Assembly: GCA_030432235.1 (NCBI GenBank)
Contig: JAUIHT010000008.1
Location: 186,001 to 250,000 of the forward strand
Length of the DNA: 64,000 bases
DNA from: Verrucomicrobiia bacterium
GTDB lineage: Bacteria > Verrucomicrobiota > Verrucomicrobiia > Opitutales > Cerasicoccaceae
Direction of reading: 5' to 3'
Part shown: in pieces, positions 1-64,000 of the stretch
How positions within the stretch are numbered: position 1 is the first letter of the stretch
How the letters are laid out: every line of letters starts with the position of its first letter
The notes under the pieces: generated by a model
What the model was told of the DNA's origin: nothing
What the model saw: the letters and a program-made list of their open reading frames with translations, nothing else
Databases searched by the model: none
Made by a program: the position numbers and the translations under genes

Positions 1-1768
1 TATCCCATTTCAGGCTACCCGGATGACTGTTGAGCCAGAGGGGGCTCCATTGGGCTGGGCGGCGGTGCCAGCGGTGGCAGGCTTTTCTCCGGGCGATGTC
101 GCGCATCTCCCAGCCGGTATCCAGCCGGGTGCACGAACCCGGCGCTCCCAGGATGATGGAATTGAGCAGCACTTCAGCGTCTGCGGACCAATAGTAGCCC
201 GAGGAGCCGTTCAGTGGCATGGCGCGGGGTCCCAGCAGGGAGGCCCAAAGGCTCCACTGGGCGTGCCCGGCTGCCTCATGCGGGCCGCAGTCGCCGAGGT
301 CGTCGAGGCAAACGTAGTCCACGCGCTCATGGAACAGCGGGTGCAGGGTGAAGCTGTAGACGCGCGTCGCGGGGTTCTCCTCGTTGACGGCTTGCGCGGC
401 GAGGTTGAGAAGGTGCCAGGCGTAACGCTCTCCGCGCAGGGCGTGGTCGCGCGGGACGGCCTGGTCCGGCCCCGGCAGCCCGTAGGTGAAGTCGAACTTC
501 ATCATGGAGGGGTTGAGCCGACTGACCGTCATGCGGGTGCGTTGCCTGACGTACTCGCGCGCTTTGGGCGATGAGATATCCGGGCAGAAGTGGCGTTGTC
601 CCGGTGTACGCGGATTGATGGCCCAGTCGACCTGTATCGGGGTGCCGTCACCGGAGACAAAGACGTCCTCGGAGCCGAGCCCGGCAGCGTCCATATCGTC
701 GATCCAGCCGAGGCTTTGCCAGAGGCCGAGCTCGGAGCCGGCCTGGCGGATGGCTTCGAAGTCCGCTTCCAGATTGGGGAAACGCTTGATGTTGGGGATG
801 CCGCTGCTGACAAAGGTTTCCCAGCCGTCGTCAATCAGGATGACCGAGGGCTCGATGAGCTTCATGGCGTTTTGCGTAAACTCCGCGATGTCGTATTTGC
901 CCTCTTTGAACTCTCCCCAGGTGCCCCAGAGGTCGAAGTTCTCTTTCGGCCTGGAGCTTTGCGTGGTTGGAAAGCGGCGGAAGTAGCGCTCGTAGCTTTC
1001 GTAGGCGGTGGCCGCGAGGCAGATTTCCAGAGGGGCTTCCCAGCGGCGTGTTTGTCCTTCGGGGGCGCCCCAGCGGTCCTCGCGGTAGCGCCACTCCAGG
1101 CAGCCGTTCGAGGCCTCGACCTTCAGGCTCATGGCGGCGTCGGGCACCTCGCCCGCGCCGAAGCACACCCAGGCGTGGTCGTTGCCCAGCGCGGCGGAGA
1201 GGATCGGGCGCGGGTAGGCGGCGGCGTAGGGAGTGCCCATGGCCGGGCCGAAGCTGCCCAGCGGAATAGTGCAATGGCCCAGGTCGAAGCAGCGAAAAAA
1301 GCTCTGGGCCGGTGCTGTGCGCGCCCCGGGCACGAAGTAACCCCAGGCCTGCCAGTCGGGGAAAAACTCCCGGTCGGTGTAGCCCGAGCTGGAGCGCCGG
1401 TCGGCTGGTAATTCGGTGGCACCCAGGTAGAGCGAGTGCAGGCGCAGGGGCGTTCCACTCCAGGTCAGCTCAAAGTTGCGCAGCGAAAGCCCGTCCTCGC
1501 GCGTGTGTATTTCCAACGTGGCCGTGGCTGTGGTGTGCTCCAGCTCCAGGCGATGCAGAGTGGGGGACTCGGTCTGGACTCGTACTCCCCGGAACCGGAT
1601 GAACTGTAGCGGGTCCGTGCCGTTGCCGGCCAGAAGCGTGGGCAACAAGGTGCCCTGCCAGACGGGCTCTCCGTCGCGTGAGGCTTTGGCAAGGCCGGAA
1701 GCGAGGTCCCACTGGAGGGAAAGGCCGTCTTGGAATTTCCAGTCGAGGTATAATGGGGGCGTGCTCAT
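1..1768 (-). CDS. GH36/GH27-like alpha-galactosidase-type hydrolase, 3' end cut by window
   Basis: The reading frame is open from the ATG at 1768 to the left edge, giving 589 residues without a stop. An in-frame TAA lies two codons upstream (TAA GCC ACC ATG), so this start is well supported. The protein begins MSTPPLYLDWKF and has no signal peptide, so it is probably cytoplasmic. Near residue 340 it has a strand ending in ILIDDGWE, and near residue 445 the motif MKFDFTYG. The K-x-D pattern matches the strand that carries the nucleophilic aspartate in clan GH-D (GH27, GH31, GH36). That family knowledge suggests hydrolysis of terminal alpha-galactosides or a related alpha-linkage; the exact sugar cannot be read from sequence. 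It diverges from the GH1 gene at 2035, and the shared intergenic region carries a direct repeat. The C-terminus is unseen. Confidence 0.75.
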   Translation of the reverse strand, partial: MSTPPLYLDWKFQDGLSLQWDLASGLAKASRDGEPVWQGTLLPTLLAGNGTDPLQFIRFRGVRVQTESPTLHRLELEHTTATATLEIHTREDGLSLRNFELTWSGTPLRLHSLYLGATELPADRRSSSGYTDREFFPDWQAWGYFVPGARTAPAQSFFRCFDLGHCTIPLGSFGPAMGTPYAAAYPRPILSAALGNDHAWVCFGAGEVPDAAMSLKVEASNGCLEWRYREDRWGAPEGQTRRWEAPLEICLAATAYESYERYFRRFPTTQSSRPKENFDLWGTWGEFKEGKYDIAEFTQNAMKLIEPSVILIDDGWETFVSSGIPNIKRFPNLEADFEAIRQAGSELGLWQSLGWIDDMDAAGLGSEDVFVSGDGTPIQVDWAINPRTPGQRHFCPDISSPKAREYVRQRTRMTVSRLNPSMMKFDFTYGLPGPDQAVPRDHALRGERYAWHLLNLAAQAVNEENPATRVYSFTLHPLFHERVDYVCLDDLGDCGPHEAAGHAQWSLWASLLGPRAMPLNGSSGYYWSADAEVLLNSIILGAPGSCTRLDTGWEMRDIARRKACHRWHRRPAQWSPLWLNSHPGSLKWD

Positions 1769-1803
1769 GGTGGCTTACATGGCACGTTTGACGGGGACTC
1801 TGC

Positions 1804-1856
1804 AATCGAATAAATCGTTATAGCAGTTGCAGGGATTTAATCGAATAACGGTCGTT
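1804..1856. promoter_or_regulatory. Direct repeat in the divergent GH36/GH1 intergenic region
   Basis: AATCGAATAA followed by A and TCGTT occurs at 1804-1819. AATCGAATAA followed by CGG and TCGTT occurs at 1839-1856. The ten-base cores are identical, in the same orientation, and their starts are 35 bases apart. AraC-family regulators commonly bind direct repeats, and an AraC-domain protein (8072-9841) is encoded in the same locus. The repeat is seen directly; its role as an operator is inferred. Confidence 0.45.
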
Positions 1857-2014
1857 GCCAATACCGTGGTGACCCGGGCTTCGGAGTCCTGATTAGTACC
1901 CACTTATTGTCGTGAACTTGCCCGGTCACGTGTAGTTTTACGACTTTTTGAAGCTAAATTGGTCTGAAAAGGACAAAGAATAGGTCGGTTCATGACTATC
2001 GGGAGGCGCTTTTT

Positions 2015-2026
2015 TATGATATCATA
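2015..2026. promoter_or_regulatory. 12-bp perfect palindrome just upstream of the GH1 start
   Basis: TATGATATCATA is a perfect palindrome ending 8 bases before the ATG at 2035. Its position suits a repressor site or a translation-affecting structure. No Shine-Dalgarno sequence is visible between it and the start. The function is a guess. Confidence 0.3.
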
Positions 2027-2034
2027 GCCAATAT

Positions 2035-3459
2035 ATGACTGAAATTGAAAATAAGACCTTCCCGGATGGCTTTACCTGGGGCGCGGCCACTGCCGCCTAC
2101 CAGATTGAAGGAGCCTGGAACGCTGATGGAAAAGGCCCCTCCGTGTGGGACGCTTACACGCAGCAGAAGGGCAAAATCTGGGACAACGACAGCGGGGCTG
2201 TCGCCTGCGATCATTATCACCGCTATGCTTCCGATGTGAAGCTCATGGGCGAGCTGGGGCTGCAAGCCTACCGGATGTCGATTTCCTGGCCGCGTGTGAT
2301 GCCGGAGGGCACGGGCGCGGTCAATCAGGCCGGGCTGGACTTCTACGACCGCCTGGTCGACGAGCTGCTCGAAGCCGGTATCAACCCGTGGGTGACGCTT
2401 TTCCATTGGGATTATCCGCTGGCTCTGGATTACAAAGGTGGCTGGCTGGCGGAAGACAGTCCGCGCTGGTTCGCCGATTATACCAAGGTGATCATCGATC
2501 GCCTTTCCGACCGCGTGACAAACTGGATAACCCTGAACGAGCCGCAGTGCTTCGTCGGTCTGGGGCATCATCAGGGCACGCACGCGCCCGGGCACAAGCT
2601 CGGCCTGGCCAAGGCACTGCGGGTAGCCCACAACTCCCTCCTGGCTCACGGCCACGCCGTTTCCGTTATACGCGCTCATTCCCAGTTGCCCGCCTCGATT
2701 GGCTGGGCGCCTGTGGGCAACGCCTACACCCCGGCCACGAACAGCCCCGCGGACGAAGCGGCGGCCATGAAGGCGATGGGAGCGGTCTTTGACAATTCCC
2801 TTTGGAACAACACCTGGTGGGCGGACCCGGTTGTCCTCGGCAGCTATCCGGAGGAAGGCCTCAAGCTGTACGGTGATGCCATGCCGAAAATCGGTCCGGA
2901 CGACATGGCCATTATCAGCCAGCCCATCGATTTTTACGGCTGCAATATTTACACCGGCATGCCTTGCCGAGCCGGTGACGATAGCGGGTTTGTCGATGCG
3001 GAGATGCCCTCGGGCAGCCCCCGTAATCTGTTCATGTGGCGTGTGCTGCCGGAGGCCATCTATTGGTGCAGCAAGTTCCTTAGTGAACGCTACAATCTGC
3101 CGATAGTTATTACTGAGAACGGCGTCACCTGCCACGACTGGGTGTCGCTGGACGGCAAGGTGCACGATTCGCAGCGTCTGGATTTCATGACCCGTTACCT
3201 GCAACAGCTACATCGGGTTATCGATGACGGTGTGGATGTCCGCGGTTATTTCCACTGGTCGCTGATGGACAATTTTGAGTGGGCCGAGGGCTACAAACAC
3301 CGCTTCGGCCTGATTCACGTCGATTTCGAAACCCAACAGCGTACGTTGAAAGATTCCGCATCTTGGTATAGAAGAATAATAGATAGTAACGGAGCCTGCA
3401 TCTTCGACGAGTCTCCACACGCGGCGCCGCAGATGGTCGAAGATGCCCTGATTCAATAA
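2035..3459 (+). CDS. GH1 family beta-glycosidase
   Basis: This is a complete 474-residue glycoside hydrolase family 1 enzyme, the usual length for a single (beta/alpha)8 barrel. The N-terminal family signature FTWGAATAAYQIEGAWN is present. The acid/base glutamate lies in LNEPQCF (E169) and the nucleophile in ITENGV (E361), so it should be active as a retaining beta-glucosidase, beta-galactosidase or similar. There is no signal peptide, so it probably acts in the cytoplasm on imported oligosaccharides. It starts a plus-strand run with the genes at 3486, 7238 and 8072; the gap to the next start is 26 bases. The GH1 domain of 8072-9841 is a close paralogue, but this copy ends after the barrel and has no DNA-binding tail. 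Confidence 0.93.
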   Translation: MTEIENKTFPDGFTWGAATAAYQIEGAWNADGKGPSVWDAYTQQKGKIWDNDSGAVACDHYHRYASDVKLMGELGLQAYRMSISWPRVMPEGTGAVNQAGLDFYDRLVDELLEAGINPWVTLFHWDYPLALDYKGGWLAEDSPRWFADYTKVIIDRLSDRVTNWITLNEPQCFVGLGHHQGTHAPGHKLGLAKALRVAHNSLLAHGHAVSVIRAHSQLPASIGWAPVGNAYTPATNSPADEAAAMKAMGAVFDNSLWNNTWWADPVVLGSYPEEGLKLYGDAMPKIGPDDMAIISQPIDFYGCNIYTGMPCRAGDDSGFVDAEMPSGSPRNLFMWRVLPEAIYWCSKFLSERYNLPIVITENGVTCHDWVSLDGKVHDSQRLDFMTRYLQQLHRVIDDGVDVRGYFHWSLMDNFEWAEGYKHRFGLIHVDFETQQRTLKDSASWYRRIIDSNGACIFDESPHAAPQMVEDALIQ

Positions 3460-3485
3460 TCGCGCCGCTTGTTTACCCCCTGAAA

Positions 3486-6400
3486 GTGACCCCCCTCCAG
3501 AAAGTTAAGTCCCGCAAAGGTTTTGCTCTTATTCTGAGCTTGGCCATGATGGGCTTTTTAGTACTCCTCCTCCTGGCCATGATGGCGCTGGTGTCGGTGG
3601 AGATACAGGTGGCTGGGCATACGACGAAAAGGGCCCGGGCCGAGCAGAACGCCCTGCTTGCTCTGAATATCGCCCTGGGCGAGCTGCAGAAGACCACTGG
3701 CCCGGACCAGCGTGTGACTTCCCAGGCCGATTTGCAGAATCCCGGCATCACCGCCAATACCCATTGGACCGGCGTCTACGGTCATGCCCTCACGCCGCAG
3801 TACGATCTGAACCCGAAGGTGATTGCCGAGGAATGGACCGATACCGAGCGCGTTGACAGTCAGGGCTCCGCTGCCAAGTTGCTCAGTTGGCTGGTCAGCG
3901 GTAATTCCACCGAAAGCTCCTGGCCCGTCTTCAACGCGTCCGGCGAGTTGGCCGACGCATCCTTTGAGCCGACGCTGAACTTCCGGCCTGATGCTTCCGT
4001 GGGCAACCTTACCAGTGATACGCTGGCTACCGCCACCGACGTTACCATCCAAAATACCGCCGGCGAGGCCAGCCCGGCCCGCATTCTCGTGGGCAAGGGT
4101 AGTGTCGAGGAGGTGCAGGACTTCGTCGTGGCTCCGCTGGTTACCCTCGATACCGGCAACAGTGATGGCAGTACGGACGGCTACGCCTACTGGGTCGCCG
4201 AGGAAAACGTTAAGGCACGCGCCAACCTGGAAATCGAAACCGATGCGGCTGACCTGAAGAACGCTTTCACAAATGCCACCCGCACCGCTATCGAGCTGAT
4301 GGCACAGGGCTCCAATGATGATGAACTCGATGCCGCACGCATCGACACCTTGTACGATCCTTATGGCAACGTGTCCCGGGCCAACGTGCTCGACGAGCTC
4401 GGCCTGCTCTCTTCGGACTCCGCTACTTTTTCTCAAATTGAGAAGCAGCGTTACCATGACATTTCGTTCACCTCCACCTCGCTGCTCACGGACAGCTTCG
4501 CCGGTGGCCTCAAGCGTGACCTATCCACCTTACTCAGCGAAGGCTATACGCCACCCAGTGACGACACCACAGCCAATAGTGAACCAATGTGGACATTACA
4601 CCCGGACGACAGCACCGGCTACGCCGTCCCCACCTGGAAACACCTCCGCTCCTTCGCCCAGACCCGTGTACCTGCTTCACGTATGGTGGAGATGCGTTTG
4701 CCTTCTTTTAATAAGCCCGGCCATCACAAGGTTGGTTATCCAGACGACGTTGGTGTCGCCCCTGTATTGACTTACTTCGCCTTGGGCTTGGGATTCTCCC
4801 TCGAGGGGGATACCATCACCCTGAATCTGTACCCGTTGGTGGTGCTTTGGAATCCCTACAACTTTACCCTCAAGGCGCCGCCGAACGAAACGATAGGGGC
4901 GAATCTTGAGGTAGGTATCATGTTTCCGAACGCCGTATCGATGGGTATCGATGTGTATGATCCTGGTACGCTGATTGACGACAAGGGTACAGTCGATGCC
5001 GCGGATGACGTCGGCACGGAATACCAGTGGGTTAACGTTGGCGCGGTCCACCTCGATACCAGCATTGAGCATGATCCCGGTGATCCAGAAGAACGGGATA
5101 TAGAGTTCATTCGTTTCGGGCTTGAGTGTCCCGACATCCCGCCCGGACAAAGCCTTGTTTTCAGTATTCCCTATAACCAACGAGGCCAAACCTACGAATC
5201 TTATCCCGTGCTCAAAAATATTGAACCGGAATGGGATGGGTACGTATCTGTCCCCATTACGCAGTTGGATTCTAAGTACGGGGCTTCAAACATCTACCGT
5301 GTATCTAAATTTTATTACACGCGTGAGGCTATAGACCCTGATACCGGTGAAAAAATCGATCTCATGATCGACGGAAAAAGCCAGAACCTGATGCCACCAG
5401 GGCCTCCTGGGGGCATGCACACCTACTTAGGACAACCTACAATTGATCGTATTGTCTACGAAAAGCAGGGAGAGGCCAGGGACTATTCGGTAAATCCGGC
5501 GAATTCCAATCTGAAGTGGTATCAGGTTCAGAATACCATTAATTGGGACTCTCCCATCGTCACCGAAATCCCGGAGGACTATACGCTGGTCGATACTTAT
5601 AAAGGTCCGATGGTCTTTCACACCAGCACAGATAACGTATCCTGGGCTATTCAGAATGAGCGCCCTCTCGGTACGGAAAGTTCCATCTCATATGTCATTA
5701 TGATGCATGCGCTCTTTTCCGGAGCAGGCAACAATGCGCAATACAATGGAAATCAATTTATGTTTCCGACACGCTGGATTGCTCAAGGTAATATGCGCGC
5801 CACGCGTACTGGGCGTACTCGGCGCGATAGAAATTTCCTGCCTCCTTATATTGCTACTGCTGGTACGTCGGGCTTTAGTAGTAATTGGCTTAAATTCAAT
5901 CTTCCTGACGGAGATGATGACAGTCGCCGCTCGTCCGCCGGTTCCGGCCACGATGCTACCGATGATGATTCGCCAGTGGATGCCAGTCTGTTCGAGTTCC
6001 TGCCCGAAGGCCAGCCCATCCTCTCTATAGGCCAGCTTCAACACGCCAATCTTTCTCTCGTCGGTGCCTATCCTTCCTATCCTGTTGGCAACAGCTTGGC
6101 GGATTATCACCTTCATGAAAAATCGAATTCAGGGAGCATCCTCGACCCTGAGGATTATCAACTGGCCAGGACGGACTCTACCGGAGGTAACGATTTGCTT
6201 AAGGCGGATATGCAAGCCTACTATGATATCTCTTATTTACTGAATCGAAACCTCTGGGATCGTTATTTTTTCTCTAGTCTACCGGAATCTGGTGTTATCC
6301 CAGAAAGTCTTCCTAATCCGCGCATGGCACATGACGGCAGTACTGACTTGCGTGACGCTGACTTGGCCGCTACCCATTTGGAACTCCTCGGAGGCTTTAA

Positions 6401-7262
6401 TATAAACTCGACTTCGGAGCAGGCCTGGCGTGCCGTCCTCGGTGGAGTCAGCGGGTTGGGTTATGTGCCGGATGAAGATGGCGGCAGTAGTAGTAGCACT
6501 TCACTTTCAGCCAGTTTCCCGCGTTTTACCCGGCCAACCTCCGACAACAGTTGGAAAGAGCCATGGCAGGGCTACCGCAGTCTCTCTGAGGAGCAGGTCG
6601 CTCAGCTTGCACGCAATATTGTCACGGAGATCAAGAATCGCGGGCCCTTTGTCTCACTGGGCGATTTCGTCAATCGCCGTCTCGTGGACAACCCCGACAC
6701 CAACGATACTACCCTGGATGTTTCAGATGCGCCCTATGAGTACGAGGACTTGCGTGGGGCCTTGCAGGCGGCGGTTGATCGCACTTGGGACAGTTCGGGC
6801 AGCGTCCCGGGTTTCCCGGTCAACGATCCATCAGATGTCTTTTGGGACGATGACCCGATTCTTGGTCAACCGATAGTCCGTAAAACCGAATCACAGTTCA
6901 ATGCGAACGTCTATGATTACCGCCGTATTCGTGGAGGTGATGTTGAGCGTAAGCCCTACAGCAACCGATCTGCCTTCTCGCCCAAGTATGTCACTCAGGC
7001 GGATATACTTTCTACAATAGGATCGAGTCTGACCGCGCGTTCCGACACCTTCACCATCCGCGCCTATGGCGAGGTTTCCTCCGATTTTTCCGACAGCGAT
7101 ACTGTTGGGGCCTGGTGCGAAGCTGTTGTGCAACGCACAGTGGATTATGTCGATTCTGCCACGAATGCCGCCGAAGATGTGCCCAGTACGGCTGAAAATC
7201 AGACCTTTGGGCGGCAATATAAGTTGATCAGCTTCCGATGGCTCAATACAGACGAAATCTAA
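3486..7262 (+). CDS. Giant pseudopilin-like protein (Verru_Chthon cassette A type)
   Basis: This 1258-residue protein starts at a GTG at 3486. Its N-terminus, KSRKGFALILSLAMMGF, is a short basic leader followed by a hydrophobic helix (about residues 12-35), as in prepilin-type cleavage/methylation signals. The helix is followed by the amphipathic stretch EQNALLALNIALGELQK and then GPDQRVTSQADL, which I recall as typical of the large PilX-like proteins called Verru_Chthon cassette protein A. The rest is a long exported region without a recognisable enzyme motif. Known pseudopilins are assembled in the inner membrane by type II secretion or type IV pilus machinery. None of that machinery lies in this window. 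The gene overlaps the next one by 25 bases, so the two are probably translated together. Its position between two GH1 genes suggests coexpression with sugar use; the function is unknown. Confidence 0.75.
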   Translation: MTPLQKVKSRKGFALILSLAMMGFLVLLLLAMMALVSVEIQVAGHTTKRARAEQNALLALNIALGELQKTTGPDQRVTSQADLQNPGITANTHWTGVYGHALTPQYDLNPKVIAEEWTDTERVDSQGSAAKLLSWLVSGNSTESSWPVFNASGELADASFEPTLNFRPDASVGNLTSDTLATATDVTIQNTAGEASPARILVGKGSVEEVQDFVVAPLVTLDTGNSDGSTDGYAYWVAEENVKARANLEIETDAADLKNAFTNATRTAIELMAQGSNDDELDAARIDTLYDPYGNVSRANVLDELGLLSSDSATFSQIEKQRYHDISFTSTSLLTDSFAGGLKRDLSTLLSEGYTPPSDDTTANSEPMWTLHPDDSTGYAVPTWKHLRSFAQTRVPASRMVEMRLPSFNKPGHHKVGYPDDVGVAPVLTYFALGLGFSLEGDTITLNLYPLVVLWNPYNFTLKAPPNETIGANLEVGIMFPNAVSMGIDVYDPGTLIDDKGTVDAADDVGTEYQWVNVGAVHLDTSIEHDPGDPEERDIEFIRFGLECPDIPPGQSLVFSIPYNQRGQTYESYPVLKNIEPEWDGYVSVPITQLDSKYGASNIYRVSKFYYTREAIDPDTGEKIDLMIDGKSQNLMPPGPPGGMHTYLGQPTIDRIVYEKQGEARDYSVNPANSNLKWYQVQNTINWDSPIVTEIPEDYTLVDTYKGPMVFHTSTDNVSWAIQNERPLGTESSISYVIMMHALFSGAGNNAQYNGNQFMFPTRWIAQGNMRATRTGRTRRDRNFLPPYIATAGTSGFSSNWLKFNLPDGDDDSRRSSAGSGHDATDDDSPVDASLFEFLPEGQPILSIGQLQHANLSLVGAYPSYPVGNSLADYHLHEKSNSGSILDPEDYQLARTDSTGGNDLLKADMQAYYDISYLLNRNLWDRYFFSSLPESGVIPESLPNPRMAHDGSTDLRDADLAATHLELLGGFNINSTSEQAWRAVLGGVSGLGYVPDEDGGSSSSTSLSASFPRFTRPTSDNSWKEPWQGYRSLSEEQVAQLARNIVTEIKNRGPFVSLGDFVNRRLVDNPDTNDTTLDVSDAPYEYEDLRGALQAAVDRTWDSSGSVPGFPVNDPSDVFWDDDPILGQPIVRKTESQFNANVYDYRRIRGGDVERKPYSNRSAFSPKYVTQADILSTIGSSLTARSDTFTIRAYGEVSSDFSDSDTVGAWCEAVVQRTVDYVDSATNAAEDVPSTAENQTFGRQYKLISFRWLNTDEI

Positions 7263-7972
7263 TCCTTTTACTGGTGGTACTTTGTGCCTGTGGCCATGGC
7301 TTTGCCGCGTCGGAGAAGAACCAGAAAGAAAAGCCTGTGCAGTTTCGCATGTTTTCGCTCTTCGACACGATCAGCGTCCTCTACGATACGGATACCGGCA
7401 CTGAGCGAATTTTCGCTACGCCTAATATCGTTTCGCCATGGTTTGACGCCCCAAGGAACGGGAAATTGAACCTATATCGCGAATTGCCTTCCGAGACCCC
7501 CGGTATGCCGAAAAGGAAAGAAACGCTTGTGGACGTAACCCTTCCTGATGGTCCCGGACCCTTTCTGATTATTCTCAGAAAGAAGAGTGATGGGGACGGC
7601 GGAGTTGCTGCCTTAGTGCTTGAGCATTCGCTGGAGGCGCACCAACCGATGACCTATCGTGTCTTCAATTTTTCCAAGCGTCGTATGGCTGTTCGCCTGG
7701 CCGATCAAGACATGCTGCTTGAGCCCGGTAAGCTTAGCGTGGCCAATTATCCTGAAGGGCGCAAGGCATGGCTCAAGATTGCTGTCGACCAGCAGGACAG
7801 TGGTTGGATCAAAGTAGTGAGTCGTCCTCGGCCTGTTCGGGATACCACTCGTAGTACACTTGTGATCATGGACATTCCTCCCACCGAAGCGGACCCAGAC
7901 CCCATTGGCGTGATTGTCCAGGAAGTGCGCGAAACCATCGTCGAAGGCGAGAATGGGCCGGAGATTCAATGA
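7238..7972 (+). CDS. Small secreted protein coupled to the pseudopilin
   Basis: This 244-residue protein has a clear Sec-type signal: MAQYRRN, then a leucine/valine-rich core LILLLVVLCAC, then cleavage around GFAASE. The CAC could be read as a lipobox, but the spacing also suits signal peptidase I. The mature part is about 220 residues, rich in beta-strand-like segments, with no motif I recognise. Its start lies inside the end of the pseudopilin gene (25-base overlap in another frame), implying translational coupling and a joint function, perhaps as an accessory or anchoring partner. In Verrucomicrobia such small proteins often follow the large pseudopilin gene. No function is assigned. Confidence 0.6.
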   Translation: MAQYRRNLILLLVVLCACGHGFAASEKNQKEKPVQFRMFSLFDTISVLYDTDTGTERIFATPNIVSPWFDAPRNGKLNLYRELPSETPGMPKRKETLVDVTLPDGPGPFLIILRKKSDGDGGVAALVLEHSLEAHQPMTYRVFNFSKRRMAVRLADQDMLLEPGKLSVANYPEGRKAWLKIAVDQQDSGWIKVVSRPRPVRDTTRSTLVIMDIPPTEADPDPIGVIVQEVRETIVEGENGPEIQ

Positions 7973-8071
7973 GGGGCTATTTTTCGTGTCCGGTCTGATC
8001 GGCTTGCAAATCTCCGTCGTGTCTTATTGACTCCTCCGTGTCTTTTACCGACCAAGCAGGTTAAGTTGCCC

Positions 8072-9841
8072 ATGAGTTTGCGTTCGATTGAGTTCCCTGA
8101 AGACTTTAGCTGGGGTGTGTCCACCTCCGCTTATCAGATCGAGGGGGCCTGGAACGAGCATGGCAAAGGGCCTTCCACTTGGGATCGCTTTACCGAAGGG
8201 GAGAGCATACGAGGTCATGGGCGCGTGGCCTGCGACCACTATCATCACATGAAGGAGGACGTCGGCTACATGGCGCAGATCGGCGTCAAGGCGTACCGCT
8301 TTTCACTTTCCTGGCCGCGGATTCTGCCCGAGGGCACGGGCAAAGTAAACAAGGCGGGCATCCAGTTTTACAGTGACCTGATCGACGAGCTGCTCAAGCA
8401 CGATATTGAGCCCTGGGTGACGCTGTTCCATTGGGACTACCCTTATGAACTTTTCCTGCGCGGCGGTTGGCTGAACCGCAGCAGCCCGGAGTGGTTCGAG
8501 GAATATACCAAGGTTGTGGTCAAACACTTCTCCGACCGGGTGAAATACTGGATGACGGTCAACGAGCCGCAGTGCTTCATTGGCCTGGGATATTCCGATG
8601 GCCGGCACGCACCGAACCTCAAGCTTAACTTCGCGGAATGCCTGCAAGTTGGGCATCATGCGCTCATCGCTCATGGGCGCAGCGTGCAAGCCATTCGGGA
8701 GCATGCCAAGCAGCAGCCTATGGTCGGCTGGTCGTCTGCCGGCACCACCTACCGGCCCGAAAGTGAAGCGCTCAGAGATGTTCGTGCCGCGCGTGAGGCG
8801 ACCTTGGCGGTCTATCCGGAAAAGTTGTGGAACACCTGCTGGTGGGGAGATCCGGTTGTTTTCGGGCATTATCCTGAAGAGGGCCTGAAGGCTTACGGCA
8901 AGTCGGTTCCCAAGCACACTGCCGCGGAGATGAAGCTGATTAATCAGCCTATCGACTTCTACGGCTGTAACCTCTTCCATTGCTCTGCTGTGCGCATGGG
9001 TTCGGGGGGCATGCCCGTGGCCGTCGAGTTCAAGGAAGGCGAGCCCTTGACTTTATGCGAGTGGACTCAGGATCCGGATGTCCTGTACTGGGGGACACGT
9101 TTCCTCTACGAGCACTACAAGATTCCCATCGTCATTACCGAGAACGGTTGTTCTCAGCTTGATCAGATAAGTCTCGACGGTGGCATACACGACAGCAACC
9201 GGATCGACTTTATCGTCAGGAACCTGCTCTCCCTGCGAAGGGCGATGGAGGAGGGCGTCGACGTGCGCGGCTATTTTCACTGGTCATTGTTGGATAACTA
9301 CGAGTGGGGGCAGGGCTTTCGTCAGCGCTACGGGCTTGTTCATGTGGATTACCAGACGCTGAACCGCACGCTTAAAGACTCCGCGTTTACCTATCAGGAA
9401 ATCATTTCCACTCATGGTGAAAGCCTGCGGAAATTCATCCATACGGAGGAAGAACCGGTGCCCTATGTGGTCAAGGAAACGCAACGCTATATCGAGAGCA
9501 ACATCTCCGAAAACTTTAACATCAAAACCATCGCCGCGCGACTCAAGTGCCACCCGGATTTCCTCAGTCGGCGTTTCCGGCAATACACTGGTATCAGCCT
9601 GAGTTCACACATCCGTCGCGTGCGGTTGGAGTATGCGCGCAATATGTTACGGGATCCGAAGATTCTGATTTGCGATGTGGCCGACCGTTGCGGTTTTTCC
9701 GACCGCATTCATTTCACCAAGGTTTTCCGCAAGGAGATGGGGATGACGCCCGGGCAATTCCAGCGGCAGTTCCGCTCGCGTGAAAAGAGCAAGGACGTCC
9801 ACGTCCTTGAGGTCTCCAAGGACCCGCGCCTGATGGACTAG
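8072..9841 (+). CDS. GH1 beta-glycosidase fused to a C-terminal AraC DNA-binding domain
   Basis: I chose the ATG at 8072 (MSLRSIEFPEDFSWG), which aligns with the normal GH1 start. A TTG at 8027 would add 15 unlikely residues. The 589-residue protein has two parts. Residues 1 to about 450 form a complete GH1 barrel, a paralogue of 2035-3459, with both catalytic glutamates kept (VNEPQCF, E165; ITENGCS, E357). Residues about 465-575 form a full AraC/XylS double helix-turn-helix: FNIKTIAARLKCHPDFLSRR, then a second HTH around ICDVADRCGFSDRIHFTKVF and the usual MTPGQFQRQF end. A transcription factor whose sensor half is an apparently intact hydrolase would be a trigger-enzyme-like regulator, binding or cleaving its own inducer. 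It is the last gene of the GH1 run. Its TAG stop lies in the first bases of the inverted-repeat element at 9838. The fusion is seen directly; the sensing role is inferred. Confidence 0.9.
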   Translation: MSLRSIEFPEDFSWGVSTSAYQIEGAWNEHGKGPSTWDRFTEGESIRGHGRVACDHYHHMKEDVGYMAQIGVKAYRFSLSWPRILPEGTGKVNKAGIQFYSDLIDELLKHDIEPWVTLFHWDYPYELFLRGGWLNRSSPEWFEEYTKVVVKHFSDRVKYWMTVNEPQCFIGLGYSDGRHAPNLKLNFAECLQVGHHALIAHGRSVQAIREHAKQQPMVGWSSAGTTYRPESEALRDVRAAREATLAVYPEKLWNTCWWGDPVVFGHYPEEGLKAYGKSVPKHTAAEMKLINQPIDFYGCNLFHCSAVRMGSGGMPVAVEFKEGEPLTLCEWTQDPDVLYWGTRFLYEHYKIPIVITENGCSQLDQISLDGGIHDSNRIDFIVRNLLSLRRAMEEGVDVRGYFHWSLLDNYEWGQGFRQRYGLVHVDYQTLNRTLKDSAFTYQEIISTHGESLRKFIHTEEEPVPYVVKETQRYIESNISENFNIKTIAARLKCHPDFLSRRFRQYTGISLSSHIRRVRLEYARNMLRDPKILICDVADRCGFSDRIHFTKVFRKEMGMTPGQFQRQFRSREKSKDVHVLEVSKDPRLMD

Positions 9842-10004
9842 GCTGTGTTTTCAAACCTCCCAAACTTCGGATTCTTGTGCCTTTTCCGCCCAAAATTCGT
9901 TTTCTCAGTTCTTGGAATCTGGATTCAACTCACCTCGAAAGCCAAATTTTCGGCTGAAAAATGCAAGGCGACTCCTCGCTTCGAGGTTTGAAAACACAGC
10001 CTAG
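9838..10004. repeat. 167-bp MITE-like element with perfect 22-bp terminal inverted repeats
   Basis: CTAGGCTGTGTTTTCAAACC continues two more bases (TC) to form the left arm, 9838-9859. Its exact reverse complement is 9983-10004. The 123-base middle has no coding potential but contains a small hairpin, CCTCG-CTT-CGAGG, at 9974-9986. The arms supply the TAG stop codons of both convergent neighbours, the GH1-AraC gene (9839-9841) and the sulfatase (10001-10003). Perfect long terminal repeats around non-coding DNA, with TA at each end, resemble a miniature inverted-repeat element. As RNA the arms would pair, so it could also end transcription in both directions. No second copy was seen in this window. 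Confidence 0.7.
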
Positions 10005-11422
10005 GCCTCCGGCCAGAAGACTTTGGGCGGGCGGTTGCCGCACGGGGTCAGTTTAGCTGTATCGTACTGTAGATCCGATCTGTCTGCCAAGTGGTCAGCC
10101 ATGCGGGAACGCAAAGTCTCCAATTCGGACGTTTCTGTGGAAAGGTCGTGGCACTCGCCGGGATCTTCCTGCAGATCGAAGACCTGCTCTTCGTTGGTCT
10201 TGGGATACCAAAGGTACTTCCAGCGATCCGTAATGAGCCAGTGGCTGGTATGCTGGCCCTCGCATTGGCCGAAGAGTTCTTCACGGCCGGTCGTGGTCGT
10301 TTCCCCTCGTGCGAGTGGGACCAGGGAACGACCATGCATGGACCCGGGCACGGGGACGCCAGCCAGGTCGAGTAGGGTGGGGGCGATGTCCTCCCAGCAA
10401 ACGAGCTCGTCCGAAGAGCTTTTGTGCAGAGGCACGTTGTGACCACCGATGAAGAAGGGCACACGCGAGGAGGCTTCATACCCGAGAGACTTCCGGTAAA
10501 GCTGATGATCGCCGAGCATTTCCCCGTGGTCGGAGCTGAAAACGATGTAGCAGGGCGAGCCGGAATCGCTCGAACCATACCCGAGCCATTGCTCCAGGAC
10601 GAAAGCGATGCAGTCGTCGATCTGTTGGATAAGGGCGTAGTAAGCGGCGGTTGCCCGCTGGATGATTTCAGCGGAAAAAGGTCCGGTGGCGCTATCCGGG
10701 TGGCGCACTTGGTTGTCCGGTGACGGACACCAATCGCCCAGAGTCGCCGGAGGCAGGTCCTTGCTCAAGTAGCGTTCGAAGTAATGCTGAACGGGCACCA
10801 GCGGCGGGTGAGGATGAAAAAAGGACAAGTGCAGGAAAACCGGGCATTCAGGGTCGCGCCGCTCGGTCAGGAATTGCACCGCTTCCTGGGCCAGCCACTG
10901 GTTGTGATGCAGTGACTCGTCCATGTTCCAAGGGCGACAGAGTCGGCTGTTACTGCTCATGCCGTGGCTCTGCGGATTCTGTGTCACACCTCGGTTCCTC
11001 AGCCAGGTGGCGTAGTCGTTGCGGCTTTGCCAGGGATTGCGTGGCCGGTAGTTGGAAGTTTCCGAAAGGATGATGTTATCGAAGCCGTAACGCTTGCCTT
11101 GTGGATGCAGGTGCATCTTGCCAATGAGCTGCGTCTGATAACCAGCTTCGCCGAGGCAGCCGGGCAGGGTGGCGGGCGGGTCGAAGTCCAGCCCGTCCTG
11201 ATAACCGCGCAGGCCGTGTTCGTCCGCGCTCATGCCCGAAAGCAAGGTGCGTCGCGCGGGGATGCAGACCGGGCAGAGTGAGTAGGCCCGGGTAAAGTTC
11301 ACGCCGCTGGCGGCCAGACTGTCCAGATTGGGTGTTTCCAGAAAGCGGTTGCCGTTGATGCCGAGGCAGTCACCACGTTGTTGGTCGGTGGTGATGAGCA
11401 GGATGTGAGGACGATCGGGCAT
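10001..11422 (-). CDS. Type I formylglycine sulfatase, no signal peptide
   Basis: This is a 473-residue alkaline-phosphatase-superfamily sulfatase. The N-terminus, HILLITTDQQRGDCLG, carries the metal-binding aspartates, and C53 sits in CIPARRTLLSG, the C-x-P-x-R motif whose cysteine is oxidised to formylglycine. A second metal site is visible in SSDHGEMLGDH, and the C-terminal third has the DLQEDPGECHDL segment typical of the family. It starts directly at the catalytic domain with no export signal, so it may desulfate oligosaccharides inside the cell, unlike the exported sulfatase at 50080. It lies downstream of the GH16 gene at 11525 but behind that gene's terminator hairpin. Its TAG stop is formed by the end of the 9838-10004 element. 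The substrate is unknown; a sulfated algal sugar is the contextual guess. Confidence 0.92.
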   Translation of the reverse strand: MPDRPHILLITTDQQRGDCLGINGNRFLETPNLDSLAASGVNFTRAYSLCPVCIPARRTLLSGMSADEHGLRGYQDGLDFDPPATLPGCLGEAGYQTQLIGKMHLHPQGKRYGFDNIILSETSNYRPRNPWQSRNDYATWLRNRGVTQNPQSHGMSSNSRLCRPWNMDESLHHNQWLAQEAVQFLTERRDPECPVFLHLSFFHPHPPLVPVQHYFERYLSKDLPPATLGDWCPSPDNQVRHPDSATGPFSAEIIQRATAAYYALIQQIDDCIAFVLEQWLGYGSSDSGSPCYIVFSSDHGEMLGDHQLYRKSLGYEASSRVPFFIGGHNVPLHKSSSDELVCWEDIAPTLLDLAGVPVPGSMHGRSLVPLARGETTTTGREELFGQCEGQHTSHWLITDRWKYLWYPKTNEEQVFDLQEDPGECHDLSTETSELETLRSRMADHLADRSDLQYDTAKLTPCGNRPPKVFWPEA

Positions 11423-11470
11423 GACTCTTATCCGGCAGGATGACGCAGCCGGTTTGCTTCTTCAAACAAA

Positions 11471-11502
11471 CAAACTGCCGAAAATTTCTTTTCGGCAGTT
11501 TG
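11471..11502 (-). terminator. Hairpin terminator after the GH16 gene
   Basis: CAAACTGCCGAAAA at 11471-11484 pairs perfectly with TTTTCGGCAGTTTG at 11489-11502 around a four-base loop. This 14-bp stem lies 22 bases beyond the stop of the GH16 gene ending at 11525 and before the start of the sulfatase at 11422. It should separate the two transcripts, at least partly. A/T pairs at the loop and G/C pairs in the middle fit a stem-loop; the trailing T run on the minus strand is short. Confidence 0.7.
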
Positions 11503-11524
11503 TGAATGAAAGATTGTTGAAAGG

Positions 11525-13411
11525 TTAGCTGTCGCTCTGAACCACTTGAGAGTCGGGCTGGTAACCGTCAACCTCGGAAGCGAGGTCGGCGCGTTGCCAG
11601 ACGCGTACGTAGTCGATATAGGTGTAACCGGGCAGCTTTTTGTCATCGATGGGCTCGTTGTCCCAGCCGCCACCGACATGGGTGAAGATGATGCAGGACT
11701 CCACGTTGGAGATGCGATCGGTTTCCCAGCGTGCGACTTCCTTGCCGTTGGTATAGATAACTGCCAGCCCGGGGAGCCAAAGCAGGCCGGAGACGATGTA
11801 GCCTTCTTCGTCATGGCCGGCATAGACACCGGCGCCGGTGGCCTTGTGCTCCTTGCCGTAGCCGTCGTAATGGAAGGCGGTGGTAAAACGATACGGGCCC
11901 CAGCCGGAGAGGAATTCGAGGATGTCGAATTCCATGCCGCCCTTGCCGGTGTCCTGTCGGTGCCACTGCTCGCCGGCATCGACGCCGCGTTCGGGCATCA
12001 GCCAGAAAGCAGGCCACAGTCCGGGTGCCTTGGGCAGCTTGACGCGACACTCGAAGTAGCCGTAGCGTTGCACCCATTTGCCGTAGCTGTCGAGGAAGCC
12101 GGTGGTGTATTCACCGGTGCGCTTGTGGTTGGGATCGTCGTTGTGGTGGCTGAACTTCTTTTCGTAGATCAGGACTGCCTTGCCATCTTTAAACTCGACG
12201 TTGTTCTCGCTGAAGACGCTACGCTTGTCCCAGTAATTGGGGGCGTGAATGCGCCATTTGGTGCGGTCGAGGGTGTCGGCGTTGAACTCCTCGGTGAAGG
12301 TGAGTTCCCAGTCGCCGTCAACGGGCGGGCGCTTGCCAACCCAGTCTGGCAGCTTCACCGGAGGCGCGGTCAGGCGGATGGAATCGACAGTGATGGACTG
12401 GGCCCCTTCGCTATCACCGGACATGAGGACGATGGCGTCGGCTTTGTTGTTTTCGAAAAAGGGATTCTTCCGGCCCAGGCCCGCGTCCTTGCTTTCCTTG
12501 TAAATGAAGGAGACGGTCAGTGTGTCCGATTTTCCGGGAGCGAGTGGTTTTTCAAGAGTGGCGATGTCGGTATCGCCCCGGTTGCTGGAAGCCTTGGCGG
12601 TAGGATTCGCGGGGGTAGTGCCGGTGTTGCGTATTTTGAATTCCAACTCATAGCCTTCGCGAAGGTCCCATTTGCTTTGCTCGGGCTCGATGGCTACGCT
12701 CTGATCCGGACCGGAGAAGACGACGGCGAGCGGTTCGCCTGCGTTACCACCGGAGGCAGTGGCGCCATTGCGCGCGATGTATTTCTTGACGATGGTCTTG
12801 CCTGCACCGCCCAGCACGTAGCCGTCGATCGGTGCGACGTTGGGCTTGTAGGGCGAGGGAGACTTGCCGAGCTTGAGCGATTCGATTTTCAGCTCCTGGC
12901 CTTCGGCGGCCTTGCCGGTGAATACCTGAATTGCGGATACTTTCTTGGCGTCAAATGGGTAGGGCTTGTTGTAGCTGTAGCCGAAGTAGACCGTGATCTT
13001 CTTGCGGTCGCCCTTCGCCAGGCGCGCGGCCTGGACGTTCCACGGCTTTTGTTTCCAGTCGCCGGGGTTATCCACACGCATGGAGGCATAAACCGGCGCT
13101 TCGCCCTGGCTGCTAATAACCAGCTCCAGGCAGGTGTAATTGGAGAAGTCCCAGTACTCGCCCTCCGGCGGCAAGATGCGAATGCCGGGATAAGCGCCGC
13201 TTTCGGGGCTGGCCTTGATGATGAGGCCATCCGGCGTGGTGGGGTTGGCCGGCTCCAGGATGACTTTATCGCTGGTGGGATTGATGACTTTCGGGAATTC
13301 CTTGAAATCCTTGTCCCAGTCCTGGGCGTTGGCTGTGTGCGCGCCGACGGCGAGCAGGGCCGCGCAGAGAAAACCGGCGAGGCGGGCGGGTATGATTTTG
13401 GATAAACGCAT
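11525..13411 (-). CDS. Secreted GH16 endo-hydrolase with N-terminal CBM-like region
   Basis: I chose the ATG at 13411, which gives MRLSKIIPARLAGFLCAALL and a clean signal peptide ending near ANAQ; upstream ATGs would put extra residues before it. The 628-residue protein has an N-terminal beta-sandwich-like region (about 30-360). The motif RVDNPGDWKQ there recalls the non-catalytic N-terminal domains of GH50 and related agarases. The GH16 domain (about 380-610) has the catalytic E-x-D-x-x-E intact as MEFDILEF (E494, D496, E499). It should cleave beta-1,3 or beta-1,4 galactan or glucan chains outside the cytoplasm. The N-terminal arrangement is shared with 23548-25038. It has a sigma70-like promoter at 13445-13473 and its own hairpin terminator. 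Substrate specificity is not readable; the neighbouring sulfatases favour a sulfated galactan. Confidence 0.9.
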   Translation of the reverse strand: MRLSKIIPARLAGFLCAALLAVGAHTANAQDWDKDFKEFPKVINPTSDKVILEPANPTTPDGLIIKASPESGAYPGIRILPPEGEYWDFSNYTCLELVISSQGEAPVYASMRVDNPGDWKQKPWNVQAARLAKGDRKKITVYFGYSYNKPYPFDAKKVSAIQVFTGKAAEGQELKIESLKLGKSPSPYKPNVAPIDGYVLGGAGKTIVKKYIARNGATASGGNAGEPLAVVFSGPDQSVAIEPEQSKWDLREGYELEFKIRNTGTTPANPTAKASSNRGDTDIATLEKPLAPGKSDTLTVSFIYKESKDAGLGRKNPFFENNKADAIVLMSGDSEGAQSITVDSIRLTAPPVKLPDWVGKRPPVDGDWELTFTEEFNADTLDRTKWRIHAPNYWDKRSVFSENNVEFKDGKAVLIYEKKFSHHNDDPNHKRTGEYTTGFLDSYGKWVQRYGYFECRVKLPKAPGLWPAFWLMPERGVDAGEQWHRQDTGKGGMEFDILEFLSGWGPYRFTTAFHYDGYGKEHKATGAGVYAGHDEEGYIVSGLLWLPGLAVIYTNGKEVARWETDRISNVESCIIFTHVGGGWDNEPIDDKKLPGYTYIDYVRVWQRADLASEVDGYQPDSQVVQSDS

Positions 13412-13444
13412 GGTTGTTCGATAAGGTAACTGAAGCATGGTCCT

Positions 13445-13473
13445 AGTATAATGGATCCTTCTCAAAGCGACAA
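13445..13473 (-). promoter_or_regulatory. Sigma70-like promoter for the GH16 gene at 11525
   Basis: On the minus strand TTGTCG (13473-13468) is followed after 17 bases by TATACT (13450-13445), 34 bases before the ATG at 13411. Both boxes are close to consensus with ideal spacing. Confidence 0.55.
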
Positions 13474-13520
13474 GTCATGGGCTGACTCTAAGTATGTCAA
13501 AATCAGACAAACTGAAGCCG

Positions 13521-15407
13521 CTATTGTTGCTGTTTACGGGCGGGTGAAGCGCAAAAAAGGCCTATTTCTCCGGGTTTCAGGCTGATTTTGATAAAATCAT
13601 CGCAAACGGAAATGGGCTTCACGTTCGCGCCGACGACGTCGATTTTCGACCAGTCCGCACCTCCCGGCAGGCACACCTCGGCATGGATGTCTGTTTCGCC
13701 TTCGTTGAAAAGCAGGCACCAGAGTAGACCCGACTTACGAACCAGCCGTGCCCGCAGCCACGGGCATGGCTCGTTCGTGGTCACCGTCGGCTCCGCGATC
13801 GCGGTGATACGTTCCTGGCAATTCGGCGTTCCATCGTAAACGACGAAGCGTTTGGTCTGTGTTAGCGGTTCCAGGGCGGCCTCCAACTCGGGTGTAATGT
13901 AGTCGGGTTCGGCTAGGATGAGCCGGTAGCCCATGCTGCCGAGGTGCAGTTCATCGGCGGTGATGGTGGACTCTTCCAGGACTTGCCGGTCTTCCACATA
14001 GTGAAAATCAATCTGGTGCTCGAAGAGGAATCGCGCCACCGACTCAGGCAGGCGATCGCTGCGTCCGATGACCGCGACTTCGCATACGGGTTCCGACTCG
14101 AAGTTAACCCAACAAAGCCGATGACAGGCTCGGTGGAAATCCGTCAGGGCAGTGTCGTTCCACCAGGGGCCGTGCGGTCCGAGCTGTGGTGGACAGTCGT
14201 CAATGCGCGCGCCCCGCGTCGAGTAAAAGAAGGCGTGAGGCACCAGGAGATTGCAGCCCCGCACCAGAAGCCAGTGGGCGACGAAGCGATACAGGTCGAG
14301 CGAAACGTCCTCGCCGTACGCGCCCATGAATTCGTTCAGATTGCGCGCGCGGCCCTGATGGATGGCCGCCGACGCGGCGCACTTTGCCTGTAACGAAGGC
14401 CGTCCCGTGACCGCTTTCTCGCCCGGGAGGATGTCGTTCATGATGACGTCCTGACCGGGCCACTGGAAGTAGCGCAGGTGCCCGATGTCGTCGGGATGCT
14501 CGGGATGTCCGGTGAGGGCGACTCCATGATCGGTACACCATTCACTGAGCTGCCGGTAGTAAGTCGTTTCCAGGCGATGGTAGATCGCCCGTTGGTAGTC
14601 GCTCCGGTAACGTTCAGCCTCGGGTTCGTCGTCAAACCACAAGGCCGGCAGGTGGGGGGTGAAGTCGTAGCCGAGGTACGCGTTGACATGCTCGAGGATG
14701 CCGGTCGTGCCGGGGCGCGGTTTATAAGGCGAGAAGCGCCCCATGACGTAGGGCTCGTCGGTAAAGATGGCCGGAATGGTCTTGCCAAAGTGCTCGCCGA
14801 ACTCGTCGAAGTAGCGCTGGTAGACCAAGCGGATGAAGCACGTCACCGCCTCGGGATTGAGCAGGTCCGTGGCGGCGGGATGTTCCTCGGGGGCACGGCG
14901 ATCCCACCACGTTTCGCCGGGCACGGCGACATCCCCGTGGCCTTCCAGAAAATGCACGCCACGGATACCGGATTCAATGGGCCGGTCGACGATGTAAATG
15001 CTCTCCCCGTTGTTATGTTGCGCTTGGTAAACGAGGTGATGACCGGCAGAGGTGGGTGCCTCCTCCTGCATGACCAGCCCTCGGCAGGCGTAGAGCGGGT
15101 TTTCCGCCACCACCTGACCGCCGGAGGAACCCGACGGGTACATGGCTTCGTCGTAGAGGATGACGTGCATGCCGCGTCGCGCGGCCTCCTCGATCACGGC
15201 GCGCATACACGCGAGCAGATTGTCCGACATCCAGGCGAAGTCCTTGTGCAGGCCGATGCGCGGATGGATAACGACACCGTGGATGCCGCGCTCCTGGAAC
15301 TGTGCGAGCTGGTCGAGCAGCCGGGGGATTTCCAGCTTGTCGTTCCAAAACCAGAACGGCGTCAGTGACAGACGCTTATCGGGCTGTATGAAATCCCGGG
15401 GCAACAT
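13521..15407 (-). CDS. Putative TIM-barrel glycoside hydrolase, GH106-like
   Basis: This 628-residue protein without a signal peptide starts MLPRDFIQPDKRLSLTPFWFWND. The PFWFWND segment, the GIHGVVIHPRIGL strand, the ILYDEAMYPSG strand and the FTDEPYVMGRF strand resemble the (beta/alpha)8 region of GH106-type alpha-L-rhamnosidases and related unclassified hydrolases. The acidic residues in YDEAMYPSG and TDEPY are candidate catalytic groups. It follows the sulfatase gene at 15427 on the same strand with a 19-base gap, so the two are probably cotranscribed. It may act in the cytoplasm on a branched oligosaccharide after desulfation. The family assignment is from memory of conserved strands and is tentative. 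The last residues, ASPARKQQQ, show no extra domain. Confidence 0.55.
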   Translation of the reverse strand: MLPRDFIQPDKRLSLTPFWFWNDKLEIPRLLDQLAQFQERGIHGVVIHPRIGLHKDFAWMSDNLLACMRAVIEEAARRGMHVILYDEAMYPSGSSGGQVVAENPLYACRGLVMQEEAPTSAGHHLVYQAQHNNGESIYIVDRPIESGIRGVHFLEGHGDVAVPGETWWDRRAPEEHPAATDLLNPEAVTCFIRLVYQRYFDEFGEHFGKTIPAIFTDEPYVMGRFSPYKPRPGTTGILEHVNAYLGYDFTPHLPALWFDDEPEAERYRSDYQRAIYHRLETTYYRQLSEWCTDHGVALTGHPEHPDDIGHLRYFQWPGQDVIMNDILPGEKAVTGRPSLQAKCAASAAIHQGRARNLNEFMGAYGEDVSLDLYRFVAHWLLVRGCNLLVPHAFFYSTRGARIDDCPPQLGPHGPWWNDTALTDFHRACHRLCWVNFESEPVCEVAVIGRSDRLPESVARFLFEHQIDFHYVEDRQVLEESTITADELHLGSMGYRLILAEPDYITPELEAALEPLTQTKRFVVYDGTPNCQERITAIAEPTVTTNEPCPWLRARLVRKSGLLWCLLFNEGETDIHAEVCLPGGADWSKIDVVGANVKPISVCDDFIKISLKPGEIGLFCASPARKQQQ

Positions 15408-15426
15408 GACGATGCAAAGTGTGGGC

Positions 15427-16947
15427 TTAGCTGCCCTGTATGTCGATAGAGTGTTTGTCGCCCAGGCGACGCGCAGACTCCTCCCGTCCGGTGGCCATGA
15501 GGCGCTTCAGGTAGGTGGGGCCTTCATCGCGCACATGCAAGGGGCCGCCCTCGTGCATAACGGTCCAGAGCGGGTCCTGCCCGTGCGTGGCGGTTTTTAG
15601 GCAGTCGGTCAGCCAGGTGTTGAGGATGGCCTGGCCACGTATGACCAGCTCCGGATGATCGTCGGCGAGGTTGTGCTGCTCGTGCGGGTCGGCCTCGAGG
15701 TCGAAGAGCATGTCGTCCGGATAATCATGGAAGCCGTCGTGGTAGGTTTGGATGTAAAGGTAGTGATCCCAGCGAGCGGCACGTTGCGCGCACCAAGCCA
15801 GTTGCGACAGCACCAGATGGTCGCGATGCGGATGGTTCAGTGTGCCGGACTGCAAATCTCCGGCGATGGACTGGCCGTCCCAAACGGTGGGCACATCACG
15901 ATCACAAAGCTCGAGAATCGTGGCGGCGATGTCGACGTTGTAGATCAGGCGGTCGTCGGTTTGCCCGGCGTAGTTGTCAGTCAGGCCGGGCCAGCGGACA
16001 ATCATGGGCAGGCGCGAGGTGCACTGGTCGGCGGTCTGGTGGTCACCGTAGACCCAAAGCTCGCCGAGGTTTTCTCCGTGGTCGGAGGAGATGATGATGG
16101 CGGTGTCCTCGTAGATGCCCTTGTCCTTGAGGGCCTGGATAATCTTGCCGATGTGCAGGTCGGCATAAGCCACGCCCATGTCGTAGCCATCGAACATGCG
16201 TCGGGCTTCGTCCATGCTGTCGATGGCGTTGGGTTGCAAGCGGGGGATGGCCTCCATCCAGCCGCCGAGCTCGTCGTAGGTGGCCTGGTCCCACAGGTCG
16301 AAGCCATTGGTCTCCTGGGCTGAGTGCGGGCCAGGCTTGCCCCAGTGCTCGCGGCGGATGTCCTCGTTGTACCACGCGGGTAGAGGATCATCCTTAAAGG
16401 GATTTTCCATCTCGGCGGGCGTGCGGTAGGGTGTGTGCGGGTCCCAGATGTTGACCCACATGAAGAACGGTTTCTCGTCGTCGCCCTTGCGCTCGATCCA
16501 GTCCACGACATCGGGGGAAATCCAGTTGGCCGTTTCCATGCCGTGGTAGCCGGAGTTATGCATTTCCTGGAAACCCGCGTACCAGTGCCAGGCTCCGTGT
16601 CGCTGGGCAAAGGGGGAAAACGCCACCGTGCGGTATTTCTTCGGGTGGCTGAGCAACCGGGCCAGGTTGGTTTCCGTCAATCCACAGTGGAACCCGCGGT
16701 CACGTCCCCAGTTGAAGGGTTGTGAGGCGACCCCGCCGTGGTTGACCACGCCGGTGTGAATACCGAAGCGGCCTGTCGTCATGGCGGTGCGGCTGGGCAG
16801 GCAGGGGGCGTCCGGCGTGTAGCAGTTGGTAAAGCGCAGTCCCTCCTCCGCAATGGCGTCGATGTTGGGCGAGGTGGCGCGGTGGTAGCCGTAGCAGCCC
16901 AGGTGGTCGGGTCGAAGCGAATCGATATCGATGTAGAGAATGTTCAT
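15427..16947 (-). CDS. Type I formylglycine sulfatase, cytoplasmic form
   Basis: The chosen ATG at 16947 gives MNILYIDIDSLRPDHLGCYG, the normal sulfatase start with the metal-binding aspartates. The longer frame back to 17046 adds 33 residues with no signal-like features. The protein is 506 residues. C49 lies in CLPSRTAMTTG, the C-x-P-x-R motif, and SSDHGENLGELW carries the second metal site. The C-terminal domain contains DMLFDLEADPHEQHNL. It is distinct from the sulfatase at 10001, because the region after the DHGE motif and the substrate loops differ, so it probably removes sulfate from another position or sugar. It lies 19 bases upstream of the GH106-like gene. The genes for its formylglycine-generating enzyme and its substrate transporter are not in the window. 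Confidence 0.92.
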   Translation of the reverse strand: MNILYIDIDSLRPDHLGCYGYHRATSPNIDAIAEEGLRFTNCYTPDAPCLPSRTAMTTGRFGIHTGVVNHGGVASQPFNWGRDRGFHCGLTETNLARLLSHPKKYRTVAFSPFAQRHGAWHWYAGFQEMHNSGYHGMETANWISPDVVDWIERKGDDEKPFFMWVNIWDPHTPYRTPAEMENPFKDDPLPAWYNEDIRREHWGKPGPHSAQETNGFDLWDQATYDELGGWMEAIPRLQPNAIDSMDEARRMFDGYDMGVAYADLHIGKIIQALKDKGIYEDTAIIISSDHGENLGELWVYGDHQTADQCTSRLPMIVRWPGLTDNYAGQTDDRLIYNVDIAATILELCDRDVPTVWDGQSIAGDLQSGTLNHPHRDHLVLSQLAWCAQRAARWDHYLYIQTYHDGFHDYPDDMLFDLEADPHEQHNLADDHPELVIRGQAILNTWLTDCLKTATHGQDPLWTVMHEGGPLHVRDEGPTYLKRLMATGREESARRLGDKHSIDIQGS

Positions 16948-17070
16948 CGGGTACGTGTTTATTGCGGAATGGCTTTGAACGAGCGACAGAGCATAACAAA
17001 GGACAGACGAAATCGGTGAGGCCGAAGCTGCCTCCAAGTGTGTCATTATCCGACTATCCCGGAAAGCAAA

Positions 17071-17100
17071 AACGCCGGGGCAGGTATCTACCCCGGCGTT
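17071..17100 (-). terminator. Rho-independent terminator after the 1043-residue GH16 gene
   Basis: On the minus strand AACGCCGGGG pairs with CCCCGGCGTT around a ten-base loop and is followed at once by a run of T (TTTTTGC). It lies 30 bases past the stop at 17130, so it ends the GH16 transcript before the sulfatase gene at 16947. Confidence 0.85.
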
Positions 17101-17129
17101 GTGTTTAGATGAGAGAGTGGTCGTGCGGC

Positions 17130-18380
17130 TTACCAGGGAGTGAAGGTGGTGCCAAAGACACCGAACTCGCCCTCGGCGTTGTCACCGGAGCCATCCCAGT
17201 AATCAGCCTGGAAGGTGAGGTCGCCGGTTTCGTAACCGCGGGGCATGTTGCCCACGTAGCCGCCTTGCCCCTCCAGGGACGTCACCGTGTCGTTGTCGAA
17301 ATCGACAGTGGCGATGAGGACATCCCCGGCCTCGGGGGTGAACTCGTTCTGGCCGCCGTTGTTGTCTGCGTACCATTTGTCGAGGGAGACGTTGTAGACT
17401 ACAGCGACCACATGATCGGCGTTGCCCGTCAGGACGTTGAAGCGCGTGTTGACGTCCGTGGCGCTGTACATGAGGTAGCCGCTGCCGGTTCGCCAGTCCG
17501 TTGCGCAGACGCCGTCACCGACATCGCCGAGGTCGACGGGTCCGGAGGCGCCGCCGGTGGAGTTCGCGGTGAAGAAGGTGCCCTCGACAACATAGTCGGC
17601 CTCATCACTGTCGTTGGAGCCGTTCCACTGGTTGGCAATGTAGGTGAGGTCGCCGTTGTAGTAGCCGTACATGACCCCGAACTCCACGCCCGCATAGCCC
17701 TGCAGTGAGCTTACCGTATTGTTGGTGAAATCGACGGCGGCCAGAAGGACATCCGTCGAAACCGGCGTGAAGGCGACCTGGCCGTAGTTTTTATCGGCAT
17801 ACCATTGTCCGCCCGAGTAGTAGACGGCGATGATGTGATCGGCGTTACCGGAGAAGGCGGTAAAACGGGTGGCGGTATCCTCCTCGCTGTACATGAGGTA
17901 GCCGGTGCCGGTACGCCAGTCCGTCGCGGCCACGCCGCTGTTAAGGTTACCGACATCGTAGGTGCTTCCGGCGCCGGGACCATTGGGAGTGAAGGTGGTT
18001 CCCTCGACGAAGAAGTCACCGTCGTCGCTATCGTTACTGCCGTCCCAGCGATCGGCAATGTACACCAGGTTCCCTGTGTAGTAGCCGGACGGGATGCCGT
18101 AGACGAGCTCGTTGCGTCCCTCCAGGGATTCGATGGTGTCGTTGTCGAAGTCGATCGTGGCCAGAAGTACATCCGAAGCGACCGGCGTAAACGTTGTCTG
18201 GCCGTAGTTCTTGTCCGCGTACCATTGCCCGCCGGAATAATAGACGGCGATCAGGTGGTCGGCGTTGCCAGAGAAGGCGGTGAAGCGGGTGGCGGTATCT
18301 TCCTCACTGTACATAAGGTAGCCGGTGCCGGTGCGCCAGTCCGTCCCCGCGATGCCGCTGTTGACGTCACCGATGTCGAT
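17130..18380 (-). repeat. Three tandem about 139-residue modules in the GH16 C-terminus
   Basis: Units begin with DIGDVNSG (near 18379), DVGNLNSG (near 17957) and DLGDVGDG (near 17537). Each then contains TDWRTGxGYLMYS, a GNADHxxAV strand, QWYADKN, VLLATIDF-like and SLEG segments, and an FTP end. Units one and two are very alike at DNA level, for example around the GYLMYSEED codons, which points to recent duplication. Two diverged copies occur in the neighbouring 20426-23548 protein. The fold and function are unknown; polysaccharide binding is a reasonable guess. Confidence 0.8.
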
Positions 18381-20261
18381 GGGGTCGGGATCGCCTTCGC
18401 CTTCGTAGATGCTTACATTGATGAAGCGAGCGTAGTTCTGGTTATTGACATCGTTGTCGGCAGCGATGGCCAGGTAGGAAATCGCTCCGGTATAGTAGCT
18501 GCCGATTGCGATGGGCAGCTCCATCTGTCCGCCTTCCGTTATGTAGACGTTGGCGTCCTGCCAGGCGTTACTCCATATCTGGCTGCCGGCGAGTTGGAAG
18601 ATGCGCTTGTCGTTGGTTTCGTCGTTGTCGTTCTCCAGGCCGATGCCGAGGATTTCCCCCGCGATGGCAGAATCGACGGTAAACTTCAGCACGGTGTCTT
18701 CCGTGATGGTGTAGTTGAGCGGGAACTTCACCCAACCGTTACGGCCGATGCCAAACTCGTAGCCGTTGTCGGCCAGTGCGACGGCGGCACCCTCGTTGGC
18801 GGTGCCTCCGTAGACGGTATAGTCTTCACCGAATTTGATGACGCCGTTGCTTTCGATGGATGTCGTTGTTGGCGGCGAAGTCGATTTGGTGCCCGACCAG
18901 ACGCGGACCCAGTCCACCTCCATGGTGGCGCCGTCGATGGTCGCACTGGGGGTGTTGCCATCCCAGCCACCGGTCTGCAGCGACAGAATAAGGTACATGG
19001 GCGTGTCGGCTACGCGTGTGTTGGCAAAGGTGGCGGTCTTGACGTCGTCGATATAAAACTCGATCAGGTCGGGCTCCCAATAGATGGCGTAGGTGTGCCA
19101 CTGGCTGGTGTCGTCGACGGGTGGGCGGCCCCAGGCTTCGGCCTTGTGGTTGCTGGAATAGCCGTCCCAATGACATACGTGAGAGGTGTTGGTGTTGCCC
19201 CAGACCCCGAGTGATTCCATGATGTCGATTTCCATGCCGGCGCCGTAGGTGTTCACCGTGGTGTCGTTGTTGCCGCTGCCGTAGGCTTCCCAGATACTAA
19301 GCAACACCTCGCTGCCATAGTTGGTGTTCGCGACTGTGCCACCCTTGACTGGTGCATCCGCTACCGGGTCGTAAGGAATGCCGTTAATGATCAGCACAGG
19401 GCGATCGCTCGCGTTGGTGGCTTCGCGGCTGTGGTATTCGATCCGGTTCCAGTTGCGAAGCGTGTCCGCCAGGCAGAGGGTGAAAACCTGGTCCGAATTC
19501 GCCACCTGATCGGCGATGAAGGCGGTGACATCGAGATCTACGGTCGAGCCGATTGTCCGGTTGTCGTAAGACTGGTCGAGCCAACGGGGGTCTTCGGGGA
19601 CGGGCATGTTATTCCAGGTGATGCCCGTTTCGGTCCAGTTGTCATCGTCGACGCCAAAGGCCACCGTGTTGGTTTTGGCGGTGGTGGGGCTGGTATTTTG
19701 AATACCGGCAACTTTCAGGCGCAGCACGGCACTGGTGATGGTGCCGAGGCTGGCGCTGCTGAGGTCGAACTTGAGGTAGGAGCGATTGAAGTAATTTTGA
19801 TAACTGTATATTCCACGGTCGGGCATGGTCCAGAAGGCCGGCCAGAGTCCCGTAATGTTATCCCAGCGGATGCGGGCCTCGAAATAGCCGTAGGCCTGGG
19901 TGAAGCCGGGGGTTTCGCCGTCGCGCGAATACATGCGGAAGGTGCTGATTTCTCCCGCGGAATAGTTGTAGTTTTTTCCGTTCTGGACGGCAGCTTCCTG
20001 GTGTGCGGTGAGTCGTAGCACGCCGTTAACCAATTCGATGTTCTCGCGTTTGATGGCTGCACCGATGCCGTATTCCGTGGCGGAGCCCGCCGGACTGCCA
20101 TCGTGGCTGCCTTGTCGCCAGACGGTGCCGTCCAGGATGGCGTCGTCAAATTCGTCTTCGAAGGTCAGGGAGAAACTCCCAGGAGGAGGAGCGGCATGGA
20201 GGGAGATGCACGCGCAGAGAAGCAATGCCGAAAGACATTTCGGCCAGTATCTTTTTATCAT
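17130..20261 (-). CDS. Secreted GH16 hydrolase interrupted by a permuted CBM96-like module, with three C-terminal repeats
   Basis: This 1043-residue protein has a signal peptide (MIKRYWPKCLSALLLCACISLHA). GH16 begins at FSLTFEDEFDDAILD and runs to LWPAFWTMPDRG (about residue 150). About 185 residues of another domain then intervene before GH16 resumes at GMEIDIMESLG (E344, D346, E349) and ends near WVRVWSG. The insert has NRSYLKFDLS, then WTETGITWNN, DVTAF, SREATN and VLIING, and last VKGGTVANTNYGSEVLL. These are CBM96/DNRLRE motifs, but the strand normally first in the module comes last. After GH16 comes a beta-sandwich-like region (about 480-625, with FQLAGSQIWSN and YYTGAISYLAI), then three tandem repeats of about 139 residues. 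It should act outside the cytoplasm on a cell-wall galactan or glucan. It lies 164 bases downstream of the GH16 gene ending at 20426 and has a strong terminator. Confidence 0.88.
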   Translation of the reverse strand: MIKRYWPKCLSALLLCACISLHAAPPPGSFSLTFEDEFDDAILDGTVWRQGSHDGSPAGSATEYGIGAAIKRENIELVNGVLRLTAHQEAAVQNGKNYNYSAGEISTFRMYSRDGETPGFTQAYGYFEARIRWDNITGLWPAFWTMPDRGIYSYQNYFNRSYLKFDLSSASLGTITSAVLRLKVAGIQNTSPTTAKTNTVAFGVDDDNWTETGITWNNMPVPEDPRWLDQSYDNRTIGSTVDLDVTAFIADQVANSDQVFTLCLADTLRNWNRIEYHSREATNASDRPVLIINGIPYDPVADAPVKGGTVANTNYGSEVLLSIWEAYGSGNNDTTVNTYGAGMEIDIMESLGVWGNTNTSHVCHWDGYSSNHKAEAWGRPPVDDTSQWHTYAIYWEPDLIEFYIDDVKTATFANTRVADTPMYLILSLQTGGWDGNTPSATIDGATMEVDWVRVWSGTKSTSPPTTTSIESNGVIKFGEDYTVYGGTANEGAAVALADNGYEFGIGRNGWVKFPLNYTITEDTVLKFTVDSAIAGEILGIGLENDNDETNDKRIFQLAGSQIWSNAWQDANVYITEGGQMELPIAIGSYYTGAISYLAIAADNDVNNQNYARFINVSIYEGEGDPDPIDIGDVNSGIAGTDWRTGTGYLMYSEEDTATRFTAFSGNADHLIAVYYSGGQWYADKNYGQTTFTPVASDVLLATIDFDNDTIESLEGRNELVYGIPSGYYTGNLVYIADRWDGSNDSDDGDFFVEGTTFTPNGPGAGSTYDVGNLNSGVAATDWRTGTGYLMYSEEDTATRFTAFSGNADHIIAVYYSGGQWYADKNYGQVAFTPVSTDVLLAAVDFTNNTVSSLQGYAGVEFGVMYGYYNGDLTYIANQWNGSNDSDEADYVVEGTFFTANSTGGASGPVDLGDVGDGVCATDWRTGSGYLMYSATDVNTRFNVLTGNADHVVAVVYNVSLDKWYADNNGGQNEFTPEAGDVLIATVDFDNDTVTSLEGQGGYVGNMPRGYETGDLTFQADYWDGSGDNAEGEFGVFGTTFTPW

Positions 20262-20425
20262 GGGTATGGGGGTTAGGGGTGAAGCACGCAGGTGGCAGTT
20301 GCCTGACCGGCGACTCAGAGCTTAACACTCTCCCGAAAAAAGCGGTAGTCGTATTCCGCTAATTATTGTGCAAATATCCGACCCTTTCTTGGCCTGCGGA
20401 TTTTGAACGGCGGCCGGCTTATATC

Positions 20426-23400
20426 TTAAGCATCCGGTGCCTGAGGCACCTCAGGAAACATCAGCCGGAAAAAGACGGTGGGTTCGGACGCACCTGCTTC
20501 AAGCTCACGTGTGGCCGTTTGATCCGCTTCGTTAATCACTTCGTCGGTCAAGGCGGATTCCAGCCAGGTGACCAAGTCGGTGGAGTATTGCAGGCGATAA
20601 TCCAGATCGCTGATGGGGCGGGGGTATTCGATGCTGAAATCGAGACCACCACTGCTGTTGTGCGACATTGAACACTGCAGGATATTTCCCGAATCGTAAC
20701 GCATCGGGTCGGAGCCGAGCGCAAACTCGGCGAAGTTGGTTCGGCCATCATCGTCCGTGTCGTGCCAGAGGGTTCTTGCCGTAGAAGCGACGCCGGCCCA
20801 GTCACGTGCTATCCGCCAGGCATTATATAACTCGTGCGGAGTAGGTGCGTTCAGTCGAAAGGCACTGCCGGTGATACTGACCGGGCCGTCTTCGGATTCG
20901 TCTCCCCATTGATTCGGGGTAAAGCCGATATCGCCACTGAGGTAGCCTTTTCTGATGCCTTGTTCAAAGCCGTTTTCGCCGAGGTGCAAGTCCACGGTGT
21001 CATCGCGAAAGTGAATGGAGGCCAGGATGAGGTCCGTTGGATTGGGGATGAAGGCCACCGCCTTGGTGCCGCTGTTGTAGTACCACTGGCCCTCCTCGCA
21101 AAAGACAGCGACTAAATGGTCGGCGTTGCCGTCGCGTATGTTGAAGCGTGTGTTCACATTCTCGGCGCTGTACAGAAGATACCCGGTCAGGATTTGGTCG
21201 GCACTGATAGCGATGCCCTGATTGAGCGCACCGAGTTGGTAGTCACCGGATGGCAGCGGCAGAGGCACATCTGAGTGTGGCGTGAAACCGCTGCCGCTGA
21301 CGGCAAACTCACCGGCCGGATTTTCGCCGCCTCCGTTCCAGACGTTGGCGTAGTAGGCGAGGTCGCCGTCCGCGTATCCGTAGTGAATGCCCTCGTAGGT
21401 ATCGTGTTCCCCTTCCAGCGAGCTCACGGTGTCGTTGCTGAAATTGACGGTGGCCAGAAGCACGTCCGTTGGCGCGGGCTCGAAAGCGATCTGGCCGTAG
21501 TTGCGGTCCACGTACCACTGCCCGCCGGAGTAGAAGACCGCGACGACGTGATTGGCGTTGCCGTTAAACGCGCCGAAGCGACTGAAGACATTCTCCGCAC
21601 TGTACATCAAAAAGCCAGTGCCGCTGCGCCAGTCCGTGCCTGCCACGCCGCTGCCCACTGCGCCGAGCGGCACGCTTTGAGTGGTGTCCGTCCCGGCTTC
21701 GCGCAGGCGCAGGTTGCGAATGACGGCATCGATGGAGGGCTTGCTGTCGTCATCGGCGACAATGGCCAGGTTGATCATGGGGCCCGTGTAGTACTCGCCG
21801 ATGGGGATGGAAAAGGTCTGTGGGCCGGAGCCGTCGACGTAGGTGCGGTAGTTCTGGTAGGTGTTGCTCCAGGTCTGTCTGCCGCCCAGTTGAAAAACGC
21901 GCACGTTGCCGGTCTCGAGATTGTTCTCGTCCAGTCCGATGGCGAAGATTTCACCCAGGTCCGTGGCTTCGAGTTGAAACTCCAGAATCGTGTCCGGCCC
22001 GACCTGAGTGACAACCGGCAGCCGGATCCAGCTGTTGCCTTTGACATAAAACTCGGCGCCGTCCGCCGAAGGGCCGCTGAGCCCCTGAATGCCTTGCGAG
22101 CCGTAAGAGCCGAAATCGTTGCCGAAGACGACGCGACCGTCGTCTTCGACCATGGTATGGTCGCGCGTGCGCGGATCGCGTTCGCCGCTCCAAACGCGTA
22201 CCCAGTCGACTTCGAAGGCTTGGCCGTCGATGGCGGGGTCGATCTGGTCGTTGCCGTGCCAACCGCCCAACTGCATCGACAGGAGGAGGTAGGCTTCGAG
22301 ATCCGTCGCGCGTGAGTCGCGGAAGGTTCCGGTCAGCTCGCCGTCGACATAAAACTCAATCAGCCCCGGCGCCCAGTACGCGCCGTAGGTGTGAAACTCG
22401 GATGTGTCTTCAACCGGGTAGCCCCAGCCGGTGTTTTTCACGCTTCCGCCGCTGTTGTAACCATCCCAATGCAACGCGTTGGAAGCGCGTTGGCTGCCCC
22501 AAACGCCGAGGGCTTCGAGGATGTCGATCTCCATGCCGCCGTGGGTGGTGATGGCCGTATTGCCCCAGTAGTCGCCGACGTTCAGGACCGCGCTACTGCC
22601 GTGTTTGGCGTTCGGATTGCCCAGGTTGACATAGGTGTCCTCTGTTGCTTCGTGGGATACGCTGTTGATGATGAGCTGCGGGCGCAGTGAGGGCGTAGCG
22701 GCTTCCCGGCTGTGGAAAAGGGTGGTCTGTGCCTTCATCAGGGTATCGGCCAAAGCGAAGGAGATGACGCCATCGCCGTCGAGCTGACTGCTGACAAAAT
22801 CGGTCACATCGATGTCGATGACATCCCCGGGCTCCCCGATGACGCCATGCAGTTGCTTCAGGAAGAGCGGATCCCAGCTCGGCTGGGTGTTCCAGGTCAT
22901 GTTGCTTTCGCTCCAGTCGTCCGCCTCCATGCGGAAGACCAGGACGTGTCGCGCTTTGTCCTCGGCCAGCACTTCGGGGTCGAAGGAATCGATAGTCAGC
23001 CGTAGCGTGGCTGTGTCGACGGTGTTAATGGATTCCCCGGAGAGGTCGAACTTGAGGAAAGCGCGGTTGTGCCGGTACGGGTTGCCGTAATTACCACGAT
23101 CGGGCATGGTCCAAAAGGCGGGCCACAAGCCGGTGACGGACGGCCAGCGCAACCGAGCCTCGAAGTAGCCGTAGCGTTGCTTGAAGCGCCGGAAGGTGGT
23201 GATTTCCGCCCCGCCGTAATCGTAAGTCTGGGCATTCCAGACCGTGGGGGCAGTCGATGCCTTGAGCCGCAGAATGCCGTCGGACACCTCGATGTTGTCC
23301 GGATTGTTTCCGCCTTGCCCGCCGATGCCGCCCCAGTGCCCGGCCAGTTTCCATTTGCTGCCGTCTAGGGTGGTGCCTTCGAACTCGTCGGAGAAGGTCA

Positions 23401-23548
23401 TCTCCCAAGTGCCCGGTGGGGGCGTCGCGGTCAGAGCGGCTGTGTATAGTGCCAGCAGGGGGAGACAGCAGAGCGATTCCTTCGTGCCAGGGATTAAGAA
23501 ACGATGCTTACGGGAACGGACTGGGGGTGCTTGTCTGTGTGCCTCCAT
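20426..23548 (-). CDS. Secreted GH16 hydrolase with inserted permuted CBM96-like module and two C-terminal repeats
   Basis: The ATG at 23548 (MEAHRQAPPVRSRKHRF) gives 1040 residues, and its A overlaps the TAA of the upstream GH16-like gene (TAATG), so the two are translationally coupled. A signal-anchor or signal sequence lies at CCLPLLALYTAALTA. GH16 starts at WEMTFSDEFEGTTLDGSKW. It is broken after LWPAFWTMPDRG by about 185 residues (NRAFLKFDLS, SNMTWNTQP, DVTDFV, SREAATP, QLIINS, then DTYVNLGNPNAKHGSSAVLNV) and resumes at GMEIDILEALG (E340, D342, E345). A beta-sandwich region (FQLGGRQTWSN, YYTGPMINLAI) follows, then two diverged copies of the repeat found in 17130-20261. The end is DTDDDGRTNFAEFALGSDP plus about 90 residues of a C-terminal domain common on secreted verrucomicrobial enzymes. 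It is a paralogue of the next gene with the same unusual insertion. Confidence 0.87.
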   Translation of the reverse strand: MEAHRQAPPVRSRKHRFLIPGTKESLCCLPLLALYTAALTATPPPGTWEMTFSDEFEGTTLDGSKWKLAGHWGGIGGQGGNNPDNIEVSDGILRLKASTAPTVWNAQTYDYGGAEITTFRRFKQRYGYFEARLRWPSVTGLWPAFWTMPDRGNYGNPYRHNRAFLKFDLSGESINTVDTATLRLTIDSFDPEVLAEDKARHVLVFRMEADDWSESNMTWNTQPSWDPLFLKQLHGVIGEPGDVIDIDVTDFVSSQLDGDGVISFALADTLMKAQTTLFHSREAATPSLRPQLIINSVSHEATEDTYVNLGNPNAKHGSSAVLNVGDYWGNTAITTHGGMEIDILEALGVWGSQRASNALHWDGYNSGGSVKNTGWGYPVEDTSEFHTYGAYWAPGLIEFYVDGELTGTFRDSRATDLEAYLLLSMQLGGWHGNDQIDPAIDGQAFEVDWVRVWSGERDPRTRDHTMVEDDGRVVFGNDFGSYGSQGIQGLSGPSADGAEFYVKGNSWIRLPVVTQVGPDTILEFQLEATDLGEIFAIGLDENNLETGNVRVFQLGGRQTWSNTYQNYRTYVDGSGPQTFSIPIGEYYTGPMINLAIVADDDSKPSIDAVIRNLRLREAGTDTTQSVPLGAVGSGVAGTDWRSGTGFLMYSAENVFSRFGAFNGNANHVVAVFYSGGQWYVDRNYGQIAFEPAPTDVLLATVNFSNDTVSSLEGEHDTYEGIHYGYADGDLAYYANVWNGGGENPAGEFAVSGSGFTPHSDVPLPLPSGDYQLGALNQGIAISADQILTGYLLYSAENVNTRFNIRDGNADHLVAVFCEEGQWYYNSGTKAVAFIPNPTDLILASIHFRDDTVDLHLGENGFEQGIRKGYLSGDIGFTPNQWGDESEDGPVSITGSAFRLNAPTPHELYNAWRIARDWAGVASTARTLWHDTDDDGRTNFAEFALGSDPMRYDSGNILQCSMSHNSSGGLDFSIEYPRPISDLDYRLQYSTDLVTWLESALTDEVINEADQTATRELEAGASEPTVFFRLMFPEVPQAPDA

Positions 23549-25038
23549 TAAACGGTATCCTCCTTGCCCGCCTGTTTCGGTGCAGAGGCGGGCGCGTCCT
23601 GCGGCAGTTGATCGGTGCGTTGCCAGACGCGGATGTAGTCGACTTCCCAGTGATCCGGCAGGGAGCTCTCGTCGATGCTTTTGGTGCTGTGTTTGCTCAA
23701 GGGCATGGTGAGGGAGAGATAGCTGGTAACGTTGGCGATGTGCTCGCTGCGCCATTCGCCGGTTTTTTTGCCATCGACGTACCAGACCAGCCGGTCCGGC
23801 TCCCAGAGCATGCCGTAGACGTGCCAGCTGTCGCCGGTGGGGCCGTGGTACACGTAGCTGTCGCCCCAGTTTTTCGGTTCATGGGTGCCGGCCGGGCCGC
23901 CCCAACGTGTGCCGTAGCTGACGCGGCCAGGGCCCCATTCGGTCTGATGGCGGACAATGTCCATCTCCATGCCCTGGCCGTTGAAGTCGTGCGAGGTGCG
24001 ACGCTCGTGCATATTGAGGTTGTTGTCCGGACCACGGTCGGGGATAAGCCCGAAGACGATCGCCAGGCCGCGGGCCGTGGGCATCTTGGCGCGTATTTCG
24101 AAATAGCCGTAGCGTTGGGTCCACTTGTCGTAACTGGATAGCATGCCTGCGGCATAGTCGCGACGGGGCAGGGTGGGATCGTCGTACTGATGGCCCGGAT
24201 TCTTCTCGGTCGTCAGGCGCACTTTGCCTTCGTCGAGGGCTACGTTGGCGTCACGGTAGCGTTGAGCTTCTTCCCGGTGCGGCCCGATGATGGCCAAGTG
24301 CGTCGACCAGACGGAGGCGTCCACCGTGCCTGCGGTGAAGTCTTCGTCTAGGGTCAGGGTCCACGGGCCTTCGACGGGTGGCTGCTGGCCGATCCAGTCG
24401 GGCGTCTGCACGGCGATTTGGCGGTCTTCGGGCTTGCTGAAGCGCTCACGGGATTGCTCGGGGCTGGGCTCGCCGTAGGCTTTAGGCTCACCCATGCGCA
24501 GGACAGTCGCTTCCTTGGGATTCAGCAGGAAAAACTGGTAGGCGGTGATCCGGGAAGCATCCAGCGGATAGCCGGGCTTGCCGTTGTTCTGGCCGAAGAC
24601 GGAGTGGATGGTGACGGTTTCTCCGGGCTTGAGCAGGCGCACCTCGGTGTTCCAAAACTGCTCCTTGTGGTCGCCGGGATTGTCCACTCGCAAAGCGCCC
24701 CGCACGGCAGTCTCGCCCAGATTGGTCACGGTCAGCTCTATGCCGCGATAGGCTGACAGGTCCCAGCCGCCCTTCGGACAGGGGAAAGCAATCTTGGGAT
24801 AGCCGCCCGCTTCGAATGTCGCATGGATCGCTTTACCGCCCTCTGCTTCGGTTACCTCGGTGCGGTCCAGGCTCAGGGCTGCTATGCCATCGGAGGCATC
24901 CGGGGAGAACAGGACGCGCACATGCTCGCCCGGTGCGTTGGATTCGTTCGCCGTGAGTAAGGGGACAGATATACTGCACGCAGCCAAAAGTTGTAGGAGC
25001 CGTACGGTGAGGAAGGGGGGCGGACTGTTAAACATCAT
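23548..25038 (-). CDS. Secreted GH16-like protein lacking the acid/base glutamate
   Basis: This 496-residue protein has an N-terminal signal (FLTVRLLQLLAACSISVPLLTA). Residues about 35-200 match the N-terminal domain of 11525-13411, including the shared motif RVDNPGD and a similar VFGQNNGKPGYPLD stretch. The GH16 domain (about 220-475) keeps the family landmarks WTLTLDEDFTAGTVD, YGYFEIRAKMP and VDYIRVWQR. The catalytic motif reads MEMDIVRHQ: E358 and D360 are present, but the third position, normally glutamate, is R363. It may therefore be a non-catalytic binding protein or use another acid. The ending QLPQDAPASAPKQAGKEDTV is low complexity. It is the first gene of the minus-strand GH16 run and overlaps the next start by one base. 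Confidence 0.82.
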   Translation of the reverse strand: MMFNSPPPFLTVRLLQLLAACSISVPLLTANESNAPGEHVRVLFSPDASDGIAALSLDRTEVTEAEGGKAIHATFEAGGYPKIAFPCPKGGWDLSAYRGIELTVTNLGETAVRGALRVDNPGDHKEQFWNTEVRLLKPGETVTIHSVFGQNNGKPGYPLDASRITAYQFFLLNPKEATVLRMGEPKAYGEPSPEQSRERFSKPEDRQIAVQTPDWIGQQPPVEGPWTLTLDEDFTAGTVDASVWSTHLAIIGPHREEAQRYRDANVALDEGKVRLTTEKNPGHQYDDPTLPRRDYAAGMLSSYDKWTQRYGYFEIRAKMPTARGLAIVFGLIPDRGPDNNLNMHERRTSHDFNGQGMEMDIVRHQTEWGPGRVSYGTRWGGPAGTHEPKNWGDSYVYHGPTGDSWHVYGMLWEPDRLVWYVDGKKTGEWRSEHIANVTSYLSLTMPLSKHSTKSIDESSLPDHWEVDYIRVWQRTDQLPQDAPASAPKQAGKEDTV

Positions 25039-25079
25039 AGATGGGGTGTAGGTGGATAAATGTAGGTGAGAGTGCTCTT

Positions 25080-25109
25080 ATAGTATCAGCCGAATGAAAA
25101 TTTCGCCAG
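25080..25109 (-). promoter_or_regulatory. Possible promoter for the GH16 run
   Basis: On the minus strand CTGGCG (25109-25104) and TACTAT (25085-25080) are 18 bases apart, about 42 bases before the ATG at 25038. The match is moderate. The 314-base region 25039-25352 otherwise holds the promoter-like element of the plus-strand PEP-CTERM gene and no coding sequence. Confidence 0.3.
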
Positions 25110-25212
25110 TCGGTTACTGACATGAATTGTGTCTGTATTGGTATATGGATGCTGCATTGGCACGCTGATATAGTGCGTTTTGTACTGCTGCGTCCGTGTT
25201 TTCCGTTGGATA

Positions 25213-25241
25213 TTGACACATTCCGAGTCGTTTAAGAACTA
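25213..25241 (+). promoter_or_regulatory. Promoter-like element upstream of PEP-CTERM gene 1
   Basis: TTGACA is followed after 17 bases by GAACTA. The block from GGATATTGACACATT through GAACTACC is largely repeated upstream of the second PEP-CTERM gene at 26375-26403, at a similar distance from the start (about 110 and 100 bases). TTGACA is a perfect -35 box; GAACTA is a poor -10. Conservation between the two copies suggests function or recent duplication. Confidence 0.5.
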
Positions 25242-25352
25242 CCGCTTATACAAATCCATCTGCTATAACTATGGTTTTTAAATCAGCTCCTTCGTTCTTG
25301 GGTTCGTTCACCTGGACGAGACCCACTTGGACCGAAATTAAAACCTACCAGC

Positions 25353-26195
25353 ATGAAAATCTATCCCATCCTTTCACTCGCCGTCGCTTCGCTGCTCCCC
25401 GCGGCCTTGCAAGCGGATTATTCGACGAGCTTTACTACGGCTGACGGATTTACGAACGGCAACTTGAGCGGCCAGAACTCCTGGAATGCTAACACGACGG
25501 GAGCCAGCGTCTTCACCGTTGCGGATGCGGTAACCACCGGCACGGTAGCTATCGGCCAAGTCACCGGCACCGCCACCATTTCCTATAACGGCGAAGGCTA
25601 CGACTTCTCTCAGGTCGGCGCGAATTACACTCTTTCAGCCGATCTTCAGTTTACTGATGCCGGAGACACAACTGCTTCGAATAATCCGTTTTTTTCCATG
25701 ATGTATGGGTTTGCCCCCACGGGAGGCACGGACGGGTCCACATCGTTGGTCTTGCGCAAGACTTCTAGTGAAGCCTACCAGATCGCTCTGTATTCCAAAA
25801 CCGCAGTAACTCTGTCTAAGAGTGCTCTGGGCCTGGACCCGGGCGTGGATAATGACTCGGATGTTCTTCGCCTGACCTCTTCCTTTACAGGTGGTGGTTC
25901 CGTCAAAGCGGATTGGAGTGTGGATTATACGCTCTACAACGTGACGACCGCGACCACCATTGTCAGTGGTACTCTCAGCAATATCAACTTGAATGCCAAT
26001 TCCATCGATAATCCTTCCATGTATGGGCTGGTTGCTTCCGGTGCATTCCAGCAGGACAATCATGATGGTATCAGTAATATTGAGCTTTTGGATTATAGCG
26101 CCAGCTTCACGGCGATACCGGAACCGGGCACGTATGCGTTTGGCTTCGGTGGTCTGATGCTGGCAATCGCGGTTTACCTGCGTCGCCGTCGATAG
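25353..26195 (+). CDS. PEP-CTERM sorting-domain surface protein, copy 1
   Basis: This 280-residue protein begins with the signal MKIYPILSLAVASLLPAALQ and ends with IPEPGTYAFGFGG, a hydrophobic stretch LMLAIAVYL and RRRR. This is the tripartite PEP-CTERM sorting signal recognised by exosortase/archaeosortase-type enzymes. The middle is a beta-rich, Ser/Thr/Gly-rich region (DYSTSFTTADGFTNG onward), probably a jelly-roll-like passenger of unknown binding function. The gene has its own promoter-like element and a downstream hairpin. It is the first of two tandem paralogues whose leader codons are almost identical at DNA level while the mature parts differ strongly. Exosortase is not in the window. 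PEP-CTERM proteins are typically exported and tied to exopolysaccharide, consistent with the polysaccharide-degrading surroundings. Confidence 0.9.
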   Translation: MKIYPILSLAVASLLPAALQADYSTSFTTADGFTNGNLSGQNSWNANTTGASVFTVADAVTTGTVAIGQVTGTATISYNGEGYDFSQVGANYTLSADLQFTDAGDTTASNNPFFSMMYGFAPTGGTDGSTSLVLRKTSSEAYQIALYSKTAVTLSKSALGLDPGVDNDSDVLRLTSSFTGGGSVKADWSVDYTLYNVTTATTIVSGTLSNINLNANSIDNPSMYGLVASGAFQQDNHDGISNIELLDYSASFTAIPEPGTYAFGFGGLMLAIAVYLRRRR

Positions 26196-26218
26196 CCTCC
26201 ATTTCTCTTTTAATTATG

Positions 26219-26249
26219 CAAGCCGCCGAGGGGAGACCCTTGCGGCTTG
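26219..26249 (+). terminator. Terminator hairpin after PEP-CTERM gene 1
   Basis: CAAGCCGC (26219-26226) pairs with GCGGCTTG (26242-26249), with an inner AGGG/CCCT stem, followed by TTTGT. It lies 23 bases after the stop of the gene ending at 26195. The rest of the 309-base gap 26196-26504 holds only the promoter-like element at 26375 and an AT-rich leader. Confidence 0.75.
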
Positions 26250-26374
26250 TTTGTACATGCAGCGCTATTGGTCGGTTGTTGCAATTGGATGTGTCTTTAC
26301 CGGCCTTGTGAGCCTTCGGGGTGTGGTAGATTTGACCATTACTGAGAGCCATCTATTCTCGCGGTGATTGGATA

Positions 26375-26403
26375 TTGACACATTTCTGGTCGATTTAGAA
26401 CTA
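26375..26403 (+). promoter_or_regulatory. Promoter-like element upstream of PEP-CTERM gene 2
   Basis: TTGACA, 17 bases, GAACTA, in the same arrangement as 25213-25241 and within a similar block (GGATATTGACACATTT, then GAACTACCAC). The start codon follows about 100 bases downstream. Confidence 0.5.
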
Positions 26404-26504
26404 CCACGGTCGGAAACTTTATGTTATCATCATTGCGTTTTCGAAAACAATATGCATACTCTGTAAACACTCCAAACAATCTGTTCAGATAAACTATCTT
26501 CAGC

Positions 26505-27335
26505 ATGAAAATCTATCCCATCCTTTCACTCGCCGTTGTTTCGCTGCTCCCCGCAGCTTTGCAAGCGGATTATTCGACCAGCTTTACTGCCGCGGAGGGC
26601 TACAGTGATGGTCCTTTGAGTAATAACGAAAATTGGAATAATGCCCTTGAGGGCGGCATCTACACTGTCGACGCGACCGCGGGCCAGGTTGATATCGGCG
26701 CGACGGGTGCTGGCTTCGGCTCCTTATCGATATTGGCGACCAGTTCGTATGATTTCACTCAAGTTGGGTCTACCTACACTGCGTCAATGGATTTCCAATT
26801 TACGGACACGAATGCGGCCATCAGCGGTACGAACACGTTTATTTCCATGCTTTATATGAATAACCCAACTGGTGGTAGCGTGAACCAGACCAGTCTTGGA
26901 ATTCGCCGTAATGCCAGCCCGGGTAGTTATCAGCTTGTACGTTTTGCCGCGAGCACTGCCAGTTTGTCTGCGAGTGGTATCGGGATCGATATCGGTTCCA
27001 ACGATTTTGTCTCCGATGTACTTCGAATGAGCTATACCTTGACCGCGGGAGAAACCCCCTCGACTTGGTCGGCGACATACAGCGTCTACAATGTCGATAC
27101 TTCGACGACTGTTACCAGCTCCACTATCACCGTTAACGTGACTAGCGCTGCTGCGGACGACGATTCCATGTATGCCGCTCTTTCCACTGGGGCCAATAAC
27201 GGAAATGGCATCACAGACATCACCATGTATGACTATGCTTCATCGGCGGTCATCGTGCCGGAGCCCACCACCTACGCATTTGCTTTCGGCGGCCTGATGT
27301 TGGCTTTGGTCGGCTTCCGACGCTTCCGCAAGTAA
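26505..27335 (+). CDS. PEP-CTERM sorting-domain surface protein, copy 2
   Basis: This 276-residue paralogue of the preceding gene begins MKIYPILSLAVVSLLPAALQ, one residue different from copy 1 in the first 20. It ends VPEPTTYAFAFGG, hydrophobic LMLALVGF and RRFRK, the PEP-CTERM sorting signal. The passenger region (SENLN-free, rich in Ser, Thr, Asn and Gly) is clearly diverged from copy 1 but keeps a similar layout, including a DDDSMYAALSTGA stretch where copy 1 has DNPSMYGLVASGA. It has a separate promoter-like element and a strong terminator at 27357. It is likely an exported surface or matrix protein; the ligand is unknown. The pair probably arose by tandem duplication that included the promoter. 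Confidence 0.9.
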   Translation: MKIYPILSLAVVSLLPAALQADYSTSFTAAEGYSDGPLSNNENWNNALEGGIYTVDATAGQVDIGATGAGFGSLSILATSSYDFTQVGSTYTASMDFQFTDTNAAISGTNTFISMLYMNNPTGGSVNQTSLGIRRNASPGSYQLVRFAASTASLSASGIGIDIGSNDFVSDVLRMSYTLTAGETPSTWSATYSVYNVDTSTTVTSSTITVNVTSAAADDDSMYAALSTGANNGNGITDITMYDYASSAVIVPEPTTYAFAFGGLMLALVGFRRFRK

Positions 27336-27356
27336 ACCGCGTTCACTGAATTTTCC

Positions 27357-27391
27357 AGCCGCCGCGCCTTCGGGTGCGGCGGCTTTTTTTG
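27357..27391 (+). terminator. Rho-independent terminator after PEP-CTERM gene 2
   Basis: AGCCGCCGC (27357-27365) pairs with GCGGCGGCT (27376-27384) and is followed by a run of seven T. It also lies beyond the stop of the convergent FAD oxidoreductase gene ending at 27422. Confidence 0.92.
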
Positions 27392-27421
27392 TGCCATAAA
27401 AAAGACAGCGCGGGCAAAGGC

Positions 27422-30295
27422 TTAGGCGCCGATGACCATTGCGGGGGCCGCTTGGAGTATCGCCTTAGCGTGGCGGGCGAAGTGGCCGCGGTAGTCGCGC
27501 GTGTATTCCTCGAGGATGGTGCGTCCGAGGTCGTCCACATCTCCGCAGTTAAAGAGTGCGCGGGCCAGATGAATTTCCCGCAGGGCGTTATCACGCACCT
27601 GGTTTTCGTTGATGTCACCAGTCAGGTCGGCCTGGGCCTTGTGGATGTCCGTGTGGGCATGGCCGTGATAGCCGGGCCGTTCCAAGAGAATAGCAATAGC
27701 CGGTGCTGCCGCCGCCTCAGGATGGCGCGCCCAAAGTGCTTCGCAACACATGGCGATGGCGCGGAAATGGGAGAACTCGGCGTCCATGGGCAGCGTTTCG
27801 ATTTTCTCCAGGATGCACGGCCAGGCTTCGGCATCGCCGATAGCGCCCAGACAGACCAGCAGCACATCGAGCTCGGAAAGATTTTTGCCAAATTGGTGCA
27901 TGCCGCGGAAGCGCCAGCCCTCGTCCCAGGGGCGAGCTGAAATCTCGGCGATGAGTTCCTCCTGCCCGGTGGCGTCACCCAGCAAGGCGAGGATTTGCGC
28001 GTAGCGCAGGCTCCGGGGAGAACGCTCACCGCGTACGGCAGCATAGGCTTCACGCACGAGCGGGATGCTGCGTTCGTCCTCGTGTAGAATCAGCGCGACA
28101 CCGGGCAGGGTGTCCCAACCCTCCGTGACGGCGCGTTGGACGGCTTCATCCGGAACGGGGAAGGAATCCTGGTCGGTCAGGACGCGGGAGGGCAGACCAC
28201 CGATGTCGATCAGGTGTTGTTGAATGGCGTGAATGTTCATGTCCCGAATCGGCGTGCGGTTCTTGGCGGAAAGCGCGGCGATGTAGCCGGCGGCGTAGCC
28301 CTGGTTTTGCACGTCGGCCTGCATGCGGATGACGGGTAGGGCGTCACGATGCGCGCTCAGACCGAGGCCGGTGACGAGGACACCGTCGAGGCCGCGCGGC
28401 AGCAGGCAGCGCAGGGGGATGTCCGCCCAGAGCGCGTCTTTTTTGTTGGGCGGCACGAGCATGAAGACCGGGTCGACGGTGAAGCCGTGCGAGTCGAAGT
28501 TCGACGTAGCCACGCAGACGGTATCGGGAAAGCGGCGTTGATATAGGATGTCCACCGGTGTGATGGCGTAGTCGCCGACGATTTGCCGACGCTCGCGGGA
28601 ATCGACCAGTTCGCCGCAATCGTAGTCGTCCTTGAACTTCAACTTGGCGCTGGTCAGCATGGCGGTGGCGTCGACCATGTCGGTGTCGTCGGAAAAATTA
28701 TGATCGGAGTTGTGGTAATCGCGGCCCGGCTTGATGCCGGCGAGGCCGGTGCCCTGCACGGCGATGTGCTCCTTGCCAATGACGACAGTCGGTGCACCCG
28801 CGGCAGCGGGGATATCCGAGCAGCCGGTGCTGTCCACCACGCAGCCGGTACGGACCAGACCGTAGCCGTAGGGGCCCGCAACCAGCACGCCGGTGACGCG
28901 GCCGTCCTCGACAGAAGTACCGGCACAGACGGTATTGAACCAATAGGTGCAGCCGGCCTCGCGACCGGTCTGGTGGAACCACGTGCTCTTGGCCGCGACC
29001 GACCAGGAGCCCTCGTGCTCCTTGAAATATTCTTTATGCTCCAGCGCACGCACGCCTTCGTCGATTTCCGCGGTGAAACCGACGCGGTAGCCGAACCAGT
29101 AGTTGGCGATCTGTCCCATCGTGCCGACACCCCCCAGGCCCGAGGTCAGTTCGACTACCAGGGTTTTGGCCCCGGCGCGGGCAGCGCTGATAGCCGCAGG
29201 CGCGCCTCCGGTGCCACCCCCGGCCACGAGCACATCGAAGTCGCCCAGGACAGGAAGATTTTGCGCGTTCAAGGTGACTTCTGAGACGCTTTCATCTCCT
29301 TGGCGTAGCGTGTCGCGGACGGTGTGTAGTTCAGCCCGGTCTATCGGCTCGCTGCCCGCGCAGGAGACGGCCAGTTGGCCTTCGATGCGGGCCGGAAGCA
29401 GCCCTGCCAAACGCCGTCCGACTTCCCCGGCCAGGCGCATGGCGGATAGGGGATTGGCAAAAATCGCCTCGGCGCCGGCAGTCAGCCGCATGGATTCGGA
29501 CAAGCCCATCAGGCCTCTTTCGCCCATGAGCTCCTCCAGTTGCGGTTCGGCCTCCGATGCGGGTAATTGGGGCAGGATACGAGTCTGGTGACGATATTCG
29601 GTTGCCACCCGGCAGCGGTCCACAATCTCCCCGTAGGCATCGGCGAGCGCCTTGGGGCTGCCGTCGCCGAAGCCTGCCTCGAGCGTATAGCGGCGCGCGC
29701 TGACCGCGTACTCGCCGGTTTTATAGCCGGGGAGCTGAGCGACCGCCTCGACGTCCTCGGCATCTTTGCCGGGACCTTCGCAGAGCGTCACGTACTCCAC
29801 CGTTTGCGTGCCCTGAAGCGCATGCAGATTTGCGGAACCGGCTTGCTTGAGCACCATGGCGTCGAGCGTGGCGTCCACTACCAGGCGGGCCCGGATGGCC
29901 TGCAGGCCGGTCCGGTTGGCGACGGCGATGCCCTGGATTTGCCCGTCGTCCGAGCGTAGCACACCGGCAGGAAAGCTGTTGAAGAGGAAGGGGATACCGG
30001 CTTCGACCAGGCTCTGTTCCAGCGTCAGCTTAACGTGCATGGGGCGGGGTGGATTTTCCGCCGAGCTGAAAATGGTATCGGACAGCTCGCAGCCGGTGGT
30101 CGGCGTCGGCCAGAAGCGGTAAGCCGCGCAAATGTCTTCACCCAGATAGGGCCGCGAAGACAGCACATAGACACTTAACCCGGACGCCTGGGCGGACAGC
30201 GCCAGGGACACCGCGGCTGAGGTGGCGCCAACGACAACCACGTCCACGTCGGCTATAACAGGCAACGGGAACGGCGAGGGGGGTGTATTTGACAT
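27422..30295 (-). CDS. Large FAD-dependent oxidoreductase with two Rossmann-like segments
   Basis: This 957-residue protein without a signal peptide has an FAD-dependent oxidoreductase core (FAD_oxidored type). The first segment, VVVVGATSAAVSLALSAQ near residue 20, lacks the usual glycines. The second, VLVAGGGTGGAPAAISAARA near residue 355, is a canonical GxGxxG dinucleotide fold followed by LVVELTSGLGGVGT. Later strands include a GCVVDSTGCSDIPAAAG segment and GLDGVLVTGLGLSAHRDALP, normal for the C-terminal part of the flavin domain. The last about 230 residues are helical and HEAT-like (RSLRYAQILALLGDATG, FNCGDVDDLG). Related proteins are common in polysaccharide loci of Verrucomicrobia and Planctomycetes, where they may oxidise sugars or sugar acids; the substrate here is unknown. 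It diverges from the AraC gene at 30394 with a 98-base gap. Confidence 0.8.
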   Translation of the reverse strand: MSNTPPSPFPLPVIADVDVVVVGATSAAVSLALSAQASGLSVYVLSSRPYLGEDICAAYRFWPTPTTGCELSDTIFSSAENPPRPMHVKLTLEQSLVEAGIPFLFNSFPAGVLRSDDGQIQGIAVANRTGLQAIRARLVVDATLDAMVLKQAGSANLHALQGTQTVEYVTLCEGPGKDAEDVEAVAQLPGYKTGEYAVSARRYTLEAGFGDGSPKALADAYGEIVDRCRVATEYRHQTRILPQLPASEAEPQLEELMGERGLMGLSESMRLTAGAEAIFANPLSAMRLAGEVGRRLAGLLPARIEGQLAVSCAGSEPIDRAELHTVRDTLRQGDESVSEVTLNAQNLPVLGDFDVLVAGGGTGGAPAAISAARAGAKTLVVELTSGLGGVGTMGQIANYWFGYRVGFTAEIDEGVRALEHKEYFKEHEGSWSVAAKSTWFHQTGREAGCTYWFNTVCAGTSVEDGRVTGVLVAGPYGYGLVRTGCVVDSTGCSDIPAAAGAPTVVIGKEHIAVQGTGLAGIKPGRDYHNSDHNFSDDTDMVDATAMLTSAKLKFKDDYDCGELVDSRERRQIVGDYAITPVDILYQRRFPDTVCVATSNFDSHGFTVDPVFMLVPPNKKDALWADIPLRCLLPRGLDGVLVTGLGLSAHRDALPVIRMQADVQNQGYAAGYIAALSAKNRTPIRDMNIHAIQQHLIDIGGLPSRVLTDQDSFPVPDEAVQRAVTEGWDTLPGVALILHEDERSIPLVREAYAAVRGERSPRSLRYAQILALLGDATGQEELIAEISARPWDEGWRFRGMHQFGKNLSELDVLLVCLGAIGDAEAWPCILEKIETLPMDAEFSHFRAIAMCCEALWARHPEAAAAPAIAILLERPGYHGHAHTDIHKAQADLTGDINENQVRDNALREIHLARALFNCGDVDDLGRTILEEYTRDYRGHFARHAKAILQAAPAMVIGA

Positions 30296-30393
30296 GGAAT
30301 AAAGATAATCAGTCGATGCCGCTGCGCAACAGGTATCCGCTATACAAACCGCGCAAAAAATGGTATATATAGCTCATTCGCCGAAAATGAACC

Positions 30394-31230
30394 ATGCCTG
30401 AGCCTCGTTATTCAATCCTGTTTTGTTATGACAGGAAAGTGATTCCGGAATATTGGAGTCTGCGCTGGTATTCCGGCTCCATTTATGTGGCTTGGTATAT
30501 TCGTCATGGCTCGGTTCGGCTCGATTCCGGAGGATACCAGCTTCAGGCCGGGGAGGGCGATTGGGTGTTCATGGAGCCGCTGACGACAAAGTCCCACGCC
30601 TTTACCGCCGATCCCAACATTATATCCATTCACTATCGGGTGGATTGGAACGGGCTGCCATTCTTTCCGCCGTTGCGCGTGCCGTGGATTTACCGCGGTT
30701 TGCACAGCGACGAGCTTCGGGAAGCCGCTGAAGAGCTGTGCCGGGTTGAAGCGGAACAGGCTCTCCTGGATGTGGCCCTGAGACCGTCGGACTATGCGCT
30801 TCGCAGCGCTTTGTTCTCCCGGTGGCTGTACCGGTGGCACCTCATTCGGGAGGCCGAAGCCGGCACGCAACCCGCACCCATGGATCGGCGCGTGGCCGCG
30901 ATTATCGCGGAGTTGGGCCGTTCGGTTGATGCCCGGCCGGTCGATTATGCGCAGTTAAGCCGTGCGGCGGGCTTGTCGCGGGCTCAGCTCAACCGTATCT
31001 TCAAGCAGTCCACGGGCTTGACTCCCAAGCAGTGGAAAGAGGCGGCCTGCCTGAAAATCGCCGAGGACCTACTCAGCCACGGGGAGCTGTCGGTCAAGGA
31101 GATCTCGGCGCGACTGGGGTTCTCCGATAGCTCGCATTTCACCAAATGGTTTCGAGGCAAGATGAACCAAACGCCCTCTCATTGGCGTTTGATGCAATCC
31201 AGCCTGTCCCTTGCTGGCCGTCCCGGCTGA
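30394..31230 (+). CDS. AraC-family transcriptional regulator with cupin-like sensor
   Basis: This 278-residue protein has an N-terminal cupin-like ligand domain (about 25-110: YVAWYIRHGSVRLDSGGYQL, then GDWVFMEPLTTKSHAF). The C-terminal double HTH (about 175-272) contains YAQLSRAAGLSRAQLNRIFK, then VKEISARLGFSDSSHFTKWF. That arrangement and length are typical for AraC/XylS regulators. It is transcribed divergently from the FAD oxidoreductase with a 98-base shared region, so it probably controls that gene in response to a sugar or related metabolite. There is no clear terminator before the two-component genes. It is distinct from the GH1-AraC fusion, whose sensor half is an enzyme. Confidence 0.92.
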   Translation: MPEPRYSILFCYDRKVIPEYWSLRWYSGSIYVAWYIRHGSVRLDSGGYQLQAGEGDWVFMEPLTTKSHAFTADPNIISIHYRVDWNGLPFFPPLRVPWIYRGLHSDELREAAEELCRVEAEQALLDVALRPSDYALRSALFSRWLYRWHLIREAEAGTQPAPMDRRVAAIIAELGRSVDARPVDYAQLSRAAGLSRAQLNRIFKQSTGLTPKQWKEAACLKIAEDLLSHGELSVKEISARLGFSDSSHFTKWFRGKMNQTPSHWRLMQSSLSLAGRPG

Positions 31231-31296
31231 GCGGGAGCGGGTTATTCAACGCTCCACCGGAAAAATGAGTTCGCACCTTGGCGATACCTTGGTCAT

Positions 31297-31328
31297 ATTA
31301 ATTCTTTATTAATCAATAGCATGCTATT
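31297..31328. promoter_or_regulatory. Two inverted repeats before the response-regulator gene
   Basis: ATTAAT-TCTTT-ATTAAT lies at 31297-31313, overlapping no gene. A perfect 14-bp palindrome, AATAGCATGCTATT, lies at 31315-31328, eight bases before the ATG at 31337. Position and symmetry suggest an autoregulatory site of the two-component system; this is inferred. Confidence 0.4.
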
Positions 31329-31336
31329 CTATTGGC

Positions 31337-32008
31337 ATGCCCTTAAGGACAACAGTGAAATTGCTGGTTATCGAGGACGACAGGGATGTCCGCGAGGGTA
31401 TTGTGCAAACCCTCACGGAAGAGCACTTCACTGTCGATGCCGTCGATAACGGTGCGGAGGGTTTGTACTACGCCAAGAATTGGGAGTACGACGTGATTGT
31501 CCTCGACGTCATGCTGCCGGAAATGAACGGCTGGCAGGTCCTCAGGCAGTTGAGGCAGGCCAAGGCAACCCCGGTGCTGATGCTGACCGCCCTCGGTGAG
31601 GTCGATGATCGGGTCATGGGCTTGAATGAAGGGGCCGACGATTATCTGGTCAAACCCTACAACGAGCGGGAGCTGTTGGCGCGTATTCGCGCGCTGACCC
31701 GGCGCTCCACCGTTCTCAGCAACGAAAAGATACTTCTGGGCCGCGTGACGGTGGACTTGGCATCACAGTCCGTCGAGTTCGACGGCGAGGAGGTGAAACT
31801 GACCGCTGCCCAATACAAATTGCTGGAGTATCTTGCCCGCCGCGCGGGCAAGGTGGTGCCGCGCCAGGAGCTGGCCGACGCCATAGGCATGAACGAGGAT
31901 TCCCTCTCCAACGTGCTCGATGTACAGGTGCATCACATTCGTCGCAAACTGGGCAAGGACTTCCTGCAAAGCCGTCGCGGACTCGGCTTTATTATCCCGG
32001 CTCTCTGA
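31337..32008 (+). CDS. OmpR-family response regulator
   Basis: This 223-residue regulator has a receiver domain (VKLLVIEDDRDVRE with the acidic pair, phospho-acceptor D57 in VLDVMLPEMNGW, and the conserved lysine in DYLVKPYN). A winged-helix output domain from about residue 128 includes LTAAQYKLLEYLARRAGKVV and VHHIRRKLG. Receiver and output domains have the usual size. The stop is 10 bases before the histidine kinase gene at 32019, so the two form an operon and a cognate pair. Palindromic sites lie just upstream. Possible targets are the small minus-strand genes and the metal-efflux operon that follow, since related CusR/CzcR systems control such pumps. That link is inference from position. 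Confidence 0.95.
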   Translation: MPLRTTVKLLVIEDDRDVREGIVQTLTEEHFTVDAVDNGAEGLYYAKNWEYDVIVLDVMLPEMNGWQVLRQLRQAKATPVLMLTALGEVDDRVMGLNEGADDYLVKPYNERELLARIRALTRRSTVLSNEKILLGRVTVDLASQSVEFDGEEVKLTAAQYKLLEYLARRAGKVVPRQELADAIGMNEDSLSNVLDVQVHHIRRKLGKDFLQSRRGLGFIIPAL

Positions 32009-32018
32009 CACTCCACAC

Positions 32019-33668
32019 ATGCTGCATTCGCTCAAGTGGAGAATCCAATTTTGGCATGCCCTCATCCTGGGGTTGGTGTTGTGTATCCTGTCCGTCGGCT
32101 TTTACCACTACGAGAAGGGACGACGAATGGCCGAGGTGGATCAATTGCTGGATCAGGAGATACCGCCGTTTATGAGTCTGAGCGGCCCCTACCGCCGTTC
32201 AGCTCTGGATGCCATGCGCATCGGCCCCTTGCTGCGTTCCACGGGACGCCCCTCCAACCGCTTGATGGCGCCCATCAATGGGGATAGGCCGCCGCCACGC
32301 GAGTCCGAGAGGGATCGGAGACGCATGGACGGAGGGGGTCGCCCCAGACCCACTGAGGACGGCCAGCTGCCGCCTGGCACCCCGCCCTTGGCGGCTGAGC
32401 CTGTTCCCCCGGGCTGGAAGCTGCGTGAGACTCCGTTGACCTTTATTGCCGGCGGCGAAGGTTTTGGCAATCCCGGGCCGGGTATTGAGTATTTCGAATC
32501 GAAGCTCATTCCACTGGGTTTTTATGCGCTGGCCGTTCACCCACGCAGTGGGGAAGAGCTTTATCGCTCTTATAACTTTCCCGATATCGAAATGCCCGAT
32601 ACCCGGATGCCGCGTTACATGATGCGTATTCGCGATGATCGCTATCGTGAGCTGCATCATGTCAACCGCTACATCAGCATTCTTGTCGGTTGCGATCTGA
32701 CCGGTTACTACGCCAGCCTGAGCCGTCTCAAACTCCAAATCGGAGGTGCCGCCCTGGCAATTTTTGTCCTTGGGCTTGGCGTGGGTTATATTCTGGTGTC
32801 GCATTCACTGTCGCCGCTCAAGCAGATAGAGGGTACTGCGGGCGAAATTGCGGATGGCAATCTGCTCGCCCGCATCCCGGAGAACGTCAAAGGGCGCTCC
32901 AAGGAACTCAGTCTGCTGGCGGCCAACCTCAACCATACCTTCTCACGGCTCGAGTCGCTCTTTCAGCGTCAGATGCGCTTTACCGCCGATGCCTCGCACG
33001 AGCTGCGCACGCCGTTAACCGTTCTGCTGGCGCAGCTCGAACTGGGCCTGAAGCGGCCGCGCACGGTGGAGGAGTACCAGAATACGTTGCAGATCTGCCT
33101 CCGCTCCGGCGAACGCATCCGGCGCATCACCAAGCAACTGATCGAGCTCTCCCGCTACGATGCCGGGCGTGTCAAACTGGATTGGCAGCGTATGCCGTTG
33201 CACATCCTCCTGGGCGATCTGGCGGAGGAACTGAAGCCATTTGTCAACAATCGCGAGTGCCAGTTGATCACAGATTTCGAGCCGGGCGAGGTCGATTGCG
33301 ATCCCTTCCGTCTGGAGCAGGTCATCAACAATCTGGTCAATAACGCGCTGCAGCATAACGAAAAGCCCATCACTATCTGTATCCGCTTAAGCTTTGAAGG
33401 AGGCTCCGCCAGCATCGAGGTGATCGACGACGGCAAGGGCATCCAGCCGGAAAACCTGGAGAAACTTTTCGACCGTTTTTTCCAGGAAAATCCCGCTCAC
33501 GCCAAAAACCGGGTCGAGGAAAACGTCGGCCTTGGTCTGGCGATATCCAAGGCGATCATGCAGACGCACAATGGCACGTTAACCGCCACCAGCGTCCCGG
33601 GAAAGCGGACTGTGTTTTGCATCAAGCTGCCGGTTAAGCGGCGTAACTCAGGCGCTGACGCAGAGTGA
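32019..33668 (+). CDS. Sensor histidine kinase
   Basis: I chose the ATG at 32019 (MLHSLKWRIQFWHALILG), which places the first membrane helix at about residues 8-28 and leaves a 10-base gap after the response regulator. The 549-residue protein has a periplasmic region (about 30-238) with a Pro/Arg-rich stretch (DRPPPRESERDRRRMDGG). A second helix lies near 240-262 (GAALAIFVLGLGVGYILV), followed by a HAMP-like linker. The HisKA site is FTADASHELRTPLT with H327. The ATPase domain has N-box NNLVNNALQHN, G1 VIDDGKGI and G2 GLGLAISKAI. It senses an unknown extracytoplasmic signal and phosphorylates the regulator at 31337. Its last 21 bases overlap the end of the convergent gene 33648-34016. Confidence 0.94.
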   Translation: MLHSLKWRIQFWHALILGLVLCILSVGFYHYEKGRRMAEVDQLLDQEIPPFMSLSGPYRRSALDAMRIGPLLRSTGRPSNRLMAPINGDRPPPRESERDRRRMDGGGRPRPTEDGQLPPGTPPLAAEPVPPGWKLRETPLTFIAGGEGFGNPGPGIEYFESKLIPLGFYALAVHPRSGEELYRSYNFPDIEMPDTRMPRYMMRIRDDRYRELHHVNRYISILVGCDLTGYYASLSRLKLQIGGAALAIFVLGLGVGYILVSHSLSPLKQIEGTAGEIADGNLLARIPENVKGRSKELSLLAANLNHTFSRLESLFQRQMRFTADASHELRTPLTVLLAQLELGLKRPRTVEEYQNTLQICLRSGERIRRITKQLIELSRYDAGRVKLDWQRMPLHILLGDLAEELKPFVNNRECQLITDFEPGEVDCDPFRLEQVINNLVNNALQHNEKPITICIRLSFEGGSASIEVIDDGKGIQPENLEKLFDRFFQENPAHAKNRVEENVGLGLAISKAIMQTHNGTLTATSVPGKRTVFCIKLPVKRRNSGADAE

Positions 33669-34016
33669 TTCCCCGGCAAAGTGATTCATAACCCGGACGT
33701 TGAAGCTGAGGAATGACGCTTCCCCGTCATCCCGGTCAGCCCGAACAACTACCCTGGTTTCCTGTGCTTGCGGCTTTTCCAGTTCGGGGAAAAGGAACAG
33801 CAGGTTGCTTTGGCGATCCAACTGACTGTGGACGACTCCGGGGGTGTCTGTCTCAACCTGATATTCGAGCCCTTTGAAACCAAAGAGCGGTATCAGGTTG
33901 ATGAAGGCGACATGGATTGGCATATCCATGTCAAACTCGATGCCCTGCGATACTGGATTGGCAACCAGTTGGAACCAGTGTGTGGGCAACTCCCATATGT
34001 CGCGTGCTATCTTCAT
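33648..34016 (-). CDS. Conserved-looking 122-residue protein of unknown function
   Basis: This minus-strand gene starts MKIARDIWELPTHWFQLV and ends with an alternating strand pattern (ETRVVVRADRDDGEAS, NVRVMNHFAGESLCV). It has no signal peptide, membrane segment or known motif. Codon choice resembles neighbouring genes and the residue pattern is protein-like, so I prefer it over the antisense frame at 33768. It overlaps the 3' end of the histidine kinase gene by 21 bases on the opposite strand. It follows the 56-residue gene at 34035 by 18 bases, forming a likely small operon. Alternating hydrophobic residues suggest a beta-rich domain. Confidence 0.55.
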   Translation of the reverse strand: MKIARDIWELPTHWFQLVANPVSQGIEFDMDMPIHVAFINLIPLFGFKGLEYQVETDTPGVVHSQLDRQSNLLFLFPELEKPQAQETRVVVRADRDDGEASFLSFNVRVMNHFAGESLCVSA

Positions 34017-34034
34017 GATGCTATTATATTCGGA

Positions 34035-34205
34035 TTACCTGTTTATGATGATACGGCGTGACGGCCAGGCGGCCTCACCGGGGAAAGAATACTCGCCGTC
34101 GCCTGATAAGGTCACCGCGTTGTCATTCATCTCGGTAATCAGCATGCTGCTGAGTGAGACCAGACGGGGTAGCAGTTCGACCGGGTGGCGAGTTAATCTC
34201 TGCAT
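34035..34205 (-). CDS. Small 56-residue protein
   Basis: From the ATG at 34205 the frame encodes MQRLTRHPVELLPRLVSLSS and ends AAWPSRRIIINR before a TAA at 34035-34037. The central part (LITEMNDNAVTLSGDGEYSF) looks like a short folded domain. It lies 18 bases upstream of the 122-residue gene on the same strand. No homologue is recognised. It is supported by spacing and composition only. The 272 bases upstream of it, up to the CzcA-like gene at 34478, hold the large hairpin at 34420 and no evident coding sequence. Confidence 0.4.
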   Translation of the reverse strand: MQRLTRHPVELLPRLVSLSSMLITEMNDNAVTLSGDGEYSFPGEAAWPSRRIIINR

Positions 34206-34419
34206 GCCCGTATCTTAACAGAAACACCCTTAATGGAAAATTAACCGCACGCGCCCTTTTGCATGCAGTGGTAAAAAAATGGGCTGAAAAGCGCTTATAA
34301 AATTCCTTATCGCTGTATCCCTTTGTTGGTCGATGATTCCGATCGATATGGTTTCGGCCAAAGCAAAACGCGGCTCAGGTAAAAGCCCCAAGTTTCGGGA
34401 TGGGAATTATGTAAACTAG

Positions 34420-34457
34420 CGACTCTCGCGGAGGTAATTTAGCCTCCGCGAGAGTCG
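34420..34457 (-). terminator. 15-bp hairpin after the metal-efflux operon
   Basis: CGACTCTCGCGGAGG (34420-34434) pairs perfectly with CCTCCGCGAGAGTCG (34443-34457) around an eight-base loop, 20 bases beyond the stop of the CzcA-like gene at 34478. The T-run on the minus strand is weak, but the stem is very strong. Confidence 0.65.
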
Positions 34458-34477
34458 TTTAAGTTTATCTCTATCCC

Positions 34478-37400
34478 TTAGCTGATTTCCGGCTTGGGTC
34501 GTGCGGTGAACCACTTGTACAGCGCGGGCACGACCAGGAGCGTCAGGATGGTCGACGAGACCAGCCCGCCGATCACAACGAGTGCCAGTGGTCGCTGCAC
34601 TTCGCTGCCGGTACCGGTGGCCAGCAACAGCGGCAGCAGGCCGAGCAGGGTGGTGCCCGCCGTCATCAGGACCGGGCGCACGCGCAGGCAGGCGCCCTCG
34701 ATGCTGGCGTCGTCGATGTCTTTGCCCTCGCGGAAGAGTTGGTTCAGGTAGGTCACCAGCACCATGCCGTTGCCCAGCGCGATACCGAACAAAGCGATGA
34801 ACCCGATGCTCGACGGCACCGAGAGATTTTCCCCGGCCAGCCAAAGCCCCACCACGCCCCCGACGAGGGCCAGTGGGATATTCAGGAGGATGAGCACCGT
34901 GTTTTTGATCGAGCCGAAGGACGTATAGATGAGAAGGGCGATCAGTGCCAGAGTGACTGGTACCACGATGCCCAGGCGCCGGTTGGCCTCCTGTTGTAGT
35001 TCATACTGTCCGCCCCACGAAACCAGGTAGCCCGCGGGCAATTCGATTTCCGCATCGATGGCCTCCTGCGCTTCCTCGACGAAGCTGCCGATGTCACGCC
35101 CGACCACGTTGGCCTGGATTTCCAGATAGCGCTGGTTGTTCTCGCGCACGATCTGGCGTGGGCCGACTACTTCCTCGATAGTCGCGACTTCGTCCAGTGG
35201 GATGAGCGCGCCGCCTTCTGTCCGCACGATGAGGTGGCCGAGGTCTTCGATGGTGTCGCGTGCGTCTTCCTGGTAGCGCACGTAGATATCGTAACGCTGC
35301 ACGCCCTCGTAGATTTGCCCGGCCTCGACGCCGCCCACGGCAGCCTCTATCAACTCCTGCACTTCGGAGAGGTTCAGCCCGTGCCGAGCAATGGCCTCGC
35401 GGTCTGGGCGGATGACAATCTGCGGCGAGCCTATCACCTGTCCTGCCTGTACGTCCGCCGCGCCGTCGATGTCCATTACGACGGCGGCGATGGCGTCACC
35501 TTGCTCCTTGAGGGTTTCGAGGTCGGGCCCGAAGAGTTTGATGGCAAGCTGCGCCTTGGAGCCGCCGATAAGCTCGTCCACGGAAAGCTGGATGGGCTGC
35601 GTGATGTTGGACTGCACACCGGGCATGCCCTCAAGCTTCTCGCGCATGGCGTTTTCAATGTCGACTTGGGTGAAGCCTTCGCGCCATTCGGCCTTCGGCT
35701 TGAGCACGACCATCATGTGCACGCTGTTGATCGGGTCTGCGTGCGCGCCGACTTCTCCCCGCCCGATGCGCGAGATGGCCTGCTCGATTTCCGGGATTTC
35801 CAGCAGGCGTTTTTCCGCAAGCATGCTGTTACGCTTGGTTTCCTCCAGCGAGACCGAGGGCGCCATGCTGAGGTTCGCGATAATGTCGCCCTCCATCAGG
35901 CGCGGCGTGAACTCCGACCCGAGCTTCGGGAAAATCCAGGCACCCAGCACAAGCAGGGCCAGCGACAGGCCCACCGCCAACGCGCGGCAACGCACGAAGA
36001 GCGTCACCAGGGGCCGATAAACCGACACCAGAGCGCGCACGATCCATATTTCTCGTGGAGCGTCCGCGTTCGCTTTGGCCTTCGGTTTGCGCATGAAAAG
36101 CGCGGAGTACACCGGCGCACCCACCAGCGCGTAGATGAGCGAGCCGAACATGGCCAACGCCACGGTGTAGGCCAGCGGCCGGAACATTTTGCCCTCGACG
36201 CCTTGCAGCGTGAATAGCGGGATAAACACGATAACAACGATCAGGATCGCGAAGGTGATGGGCTGCGCGACCTCGCGGCAGGCGCGTGCGATGACGTGCA
36301 GCTTGCTTTCTTCCTGTGGCGCGCCGCGCAGCAAACGGTCGGTATTTTCCACCATGACGATGGTGCCGTCCACCATCATGCCGATGGCGATGGCCAATCC
36401 GCCCAGCGACATCAGGTTGGCCGAGATGTCGAAATAGTACATCGCGATGGCGGCGAAGAGCACCGAGAACGGAATCGACAGCGCCACGACCAGGCTCGGG
36501 CGGAAGCCGCCGATGAAAATAAGCAGTATTAACACGACTAGGCCGATGCCCTGCAGTAATGCGTTGGTCACCGTATCAACCGAGCCCTGCACAAGCGTCT
36601 TTTGCTGGTAGTACGGGTCGATAACGACGCCCTCGGGCAGCGCTTTTTCGATTTCCGCGAGCTTCTTTTCCACCGCTTCGATGACGGTGGAGGAGTTTGT
36701 GCCGTAGAGCTTGATGACCATGCCCGAGACGACTTCCTCCTCGCCGTTGCGCGTCTGCAAGCCCTGGCGGATTTCGCCGCCGACTTCCACCGTGGCGACA
36801 TCCTGGAGGGTGACCGGCGTGCCGTCCTCGTGGGCGATGACAATGCCGCTGAGGTCGTCGATGCCGCGTGCCAGCCCCTCGGAGCGGACAATGAACATCT
36901 CGCCGTTGCGCTCGAGGAACTGCCCGCCGACGTTCTGGTTGTTGGCCTCGATGCGCTCGATGACTTCGTGCAGCGTCAGGTTGTAGCGCAGTAGGGCGTC
37001 GGGGTCGATGTTGACCTGGAACTGCTTGACGTTGCCACCGATGCCGAGCACCTCGGTCACGCCCGGGACGGTCTGCAGGTTGTACTTCACCACCCAGTCC
37101 TGGATGCTGCGCAGGTCCTCCAGAGAGTACTGGCCAGTCGTATCGATGAGGTTGTAGTAAAGCACCAGGCCCTGGCCGGTGGAGATGGGCCCCATCTCCG
37201 GTTCGCCGAAGCCCTCCGGGATGGCTTCGCGTGCCTCGGACAAACGTTCGCCCACCACCTGGCGCGCGAAGTAGATGTCCGTGCCTTCCTCGAAGTAGAT
37301 GCCCACGACGGAGAGGCCGAAGTTGGAAACGGAGCGGATTTCTTTTACGCGCGGCAGGCCGCTCATGGCCGCCTCGACCGGGAAGGTGACGAACTTCTCG

Positions 37401-37582
37401 ACCTCCTCGGGGCCGAGTCCGCTGGTCACGGTGAAGACCTGCACCAGCGCGGGCGAGACGTCCGGGAAGGCGTCCACGGGCAGCTTTTGATAGCTCCAGT
37501 AGCCGCCGCCGATGACGGCGAGCGTGAACAGGGCCACGACGAGTTTGTTCCGCAGGGCGGTTTCGATAATCTTCTGTAGCAT
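34478..37582 (-). CDS. CzcA/CusA-type heavy-metal RND efflux pump
   Basis: This 1034-residue inner-membrane transporter has the typical length of the HME-RND family. The N-terminus MLQKIIETALRNKLVVALF leads to a first helix. The pump-domain motif LPVDAFPDVSPALVQVFT, the transmembrane signature GGLAIAIGMMVDGTIVMVEN and the second-half repeats LNIPLALVGGVVGLWLAGE and FGIALGNGMVLVTYLNQLF are all present. It uses the proton gradient to drive metal cations (Cu, Ag, Zn, Co, Cd or Ni type) out through a tripartite complex. It is the last gene of the operon 40514-34478, 18 bases after the CzcB-like gene. The helix following IAIGMMVDGTIVMVEN carries a D and E as in divalent-metal pumps. The exact metal cannot be fixed from sequence; the His-rich partner favours zinc, cobalt or similar. 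Confidence 0.92.
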   Translation of the reverse strand: MLQKIIETALRNKLVVALFTLAVIGGGYWSYQKLPVDAFPDVSPALVQVFTVTSGLGPEEVEKFVTFPVEAAMSGLPRVKEIRSVSNFGLSVVGIYFEEGTDIYFARQVVGERLSEAREAIPEGFGEPEMGPISTGQGLVLYYNLIDTTGQYSLEDLRSIQDWVVKYNLQTVPGVTEVLGIGGNVKQFQVNIDPDALLRYNLTLHEVIERIEANNQNVGGQFLERNGEMFIVRSEGLARGIDDLSGIVIAHEDGTPVTLQDVATVEVGGEIRQGLQTRNGEEEVVSGMVIKLYGTNSSTVIEAVEKKLAEIEKALPEGVVIDPYYQQKTLVQGSVDTVTNALLQGIGLVVLILLIFIGGFRPSLVVALSIPFSVLFAAIAMYYFDISANLMSLGGLAIAIGMMVDGTIVMVENTDRLLRGAPQEESKLHVIARACREVAQPITFAILIVVIVFIPLFTLQGVEGKMFRPLAYTVALAMFGSLIYALVGAPVYSALFMRKPKAKANADAPREIWIVRALVSVYRPLVTLFVRCRALAVGLSLALLVLGAWIFPKLGSEFTPRLMEGDIIANLSMAPSVSLEETKRNSMLAEKRLLEIPEIEQAISRIGRGEVGAHADPINSVHMMVVLKPKAEWREGFTQVDIENAMREKLEGMPGVQSNITQPIQLSVDELIGGSKAQLAIKLFGPDLETLKEQGDAIAAVVMDIDGAADVQAGQVIGSPQIVIRPDREAIARHGLNLSEVQELIEAAVGGVEAGQIYEGVQRYDIYVRYQEDARDTIEDLGHLIVRTEGGALIPLDEVATIEEVVGPRQIVRENNQRYLEIQANVVGRDIGSFVEEAQEAIDAEIELPAGYLVSWGGQYELQQEANRRLGIVVPVTLALIALLIYTSFGSIKNTVLILLNIPLALVGGVVGLWLAGENLSVPSSIGFIALFGIALGNGMVLVTYLNQLFREGKDIDDASIEGACLRVRPVLMTAGTTLLGLLPLLLATGTGSEVQRPLALVVIGGLVSSTILTLLVVPALYKWFTARPKPEIS

Positions 37583-37600
37583 GGTACTGATACAGTTGGA

Positions 37601-38683
37601 TTAATGGACGTGCCCCTCGTGACCGCCGAAGGAGCCCTTGCTCAGTTCGGCTTTCAGCGAAATGGGATTGCGGGTGACATAGACTTCGCCGGGCTTGAGG
37701 CCGCTCTGCACGGCAAAGCTTGCGGCGTCGCCGTGGCCGAGCACGATGGGCCGAGGCTCGAAGCCTTCGTCTGTCTGCACAAAGACCACGGTCTGATCTT
37801 CGTAGGTGAGCACAGCCGTACGGGGGACGACCACCGGGGCCCGGTGCTCGTCGATGGAGACGCTGCCTTTGATGAATTGGCCGGGCTTCCAGTCGCCGTC
37901 ATGATTGTCCACCACCACGCGGGCCAGGCCGGTACGTGTGTGCTCGTCGATGACGGGGGCGATGTAGGAAATCGTTCCGCGGAAGGTGGCCTCGTCGTGG
38001 CCGCCGGCGATAAGCACGCTCTGGCCCTTGGTTATTTTTCCCATGTCGCGCTGGTAGATGCGCAAGTCCGCCCAGACCGTGGAAAGGTCCGCTACGGTGA
38101 AAAGCGGTTGGCCTGCCTCGACGGTTTCGCCGAGGGTGACATCATAGGCGGTAACTACGCCGTCAAACGGCGCCTTCAAGTCGAAGGGCCGCAGCGTTTC
38201 CGTGCTTTCCAGCGCGGCAAGCACCTGGCCCTGCGTGACCTGGTCGGCCAAACGTGCGTCGATGGCCTGCACTGTGCCGGTGTAGCGCGGCGTGACTTTC
38301 GCAACACGCTCACGGTTGAACTGGATTTCGCCGGGCAGCACGACTTCCTCGTGCAGTACGCCGGGGCCTGCCTTGGCGGTGACGATGCCGAATTCGCCCA
38401 TCACCGCAGGGGAGAGCTCCACCACGCCTTCTTCATGGCCGTGGTCGTGGCCTTCGTGCTCATCGTGGGCCTCATGATCGCCGTCCTTGTGGTCATGGTC
38501 GTCGTGTTCTTCCTCACCATCTTCGTGGGCGTGGGCACCATGGTCGGCGTGATCATGCTCATGGTCATGATCGTGGTCGTCTTCGGCACGGAGGCCGGTG
38601 GCCAGCCCGAGTGCGAGCAGGGCGATGAGCAGCGCGCGCAGGCGCGGAGGTTTTGTTGAAAGGGTTTGTGATGCAAAGTTCAT
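37601..38683 (-). CDS. Periplasmic adaptor (CzcB/CusB-like) with His/Asp-rich leader region
   Basis: This 360-residue membrane-fusion protein has a signal sequence (RALLIALLALGLATGLRAE). A very His/Asp/Glu-rich stretch of about 50 residues follows (EDDHDHDHEHDHADHGAHAH and more), likely binding metal ions in the periplasm. The barrel-sandwich part is visible around VLPGEIQFNRERVAKVTPRY and DARLADQVTQGQVLAAL, and a lipoyl-like half follows at GVVTAYDVTLGETVEAGQPL. The end contains SFGGHEGHVH, another histidine cluster. It links the CzcA-like pump to the outer-membrane channel. The start is 19 bases downstream of the outer-membrane gene's stop, so all are cotranscribed. Poly-His adaptors are known in metal-efflux systems. 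Confidence 0.92.
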   Translation of the reverse strand: MNFASQTLSTKPPRLRALLIALLALGLATGLRAEDDHDHDHEHDHADHGAHAHEDGEEEHDDHDHKDGDHEAHDEHEGHDHGHEEGVVELSPAVMGEFGIVTAKAGPGVLHEEVVLPGEIQFNRERVAKVTPRYTGTVQAIDARLADQVTQGQVLAALESTETLRPFDLKAPFDGVVTAYDVTLGETVEAGQPLFTVADLSTVWADLRIYQRDMGKITKGQSVLIAGGHDEATFRGTISYIAPVIDEHTRTGLARVVVDNHDGDWKPGQFIKGSVSIDEHRAPVVVPRTAVLTYEDQTVVFVQTDEGFEPRPIVLGHGDAASFAVQSGLKPGEVYVTRNPISLKAELSKGSFGGHEGHVH

Positions 38684-38702
38684 AGGAAATGTATGTTTTG
38701 AA

Positions 38703-40013
38703 TTAGGGTTGGATGGTGGCGGGGCGGGTCAGCGCTTCGATGACCGCCTGGGCGGCGGCGTAGCGCTGGAGTGCTTCCAGGTAAGCCTCGCGAATCTCGA
38801 AGAGCGTTTCGCAGCTCTCCAGCACGGAGAGCTGGGTGTACTGACCGCGTTCATAGCCGGCGGTGGTGTCGGCCAGGGTCTGCTCTGCACCGGGTAGGAG
38901 ATCGCTCTGCACGGCCCTGGCCTCGGTGTGTGCGCTGGCCAGGTCCTGATAGGCCGCGTTGAGCTGGATGAGCAGCTCGCGTCGCGCCGCCTCCCGCTCG
39001 AACTCCACGGCGCGCACCTGTGCCCGGGCCGTGCGGATATTGCCCTGGTTCTTGTCGAACATGGGCCAGGGCACTTCGAAGCCCGCCACGAAGCCGAAGT
39101 TGCCGTTGTCCTCGTTGTAGTAGCGGCCTCCGGCGAAGACCTCGAAGTCCGGTGTGGCACGCGCCTTTTCCAGGTCGAGGGCGGCTTCGCGACTGCGTTG
39201 CAGTGCGTTGTACTGGGCGAGCTGCACAGTGTTGGGCAGGCGGTCGACCAGCGCGGCGAACTCCGGTAGCTCCGGCTCAAGCACGATGCGTCCTTCGACC
39301 GTGAAGGGCTGCGCCGCGGTCTCGCCCCAGAGCGACGCGAGGGCGGTCTGGGCCATGGCCAACTCGCGTTCGGCCTTATCCAGAGCGAAGCGCTGTTGGC
39401 GTACGGCCAGCGTGGCACGGGTCAGTTCCACTTGCGGCGAGTGGGCGGCCTCGACCAGCCGCGCGGTTTCCGTTTCACTTTCCTCGGCCAGGCCGAGCTG
39501 CTCCTGCCGCAGTTGGACGGACTCCTGCGCGAGCAGCGCCGTGATGAAGGCTGCGCGGACCTCTGCCTCGAGCCCGGCCAGCAGGGCCTCGCGTTGCCAG
39601 TCGACCAACTCGCGTTCGCGGCGGGCGAGGGTGGTGCGGTGCTTGCGCTTGTCCGCGGTTTCGATGACCTGACTGACGCCGAGGGTCAGCTCCAGTCCTT
39701 GCACGCCGGTGATGGGTCCGGTGCCGAGGAAGTTCTCCGCCTCGCCGCCGATGACGGGGTTGGGCGGCAGGTCGGCCTGCTCGATCTGGCCTTCGGCGGC
39801 CTCGGCCAGGGAGGCGTTGAGGCCCAGCCGCGGGTCGTTGTCGATGGTTCGTTGCAGGGCGTCGTTGAGCGTAAGCGCCTGCCCCTGAGCTGTGTTTAAC
39901 GCGAGCAGGGCAAGAGCACAACTCGATGCGAAGCATCGAAAGTGCAGGCCTCGCCTGCCGCGGGTTTGGGGCGCGTAGCCCCAAGGAATTCGTTGGATGA
40001 GAAATATAAACAT
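38703..40013 (-). CDS. TolC-family outer-membrane channel of the metal-efflux system (CzcC/CusC-like)
   Basis: The frame extends to 40076, but the ATG at 40013 (MFIFLIQRIPWGYAPQTRGRR) is the better start. The N-terminus is odd: between this ATG and the signal-like segment ASSCALALLALNTAQGQ lie residues translated from a three-hairpin repeat (39923-39984). The mature part has TolC-type heptad-rich helices (LNDALQRTIDNDPRLGLNAS, LAEAAEGQIEQADLPPNP, ELERELAM-like segments) and the PWPMFDKNQGN strand region. It is 437 residues, the normal size for the family. It forms the outer-membrane tunnel of the efflux complex. The gene lies 96 bases after the small Cys/His-rich gene. If the repeat was inserted recently, the native signal peptide may have been replaced or rebuilt. 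Confidence 0.85.
   Translation of the reverse strand: MFIFLIQRIPWGYAPQTRGRRGLHFRCFASSCALALLALNTAQGQALTLNDALQRTIDNDPRLGLNASLAEAAEGQIEQADLPPNPVIGGEAENFLGTGPITGVQGLELTLGVSQVIETADKRKHRTTLARRERELVDWQREALLAGLEAEVRAAFITALLAQESVQLRQEQLGLAEESETETARLVEAAHSPQVELTRATLAVRQQRFALDKAERELAMAQTALASLWGETAAQPFTVEGRIVLEPELPEFAALVDRLPNTVQLAQYNALQRSREAALDLEKARATPDFEVFAGGRYYNEDNGNFGFVAGFEVPWPMFDKNQGNIRTARAQVRAVEFEREAARRELLIQLNAAYQDLASAHTEARAVQSDLLPGAEQTLADTTAGYERGQYTQLSVLESCETLFEIREAYLEALQRYAAAQAVIEALTRPATIQP
39923..39984. repeat. Triple-hairpin palindromic repeat inside a coding leader
   Basis: There are three adjacent perfect hairpins. TCGATGC-GAA-GCATCGA is at 39923-39939, GCAGGC-CTC-GCCTGC at 39944-39958, and TTGGGGC-GCGTA-GCCCCAA at 39966-39984. 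Loops are 3-5 bases and spacing 4-7 bases. The block lies in the signal-peptide-coding part of the TolC-like gene and is translated in frame. The layout resembles REP-like mobile palindromes, or an RNA element that affects translation of the gene. Confidence 0.65.
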
Positions 40014-40109
40014 GAAAAATCCTGACAAGGGTTGAAGTCGGTGCGCCCAGTAGGGCGGCGGGGAAGCGACCTCCAACGGGGAGGCCGCACATCAACGGTT
40101 GTCAGGATC

Positions 40110-40514
40110 TCAAAGGCGCAGTACGATGGTGCCCGCGACCAGCAGACTGGTGCTGAGGCTGTGCGGCGGTGCGCGCGCGGGGTTCGGCCCGGCGGTTTCA
40201 CGCGTGTGCCACTGCGGCTCCGGCAGGAGCGTGTGAGTGGTTTCAAAAATGGCAACGGCAGGGAGTGCGAAGGTATCGCCATCTCGGGTGGCGAGCAGGT
40301 CAATGCCGTCCAGCGAGATATCCTCGCAGTGGTCGCAATGCTCCAGCGCGACTTGATCGTCGCCGTGGCAACAGTCGGCGGCGGTCTCTTCGGCGGCGAG
40401 GTGCGCATCCCCGGCGGCATGCAGGCAAAGCCACAGCCCGGCGGCGCCACCCAGAACCGCATTGAGGAGCACCAGGCTCAGGAGCCCGGTGCTGATTGAC
40501 CGCTTTAGCATCAC
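40110..40514 (-). CDS. Small Cys/His-rich exported protein of the metal-efflux operon
   Basis: This 134-residue protein starts MMLKRSISTGLLSLVLLNAV, a signal peptide or N-terminal membrane helix. A cluster of potential metal ligands (DCCHGDDQVALEHCDHCED) follows. Near the C-terminus SLSTSLLVAGTIVL could be a second short hydrophobic segment. It is the first gene of the czc/cus-like operon, 96 bases before the TolC-like gene. The CxxH/HCxHC arrangement suggests periplasmic binding of a soft or borderline metal; related small proteins often accompany verrucomicrobial metal pumps. No family name is assigned. Confidence 0.7.
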   Translation of the reverse strand: MMLKRSISTGLLSLVLLNAVLGGAAGLWLCLHAAGDAHLAAEETAADCCHGDDQVALEHCDHCEDISLDGIDLLATRDGDTFALPAVAIFETTHTLLPEPQWHTRETAGPNPARAPPHSLSTSLLVAGTIVLRL

Positions 40515-40575
40515 TTATCGTTTACGCTGACCGTGATGGACAGACTGTGTCAAGATTTGTTCCGGGCTACGGAAC

Positions 40576-42192
40576 TCACCACATGGTTTCGTTGAGCTTG
40601 TCGTTGGCCTCGGAAAGCACGGAGAAGCCCTCTTCCAGCTCCTCGACTTTCTCGGCATGGAAGGCCGTCTCCGGGATAAGTGGCAGGCCCTCCATGCGTT
40701 CGGCCTGGCGGTCGAAAAACTTACTCAGGGAACGCCCCTTGGCCATGCCGCGATTGCGGATGATTTCGATTACCTTGGTGATCTCGTGCTGCGCGTAGCT
40801 TTTGCTCTGCAGCGCGGCGTACTCCTTGACCACGGCGTTGTGCGCAGTGACCCACTGTTGCAGCCCGGCGTCGTTGATGTCCGGCACCAGGATGGGCTCG
40901 AAGGGCTCATTGTAGTATTGGGCCATCAGCACGATGGACTGCATCATGGCGCTTTCGCCGTCCATGATTTCCCCGTTGATCATGGCGAGCGCCTCGGGGT
41001 GAAAGGGCACCCACAGGATGTCCTCGTCCAGCTTGACGCCGAAGCGGCGCACGGCGTCGAACCGGGTGCCCTTGCGGGTCCAGTCGGTGTCATCGCCGGG
41101 GTTGAAAATAGCGTAGGTGGCTACGCCGACGACCTCTCCGCTCTCGTTGACGATCGGGCTGCCGCTGTTGCCCGGGACGAATCCCGCAGTGGTTTCGATG
41201 CGGTCGTGGGCGTCTCCGTTGATCTGCCCCCGGGTGCGCGTGATAACGCCTGCGCCGTCGCTATTGCCATAGACGGTGACATCCTCGCCGATGGACGCGC
41301 GGTCGGTATAGGCGAGGGAGGCCGGTTGATCGTCGATGCTCAGGCGGGCCAGGTCGCGGTCCTTGGCGAACTCGATGAGCTGCGGCTTTACTTTGGTGCC
41401 GTCGCGCAGGCGGATTTCCATTTCGCGGCCCGAGCCGACGACGTGGCTGTTGGTGAAGAAGTACACGACGCCGTCCATGTAGCAGAGGAAGCCGGTGCCG
41501 CTGCCCTCCGCTGTGGTGATGAGCCCGACGGCGTCCTCGGGGGTTTCCACCGGGACGAAGCGTGTCTTCTGCCTGGAGGCGTGAAGCTGCTGGGCCTTCT
41601 GGCTTTCCTGCGCGGCGAGTTGCTTCAGTTGATCCGCGCTGAGGCTGGGCGGCGGAGGCTTGTTTTCCAGTGTGGCCACGGGGGTGCTGCTGCGCTCGCG
41701 CTGGCGCTCGAGGGCGGCGTTGTATTCTTCCATGGAGACGACCCGGAAGTATTTATCGGGGAAGGGCACGCGGCGCTTTTCGTCTCCCATCATGGCGACG
41801 ATCTCCACCTTGCCGTCGCTCATGGAGACCACGGGATAGGTTTTTCCCTGCTCGATGAGGATGAGGCCCTTCTCGAAGTCGATGAAGAAGGTGCCGTTGA
41901 CCTGCGCGAACTTGCCTTCGCGGTAAGAGACGGCGCGGTTGTTCTCGTTGCGCTTGGGCAGCTCGACGATGTGAGTGGCGTTGCCGAAGTCGTACTTGAT
42001 GAAGTAGGCTTCCTTATCCTCGCCCAGACAGGGCATTTTCTCGGTGGAGAAAATTTTCTGCGTATCGTAGTCGATGGGATACTTGACCTGGAAGGTGCTG
42101 TTGGCGATGGCCACATGCGACTGCGCGTGGAGCCCGGGCGTCAGGCAGACCAAGAATAGAAGGAGGCGTACAGAGAGAAATGGCGATTTCAT
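40576..42192 (-). CDS. Secreted trypsin-like serine protease
   Basis: This 538-residue protein has a signal peptide (LLLFLVCLTPGLHAQ). The N-terminal region to about residue 185 has no recognised domain but a Pro-rich/coiled linker (KPPPPSLSADQLKQLAAQES). A trypsin-like domain follows: VYFFTNSHVVGSG has the catalytic histidine, AKDRDLARLSID the aspartate, and GFVPGNSGSPIVN the serine. The triad order fits the S1/S1C family. The C-terminal helical part (QRVTAHNAVVKEYAALQ-like) contains no PDZ domain that I can see, unlike DegP/HtrA. It is likely periplasmic or outer-surface quality control or processing. It lies 61 bases upstream of the metal operon in the same direction but probably has its own promoter. 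Confidence 0.85.
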   Translation of the reverse strand: MKSPFLSVRLLLFLVCLTPGLHAQSHVAIANSTFQVKYPIDYDTQKIFSTEKMPCLGEDKEAYFIKYDFGNATHIVELPKRNENNRAVSYREGKFAQVNGTFFIDFEKGLILIEQGKTYPVVSMSDGKVEIVAMMGDEKRRVPFPDKYFRVVSMEEYNAALERQRERSSTPVATLENKPPPPSLSADQLKQLAAQESQKAQQLHASRQKTRFVPVETPEDAVGLITTAEGSGTGFLCYMDGVVYFFTNSHVVGSGREMEIRLRDGTKVKPQLIEFAKDRDLARLSIDDQPASLAYTDRASIGEDVTVYGNSDGAGVITRTRGQINGDAHDRIETTAGFVPGNSGSPIVNESGEVVGVATYAIFNPGDDTDWTRKGTRFDAVRRFGVKLDEDILWVPFHPEALAMINGEIMDGESAMMQSIVLMAQYYNEPFEPILVPDINDAGLQQWVTAHNAVVKEYAALQSKSYAQHEITKVIEIIRNRGMAKGRSLSKFFDRQAERMEGLPLIPETAFHAEKVEELEEGFSVLSEANDKLNETMW

Positions 42193-42356
42193 GATGGCGT
42201 ACGTTTTTTTACGTAACCAAAACCAACACTGTCAATCTGCAGAAGCCGCTATTTGCAGGGCTACTTGTCTAGAAGGCTGTAGCTTATTGCATTTTCATCC
42301 ATCTTAGCGCCTTGGCGTCTTTGCGTGAGTCACTTTCGTTGCCTCACAGTGTCAGC

Positions 42357-43112
42357 CTACATCAGCAAGCGCGTCAAAATATAATCGAGCAGCAGGACGA
42401 GGAACATTCCCGAGACGACGGCGCGGGTAACGGCGTGGCCGATTTCGCGGGGGCCGCCTCGGGTCATGAGGCCTTCATTGCAGGCGATGAGGACGACGAC
42501 GAGCCCGAAGGCCTCGGCCTTGAGCAGGCCGTTGAAGACGTCGCGGACAGTCACGACATCCTTGAGATTGTTCCAGTAGACCGCCGGGTCGAGGTTGATG
42601 AAGTTGACGTGCTCGGCCACGACCGCGCCGCCGAACCACCCGATGACGACTGCGCAGAGCGTCAGCACCGGCATCATGAGCAGGATGGCGATCAAGCGCG
42701 GCATCACCAGAATGCGCTCTGGCGGAATCTGCATGGTGCGCAGGGCATCGACCTCCTGGTACACCTTCATCGAGGCGATTTCCGCCGTGATGGCGCTGCC
42801 CACGCGCCCGGCCAGCAGGAAGGCGGTGATGAGCGGCCCGAGCTCGCGCGCGACGGCCAGCCCGACAATACGCCCGGTGAGTGCCTCCATCCCGGCCACG
42901 TCGCTGAGGCTGTACCCGGTTTGCAGTGCCAGCACCGCGCCGAGGAAAAAGCTCAGGATGGCGACGATGGGAAAAGTCAAATAGCCGATGTGGAAGCAGT
43001 AGTCCATCATCCGCCCGAACTGCCGCGGCAAGGTCGGCAGGTAACCCAGGGCGCGGAAAAACAGCGTCAGGCAACTGCCGATGGTCTCAAGGATGCGAGT
43101 CGCGGTGGACAT
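42357..43112 (-). CDS. mlaE: MlaE-type ABC transporter permease
   Basis: This 251-residue permease of the MlaE/YrbE family has about five to six membrane helices (FPIVAILSFFLGAVLALQTGY, LGPLITAFLLAGRVGSAITAE, LIAILLMMPVLTLCAVVIGWF and the C-terminal MFLVLLLDYILTRLL). The loop RVGSAITAEIASMKVYQEVDAL and the CNEGLMTRGGPREIGHAVTRAV segment are strong family signatures. In characterised systems it works with an ATPase (MlaF) and a substrate-binding protein (MlaD) to move phospholipids between the membranes. Those partners are not adjacent here, so they are encoded elsewhere. The 223 bases upstream (43113-43335) contain no gene; they separate this gene from a divergent neighbour. Being unlinked from mlaFD in this window is the only odd feature. 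Confidence 0.88.
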   Translation of the reverse strand: MSTATRILETIGSCLTLFFRALGYLPTLPRQFGRMMDYCFHIGYLTFPIVAILSFFLGAVLALQTGYSLSDVAGMEALTGRIVGLAVARELGPLITAFLLAGRVGSAITAEIASMKVYQEVDALRTMQIPPERILVMPRLIAILLMMPVLTLCAVVIGWFGGAVVAEHVNFINLDPAVYWNNLKDVVTVRDVFNGLLKAEAFGLVVVLIACNEGLMTRGGPREIGHAVTRAVVSGMFLVLLLDYILTRLLM

Positions 43113-43335
43113 TCACGTAGTAAGCAACGACTTCGGGAAGGGTAGCAACTTTCTTTTGCCGTCACGGGGTAGAATAGTGCAGAGCCGGAAGTCCCCGTGG
43201 GCCCGGGTATATTTTTGCCCTCAAGGTTTGCATTTCTATCACGGAAGGCATAGTTAATCCATGTTCTAATACTATCTGGTGCCCTTCGCGTCGAAAATTA
43301 CTGCATATCGATAACTCTCACCCCTTACTGAATAC

Positions 43336-43743
43336 ATGCCTTACTCAATCTCCTGGGAAGAAAACGGCTTCCAATGGATATTTTCGGGAAAGGTCCATGT
43401 TGATGAGATCGCAGAGGCAAAGCAGGCCTTTTACGATGATCCGCGCATGGAGAACACACGCTGGATGATCTTCGACTTTTTGAAAGTCACCGAGTTCACC
43501 AGCGAGTATGAGGATATCCACGAGCATGCGGCCAAGGACAAGGAAGTCAGCCAAACCATCCCCGGCGCCAAGCTGGCCCTCCTGGTGGACAAGCCGCAAT
43601 TCCGCCTGTTGTCGGAGATGTATCGGCGCTCGGCCCAGGAGCTCAACAACACCTGGACGGTTGAGATTTTCCGTACGCGGCGTCAGGCGGAGCAGTGGCT
43701 GGGCCTGAAGCCCAACTCCACGAATCCTTTTAAAAAGCAATAA
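43336..43743 (+). CDS. Small conserved-looking protein, possible STAS/SpoIIAA-like fold
   Basis: This 135-residue soluble protein starts MPYSISWEENGFQWIFSGKV and has no signal peptide. The alternation of strands and helices (KVHVDEIAEAKQAFY, TRWMIFDFLKVTEF, AKLALLVDKPQ, WTVEIFRTRRQAEQWLG) is compatible with the small STAS/SpoIIAA-like proteins, but no diagnostic motif is present. It is alone on the plus strand, divergent from mlaE and convergent with the gene at 43766; 22 bases separate the two stops. A role in regulation or stress is possible but unproven. Confidence 0.65.
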   Translation: MPYSISWEENGFQWIFSGKVHVDEIAEAKQAFYDDPRMENTRWMIFDFLKVTEFTSEYEDIHEHAAKDKEVSQTIPGAKLALLVDKPQFRLLSEMYRRSAQELNNTWTVEIFRTRRQAEQWLGLKPNSTNPFKKQ

Positions 43744-43765
43744 AATCCGTCGCGCAGCAAACCGC

Positions 43766-45220
43766 CTAAAGGTCGAACCAGAAGAGCGTCCAGGTGGATT
43801 CGTCCTCCTCGTTGCGTTCGTAGCCGAAGAGGCCGCTGAGCAGGGAGAACTTGGCGCGACCGGGGCCGACATCGTGCGTGAGGAGCTTGCTGATGGTCAG
43901 CTTGGTGCTGTCCTCCGTTTTTTCCTCGTGAATAAAATCCCAGAAAACCGACTGGGTGGTGACGCCGGTGCTATCGTCGCGTTGGTAGCGAAGGATGGCG
44001 AAGACCGGCGTGTAGAGCTGGCGAATGGAGCGGCTGTTGGGATAGAAGACTTCGATGGGGCTGAAGAGCTGCGCCTGAAAGAGCCCGGCGCCGTTGTCGT
44101 ACTCGCTCCAGAAGGGCCAGACGTGGGTCTCGTGGGCGGTGGGCAGGTCGGGGTTCCAGCGGCTGCGCTGGACCTCGCTCATGTAGAGGAAGTAGAAGAA
44201 GTTTACGCGCGTGGCGGTGATGTCCTTCTCGACCCAGGTTTTGGTGCGGTAGGCGGGCCACATGTACCAGGTCTTGTCGGTGTTGCCGTGAACACTGTGC
44301 GTGTAAAAGGGGCCCCAGCGGTTGACGTAGTTGTTGGGGCCGCGGCCCTGCACCCAGAGGGGCCAGAAGTACCGTGTCTCGTGGTAGTCCTGCTCGTAGT
44401 CGTCGCGCCAGCCCCAGAAGAGCATGATGGAGGTGTCGTCGACGAGCTCGCCGCGCTCGAGGGCGTAGAAGGGCAGGAAGGCTTCGCGCACGCGCGGGGT
44501 TTCTTTATCGAACTGGTCGACCTTCCGGTAAATCAGGGGCCAGAGGGCGAACTGGTAATCGTAAGCGCGCTCGCCCTCCTTGGTGAAGTGCCCGGCCAGC
44601 GGCCAGAAGGCTCCGCCGCCCGCACCGTCACCGTCCTGCCACTGGATGATGGGCCAGGGGAAGCCGTGGCGGATCACGCCGCGATCCTCGAACTCCGCCG
44701 CGATGGGAAACAGGGCCCACGAGATCCGGTCGTAGCCGAAGTAGTCCTTGACCGAGCCGCCCAAGGGCATGATGCCGAAGTAGCTGTTTTCGGGCTTCTT
44801 GGGCACATCGTGGTAAAAGAAGAAGGGGAAAACGAGGAAGGTGTTGATTTGCTCGACGCGATCACGCCCGGTCTTGCGGCGCTGGATAAACGTAAAAATC
44901 TCCCATCGCATCATGTAGGGGTCGTGGTAGTAGGTGAACAGAGGCGGCAGCATGCTGAAGTTTTCGCTCCCGGAATCGAAGTCTTTGTAGTCGATCCAAA
45001 TGGGCCGCATGGTCGTCATGACCTTATCTTCCTCGTAGTCCCAGCGCTCCTCGAAGATGGGCCCAAGCATCTGCACGCGCACGGGTCGCTCCTCCTCGTC
45101 GGTGGTCTCACGATAAAACGGCGTCCAGTCGATGACCACCCCGGGCAGGGGTGCGGCCAAAAGCAGCATGATGCTAATAAACAGGAACCTCACGTCGACA
45201 AAACGCATCACCTTTGACAT
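43766..45220 (-). CDS. Aromatic-rich exported protein, likely beta-barrel-like
   Basis: This 484-residue protein has an N-terminal signal (FLFISIMLLLAAPLPG). The mature part is very rich in Trp, Tyr and Phe with repeated W-P-F/L-type strands (TMRPIWIDYKDF, ALFPIAAEF, AFWPLAGHF, ALWPLIYRK, YFWPLWVQG, HVWPFWSEY) and ends WTLFWFDL, an aromatic C-terminus as in outer-membrane beta-barrels. It may sit in or at the outer membrane. No known family name comes to mind. It is divergent from rsmD, 30 bases apart. Similar repeats of aromatic strands are common in hypothetical verrucomicrobial surface proteins. Confidence 0.7.
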   Translation of the reverse strand: MSKVMRFVDVRFLFISIMLLLAAPLPGVVIDWTPFYRETTDEEERPVRVQMLGPIFEERWDYEEDKVMTTMRPIWIDYKDFDSGSENFSMLPPLFTYYHDPYMMRWEIFTFIQRRKTGRDRVEQINTFLVFPFFFYHDVPKKPENSYFGIMPLGGSVKDYFGYDRISWALFPIAAEFEDRGVIRHGFPWPIIQWQDGDGAGGGAFWPLAGHFTKEGERAYDYQFALWPLIYRKVDQFDKETPRVREAFLPFYALERGELVDDTSIMLFWGWRDDYEQDYHETRYFWPLWVQGRGPNNYVNRWGPFYTHSVHGNTDKTWYMWPAYRTKTWVEKDITATRVNFFYFLYMSEVQRSRWNPDLPTAHETHVWPFWSEYDNGAGLFQAQLFSPIEVFYPNSRSIRQLYTPVFAILRYQRDDSTGVTTQSVFWDFIHEEKTEDSTKLTISKLLTHDVGPGRAKFSLLSGLFGYERNEEDESTWTLFWFDL

Positions 45221-45250
45221 TCATCGGCGGATGACGACATTAAAGTGATC

Positions 45251-45814
45251 ATGCGCATTACCGGAGGCAAAGCACGCGGCATTCCACTCAAGGCACCCGC
45301 TGGGGATAAGACCCGGCCGGCCATGGACGCCATACGTGAGGCCGTGTTTTCCCATCTGGGGCCGCGTGTGGAGGGCGCGGCGGTGCTGGACCTCTGCGCC
45401 GGTACGGGGGCCTACGGCTTGGAGGCGCTCTCGCGCGGCGCGGCGTCGTGCGTCTTCGTGGAGAAGAGCCCGGCGGCGCTTACGGCCCTGGAGGCAAACG
45501 TCACCGCCGTGATTAAATCCATCGGCGAAGGCCTTCCCGCCGTGGTACAGTCCGCCAACGCTTTTTCCTGGCTGCCGGATGGGGACCACCTTTTTGACCT
45601 GATCTTCATCGACCCGCCTTATGCGCTTCTGGAGCAACGCGGGGATTCCCTGCGGGCACGGGGGCCTGTCCTGCTGGCGAAAAGTGAAAACGCCCGCATG
45701 ATGCTCGAATGCCCCGGCGAGTACGAGCCCGGTGATGTTCCGGGCCTGCGACTCATCAAGCGCCTGGGCAAAGGCAAACACCAGCCCTCGGTCCTCGTCT
45801 ACGAGCGGGAGTAG
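45251..45814 (+). CDS. rsmD: 16S rRNA (guanine-N2) methyltransferase RsmD
   Basis: The ATG at 45251 (MRITGGKARGIPLKAPAG) is preferred over the GTG six bases upstream. The 187-residue protein has the RsmD-type N-terminus, with the conserved R-P-x-x-D-x-x-R-E-A-V-F pattern (TRPAMDAIREAVFSHL). The SAM motif I is VLDLCAGTGAYGLEALSRG, and the catalytic IDPPYAL has the N/D-PPY type IV motif. In known bacteria it methylates G966 of 16S rRNA in the small ribosomal subunit. It is cytoplasmic. It is divergent from the aromatic-rich protein gene, with only 30 bases between their start codons. Confidence 0.92.
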   Translation: MRITGGKARGIPLKAPAGDKTRPAMDAIREAVFSHLGPRVEGAAVLDLCAGTGAYGLEALSRGAASCVFVEKSPAALTALEANVTAVIKSIGEGLPAVVQSANAFSWLPDGDHLFDLIFIDPPYALLEQRGDSLRARGPVLLAKSENARMMLECPGEYEPGDVPGLRLIKRLGKGKHQPSVLVYERE

Positions 45815-45945
45815 GGCAGGTGCTGACTTGATACGCTACTTTATTGACCGCTTGTGTCATTTCGCTGGCTGGATCCGGTTTTCTCCTGACCTCGACTACG
45901 ATTGTATTGCGACACCGAGCTGCGGGGCTTTTAATCCCTGACGCG

Positions 45946-46392
45946 ATGGAACTCACGATTTGCGAAGACCCCTTCACCGTCTCCCTGGTAGGGTTCCGGG
46001 GAGAGTTAACGGAGGATATCAAGTGCTATGGCACGCTGGGCTGCAAGCTCATGGGCCGCATGTGGGAGGCCGTGGCCGAGCTGAACCTGCCGCACCACGG
46101 CATCAATCACTGGGTCTACCTCGATGGCGGTGATCTCTTTTGCGGGACGGAGTTGAAGCAGCCCGCGGAAGCCATCGGAGAGCTGGAGCGCATGGACGTC
46201 GTGCTGCCGCGTTACAGCAAGTGTCTGCTGGTTGGCTCCTACACTCAGCTGGGTGAGACCTGGCAGTTCTGCAAGGAAGAGCTGGAGCGCCGAGGGGAAA
46301 CCCAGGGCTTCCCGAGCCTGGAAATCTACGACCACCATGATGATGTCTCAGCCGACGATCATCGCACGACCATCCTCATGCGTTTGCAGTAA
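45946..46392 (+). CDS. GyrI-like/AraC effector-binding domain protein
   Basis: The ATG at 45946 (MELTICEDPFTVSLVGFRGE) gives a 148-residue stand-alone GyrI-like protein. A longer frame back to 45844 adds 34 residues of doubtful sequence. The pattern is typical of the SHS2-type small-molecule-binding domain found in SbmC/GyrI and at the C-terminus of MerR/AraC regulators: IKCYGTLGCKLMGRMWEAVA, DLFCGTEL, VVLPRYSKCLLVGSYTQLGE and FPSLEIYDHHDD. There is no HTH, so it is a single-domain form, possibly a xenobiotic-binding or hydrolysing protein. Its stop is 11 bases from the stop of the convergent SDR gene at 46404. Confidence 0.78.
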   Translation: MELTICEDPFTVSLVGFRGELTEDIKCYGTLGCKLMGRMWEAVAELNLPHHGINHWVYLDGGDLFCGTELKQPAEAIGELERMDVVLPRYSKCLLVGSYTQLGETWQFCKEELERRGETQGFPSLEIYDHHDDVSADDHRTTILMRLQ

Positions 46393-46403
46393 CGCCGTCC
46401 CAC

Positions 46404-47273
46404 TTAGCTGATGGACTGCGCGCCGTCGAGGGTGATGGTGGCCCCGGTCATGTGCTTCGAGGCGTTGGAGGCCAGGAAGCAGACCAGACTGGCGACGTCT
46501 TCAGGCGTGCCCGGCTGGCTATCGGCGGTCAAGGGGATTGGGTTATGCGGTTTCCTGCGTTCCCGCTTACCCTCACGAACGTCATCCATGTACCGATTCC
46601 AGTTTTGCTGGCTCTGGATGGAGCCGGGGCAGACGGAGTTGACCCGGATGCGATGCTCGGCCAGCTCCACCGCGAGGGATTTGACCATGGCCACCAGCCC
46701 GGCCTTGGCGGCGCAGTATGCCGAGGCGCCCTTGTTGCCAAAATAGGTCGTACCGTTGATGGATGAGGTGACGGCAACGCTCCCGCCTCCGTGCTCTTTC
46801 ATTATGGGGATGGCGGGGCTGATGGTGTGGTAGGCGCCCATCAGGTTCAGCCGGATAGTGTTCTCCCATTCGCCCGGCTCGAAATCCTCTATATAGCGCC
46901 ATTTGCAGTTATTGCCCGCATTGGCAAACACGATGTCGATGGACTCGAAGGTTTCCACCAGCGTTTGGGCGCAGGCTGTCATTCGCGCGGCGTCGGTGAC
47001 GTCCGCCGTCAGCGGAATGGCACGTCCGCCTATCGCTTCGACTTTTTGGCACGCTTCAACGAGAGGCTCCTCCTTGATATCCACCATGCCCACGGTGACC
47101 CCGGAACGGGCCAGCGCCAGCGATGTGGCCAGACCGATTCTGCCGGCGGCGCCCGTCACAAACGCGACTTTACCCTTCAGATCCTCGTAGATATGCAGTG
47201 GTTTTTCCTCCATGGCCATTGCCTTCTCCCCGGATGGCTTTCCTTCCGACTCCTGTCGATTTTTGGAAATCAT
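46404..47273 (-). CDS. Short-chain dehydrogenase/reductase
   Basis: This 289-residue SDR has the NAD(P)-binding motif VTGAAGRIGLATSLALA (T-G-x-x-G-x-I-G), an acidic residue at the end of the second strand (MVDIKEE, favouring NAD), the VFANAG motif, catalytic serine in VTSSINGTT, and YCAAK with the catalytic tyrosine and lysine. The C-terminus SKHMTGATITLDGAQSIS is the normal family end. The N-terminal about 30 residues precede the fold and may be over-extended; MAMEEKPLHIYED is an alternative start. It oxidises or reduces an unknown alcohol or sugar. It stands between convergent and unrelated genes and shows no clear operon. Confidence 0.9.
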   Translation of the reverse strand: MISKNRQESEGKPSGEKAMAMEEKPLHIYEDLKGKVAFVTGAAGRIGLATSLALARSGVTVGMVDIKEEPLVEACQKVEAIGGRAIPLTADVTDAARMTACAQTLVETFESIDIVFANAGNNCKWRYIEDFEPGEWENTIRLNLMGAYHTISPAIPIMKEHGGGSVAVTSSINGTTYFGNKGASAYCAAKAGLVAMVKSLAVELAEHRIRVNSVCPGSIQSQQNWNRYMDDVREGKRERRKPHNPIPLTADSQPGTPEDVASLVCFLASNASKHMTGATITLDGAQSIS

Positions 47274-47343
47274 CTTAACTCCCCATCATGAGACAGCCTG
47301 CGGTACGTACAAGCGCAATGCGCATAATTTTATTGGCTGAATA

Positions 47344-48126
47344 CTAAAAGTCCGCGTTTTCCGCAGCCTCGGCGCGGGAGGTGAGGTTCCTGCCCACGAT
47401 GATGGAAATCTCGTAAAGCAGGTACATGGGCACGGCCAGGAAACCCATGCTGAAGGGGTCCCCGCCGGGCGTGATCAGTGCGGCGATAACCACGATGATG
47501 ATGGCCGCGTAGCGTCGGCCTGAGCTAAGCTGCTGGGGCGTCAGCAGGCCGAGATACTGCAGGATGATGATGACCAGCGGGAACTCGAAAGCCAGCCCGA
47601 CCCCGACCAGGGTCCAGGCAACGAAGCCGTAGTAGCTCTGCGCCGTCCAGATGGTTTCCAGTCCGAGCAGCTTGTTGATGACGATACTGAACTTTAACGC
47701 GGCCGGCGTGATGATGAAGAACGCAAACAAGGCCCCGATGATAAAGAGCACCAGGGTAAGGGCGCAGGCCGGGCCCACGATGGCTCGCTCCTTCGGCGTC
47801 AGGCCGGGACCGACGAAGCGCGCCACGTTCCAGAGAACAAAGGGCATGCCGATGGCTATCCCGCCGATCATGCAGACCTGTACCAGGACACCCAGCGCGC
47901 CCATCACGTTGGTCGTGGTCAGGGCGTTGAGCGTGCCCGGCTCGGCCTCCAGGGCCCAGTTCAGCGGCCAGCGCAGGAGCGCAAAAAAACGGACAAAGAA
48001 AACCCCGACCAGCGCGATGCCAAGGGCGACCCCGACCAGACTGCGCAGTATGGTCATACGGAGCTCCTCGACGTGATCCCAGAAGTCCATCACGCCTTGC
48101 TCCGGCGGTTGTTCGTCGTCATCCAT
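47344..48126 (-). CDS. tatC: Twin-arginine translocase subunit TatC
   Basis: This 260-residue membrane protein has six hydrophobic helices. The conserved TatC N-terminus is DFWDHVEELRMTILRSLVGV, with the glutamate pair that recognises twin-arginine signals. The loop around NALTTTNVMGALGVLVQVCM and GLTPKERAIVGP are family landmarks, and the last helices carry the RRYAAIIIVVIAALITPGGD motif. It forms the receptor part of the Tat export pathway for folded proteins. The partner tatA/tatB genes are not next to it. It lies 44 bases downstream of cheB on the same strand, a functionally unrelated neighbour. Confidence 0.94.
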   Translation of the reverse strand: MDDDEQPPEQGVMDFWDHVEELRMTILRSLVGVALGIALVGVFFVRFFALLRWPLNWALEAEPGTLNALTTTNVMGALGVLVQVCMIGGIAIGMPFVLWNVARFVGPGLTPKERAIVGPACALTLVLFIIGALFAFFIITPAALKFSIVINKLLGLETIWTAQSYYGFVAWTLVGVGLAFEFPLVIIILQYLGLLTPQQLSSGRRYAAIIIVVIAALITPGGDPFSMGFLAVPMYLLYEISIIVGRNLTSRAEAAENADF

Positions 48127-48170
48127 TTTGGCTTATCATTAGCAATCGTTCGCCAGGATGCACGCGGAAT

Positions 48171-49235
48171 TTACGACCCCCCGCTGGCCAGGACGAAGTG
48201 GCCCTTGATGGCGGAGGCGATATGAGCCAGGCCGAGGACGGAGACGGCAGCCCCGCGTTCGGCGGCGGCCTTGGGCATGCCGTAGACCACGGAGCTGGCC
48301 TTGTCCTGCGCGATGGTGTGCCAGCCGCTGTCTTTGAGCGCGCGCAGGCCCTCGGCGCCGTCGCGGCCCATGCCGGTCAGCAACACGGCGCAGCCGGTCT
48401 TGGGGTAGGCGTAGGCCAGGCTCTTGAAAAAGATATCCACGGAGGGGCGATTGATGAGCGATTCCGGCTCGAGGGTGTAGTGAAAGCGTCCGCCGGAGTC
48501 CATCCGCAGATGCCGGTCCCCGGCGGAGACATAGACGTGGCCGGGGCGCGGGTGTTCGCGGTCCTGAGCCAGGGAGACATGCAGCTCGGTACGCTGGTTG
48601 AGCCACTCGGCCAGGCCGGCTGCGAACTCACTGTCGACGTGCTGTACGATGCCAACGGCAGCGGGGAAGTCTCCGGGTAGCGCCCCGAGGATGATGGACA
48701 GGGCCTGTGGCCCGCCGGTGGAGGCGCCGATGGCCAGGAAGGGCGGGAAGGGCGTAGCGGGTGAGCCGAAGGGCATTTGGGTGATGCCGTAGCCGGGCTT
48801 GTGGTGGGCGCGCCCGGCGATGAGCGCGATGCGGTCGATTTTCTTCAGCAGACTGGCGGAGTTGACCTCGCCGTCGTTGCCGAAGGTGGGCGTGGTGGTG
48901 GCGTCGAGCGCACCGAAGCCCATGGCCTCGTAGACCAGTTCGCTGTTGCCCTGTACCGAGGCGGTGACCACCAGGATGGGGCAGGGCGTCTTGGCCATGA
49001 TTTCCTGTGTGGCCTGCGCGCCGTCCATCTCCGGCATGACGAGGTCCATGAGGATAAGGTCGGGCGTGTCCTGCCCGCAGCGCTGGACGGCTTCGCGGCC
49101 GTCCTCTGCCACCCAGGCGATGGTGTGGCCTCCGTCCGTTACGGCGCGAGAAAGGGCCTCACGGGCCAGGGCCAGGTCGTTAACTAGGGCAATCCTCACT
49201 GGCTCAAAGGGTGTTTGCCCTTCCTCTTGAGGCAA
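48171..49235 (-). CDS. cheB: Chemotaxis response regulator protein-glutamate methylesterase CheB
   Basis: This 354-residue protein has an N-terminal receiver domain (phospho-acceptor aspartate in LILMDLVMPEMDG) and a C-terminal CheB methylesterase domain (about 165-350). The catalytic serine is in AIGASTGGPQAL, the histidine in GIVQHVDSEF and the aspartate in LTGMGRDGAEGL. The acidic-pocket pair at the receiver start reads ND rather than DD (ALVNDLALARE), so magnesium binding may be weaker. CheB demethylates chemoreceptors or deamidates glutamines. No cheR, cheA or receptor gene is in the window, so it is an orphan copy here. Confidence 0.92.
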   Translation of the reverse strand: MPQEEGQTPFEPVRIALVNDLALAREALSRAVTDGGHTIAWVAEDGREAVQRCGQDTPDLILMDLVMPEMDGAQATQEIMAKTPCPILVVTASVQGNSELVYEAMGFGALDATTTPTFGNDGEVNSASLLKKIDRIALIAGRAHHKPGYGITQMPFGSPATPFPPFLAIGASTGGPQALSIILGALPGDFPAAVGIVQHVDSEFAAGLAEWLNQRTELHVSLAQDREHPRPGHVYVSAGDRHLRMDSGGRFHYTLEPESLINRPSVDIFFKSLAYAYPKTGCAVLLTGMGRDGAEGLRALKDSGWHTIAQDKASSVVYGMPKAAAERGAAVSVLGLAHIASAIKGHFVLASGGS

Positions 49236-49275
49236 AGCGGAATTTTACTTTTTTTAATACTCCGTTAAGCGGCGT

Positions 49276-49432
49276 TTAAAACAGCTCGTCCTGCTGTGGG
49301 GTGCTAATACTCCTCACCGGTGTCAGCAGTTCCGGAGTATTGGGTATGGCACGTTTAAAACAGCTCCGTTTGCTCCGTGGTATTGCTGTTTATGATCGGC
49401 GTCAGCAGTTCCGGGGTATTGGGTACGGTACG
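49276..49432 (-). repeat. Duplicated 3' tail of the SRAP gene
   Basis: The last 26 codons of the SRAP gene (49355-49432, from CGT through TAA) are followed by a second, diverged 78-base copy at 49276-49353 offset by 79 bases. Each copy can be read as 25 residues plus TAA. The real tail contains VPNTPELLTP and ends QTELF; the copy contains IPNTPELLTP and ends QDELF, with 15 of 25 residues identical. The copy is one base out of frame with the gene, so it is untranslated unless a frameshift occurs. Confidence 0.8.
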
Positions 49433-50026
49433 TTTAAAAAGGTCGTCGGTGACGCGCCAGTGCTTGAGTTGGCCGTCTGCGGGAGGGCGGATGAGCGGAG
49501 CGAGCGCGGCGGTGTTTCTGGCGTCCAGCCAGGCATCCCAGGTGTGTGCGGGGAGGGTCAGAGGCATGCGGTCATGGATGCCCGCGACGTCGGCGTTGGG
49601 AGCGGTAGTGACGATGGTAAGGATTTCCACGCCATGATAGATTTTCCAGAGCCCGGCCAATCCGAGTGGCTCGTCGTCGTGGCGGGTGAAGTAGTGGTAG
49701 CGTTTTTCTTTTTGCTCACTCTCCCGATCAAAATAGCCGTCACAGGGGATAAGGCAGTGCTGTGCGCCGTAGGCCTCGCTCCAGAGGCGGTTTTGCTTGA
49801 TACGCTCACCGCGCACGTTGAAGGAAGACCAGGGTTTGCCGCCCAGCTCCTGCTGCGCGCACCATTTGAGGGTCACCGCCTCTGGTTTGCCATCGGCACG
49901 GTTGCGCACCACCGGAACCATGTCCTCGAGCAGCAGGCGGTAGAACTCGCGGATTTCCGCCGATAGGCGGAAGCGTTCACGTGTCTTTTTGAGCGCCTTC
50001 TTGGAAACGTAAGTGGCCACGCACAT
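49355..50026 (-). CDS. SRAP (HMCES/YedK-type) abasic-site protein
   Basis: This 223-residue SOS-response-associated peptidase-like protein starts MCVATYV, exposing the catalytic Cys2 after methionine removal. The family core is visible as FNVRGERIKQNRLW, HCLIPCDGYFDRE and IHDRMPLTLP. In characterised members Cys2 forms a thiazolidine crosslink with an abasic site in single-stranded DNA, protecting it. The position that is glutamate in the G-x-Y-E-W motif is aspartate here (GYFDRE), a conservative change. The C-terminal 25 residues lie in one copy of a duplicated tail (49276-49432). It is 54 bases upstream-adjacent to the sulfatase at 50080, but unrelated in function. Confidence 0.9.
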   Translation of the reverse strand: MCVATYVSKKALKKTRERFRLSAEIREFYRLLLEDMVPVVRNRADGKPEAVTLKWCAQQELGGKPWSSFNVRGERIKQNRLWSEAYGAQHCLIPCDGYFDRESEQKEKRYHYFTRHDDEPLGLAGLWKIYHGVEILTIVTTAPNADVAGIHDRMPLTLPAHTWDAWLDARNTAALAPLIRPPADGQLKHWRVTDDLFKRTVPNTPELLTPIINSNTTEQTELF

Positions 50027-50079
50027 GCCCGCAGCCTCGAATCAAAATGGGTTCATCGCCACCTTTTTCGGGCTTGGGG

Positions 50080-51957
50080 TTAGGAGACGTCCGGGATGAT
50101 GGACGGCGGGACGGCCAGTTTCTTGTCGTCGCTGCCTTCTGCGAAATCGAAGACCACCCATTCGTCGTCTGCGGTCCAGTTGCATTCCACGCGGCCATCA
50201 CCCAGGATAATGTTGCCCAGCTTCTGACGGAACCACTGCGTGAGCTCCCGGTATTCGGGATCGTTGGCTACGTTGTTGCGCTCCAGCGGATCGGCGCGCA
50301 GGTCGAAGAGGGTGATTTCCACGTCCCTTTCCGGCGCCTCCAGAGCCCAGCGGATGTTCTCCGCGTCCATGCCTTTGTTGGGCAGGTAATTCCGGGGCCG
50401 GGTACGCATGGAAAAGACAAAGTCCTTGTTACGGATGGAAGCGCGGTGCTGAATCGTATGGTTGCTGTTGTTGAGAACGTACTCCCGGGACTTCTCATCG
50501 CGGAGGAGGCTCATTAGCGTGTAGCCGTCGAGGAAGCCATAATCGCTTTGACTGAGGTCCACGCCGGCGAGGGCATAAAACGTGGGAGCCACATCCACGA
50601 ACTCGACCAGGGCATCGCAGACCACGTCGGCGGGGAAGACGGATTTGTCCGAGGATGCGGCGATGATGGCGCAGCGGTTGGACTGGTTGTAGGGCCCGAA
50701 TTTGGAGGACACGCCGTTTTCTCCCAGATGCCAGCTATGGTCGCCCACGGTGTAGATAATCACCCAGGGGCGGCCATGCTTGCGGGAATACTCCTTGAAG
50801 GCATCCACGGCCTGGCCGACCAGCCAGTCCCCGTAGGCGCAAAACGCATAGTAGTCCTGAATGATCTGAAGCTTCTCCGCCTCGGTCATGTCCGCGATCT
50901 GGAATTTCTCGAAGAACAGGCGCATCTGCGGCGGTAGTTTACCGAGCTCCTCCCGGGAGAACTCCGGGATGGCGTAGGGAAGATTCTTGAATTGATCGCG
51001 GAATTCCTTGGGGGGCAGGACCGGTGTGTGCGGCCATTCATAACCGAGGTTGACGAAGATCGGCTTGGAGGCATCGGGCCCGACGATGACCGGCTCGGCG
51101 CCTTCGGAGAGTGCGAATTTCTCGTTGGGATGGTCCAGATACTGGAAGAAGGCCTGGTTTACCTGTGTGTGGTAGCAGTCCTCCTTGGGCATGGTGGCTT
51201 CGCCGCCCATAATCAGGTAAGGGCCGGAAGTGCGGGTGTAACAGCGGACGATGTGGTGCTTGTCCTCAAATGCCTTGTTTTGTGCCCGTATTTCGGGGGT
51301 TACCTTGCCGCCCGGCGCCGTGATGGCTATTTCCTCGGTGGAGCCATCGGGGAAATAATAGCGTTCTTTGCGGTAGGGCAGGCCATCGGCTTCAGCGCCG
51401 ACATATCTGTAATCACGGCTTACCTGCTGGGCAAAGGCCGACTCATGCCGGTGGTTGAAAGAGGCAAAGGGGACGTCGAGGCGCTTGTCTTCGGTGCGCC
51501 TGAGGACGTGGAGTTTGCCCAGCAGCATGGTATCGTAACCCGCCTCAGCCATGACTTCCGGGATAAGCGGGACGCTGAAGGGCAGGCCGCCGCGCCAGGT
51601 TTCGAATCCGTAAACGCCGTTACGAAAAGGATATTGTCCGGTAAACAGGGATGCTCGCGAAGGCGCGCAGGAAGGCGCGTTGCTGTAGGCATGCGTGAAA
51701 AGCACACCTTCGGTAGCCAGCTTGTCGGTACTGGGGGATGAGACCTGACCCAGCGGGCTGTCCGGCGTTCCGTAGACGGCCTCGTTAAAGCAGGCCAGGC
51801 TGTCGGGCCGCTGGTCGTCCGTGATTATCCAGAGAATATTTGGCCGGGCATCGAGGGTGTTGTCGGCGTGTGCCGGGGGCAGGCAGTTTCCAGCGACGAG
51901 CACGTAGAAGCCGCCGATCAGTTTACGCAGAATGCGAGGGGAGGGTAAGAGGGACAT
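50080..51957 (-). CDS. Exported formylglycine sulfatase
   Basis: This 625-residue sulfatase has an N-terminal signal (LIGGFYVLVAGNCLPPAHA), unlike the other two in the window, and probably acts in the periplasm or outside. It has NILWIITDDQRPDSLACF with the metal-binding aspartates, C97 in SCAPSRASLFTG (C-x-P-x-R), and YTVGDHSWHLGENG, a variant of the second metal-site motif. The length and extra loops between residues 150 and 330 suggest a different substrate from the GH16-linked sulfatases; choline or glycan sulfates are possible. A promoter-like element lies just upstream. It is separated from the galactan block by 33 kb, so any link is indirect. Confidence 0.92.
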   Translation of the reverse strand: MSLLPSPRILRKLIGGFYVLVAGNCLPPAHADNTLDARPNILWIITDDQRPDSLACFNEAVYGTPDSPLGQVSSPSTDKLATEGVLFTHAYSNAPSCAPSRASLFTGQYPFRNGVYGFETWRGGLPFSVPLIPEVMAEAGYDTMLLGKLHVLRRTEDKRLDVPFASFNHRHESAFAQQVSRDYRYVGAEADGLPYRKERYYFPDGSTEEIAITAPGGKVTPEIRAQNKAFEDKHHIVRCYTRTSGPYLIMGGEATMPKEDCYHTQVNQAFFQYLDHPNEKFALSEGAEPVIVGPDASKPIFVNLGYEWPHTPVLPPKEFRDQFKNLPYAIPEFSREELGKLPPQMRLFFEKFQIADMTEAEKLQIIQDYYAFCAYGDWLVGQAVDAFKEYSRKHGRPWVIIYTVGDHSWHLGENGVSSKFGPYNQSNRCAIIAASSDKSVFPADVVCDALVEFVDVAPTFYALAGVDLSQSDYGFLDGYTLMSLLRDEKSREYVLNNSNHTIQHRASIRNKDFVFSMRTRPRNYLPNKGMDAENIRWALEAPERDVEITLFDLRADPLERNNVANDPEYRELTQWFRQKLGNIILGDGRVECNWTADDEWVVFDFAEGSDDKKLAVPPSIIPDVS

Positions 51958-51980
51958 GCTGGGGGCGGGGTTTGGGGTGT

Positions 51981-52014
51981 AATACTACATGTGGAGTATT
52001 TTAATATATTACCA
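51981..52014 (-). promoter_or_regulatory. Promoter-like region of the exported sulfatase gene
   Basis: On the minus strand TGGTAATAT (52014-52006) is an extended -10 type box. It is followed by an inverted repeat, AATACT (51981-51986) and AGTATT (51995-52000), between it and the ATG at 51957. No good -35 is visible, which suits an extended -10 promoter. The inverted repeat could be an operator. Confidence 0.3.
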
Positions 52015-52145
52015 GAAATTTCAGAACAGGCTTGTAAACGCAAGACAAAGAACTCCGGTTTGAGATGTCAGATGTCCAAAAAACGAGTTCAGCAACAAGG
52101 CCCCGCCTTTAGGCGAGGTTTTCGAAAAATTGACTGTGTGAGCCG

Positions 52146-52694
52146 TTAGTCGATACCGGCCGGTTCCAGGGCCGGGCACTCTAAACGGGAACATGAAGGT
52201 GATTGAGCCGGGCGCATGCCCCTAGGTGCATTGGTGTCTGTATTGGCTTTGGAATCGTCATTGAAAGACTCCTGCAACGGCCTTGAAAAAGCTCTTCCAC
52301 GACGTTTCCGGGAGGGTTTTTCCGGGGGCGCAAAGGTTGCTTCAAAGGCTTGCTTGGCTGCCAGATGCAGGCCGATGCTCTTGCTTATATGCTCAAAAGT
52401 GATTGGTAGCTCTCCTGCCAACTCCAGCGCTTGGTCGACTGTCTTACGGATGGCCTGATGGTAGTATCGGCTCTCTTTTCCATAAGCTGCGAGGGCTTCA
52501 ATAGATTTCCTGTCTCCGTTGGGAAGCAGGGCCTTGGCTACCAGCTTGTAGTCATCGCAATTCGGCCCGATGGGTAAGTTGATAAACTTGGCAACACGGC
52601 CAAAGAGCTGCTCAGTGCTGAAACCGGTTTCCTGCGTACTTGCTTTGTCCGCTCCACGAATTGCGGAGTTATGAGCAGAGCAGTTCTCAACCAC
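52146..52694 (-). CDS. Possible 3' remnant of a transposition AAA-ATPase (MuB/TniB-like), uncertain
   Basis: The frame has only a GTG near its start (52694) and stays open back to a TGA at 52761-52763 without any ATG, suggesting a lost 5' end. The central part (QLFGRVAKFINLPIGPNCDD, EALAAYGKESRYYHQAIR, LPITFEHISKSIGLHLA) resembles the C-terminal helical part of MuB/TniB-type transposition ATPases; there is no Walker A or B motif in what remains. The rest is low-complexity, basic and Pro-rich (PPEKPSRKRRGRAFSRP). It lies at the border of the AT-rich block. It could also be an unrelated hypothetical gene. About 190 bases upstream of the exported sulfatase gene contain nothing else of note. Confidence 0.35.
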   Translation of the reverse strand: MVENCSAHNSAIRGADKASTQETGFSTEQLFGRVAKFINLPIGPNCDDYKLVAKALLPNGDRKSIEALAAYGKESRYYHQAIRKTVDQALELAGELPITFEHISKSIGLHLAAKQAFEATFAPPEKPSRKRRGRAFSRPLQESFNDDSKANTDTNAPRGMRPAQSPSCSRLECPALEPAGID

Positions 52695-52848
52695 TCGAGG
52701 CGCTTTGGTGCGATACGGTGGTATTAGTGAACCTGGCCTAGCCCGCGAGATACTATTAGCTCATGTCCTAAAAATACTGATAAATATTGGAACACACAAA
52801 AACCTATTGACGAATCAAAATATGTCCGGGTAAGACTTAAATCGTATT

Positions 52849-53841
52849 ATGCCATCAAATACGCCATTTAATCTACCTCAAGTTTCCTCATTTTTGTTTT
52901 TTCTGCAATCGGTGGGAATGGCTGCAGGAAGCTTCCCGGAAACTATCACCCTTCCCGCAAGTGATCCCGTTGCTACTTACTCCGTAGCTGCCGCTGAGTT
53001 GCTGGAACACGGTGGTAGTCTGAGCTTTTCCATTACGCCGGTATATCATTCGCCAGAGGAGGCTGCTGCATTTCTACAGGGAGCTGGGATTGCGTTGGCC
53101 TTCGTGGATGCGGAAGAAAAGTTCTACATTGCTGCATTTGATGGTGCCATAGGCACTGCGGGGGATTGGTTGTACGCAGAACTAAATAATGAGGACGCCG
53201 AAGAACTTTCTATTACAATAGCTTTCGACGGAAGCTCTCTAGCCTGCGATATTGAGGCTGGTGGTAATATTGTCTTAAAGCACATTCCATTCGCTAGGCA
53301 TAAGAGTGGAGAGGTGTTTACTTTTTATGGTGATTCTAGTATCGAAATCATGGTCTCTAACTTCTCCATAGATATTGCCCGAAGCACGATGCAAAGTGAT
53401 AAATATGCAGAATATTTAAATGCGTTAGTAGAAGCACAGTCGCTTAGGGAGCTAAAGTGGAAGCCTTATAAGATTTTACATCGTGCGGTAAACCGGTCAT
53501 TAGTACAAGGTGAGCAATTGTTTTCAAATAAATTAAAAAAACTGCCGTCAGAATATTTGGATAAAGCTATAGGGGAGATTGTCTTTATTGATAATGTTAA
53601 TGGCGATGACATTAATAATGGTTTTTATCCCTCTACGACATCGGTTGGATTTGGTCCGGTGAAAAGCATGGATAAGGCCTTGGCGCTCAGCGGTGAGGGT
53701 AAGATTTTGATATTTCTGCCAAGTGAAGGGGCATATGTTTCTGATAACATTATCCCTAAGCGTGGCACCGAGGCAATTATAACAATCGGTGATGTAACAT
53801 TAATTGCAAATACAAAAGAAAGAGCTAACCGTGAAAAGTAG
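52849..53841 (+). CDS. Secreted protein of unknown function, first gene of the Rhs run
   Basis: This 330-residue protein starts MPSNTPFNLPQVSSFLFFLQ, with a weak signal-like hydrophobic stretch ending near AAGSFPE. The N-terminal half is beta-rich. The C-terminal segment IVFIDNVNGDDINNGFYPST, then FGPVKSMDKALAL, resembles the start of parallel-beta-helix proteins of the DUF1565 kind, in which VNGxDxNxG is followed by PxKTIxxAL. The helix that should follow is cut short, ending TLIANTKERANREK, so it may be a truncated or short version. The 3' end overlaps the next gene by 11 bases. The 52742-52848 leader is AT-rich, with no clear sigma70 boxes. Confidence 0.6.
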   Translation: MPSNTPFNLPQVSSFLFFLQSVGMAAGSFPETITLPASDPVATYSVAAAELLEHGGSLSFSITPVYHSPEEAAAFLQGAGIALAFVDAEEKFYIAAFDGAIGTAGDWLYAELNNEDAEELSITIAFDGSSLACDIEAGGNIVLKHIPFARHKSGEVFTFYGDSSIEIMVSNFSIDIARSTMQSDKYAEYLNALVEAQSLRELKWKPYKILHRAVNRSLVQGEQLFSNKLKKLPSEYLDKAIGEIVFIDNVNGDDINNGFYPSTTSVGFGPVKSMDKALALSGEGKILIFLPSEGAYVSDNIIPKRGTEAIITIGDVTLIANTKERANREK

Positions 53842-54592
53842 TATCTGTATAATATTAACGATCATTGCTTCATTAGCAATGGTTGCGCCGCTACGTGCGG
53901 CTATTGTCGCAGTGGGTGATTACGATCTCATTTCCAACTCTGATCACCAAATATTTATCAAGAGTAATTCCACAAGCGAGAATCTTGTCGGAATCAGACA
54001 GTCTGATAATGATAATTCTGGTTTCATCCATGGAACAGGTAATCTATTTGGATTAAAGGATAGTGGAGCCGATTGGATTATTCGTTCTAATTATAGTGTA
54101 GATACACGGCTATACGTGGGTGCAAATATAGGTTTGGCAATTTTATCCAATAGGGATGTTGGCATAGGGACTGGATCACCTACAGAGAGGCTGCATGTTC
54201 AAGGAGGTAATTTGCTTATCAGTAGTGGATATATGAACATCAATAGATCCAACTATTCTGCCAAATTGATTTTAGACACGCAAGACCCGGCAGCCAATAA
54301 CCAGCCTTCATACATCGAGCTGAGTGGTGAGGATGTTTCCTCGGAGCCTTACAGTTGGCGACTTCAGCCTGATTTAGCGTATGACTCAGGTTTTAGTATA
54401 AATACATGGGACTCAACCAATGGTTTAATAAGTCGACTCTTTATAGAGAAGGATGGAAACGTGGGTATTGCAACGCAAGCCCCCGAGAAAAAGTTCCATG
54501 TCAATGGTGATGCGAAGTTTGATGGAGAAGTGACCATCGCTTCAATACCAGAACAAGGTGACATTGATATGGGAATATTTGGTAATCCGTGA
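53831..54592 (+). CDS. Secreted tail-fibre-like protein
   Basis: I chose the GTG at 53831, which gives MKSSICIILTIIASLAMVAP and a clean signal peptide ending at PLRA; a TTG at 53804 is the upstream alternative. It has 253 residues. The VGIGTGSPTERLHVQGGNLL motif, and a second related segment VGIATQAPEKKFHVNGDAKF, are the G-I-G-T-x-x-P-x-x-x-L-x-V pattern seen in phage tail-fibre and peptidase-S74-bearing adhesin-like proteins. There is no S74 chaperone domain. It probably forms a beta-structured surface appendage or accessory piece. It overlaps the preceding gene by 11 bases and precedes the RCC1 gene by 36 bases, all plus strand. Confidence 0.65.
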   Translation: MKSSICIILTIIASLAMVAPLRAAIVAVGDYDLISNSDHQIFIKSNSTSENLVGIRQSDNDNSGFIHGTGNLFGLKDSGADWIIRSNYSVDTRLYVGANIGLAILSNRDVGIGTGSPTERLHVQGGNLLISSGYMNINRSNYSAKLILDTQDPAANNQPSYIELSGEDVSSEPYSWRLQPDLAYDSGFSINTWDSTNGLISRLFIEKDGNVGIATQAPEKKFHVNGDAKFDGEVTIASIPEQGDIDMGIFGNP

Positions 54593-54628
54593 GTACATTT
54601 TTCTTCTAGCCTTTAGCTTTCTCTACTT

Positions 54629-57600
54629 ATGCGTGCCTCTTCATTGTTATATCTTACATCTACTATTGCCTTATCGCATTTTATCATTGCAAGCCCCGAA
54701 TATCCTCAATGGTGGTTAGATGAAAGTGTGGCTGCTTCGCAGCCTCCTCCCGCATCAGGCGAAATGGGTTTCAATCAAGCTACCTGGGATGCTTGGATGG
54801 CAGGCAACTATGTGCCGGCGACGCTTGGCCAAGCCAAAAACCTCGCTCGGGCCGCATACCTGACCATGGAAGATGCCGAAGCGGGTTCCGCAGGAGCAGC
54901 AATTACCAGTATGGTAAATATGTTTTCTACGGATCCTGCGGATAATTACGTTCCCGTTAATTTGGGGCAGCTTAAAGCTATTGCCAAGCCGTTTTATGAC
55001 AGAATGCATTATACGGGCTTCACGGTTGATCTAAGTGATGGCACGACCACCATTGCTTATGGTCAGTACCCGTGGAATCCCTCCACGCCAGTAGCGAATA
55101 ACTATTTCCCCGCGAATCTTGGGCAGGTAAAACATGTGTTCTCCTTTGAATTGGATGGATGGCCACCTCTAAGCGGTGGCGGCGGCTCTCCTTCGGTAGC
55201 TTGGCTCTTGGATTATTTCGGTACAGTGAGCGTAGATCTGGATGCGGATCCGGATCAGGATGGCATTGATACGGGCGATGAGTATTCCTACGGCCTGAAT
55301 CCAGTTTATTTTGATTCCGATGGCGATGGAATGCCGGACAAGTATGAGCATGACCGAATTGCGTATCTCGATCCCTCAGACCCAGATGACGCCTCGGAAA
55401 ATCCAGATGGGGATGGCTTCACCAATTTTGACGAGTATGTCTTTGGTTTCGACCCTCAGGAGTATGACAACATTACTCGCTGGATGGACGGCGGAACATA
55501 TCACACTCTTTTGCAGGATGAAGAGGGTGTCGTCCTGGCTTTGGGCAAGCGAGCCGATGGAGCTTTGGGCATAGGTGCCCCATCGGAAATCCATAGCCCT
55601 GAAGCGATATACGATGCCCCTAAATTTGTACAGGTTTCCGTATCAACTCAGCACGCCCTAGCGCTTGGCGAGGATGGAACAGTATGGGCCTGGGGGAATG
55701 GGGCAGCTGGGCGATTGGGTCTGGGTAACAATAGTGATAAATTTGCCTTTCCCCAGAAGGTGCCCGGTCTTGCGGATATTGTCGAAATTGCCACCGGTGA
55801 TGCTTTTTCCATGGCGCTACGTGTTGATGGTAGTGTATGGACTTGGGGATACAACGTCAACGGTCAGCTCGGTTTGGGAAATACAGCGACAGCTTACGTC
55901 CCACACATGGTATCGGGTATTGATGGCATTTCAGCACGAGCGGTTTCCATTGCGGCGGGTGACAGTCATGCTTTGGCTGTTCTCGATGATTATACGGTTA
56001 AGTCCTGGGGTAGTAACGGTTCGGGGCGTTTAGGTAATAACGATACTACCCAGCAAAATGCGCCGGTTTCTGTATCTAATATCAATGGTACTACTGTGAA
56101 GGCCGTGAAGGCATCCGCGGGCTCTAATTTCTCTATTGTGCTTCTGGATGATGGGGAGCTCCTCTCCTTTGGTGAAAATGGAAATGGCCAGCTGGGGATT
56201 GGCTCCATAACAGATTCGTATGTGCCTGTCTCAGTCATTGATGGCCCTTCTGCTTCGGGAACAGCGATAACGGGTGTCATTGGCATTGCTTCAGGAAATT
56301 TGCATACAGTGGCAGTATTGACTGATGGCTCTGTTTTATCTTGGGGTATTGATACTAATGGACAGCTTGGAAATGGTGCGGGGGGAGGTAGCACCTATGC
56401 CAGCGCGGTATCTGATTTTGGCCCTATGGAACTTTATCAAGCCACTTTGGTTGGTGCTGGAGATGCATGGTCATTTGCCGTCCTTTCAGATGGTACGGTC
56501 AGAGCATGGGGATACAATGCATATGGTCAACTGGGGATTGGGGATGATGATCCGGCAAGCGAGCAATCATCTGTAGCGGTATTAACGCTCGATGACATCA
56601 TCTCAATTGATGGGGGCGATGAGACAAGTTCGGCAATTACGGAAAGCGGAGCCTTCTATACATGGGGTGTTGTTGATAGTGTAGGGGTGCTTGGTAATGG
56701 GCTGGCAAGTACCTCTTCCACCTACTATCCTTATCCTGTTGATAGCCTGGATAGTGTTGAGGTCATTTCGGCAGGTAGTTCTCATTCATTAGCGCTTAAG
56801 GACGGGGACCTTTATGCATGGGGAACAAAAGGAGTTGGTGAGCTTGGAGATCCGGCGTTCTCTACTACGGAATATAGTCCTCAGACTGTAGGCAGCATTA
56901 CGACCTGGGAGTTAGTATCTGCCGGCTCTAGTTTTTCTATTGGGGCGTATCCATCCACTACTTCCCCTTACAATACCGAGGCTTGGGGCTGGGGTGAGAA
57001 TAGTTCTGGGCAATTGGGGAATAGTGACATGCCCAATGATGCAACATCTCCTACTGTCGTTGATACGTCTGGTGGCTTGGGAGATATCCTCGCCCTTGCC
57101 GCAGGCACTGATCATACATTAGCGCTTACTACAACGGGCACGGTATGGTCTTGGGGTGACAATTCCCAGGGCCAATTGGGGCTGGGGACTACGGGCTCTG
57201 GTATGGACGAGCCTCAGGAAATTTCTTCTCTTGCAAATGTGGTGGCCATTGCTGCAGGCACTGATTTTTCAGTTGCGCTGGACGAGGATGGGGTCGTCTA
57301 TGCATGGGGGGTGAATACTGTTGGGCAACTGGGTAGGGCGAGCCCTTCCAGTAGTGCTAGTCCGCTGACCGTGTCATTGTCTATGCCTGTGGTAGCTATT
57401 GCCTGTGGGAATGCCCATACTCTTGTATTAGCCCGAGACGGAAAAGTTTACACTTTTGGCGAAGGCGGAGATGGGCAACTCGGTACAGGTGGCACCACCG
57501 TTCAGAAGACGCCAGTATTTACAGGGGTGTCCGATGCTATCGCGATTGCGGCAGGGGATACCCATTCATTGATTTTGCTAAGCGATGGAACGGTACTGGG

Positions 57601-58015
57601 ATTTGGTGCCAATAGTGATCAAATGATTGGTATCGGCAATATCAATGATAGCGGCGATCGACTACTGCCCAGAAAGATAATAAAGTTACAGGGATTTGAC
57701 TCACTGGCGGAAGGCTCCTTTCAAACAAAACTGTCCAAGTTGCACTCCGCTCTTTTAGACGCCAATTTTAACGGGCTCGATGATTCGATGGAAACTCAGT
57801 ATGGGATTTCTCTCGCTGAAAAGGATTCCGATGGAGACGGTCTGGCCAATTATCTTGAGCTGCAATTAGGTACAAACCCAATGCGAGCCGATACGGATGG
57901 GGACGGAGTGAACGATGGTCAGGATGCTTTCCCTCTGAATGCGGATTTATTTAATGCGGGTTTTGGTAGCCCATCAGACACCACAGCCCCAGTCATTACT
58001 CTGCTCGAACCTTAA
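54629..58015 (+). CDS. Secreted RCC1 beta-propeller protein with calcium-binding-like repeats
   Basis: This 1128-residue protein has a signal sequence (LLYLTSTIALSHFIIA). The N-terminal third has three copies of an NYxPxxLGQxK motif (about residues 60, 106 and 155), which I recall from verrucomicrobial proteins near Rhs genes. Acidic thrombospondin-type-3-like repeats follow (DADPDQDGIDTGDEYSYGLN, FDSDGDGMPDKYE). Then come 14 RCC1-like repeats from about residue 295 to 1000, for example TVWAWGNGAAGRLGLGN, SVWTWGYNVNGQLGLGN and TVWSWGDNSQGQLGLGT; 14 repeats would give two seven-bladed propellers. Another D-x-D-x-D-G segment follows. The protein stops abruptly in TAPVITLLEP, where homologues continue, so its C-terminus may be truncated. 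The next start, the Rhs gene, is 32 bases on. Confidence 0.85.
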   Translation: MRASSLLYLTSTIALSHFIIASPEYPQWWLDESVAASQPPPASGEMGFNQATWDAWMAGNYVPATLGQAKNLARAAYLTMEDAEAGSAGAAITSMVNMFSTDPADNYVPVNLGQLKAIAKPFYDRMHYTGFTVDLSDGTTTIAYGQYPWNPSTPVANNYFPANLGQVKHVFSFELDGWPPLSGGGGSPSVAWLLDYFGTVSVDLDADPDQDGIDTGDEYSYGLNPVYFDSDGDGMPDKYEHDRIAYLDPSDPDDASENPDGDGFTNFDEYVFGFDPQEYDNITRWMDGGTYHTLLQDEEGVVLALGKRADGALGIGAPSEIHSPEAIYDAPKFVQVSVSTQHALALGEDGTVWAWGNGAAGRLGLGNNSDKFAFPQKVPGLADIVEIATGDAFSMALRVDGSVWTWGYNVNGQLGLGNTATAYVPHMVSGIDGISARAVSIAAGDSHALAVLDDYTVKSWGSNGSGRLGNNDTTQQNAPVSVSNINGTTVKAVKASAGSNFSIVLLDDGELLSFGENGNGQLGIGSITDSYVPVSVIDGPSASGTAITGVIGIASGNLHTVAVLTDGSVLSWGIDTNGQLGNGAGGGSTYASAVSDFGPMELYQATLVGAGDAWSFAVLSDGTVRAWGYNAYGQLGIGDDDPASEQSSVAVLTLDDIISIDGGDETSSAITESGAFYTWGVVDSVGVLGNGLASTSSTYYPYPVDSLDSVEVISAGSSHSLALKDGDLYAWGTKGVGELGDPAFSTTEYSPQTVGSITTWELVSAGSSFSIGAYPSTTSPYNTEAWGWGENSSGQLGNSDMPNDATSPTVVDTSGGLGDILALAAGTDHTLALTTTGTVWSWGDNSQGQLGLGTTGSGMDEPQEISSLANVVAIAAGTDFSVALDEDGVVYAWGVNTVGQLGRASPSSSASPLTVSLSMPVVAIACGNAHTLVLARDGKVYTFGEGGDGQLGTGGTTVQKTPVFTGVSDAIAIAAGDTHSLILLSDGTVLGFGANSDQMIGIGNINDSGDRLLPRKIIKLQGFDSLAEGSFQTKLSKLHSALLDANFNGLDDSMETQYGISLAEKDSDGDGLANYLELQLGTNPMRADTDGDGVNDGQDAFPLNADLFNAGFGSPSDTTAPVITLLEP

Positions 58016-58047
58016 TTTTCACTCATTGAGCTAAGCTTTTTTCTCTT

Positions 58048-61000
58048 ATGATGCCATCTACAATGTATCGTACGCTAATATCAGTTTCGCTGTTGTTATT
58101 AGTATTTATCAAATACGCAAAGGGGAGTGGTGATTCGATGCCGTCCTCTCCATCTCAAGTCCTGGCAGCGACTGAAGTAGCAGCAGTTCGTGATGCAGCC
58201 GAACCGCTTGAGGATGCTACTGACTATGCGATTGTAGGGCGGCGTCTGCAGCAGTTAGGTAGATATGCGGTGATCGAGAGTTCTAAGATGGAGTCTGAGC
58301 GTACAGAACAGCTTATTACCCAGATCCAGCAAATAGAGAAGTTGGCACAAGATGGAAACTTTTCCCAGATAGATACGGCCACACAACTGAATACGATGCC
58401 TGAGGTTCGGCAGGGGCTTTTACTAGAGTTGGGTCGCTCTGCCTATGCTCAAGGATACTTTTCCCGTTCGCTTGAGTATTTGGAGCAAGCCTGGGCCTCC
58501 CGGCCAGCTGCCTTGGGTAGTCGTAGTGAGGAAGCTTTTACGATAAATATCGGAGCCGAACTGGCCGCATTGTACGCTCGAATTGGCCGCAAGGAAGAGC
58601 TGAGAACTTTGATAGGGGAGCTGGAGGAGCGTAAAATTTTCGGGGCGGCTAAGGAGAAGATACGTGGTGCCAAAATGGGATTGGCCATTATGGATAGCCA
58701 TCCGGAATTCTCCTTTAATTGTGGCACCTACGCTTTGGCGAATATACTAAAGAACACACAAAACTCCCAAGAAGGTCTAAAGTCTCTATATGCTGAAAAG
58801 GCCACGCCCAGTGGTTTTTCGCTTAATCAGTTGGAAGCCTTTTCAGAAGAAGCAGGTATGGATATGAGGCCTGCTTTTCGGGAGCCTGGGGCACCCTTGA
58901 TTGTTCCGGCGGTCGTTCATTGGAGGGCGGACCATTACGCTGCGTTATTGGATGAAAAGAATGGGGAGGTTCATTACAAGGACCCTACATTCATGCGTGA
59001 AGCCTGGTTGTCCATTCAAGCGGTTGATGATGAAAGTTCCGGCTATTTTCTTGTGCAGAACGGTGAACTGCCTGATGGCTGGAGATGGGTTTCAGAGAAA
59101 GAGGCATCCGGGGTATTTGGTCGTGGTATGCCGAACGGCCAGACTGAAACCGACGATTCCTCTAGTGGTGGTGGTGGTGGTTGCAACGGTATGGCCTATT
59201 ACAGTTTCGATATGTTTAAGGCCGCTGTTGTAATTCGCGATACGCCCCTGTCCTATCGTTCGCCCGTTGGAATCGATGTTAACTTTGAAATCACGTATTC
59301 CGAAGCCAGCCAAATTGATTTAGATACCTGGAAAAGTATGCCCAGTATGGGTTCAGGCTTTATGCTTAATTGGTTCACTTATATCAGCGAATATAGATCG
59401 GGATCTACAACAACGGCTACAGCCTTTTTGCCAGATGGTCGTAAAGAAACGTTTGAAATTGAAACAGTAAATATCGTTCCCCATGTTGTAAATGAAGTCC
59501 AATTGAAAGACGTGTTGGAGCAAGAGAGGCATTATGTTAATTCCTCTACCTTTTCGGTTAATGAAAATCCTACTACCGGTGATCGAACTTACTACCGTAG
59601 GCTAAACGATGGAATGATTTATGTTTATGGACATGTTGGTTTTGCTAATCCTGCATCTGTGTATGGGAGGTATCAATTGACTGAAATTCGATATCCAAAT
59701 GGTAATACAATTCAGATAAACTATTCCGGACATTTTCCAGACGAAATTGTAGATTCACTAGGGTACACAAGTACAATTGAATATAATTCTTATTACGATG
59801 ATTACCCTACTTATATTTATTATAGAGTGGCTTCGATTACGGATCCCTTTGGCAGAACAGTGACGTTTGACTACGATGAAAATTATCGTTTGATTAAGAT
59901 AACGGACCCAGTTGGCATTGAATCGGAATTTACCTACTCTACAGGCACCTATGAGCATATTGACAGTTTGACGACGCCCTACGGCACAACCAAGTTTGCA
60001 ATTGATGGGGAGCCCGGTTATACGCGTTCTACCACTGTAACGGATCCGGAGGGGCTCAGCGAGAGGGTATTGTTTAGTTATTTCGAAAACGCCCCTTCCG
60101 GTATGGATGACAGTTCTGAATCACTTGAACATGAAATTCCCTATGGTTTAACCGTTGACGATAAAACACTATCTTGGACCAACACATTTTACTGGGACAA
60201 AAAGCTAATGGCAGATGTTGGTCCGGATCCCAAAAGTGCATACGTTTACCATTGGATGAAATCTACTACGAGTGACCATATCGCCGCTCCCGTATACTCG
60301 GCGACAAAAGCACCCTTGGAAAACTGGGTCTGGTATCAGTATCCTAATCAACGATGGGAAAACGGTTATTATGCTCCGGGGAGCATTGCACAACCTGAGA
60401 AAATCGGCAGGACAGTGCCCGATGAGGATGGTTATACAACCGACGGGAGTGGCTATGTTTCCCAGATATACAGTTTTGATTACAATGGCTTGGCAAATCC
60501 AACAGAGTTCACCGATCCAGCAGGGCGTGTAACTATTATTGACTATTTAACCAACGGTCCAGGCGAGGACCGTGATATAACGACAATTCAGCAAACTGCG
60601 AGTGGCGGCGACGAAACTCTTTTAGAATTCACCTACTCGGCTTTACCACATCAGGATTATGGCAAGGGTCTACCTGCTACAGCCATATTGGCCAACGGTG
60701 AAGTCTACACATTCACTTATAACACGAAGGGGCAGGTCACCAATATAGAGGATCCGGAGGGCAACGAGACCAAGTATACCTACGATTCCGATCCTCGCGA
60801 TGGCAGTGCCAGTGCCAATGAAGGCTACCTGGTGAAAGTTGAGCGCACGGACCCGGACAACGCCGCGCAGTTCGTAACGCTCTACACCCTTGGGTACACG
60901 ACCAATACCAGCGGCGATATGAACGTCCGCTCCATTACGGATTCCGAGGGTTACGAGGTCGAGTTCACCTGGGATAATCTCGACCGCCTGACCTCGGTTA

Positions 61001-63498
61001 CCTATCCCGACAGCACAACCGAGTCATATGTCTATACTGCTTCGGACGGGCGGAAGCTGCTCGACCCCAGCTTTTTCGTGGACCGTGCCGGACGAACCAC
61101 GGAGTATTATTATAATGGCAACCAGCAACTCAGCTCCATTAATGACCCTCTGGGCCGCTCCACCATTCTCGATTGGTGTTCCTGTGGCAGCCTGAGTCAG
61201 TTGGTGGACGCCATGGGCCGGGTAACCACTTGGCAGCGGGATATTCAAGGGCGCGTGACGGCCAAGGTCTTTCCGGATGGCACCCGGCAGAAATACGCCT
61301 GGCAGCCGGGCATCAGCCGGCTTGAGTCCTACACGACTCCCAATGATGTCGCGTCAGGCGCGCCTACCGCCTACTTGTATTACTTTGTAGACAACAACCT
61401 GGCCCGTATCAACTACTTCGATGCGGCTACCCCGGACGTTTCCTGGACCTACGACGACTACTTCAATCGACTGGCGACGCGTGTGGACGGGCAGGGGACG
61501 AGTACGTACGCCTACTATCCCATTAATACGGGCGACTCCATTTTGGGCGACGGTCTGCTCAAAACCATCGACGGCCCCTGGGATGATGACACCCTGCGCT
61601 ACTCCTACGATGAGCTGAATCGCCTGCTGGAATGGGAAGTCATCGACGACACCACGCCCACCCCCGTGGTGCTTCAGTCGGAGGAGTACACCTACGACTC
61701 CCTCGGGCGCATTGTGGAGGTCGACAATGACCTCGGGCAGTTTGACTACGCCTATATCGGGGAGACCGGCCTCGTGGACACCATCGACTACCCGAACGGC
61801 CAGCAGGTCGATTACGACTACCTGGCGAACAACCAGGGGCGGTGGCTGCAGACCATAAAAAATCTCTCGAAAGACAACTCCCCGCGTGTCAATATATCCC
61901 AGTTCGATTACACTTACACCGATGACGGCATGATCGAGACCTGGCAGCGCAAGTTCGACGCGGGCACGCCGACGAAGTACACCTTTGGCTATGACCAGGT
62001 GAACCAGCTCACCTCGGCCATTCTGGAGACCGTGGGCGCCTCCGATCCGGTCAAAACCGTCTGGGGCTACGACAAGGCGGGCAACCGCACCCGCATGGGC
62101 ATCTACGATGAGTCCGGCATGTCGGTGTCCAAGGACCGCGAAAGCTACTCCGTTAACGACCTCAACCAGCTCACCAGCATCCGTGACGACGGCCCGGCCT
62201 ACATCCGTGGCACCGTGGACGAACTGTCCGTCGTCACCATCGACGGCAAGCCCGCCAACGTATCGGAAATCAGCGGGTCCAGCGACTATCTCTTCGAAGG
62301 GGAGGCCGAGCTGGAGACCGACGGCTCCACCGATGTCACCATCAAGGCCACCGACGCCTCCGGCAACACCGCCACAACCGTCGCCACCGTCACCTCCACC
62401 GGGGAGCTGGCCACCCTGACCTACGATGCCAACGGCAACCTGACCCAAAAAGAGGTCGGCTCCGACGTAACCGTTTACCAGTGGGACGCGGCCAACCGCC
62501 TCGTCGCCATCCAGGACGCCCCCGTGGGCTCGGAGGCCAGTGGAGATAAGCGGACTGAATTCGAGTATGATGGGCTGGGGAGGCGAGTGGTCATTACATC
62601 ATATATTTGGAGCAGTGATTGGGCTCAAAACGGCCAGCAAAAATACCTGTGGAATGGAAGTCGCATTGCACAGCAAGTCGACTCACGACTTTATTTTGAT
62701 TTGGGCTTTCGTTGGCTTGGTAACTCGGAAAATCTTTACTACACCAAGGATCATCTTGGCTCGATTCGCGAGATCGTACAGGATGATGGTGAGACCGTGG
62801 ATGTCCGGCTGGACTATGATCCTTGGGGTGTCACTACCGTGACGAACTACCGTGGCTCCTATTCGCCCGACTTCGGCTACACCGGTCACCACCTCTACGA
62901 CCGCTTCGACGACGACCTCTACCTGACCTGGTTCCGCCCCTACGACCCCGCCCTCGGCAGATGGCTAACGAGAGACCCGATAGGGGAACGCGGTGGGTTG
63001 AATCTGTACGGGTATAGTTTTAACAACCCGGTGAATTACTGGGATCCGTTGGGGCTCGATCCGGGGGATTCATTCAAGTCGGCTGATTGTGCAGCCTTGG
63101 ATTCATCCCCACTTCTTAACGGACTTACAGAAAAAGAAGGAGTGGAGTATGGAACGACTATATATCAACGCGGGCCTGAAGATTTTTCTTACAGCGATCC
63201 ATATACAGATAATCTGAAAGATAAAGTACAACCACAGCCAGCGGCGCGTCCCGAAGGGACCGATTTGGCCGGGTTTAACCATTCTCAGCCATACGCACCT
63301 ATGAGTGGTGATGATTATGCTGTAGGGAAGGCTCGTGATATACCAATTTACATGACTGAGCCTTCTGGTATAACATATAAGTTTGATCCGACAGATCCGA
63401 GTCTTCCGAAAACATATTCAGAAAATCCAAGTGACTATATTAATAAGGCTGGGAAATCGGTAAAACCAATTACGAAAGATGGATGCAAGTGCGACTAA
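58048..63498 (+). CDS. Rhs protein with N-terminal C39-like peptidase domain and variable C-terminus
   Basis: This 1816-residue protein has an N-terminal hydrophobic segment (TLISVSLLLLVFIKYA). A helical region follows, then a C39-like peptidase domain: SFNCGTYALANIL (Cys about 225), VHWRADHYAALLDE (His) and KDPTF (Asp). The Gly-rich linker is SSSGGGGGCNG. Then come many YD-type Rhs repeats and the shell end GRWLTRDPIGERGGLNLYGY (about residue 1637), ending PVNYWDPLGLDP. The last about 149 residues are the variable tip. YGTTIYQRGPEDFSYSDPYT, then IPIYMTEPSGITYKFDP, look like a DUF4329 (JAB-like) domain, although the usual HxH pair reads NHSQ. Base composition switches between AT-rich and GC-rich blocks along the gene. 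It overlaps the next gene by 16 bases, the usual layout for an Rhs effector and immunity gene. Toxicity is not shown by sequence. Confidence 0.85.
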   Translation: MMPSTMYRTLISVSLLLLVFIKYAKGSGDSMPSSPSQVLAATEVAAVRDAAEPLEDATDYAIVGRRLQQLGRYAVIESSKMESERTEQLITQIQQIEKLAQDGNFSQIDTATQLNTMPEVRQGLLLELGRSAYAQGYFSRSLEYLEQAWASRPAALGSRSEEAFTINIGAELAALYARIGRKEELRTLIGELEERKIFGAAKEKIRGAKMGLAIMDSHPEFSFNCGTYALANILKNTQNSQEGLKSLYAEKATPSGFSLNQLEAFSEEAGMDMRPAFREPGAPLIVPAVVHWRADHYAALLDEKNGEVHYKDPTFMREAWLSIQAVDDESSGYFLVQNGELPDGWRWVSEKEASGVFGRGMPNGQTETDDSSSGGGGGCNGMAYYSFDMFKAAVVIRDTPLSYRSPVGIDVNFEITYSEASQIDLDTWKSMPSMGSGFMLNWFTYISEYRSGSTTTATAFLPDGRKETFEIETVNIVPHVVNEVQLKDVLEQERHYVNSSTFSVNENPTTGDRTYYRRLNDGMIYVYGHVGFANPASVYGRYQLTEIRYPNGNTIQINYSGHFPDEIVDSLGYTSTIEYNSYYDDYPTYIYYRVASITDPFGRTVTFDYDENYRLIKITDPVGIESEFTYSTGTYEHIDSLTTPYGTTKFAIDGEPGYTRSTTVTDPEGLSERVLFSYFENAPSGMDDSSESLEHEIPYGLTVDDKTLSWTNTFYWDKKLMADVGPDPKSAYVYHWMKSTTSDHIAAPVYSATKAPLENWVWYQYPNQRWENGYYAPGSIAQPEKIGRTVPDEDGYTTDGSGYVSQIYSFDYNGLANPTEFTDPAGRVTIIDYLTNGPGEDRDITTIQQTASGGDETLLEFTYSALPHQDYGKGLPATAILANGEVYTFTYNTKGQVTNIEDPEGNETKYTYDSDPRDGSASANEGYLVKVERTDPDNAAQFVTLYTLGYTTNTSGDMNVRSITDSEGYEVEFTWDNLDRLTSVTYPDSTTESYVYTASDGRKLLDPSFFVDRAGRTTEYYYNGNQQLSSINDPLGRSTILDWCSCGSLSQLVDAMGRVTTWQRDIQGRVTAKVFPDGTRQKYAWQPGISRLESYTTPNDVASGAPTAYLYYFVDNNLARINYFDAATPDVSWTYDDYFNRLATRVDGQGTSTYAYYPINTGDSILGDGLLKTIDGPWDDDTLRYSYDELNRLLEWEVIDDTTPTPVVLQSEEYTYDSLGRIVEVDNDLGQFDYAYIGETGLVDTIDYPNGQQVDYDYLANNQGRWLQTIKNLSKDNSPRVNISQFDYTYTDDGMIETWQRKFDAGTPTKYTFGYDQVNQLTSAILETVGASDPVKTVWGYDKAGNRTRMGIYDESGMSVSKDRESYSVNDLNQLTSIRDDGPAYIRGTVDELSVVTIDGKPANVSEISGSSDYLFEGEAELETDGSTDVTIKATDASGNTATTVATVTSTGELATLTYDANGNLTQKEVGSDVTVYQWDAANRLVAIQDAPVGSEASGDKRTEFEYDGLGRRVVITSYIWSSDWAQNGQQKYLWNGSRIAQQVDSRLYFDLGFRWLGNSENLYYTKDHLGSIREIVQDDGETVDVRLDYDPWGVTTVTNYRGSYSPDFGYTGHHLYDRFDDDLYLTWFRPYDPALGRWLTRDPIGERGGLNLYGYSFNNPVNYWDPLGLDPGDSFKSADCAALDSSPLLNGLTEKEGVEYGTTIYQRGPEDFSYSDPYTDNLKDKVQPQPAARPEGTDLAGFNHSQPYAPMSGDDYAVGKARDIPIYMTEPSGITYKFDPTDPSLPKTYSENPSDYINKAGKSVKPITKDGCKCD

Positions 63499-63974
63499 AT
63501 TTAATCACATGTCTTTGCTTTTCCTTTTTCATCATCTTTTCTTCGTGTCTTGATGGTCGGGAGTTCGATGATTCGTTGCTCAATATTATTAAGCAAGTTT
63601 TTAGATGGTCGTCGCAAGAAAATCCAGCGGATAAAGGCGGTGTTAAGGATTCAAAGAAAATAATAAATGATGCTTTAAATAACAATGAGGTATATATTGC
63701 CTATGATGTTAATAATAAAAATTTGAGATATGAGAGGATAGATTTGGCAAGTGGAACGGCTGAGCCTTCAATGAAAACGGCCGCAACAGATTCAGGTAAA
63801 TCTATATTTGTGTTCTCATTTTATGAAAACGAAGGTGTAGTATATAAAGTGATAGTTAATAGGATTATGCCTAGGGCTTATTTTTCTGTAGAATATGTTG
63901 GTGCTGATAAAGATCCAGTCATCAAATATGTTTCTATTGATATTCCTGATATAAATGAAACGTCCGAGCCCTGA
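63483..63974 (+). CDS. Small putative lipoprotein, candidate Rhs immunity protein
   Basis: This 163-residue protein starts MQVRLNLITCLCFSFFIIFS with an SSCLD lipobox-like end, so it may be lipid-anchored. The mature part (FDDSLLNIIKQVFRWSSQEN, YIAYDVNNKNLRYERIDLAS, FVFSFYENEGVVYKVIVNRI) has no recognised motif. It overlaps the Rhs gene by 16 bases and is AT-rich, like the variable tip. Immunity genes of polymorphic toxins normally sit directly after the toxin, which is the main reason for the call. It could instead be an unrelated secreted protein. Only 26 bases remain before the right edge. Confidence 0.55.
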   Translation: MQVRLNLITCLCFSFFIIFSSCLDGREFDDSLLNIIKQVFRWSSQENPADKGGVKDSKKIINDALNNNEVYIAYDVNNKNLRYERIDLASGTAEPSMKTAATDSGKSIFVFSFYENEGVVYKVIVNRIMPRAYFSVEYVGADKDPVIKYVSIDIPDINETSEP

Positions 63975-64000
63975 CTTGTGCGATGTTCATCACATGCAAC

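Follow-up and report, generated by a model that had tools for sequence, protein, structure and literature searches.

Is the module that interrupts the GH16 domain of protein P0001 an ordinary binding module, or one whose strands have been rearranged, and how would such a module have entered a catalytic domain? P0001 is encoded in the window, a stretch of 64,000 nucleotides from a Verrucomicrobiia bacterium that was analysed here at its full length. An earlier note, made from the sequence alone, had proposed that the insert is a CBM96/DNRLRE-like module in circularly permuted order.

Domain architecture of P0001 and P0002

Pfam analysis of P0001 returned PF00722 (GH16) in two pieces with PF24517 (CBM96) between them at an E-value of 7e-25, covering only positions 37-163 of the 164-position profile. 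The NCBIfam DNRLRE model (NF033679) matched with an E-value of 2e-21 over profile positions 28-163, and the module identity proposed earlier is thus borne out. PF24517 scores were 88.2 and 85.1 bits (cut-off 26) and NF033679 scores 76.7 and 80.8 bits (cut-off 34), all above the curated thresholds; PF00722 scored 68.9 and 60.2 bits, in two pieces (cut-off 22). The kappa-carrageenase model NF041449 gave 43.6 and 45.7 bits, below the required 350. The following features were assigned.

17130..20261, (-) strand: P0001, 1043 aa, with a signal-peptide-like start and GH16 split by permuted CBM96
19812..20186, (-) strand: P0001 GH16 N-terminal half, residues 26-150, ending ...LWPAFWTMPDRG (Pfam, alignment)
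19383..19796, (-) strand: P0001 CBM96 main piece, residues 156-293 (Pfam profile 37-163, E 7e-25)
19293..19367, (-) strand: P0001 relocated CBM96 start, strands b1-b2, residues 299-323, PVADAPVKGGTVANTNYGSEVLLSI region (duplicated profile, shuffles, 8WAB)
19239..19292, (-) strand: P0001 right junction back into GH16, residues 324-341 (low pLDDT in model)
18894..19238, (-) strand: P0001 GH16 C-terminal half, residues 342-456, beginning GMEIDIMES (Pfam, alignment)
20426..23548, (-) strand: P0002, second GH16 + permuted CBM96 copy (ORF runs 20426-23755)
22664..23071, (-) strand: P0002 CBM96 main piece, residues 229-364 (profile 39-163, E 6e-24)
22574..22651, (-) strand: P0002 relocated CBM96 start, residues 369-394, EDTYVNLGNPNAKHGSSAVLNV region (+24.2 bits, 0/1000 shuffles)
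22181..22534, (-) strand: P0002 GH16 C-terminal half (Pfam)
11525..13465, (-) strand: GH16 without insert, empty-site comparison, 15-residue loop VDAGEQWHRQDTGKG (Pfam, loop comparison)
23548..25038, (-) strand: GH16 without insert, directly upstream of P0002 (Pfam)

As the earlier note had read them, GH16 breaks off after LWPAFWTMPDRG (residues 139-150) and resumes at GMEIDIMESLG (residues 342-352). The insert comprises residues ~151-341 (window 19239-19814, (-) strand), confirming the first copy placed at 19230-19815, and P0002 shares its design. The catalytic ExDxxE motif of P0001 is intact (E344/D346/E349). The likely start of P0002 is the ATG at 23548, which overlaps the stop of the upstream GH16 in TAATG and is preceded by AAGGAGG.

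Beyond GH16, P0001 continues with an unannotated ~150-aa domain (residues ~470-625), possibly another binding module, and three C-terminal ~130-aa repeats (residues ~630-1043; GDVNSGIAGTDWRTGTGYLMYS...) without Pfam match; P0002 carries repeats of the same kind. By eye, a domain similar to that of ~150 aa also follows tandem CBM96 repeats in related genomes (L180 and L181).

Both copies lie in a same-strand cluster (window 10001-25038, (-) strand) that encodes a GH16, the two GH16::permuted CBM96 proteins, a sulfatase, a weak GH106-like protein, a GH16 and a sulfatase. Beside it, 25353-26195 and 26505-27335 (+) encode a pair of small secreted proteins that resemble each other and have PEP-CTERM-like C-termini. 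Elsewhere in the window, 8027-9841 (+) encodes an enzyme-regulator fusion, a GH1 beta-glucosidase (residues 22-464) with a C-terminal AraC-type HTH (502-581). The region 58048-63498 (+), just downstream of an RCC1-repeat protein (54629-58015), encodes a protein of 1816 aa in which RHS repeats follow a Peptidase_C39 match.

Strand order of the inserted module

The strand order of the CBM96 family is not kept in the insert: strands b1 ('DxxV') and b2 ('LxV') come after the last strand, giving a permuted variant. The earlier note had the usual first strand placed last, and the relocated tail does match the profile start, beating 1000/1000 shuffles, but two strands have moved rather than one. For C18, a further copy in the same genome, Pfam reports both parts, CBM96 positions 37-163 and, directly downstream, positions 3-39 (E 8.7e-6).

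Alignment to a duplicated profile had been named in the note as a check on the permutation. Such a profile was made by doubling, to 160 + 160 columns, one built on 22 CBM96 domains that come from the same class and have the normal order. Each of the 26 inserts tested, whether from this genome or another, aligns to it unbroken from column ~35 to ~190, over the old C/N-terminal junction and not in normal order, with a gain of 11-30 bits over the single profile. Normal-order CBM96 domains showed no gain (mean -0.7). When only the tail was shuffled, none of 1000 shuffles matched the observed gain in any of the five members examined, the values being 15.6 bits for P0001 (null maximum 7.9) and 24.2 bits for P0002 (null maximum 11.2). 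A profile built from the inserts recovers both solved members of the family, 8WAB and 7VBO, and matches 8WAB in swapped order, with chain 17-48 on profile 138-169 (i-E 1e-3) and chain 53-186 on profile 7-137 (i-E 5e-17).

A simpler explanation involves no permutation, the insert being an N-truncated CBM96 followed by an unrelated strand or by the remnant of a second, lost CBM96. The Pfam match to P0001, limited to positions 37-163, would fit this, as would the P0001 tail, which scores just 6.5 bits when taken alone. We nevertheless consider it extremely unlikely, given the gains of all 26 inserts on the duplicated profile, unmatched by shuffled tails in the five members examined, the retention of the tail across two phyla with a linker of 14-15 residues, and the prediction of the tail as high-confidence strands of the same sandwich. 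The insert is thus almost certainly a complete, circularly permuted CBM96/DNRLRE module interrupting GH16. Both of its ends lie at the normal b2-b3 loop, so that the module can fit into a single GH16 loop.

Predicted structure

Predicted alone, the insert forms one beta-sandwich (pLDDT 88.9, pTM 0.85). With a sequence-ordered aligner, the model matched 8WAB (Z 14.7, 136 residues, model 4-146 on chain 47-186) and 7VBO (Z 13.3, 139 residues, model 4-144 on chain 30-179), the next-best row having a Z of 9.3. In the model, strands 152-157 and 171-176 stayed unaligned, and so did the beginning of the 8WAB and 7VBO chains; an unpaired model end together with an unpaired chain start is expected of a sequence-ordered aligner facing a permutation. 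The insert model also matched the P. gingivalis BAM complex; for the Bacteroidota BAM subunit BamM, the nearest fold is the DNRLRE/CBM96 domain 8WAB (PMC12611786).

An AlphaFold2 model of GH16 with its insert was built with 22 sequences (pLDDT 82.5, pTM 0.84). The GH16 fold is retained in the model, with a Z of 26.7 to the laminarinase 2vy0 over the whole chain (1-435). In the structural ranking of the GH16 part, laminarinases were best (Z ~26), and carrageenase and porphyranase chains had Z 22-23. The right junction of P0001, which exceeds that of most members in length, was modelled with low confidence (pLDDT 54-60), and the relative placing of the two domains in the model is accordingly tentative. 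Structure prediction, the other check named in the note, thus gives one complete CBM96-like sandwich within an intact GH16 fold and no unrelated fold.

Distribution and insertion site

The genome of the window contains four copies (P0001, P0002, C18 and C42). A scan of named genomes, which gives a lower bound on the taxonomic range, found at least 20 further loci with the full arrangement in Verrucomicrobiota and Planctomycetota; those listed include Cerasicoccus (three species), Rariglobus, other Opitutaceae, Puniceicoccaceae, Spartobacteria LR76, a Methylacidiphilaceae MAG, a Kiritimatiellae MAG and Planctomycetota. A full-length match was present in 7 of 387 genomes of the window's phylum and in 3 of 294 Planctomycetota genomes, so the arrangement is rare yet widely spread. 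A search of plasmids returned ordinary GH16 or partial matches only.

Closely related GH16s without the insert occur in the same genomes. For the related protein at 11525-13465, the earlier estimate of about 15-20 residues at the site agrees with the 15 found (VDAGEQWHRQDTGKG). The loop of an empty-site paralogue reads MPDRG-PEAGPQWKRADTGNGG-MEFDIME, and inserted members retain the loop end (ADTFNGG-MEIDIME), which indicates that the insert took the place of ~9-10 loop residues immediately ahead of the catalytic glutamate. The insert is a ~190-residue module in the loop leading to the catalytic ExDxxE strand. At the junctions, a Tyr is conserved in 21/22 members, a Gly in 20/22 and an aromatic residue in 22/22, which suggests a fitted interface. 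Both Glu and the Asp of ExDxxE are invariant in the 22 rows.

Origin of the permuted module

In the CBM tree, the permuted modules fall on one side of a branch (99/94). In the GH16 tree, calculated with the insert removed, a single branch likewise separates the inserted members from the rest; its support is 87/38 when every row is included and 100/100 when four long rows are left out. The trees fit one insertion of one permuted module, and the arrangement most likely arose once.

The sister group of the permuted modules consists of two tandem normal-order CBM96 pairs, with moderate support (97/76), and reading across a tandem CBM96 boundary gives a near full-length match to the permuted profile (3-168 of 180). 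The linker across the old termini of the permuted modules has 14-15 residues in 22/22 members; the linkers of tandem arrays, counted from the Pro of RPxL to the Asp of strand b1, have 16-21 residues and resemble it. As the nearest normal-order relatives are tandem CBM96 pairs, a tandem slice is the likeliest origin, and we consider it quite likely that the module was cut from a tandem CBM96 array at insertion. A slice that began halfway through one repeat and ended halfway through the next would have replaced the ~9-10 residues of the GH16 loop. The same route, permutation by duplication, has been used to explain the permutation of swaposin by slicing of a tandem array (PMC3320104).

The other route, in which a free permuted CBM96 formed elsewhere and later moved into GH16, would be compatible with the same tree order, and the loci searched held no intermediate: none had a normal-order, duplicated or longer GH16 insert. 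GH16 loop segments fall in bins of either 20-59 or 180-219 residues, and 28/28 of the long ones cross the junction. On the other hand, no full-length permuted match outside GH16 was found among 387 genomes. The other long matches to the permuted profile, where readable, are tandem normal-order arrays ending other, non-GH16-looking proteins. Prior formation as a free module is accordingly quite unlikely, and excision from a tandem array is the origin we favour.

Putative function and ligand residues

Taken together, the likely reading is that these proteins are GH16 endo-glycanases with a tandem-derived, permuted CBM96 beside the cleft that binds the polysaccharide of the enzyme. The invariance of ExDxxE suggests that the enzyme should be active, and we infer that the module binds sugar. 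The secreted enzyme would hold a polysaccharide chain at the active site via the module next to the cleft, and the module would supply extra subsites.

In most members only a few residues separate the end of the insert from the nucleophile, so the insert must lie near the cleft entrance. Together with the conserved junctions, this position would fit a module held beside the cleft, and that module and GH16 form a cooperating cleft is slightly favoured. In the unrelated case of MtGlu5, an inserted CBM extends the cleft, as has been shown experimentally (PMC9063844). The module might instead be an independent tether or structural spacer outside the active-site cleft, fixing the enzyme to polymer at a site remote from the cleft or merely stabilising the loop. 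The partial retention of CBM96 ligand residues and the long, loosely predicted right junction of P0001 point in this direction; the near-invariant residues at both junctions in 22 members and the position of the insert end, close to the nucleophile and so to the cleft entrance, point away from it. We regard a role away from the cleft as rather unlikely.

Lys27 and Arg36 of 7VBO are two residues important in alginate binding (PMC9971899). By alignment, the permutation cut falls between their equivalents, Arg36 being Arg in 12/22 members and Lys27 being Lys or Arg in 13/22. Both window copies have Arg at the Arg36 equivalent, and Trp or Gly at that of Lys27. The equivalents of Lys25 and Tyr159 of 7VBO are not kept in the inserts. 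The Asp82 Ca-site equivalent is present in 20/22, the structural Trp84 in 22/22 and the Asp142/143 equivalent in 16/22. Since the alginate-binding residues are kept only in part, the module may recognise another ligand or bind weakly. A cut inside the ligand-binding segment of 7VBO raises the idea that the permutation was selected for turning the CBM96 groove onto the GH16 cleft, giving one composite or ligand-gated cleft. We consider this unlikely; if true, it would be a natural counterpart of engineered switches made from inserted permuted domains.

The solved family members bind anionic polysaccharides, and sulfatases, a weak GH106-like protein and GH16s adjoin the two copies, making a sulfated polysaccharide the likeliest substrate; whether it is of the sulfated algal type here we judge evenly balanced. 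Members also occur in genomes that are not marine by name, so a sulfated substrate need not hold family-wide.

Relation to known systems

The insert shares its sequence family and predicted sandwich fold, and by alignment also the structural Trp84 (22/22 members) and the calcium ligand Asp82 (20/22), with CBM96/DNRLRE modules (PF24517, NF033679), which include the alginate-binding 7VBO and the chondroitin-sulfate-binding 8WAB, but it is permuted, lies inside a catalytic domain and keeps the alginate-groove residues only in part. P0001 likewise has the fold (Z 26.7) and ExDxxE motif of laminarinase-like GH16 (2vy0; PF00722), but has a module of ~190 residues inserted in the loop that precedes the catalytic strand.

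CBMs that interrupt catalytic domains, as in P0001, include the CBM29-like module in GH5 of MtGlu5 (PMC9063844), GH10|CBM4 (PMC7848910), SusG (GH13::CBM58) and a GH26 with an internal CBM (PMC13357471). These belong to other GH and CBM families, and the accessible portions of the reports make no mention of permutation. Swaposin, the plant-specific insert of aspartic proteinases, is also a permuted domain inside an enzyme, but the domains are unrelated to those of P0001, eukaryotic and without sugar binding (PMC3320104). The engineered RoCBM21 CP90 is a permuted CBM that still folds and binds, but it is laboratory-made, not inserted and of another family (PMC3511584). RNAP insertion domains are inserted permuted domains as cited in PMC13114784. 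Inserted CBMs and inserted permuted domains are thus each known. The literature searched, which covered few subscription journals, contained neither a permuted CBM96 nor a GH16 with a permuted CBM, and no natural case of a permuted CBM inserted in a glycoside hydrolase.

For annotation, the family marks a blind spot, in that a partial CBM96 match is reported and the permutation is missed. Its members number at least 20, their genomes also carry empty-site paralogues, and normal-order relatives serve as controls, so that the family allows testing of the benefit of the insertion and of the need for the permutation. A tandem array sliced out of register, its ends joining one loop, would be a natural route by which a binding module enters a catalytic cleft.

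Follow-up and report, generated by a model that had tools for sequence, protein, structure and literature searches.

A gene in the window, the whole 64,000-nucleotide stretch of Verrucomicrobiia DNA that was analysed, encodes a GH16 glycoside hydrolase whose catalytic domain is interrupted by a CBM96 carbohydrate-binding module with its strands in circularly permuted order. We consider it reasonably probable that the protein is a laminarinase-type GH16 endo-glucanase with a CBM96 permuted into its negative-subsite loop, most likely once, and that the groove of the module faces and extends the catalytic cleft. The gene (20426..23548, minus strand, as are all of its parts) encodes a secreted-type protein with the insert and C-terminal repeats, and it lies in an open frame from 23755 to 20426, in which the methionine at 23548 is residue 70. 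GH16 part 1 (23093..23425, residues 111-221) ends in GLWPAFWTMPDRG and is followed by the inserted module (22538..23092, residues 222-406), after which GH16 part 2 (22178..22537, residues 407-526) begins with the catalytic motif GMEIDILE (22514..22537, residues 407-414; E409, D411 and E414). The GH16 domain (residues 111-526) therefore has a break of 185 residues between GLWPAFWTMPDRG and GMEIDILE. The body of the CBM96 was placed first within the insert (22661..23092, residues 222-365, canonical positions approximately 37-163), and the canonical N-terminal strands, EDTYVNLGNPNAKHGSSAVLNVG, were moved behind it (22574..22642, residues 372-394); these moved strands are the counterpart of the Lys10-Lys27 stretch of the CBM96 prototype. 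A C-junction, DYWGNTAITTHG (22538..22573, residues 395-406), then leads to the catalytic strand. An earlier note on this DNA had placed a permuted CBM96-like insertion at 22535-23100, between WTMPDRG and GMEIDILEALG. The peptides it quoted from the insert are all present, in order, in the minus-strand open reading frame, and the measured position of the insert is 22538-23092.

The same architecture was observed in a sister gene (17130..20261, minus strand), in which the permuted CBM96 insert (19239..19811, residues 151-341) separates GH16 part 1 (19812..20192, residues 24-150) from GH16 part 2 (18885..19238, residues 342-459), and in which the Pfam CBM96 profile was matched at positions 37-163 of 164 (E 7e-25). 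The earlier note had described the 20426-23548 protein as the second, diverged paralogue with this insertion, and the two inserts do differ strongly, being 36% identical as compared with 55% for the GH16 parts. Four inserted GH16 proteins are encoded in the source genome, two in the window and the others on contigs C18 and C42. Both window proteins also carry C-terminal repeats of about 130 residues (TGYLMYSxEDxxTRF...GNADHxxAV; 17130-18800 and 20426-22100, minus strand), for which no strong Pfam match was found.

Several lines of evidence agree that the insert is a CBM96 in circularly permuted order, with the body first and the canonical N-terminal strands last. In the 20426-23548 protein, Pfam CBM96 (PF24517) matched profile positions 39-163 only (residues 229-364, E 6e-24), scoring 85.1 bits for the whole protein and 92.8 bits for the insert alone against a cut-off of 26, and Pfam GH16 (PF00722; 60.2 bits against a cut-off of 22) matched in two stretches that flank the insert. 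The copy on contig C18 gave Pfam matches to both halves of CBM96, with profile positions 37-163 ahead of 3-39. In the 20426-23548 protein, the tail of the insert matched residues 15-48 of PDB chain 8wab and the body matched residues 53-187, so the strand order is swapped in the insert; comparison with 7vbo gave the same swap, but there the N-terminal (tail) piece was below noise when taken alone. The linear order of the family, with the DTYV strands first, is absent from the insert. When the inserts were re-ordered in silico to tail-body, all four inserts of the source genome gave a single Pfam match covering profile positions 6/7-163. The gain in PF24517 score was small (1.5-3.9 bits for the four inserts) because the moved tail is short, and what the re-ordering shows lies not in the gain in bits but in the merging of out-of-order pieces into one continuous match.

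A tandem pair of CBM96 domains that had lost complementary halves, or an ordinary CBM96 that had been mis-parsed, would require no permutation, and CBM96 arrays elsewhere do give matches made of a body plus the N-terminal strands of the next domain (G139:C47). We regard this explanation as very improbable, since only a single body and a single pair of N-terminal strands are present and the insert, modelled by itself, forms one closed domain (pTM 0.86). Tandem CBM96 fragments were rejected as the present state, because re-ordering gives one run and the insert alone is modelled as one domain. A tandem CBM96 pair is nevertheless a likely starting point for the permutation, and the insert as it now stands is permuted by whichever route it arose. 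In a PF24517 profile search of the 10 genomes of the family, the 13 matches that start at profile positions 35-41 all coincide with full-length GH16-insert loci, and one further match (G008:C11:35959) starts at 34 at a place with no full-length GH16-insert match. A candidate for a free-standing permuted CBM96 outside GH16, on an Adhaeribacter plasmid (84% of the query), proved to be a canonical CBM96.

The predicted structures are consistent with two complete folds, one nested in the other. AlphaFold2 models of the GH16 domain with its insert (pLDDT 89.2, pTM 0.88) and of the insert alone (pLDDT 88.6) were compared with the PDB by VIA among Foldseek's top chains. The GH16 part has the beta-jelly-roll fold of the family and aligned with ZgLamC (4crq; Z 29.0, rmsd 2.5 A, 218 of 231 residues), and in the model it closes around the insert. 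The insert has the beta-sandwich fold of 7VBO and aligned best with 8wab (Z 14.5, 2.3 A, 135 residues) and 7vbo (Z 13.0, 2.4 A, 137 residues, model residues 2-143 on 7vbo 29-179); the next structures followed at Z 8.9. These alignments span only residues 2/3-143/145 of the model, and the last 40 residues were left unmatched in sequential order. The strands that remain, at 145-148, 151-156 and 169-174 of the model, are the moved ones. The pTM of 0.88 for the two-domain model suggests a fixed mutual arrangement of the GH16 domain and the insert. Pfam, the swapped PDB matches, the re-ordering and the insert model therefore all agree with the permuted CBM96-like insertion claimed in the earlier note.

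The insertion point follows the WPAFW strand and precedes the catalytic strand with ExDxxE. In the corresponding alignment of ZgLamA (4bq1), the loop that precedes EIDILE is GEQYGNAEWPACG, and in GH16 enzymes the loop with the WPX motif flanks the negative subsites of the cleft (PMC6827312, in excerpt). The insert therefore appears, from this alignment and that excerpt, to replace the negative-subsite loop, which bears out the claim that the module sits beside the active site. Of the GH16_3 pattern WPA...WPX, the WPA is present in the 20426-23548 protein and the WPX segment is the portion replaced by the insert. An ordinary laminarinase-type paralogue in the source genome has the short loop PSENVYGIWAASG at this site, and the YG of that loop is found again directly before the insert (Y and G each in 28 of 31 sequences). 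The position of Trp397, before the catalytic strand, is aromatic in all 31 (Y 16, W 14, F 1), and this residue may have taken over from the WPX tryptophan that the insertion removed. The catalytic residues have been kept throughout: E, D and E of ExDxxE are present in 31 of 31 sequences of the GH16 alignment, and the motif was invariant in 22 of 22.

The layout was sparse in the phylum. Fourteen full-length matches were found in 6 of the 10 genomes of the family, a number which, like the four copies in the source genome, is far above what chance would give. A sample of 387 genomes from the phylum contained 7 with full-length matches (10 when partial matches were included). A scan of named genomes, covering at least 585 stretches, gave at least 25 loci, at least 20 of them full-length and five not (L081-L085). 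Among the matches listed, the full-length loci belonged to Opitutaceae, Puniceicoccaceae, Methylacidiphilaceae, Spartobacteria and Cerasicoccus, and further ones to Kiritimatiellae, Phycisphaerales and other Planctomycetota. Three of 294 sampled Planctomycetota genomes carried the layout, all three already among the loci of the named-genome scan, and the other 291 gave no further example. The same interruption, which the earlier note had proposed to look for in other Verrucomicrobia and Planctomycetes, is thus present in both and rare in the latter. One Rariglobus genome carried five inserted GH16 copies. After removal of duplicates, the 39 loci collected gave 31 distinct domains, which span Verrucomicrobiota, Kiritimatiellae and Planctomycetota. 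No stop codon was found inside any listed full-length match of the family, phylum, Rariglobus and Planctomycetota scans. Both points on which the earlier note had let its proposal stand or fall came out in its favor: the layout occurs in other genomes, and folding of the module is predicted.

Two of the loci also carry ordinary CBM96 modules. At L041 (contig C4 of genome G002), a single GH16 protein combines a permuted insert with a C-terminal CBM96 of the ordinary kind and so offers an internal control made by nature, and at L081, in an Opitutaceae metagenome-assembled genome, an insert-free GH16 shares its open frame with an ordinary CBM96.

Phylogenetic analysis favored a single insertion. 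The inserts formed one clade against 25 ordinary CBM96 domains (support 98/96), and did so again against 22 ordinary CBM96 domains in a tree of the body only (support 99/98), from which L019, L021 and L060 were left out. The GH16 host tree with all 55 rows needed two changes, and a single host clade, at a p-AU of 0.496, was not rejected; support for one host clade was 79/80 when four long, distant or intruding plain rows were left out and 90/90 when seven were. The partial GH16 rows L070 and L108 were left out of all trees. The host tree thus gives moderate support for a single origin. Distances between inserts and between their host GH16 domains were correlated (Mantel r 0.825), and none of 2000 shuffles was as high, the best reaching 0.22. 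The simplest history is likely to be one insertion followed by co-inheritance with the host, plus duplication, loss or some transfer. An assembly or recombination artefact was rejected, given the many genomes, the single CBM clade and the co-divergence of insert and host (r 0.83), in line with the earlier view that the layout is old.

Loop length between the WPAFW and catalytic strands varies in ordinary, insert-free GH16 paralogues, and an old insertion tolerated by such a loop might have been carried along as a neutral or decaying passenger without function. The substitution rates speak strongly against it: the dN/dS of the inserts was 0.04-0.27 in 8 of 12 pairs, the other four being saturated, and was similar to that of GH16 (0.03-0.17 in its 8 measurable pairs), so the inserts appear to be under purifying selection where this is measurable. 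In addition, the listed full-length matches are uninterrupted by stop codons, and 31 distinct sequences retain the insert at identities as low as 26%. We give a functionless passenger hardly any probability. The inheritance of the layout across several bacterial groups suggests a useful role.

The position of the cut indicates what that role could be. The alginate groove of TM6-N4, the CBM96 of alginate lyase Dp0100, is built by Lys10, Lys22, Lys25, Lys27, Lys31, Arg36 and Tyr159, and the R36E substitution abolished alginate binding (PMC9971899, in excerpt). With a chain-to-paper numbering offset of 16, taken from the KSST run in the alignment with the PDB chains, the permutation cut falls between the counterparts of Lys27 and Ile37, and the VIA alignment begins at 7vbo residue 29. 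We infer that the CBM96 was opened inside the stretch that builds the sugar-binding groove of the prototype. In the mechanism that we propose, a CBM96 beta-sandwich would have been inserted, permuted, in an ancestor common to Verrucomicrobiota/Kiritimatiellae and some Planctomycetota, or would have spread early between them. The permutation would have shifted the cut point of the module from its natural termini to the loop between the Lys27 and Ile37 counterparts, within the groove-forming stretch. Both chains that cross into the GH16 domain exit from the groove side, and the groove region should therefore, from connectivity, face the cleft. It would then lengthen or wall the cleft at the non-reducing-end (negative) side and could hold a glucan chain past the ordinary subsites. 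That the permutation was selected to re-aim the CBM, making groove and catalytic cleft one continuous substrate track in a composite active site, is a more tentative proposal, which we think somewhat less likely to be right than wrong.

The residues of the groove itself have changed. In that alignment, the counterparts of Lys22, Lys25 and Lys27 in the 20426-23548 protein are A389, N392 and G394, and the window proteins have not kept these alginate-binding lysines; across the 31 inserted sequences, the Lys27 position is K or R in 17. These lysines define the ligand of the prototype, not the CBM96 sequence family. Because they were not kept, the groove may bind nothing. The junction segments were also more variable (mean entropy 2.38 and 2.01 bits) than the body (1.72 bits; 31 sequences), whereas a binding surface under strong constraint should vary less; the position that is always aromatic is the exception.

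These observations leave room for a role without sugar binding through the groove, in which the insert would act as a steric lid or gate that narrows the negative-subsite end and alters the mode of action, towards shorter products or an exo-like or branch-excluding attack. The insert's place at the loop that flanks the negative subsites, the rigid arrangement suggested by the high pTM and the loss of the alginate-binding residues would all fit such a lid. Some 180 residues are, however, a large price to pay for a lid, and purifying selection on the whole insert with retention of the CBM96 core also argues against it, yet both are compatible with a structural role; we judge the lid to be rather unlikely, if the strongest of the rivals. 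A conventional targeting function, with the module as a tether to insoluble glucan or algal wall and its site and permutation a harmless accident of origin, seems to us a little less likely still. The inserted CBM58 of SusG, which matters for insoluble starch without contacting the catalytic domains (PMC5735674, in excerpt), is a precedent for it, as are the canonical CBM96 modules appended elsewhere in GH16 proteins (L041, L081). The high pTM of the two-domain model instead argues for a packed rather than a free module, and the presence of both kinds of CBM96 in the L041 protein suggests two different jobs. Extension of the cleft by the groove is the reading that we prefer over both.

Laminarin as the substrate is supported by the nearest structures to the GH16 part, which are laminarinases (among Foldseek's top chains), and by GH1 neighbors. 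GH1 was the commonest neighbor family, with 6 of 87 neighbor ORFs at 20 related loci; these 87 were chosen from 110, and the 23 left out were inserted-GH16 ORFs and some overlapping or doubtful frames. The copy on contig C18 adjoins a GH1, another GH16 and a possible GH81, the last resting on one weak match (6fop, E 0.0033) with no Pfam match at 1e-5. The window holds two GH1 genes. One of them (8027-9841, plus strand) encodes a GH1 beta-glucosidase with intact NEP and TENG motifs fused to a C-terminal AraC-type DNA-binding domain, an enzyme that may double as a regulator. The same fusion was observed beside inserted GH16 genes in two Cerasicoccus species (L071 5169-6956 and L072 5234-7021; 57-59% identity to the window protein). 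Two sulfatase genes are interleaved with the GH16 genes of the window (10001-11422 and 15427-17046, minus strand), hinting at a sulfated glycan, and a neighboring protein in the window has a weak, partial rhamnosidase match; the substrate may therefore be a non-laminarin, sulfated or mixed glycan. A neighboring GH16 paralogue (23548-25038, minus strand) has GMEMDIVRH in place of ExDxxE, with the second Glu changed to Arg, and a degraded WPAFW strand, and is probably catalytically dead. Further along the window, a long RCC1-repeat protein with a bacterial TSP3 repeat is encoded at 54629-58015 (plus strand).

With the alginate lysines lost, the ligand of the insert probably differs from alginate, which was judged unlikely as a ligand, and is probably a beta-glucan. 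Net charge is of no help on the alginate question, because it does not set inserts (mean -8.5) apart from canonical CBM96 domains (mean -10.2). A related family, CBM80, has broad beta-glycan specificity (2026 paper, PMC13235733, in excerpt).

Comparison with known systems places the insert in the sequence family and fold of the CBM96 prototypes, TM6-N4 (7VBO) and the chondroitinase CBM (8WAB). It differs from both in being permuted and nested inside an enzyme domain rather than in line, and from TM6-N4 in that the window inserts are without the alginate-binding lysines. The 20426-23548 protein shares its fold and ExDxxE motif with the GH16 laminarinases ZgLamC, ZgLamA and RmLam (GH16_3 according to the literature), whereas the WPX loop before their catalytic strand is swapped here for a whole domain. 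A GH16_3 laminarinase of Maribacter (Flavobacteriia) is also interrupted, by a putative glucan-binding domain related to the laminarin-binding protein BfSGBP-B, but that domain is a different one in a different loop (after beta-sheet 5, LamC residue 81), and no permutation is mentioned in the excerpted text (PMC11345257). In the alpha-amylase SusG, a CBM (CBM58) is likewise nested in the catalytic region of a glycoside hydrolase; SusG differs in being a GH13 with an unrelated CBM that protrudes without core contact. The circular permutant CP90 of a CBM21 is also a permuted CBM, with improved binding, but from the excerpt it was apparently laboratory-made and not inserted in an enzyme (PMC3511584). 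Searches of open-licence PMC papers found no report of a CBM96 within GH16 and none of a naturally permuted CBM, whether in an active-site loop of a glycoside hydrolase or elsewhere. CBM insertion and protein permutation were each known already, and their combination here is new to the literature searched.

For annotators the layout carries a warning: searches return the GH16 domain as two separate pieces and a CBM that lacks its first strands, so that automatic pipelines may under-call the one as well as the other. Because genomes with the permuted insert also contain ordinary CBM96 modules and GH16 paralogues without an insert, nature has provided a clean experiment, in which one can directly test how the insert influences substrate length, branching tolerance and processivity.
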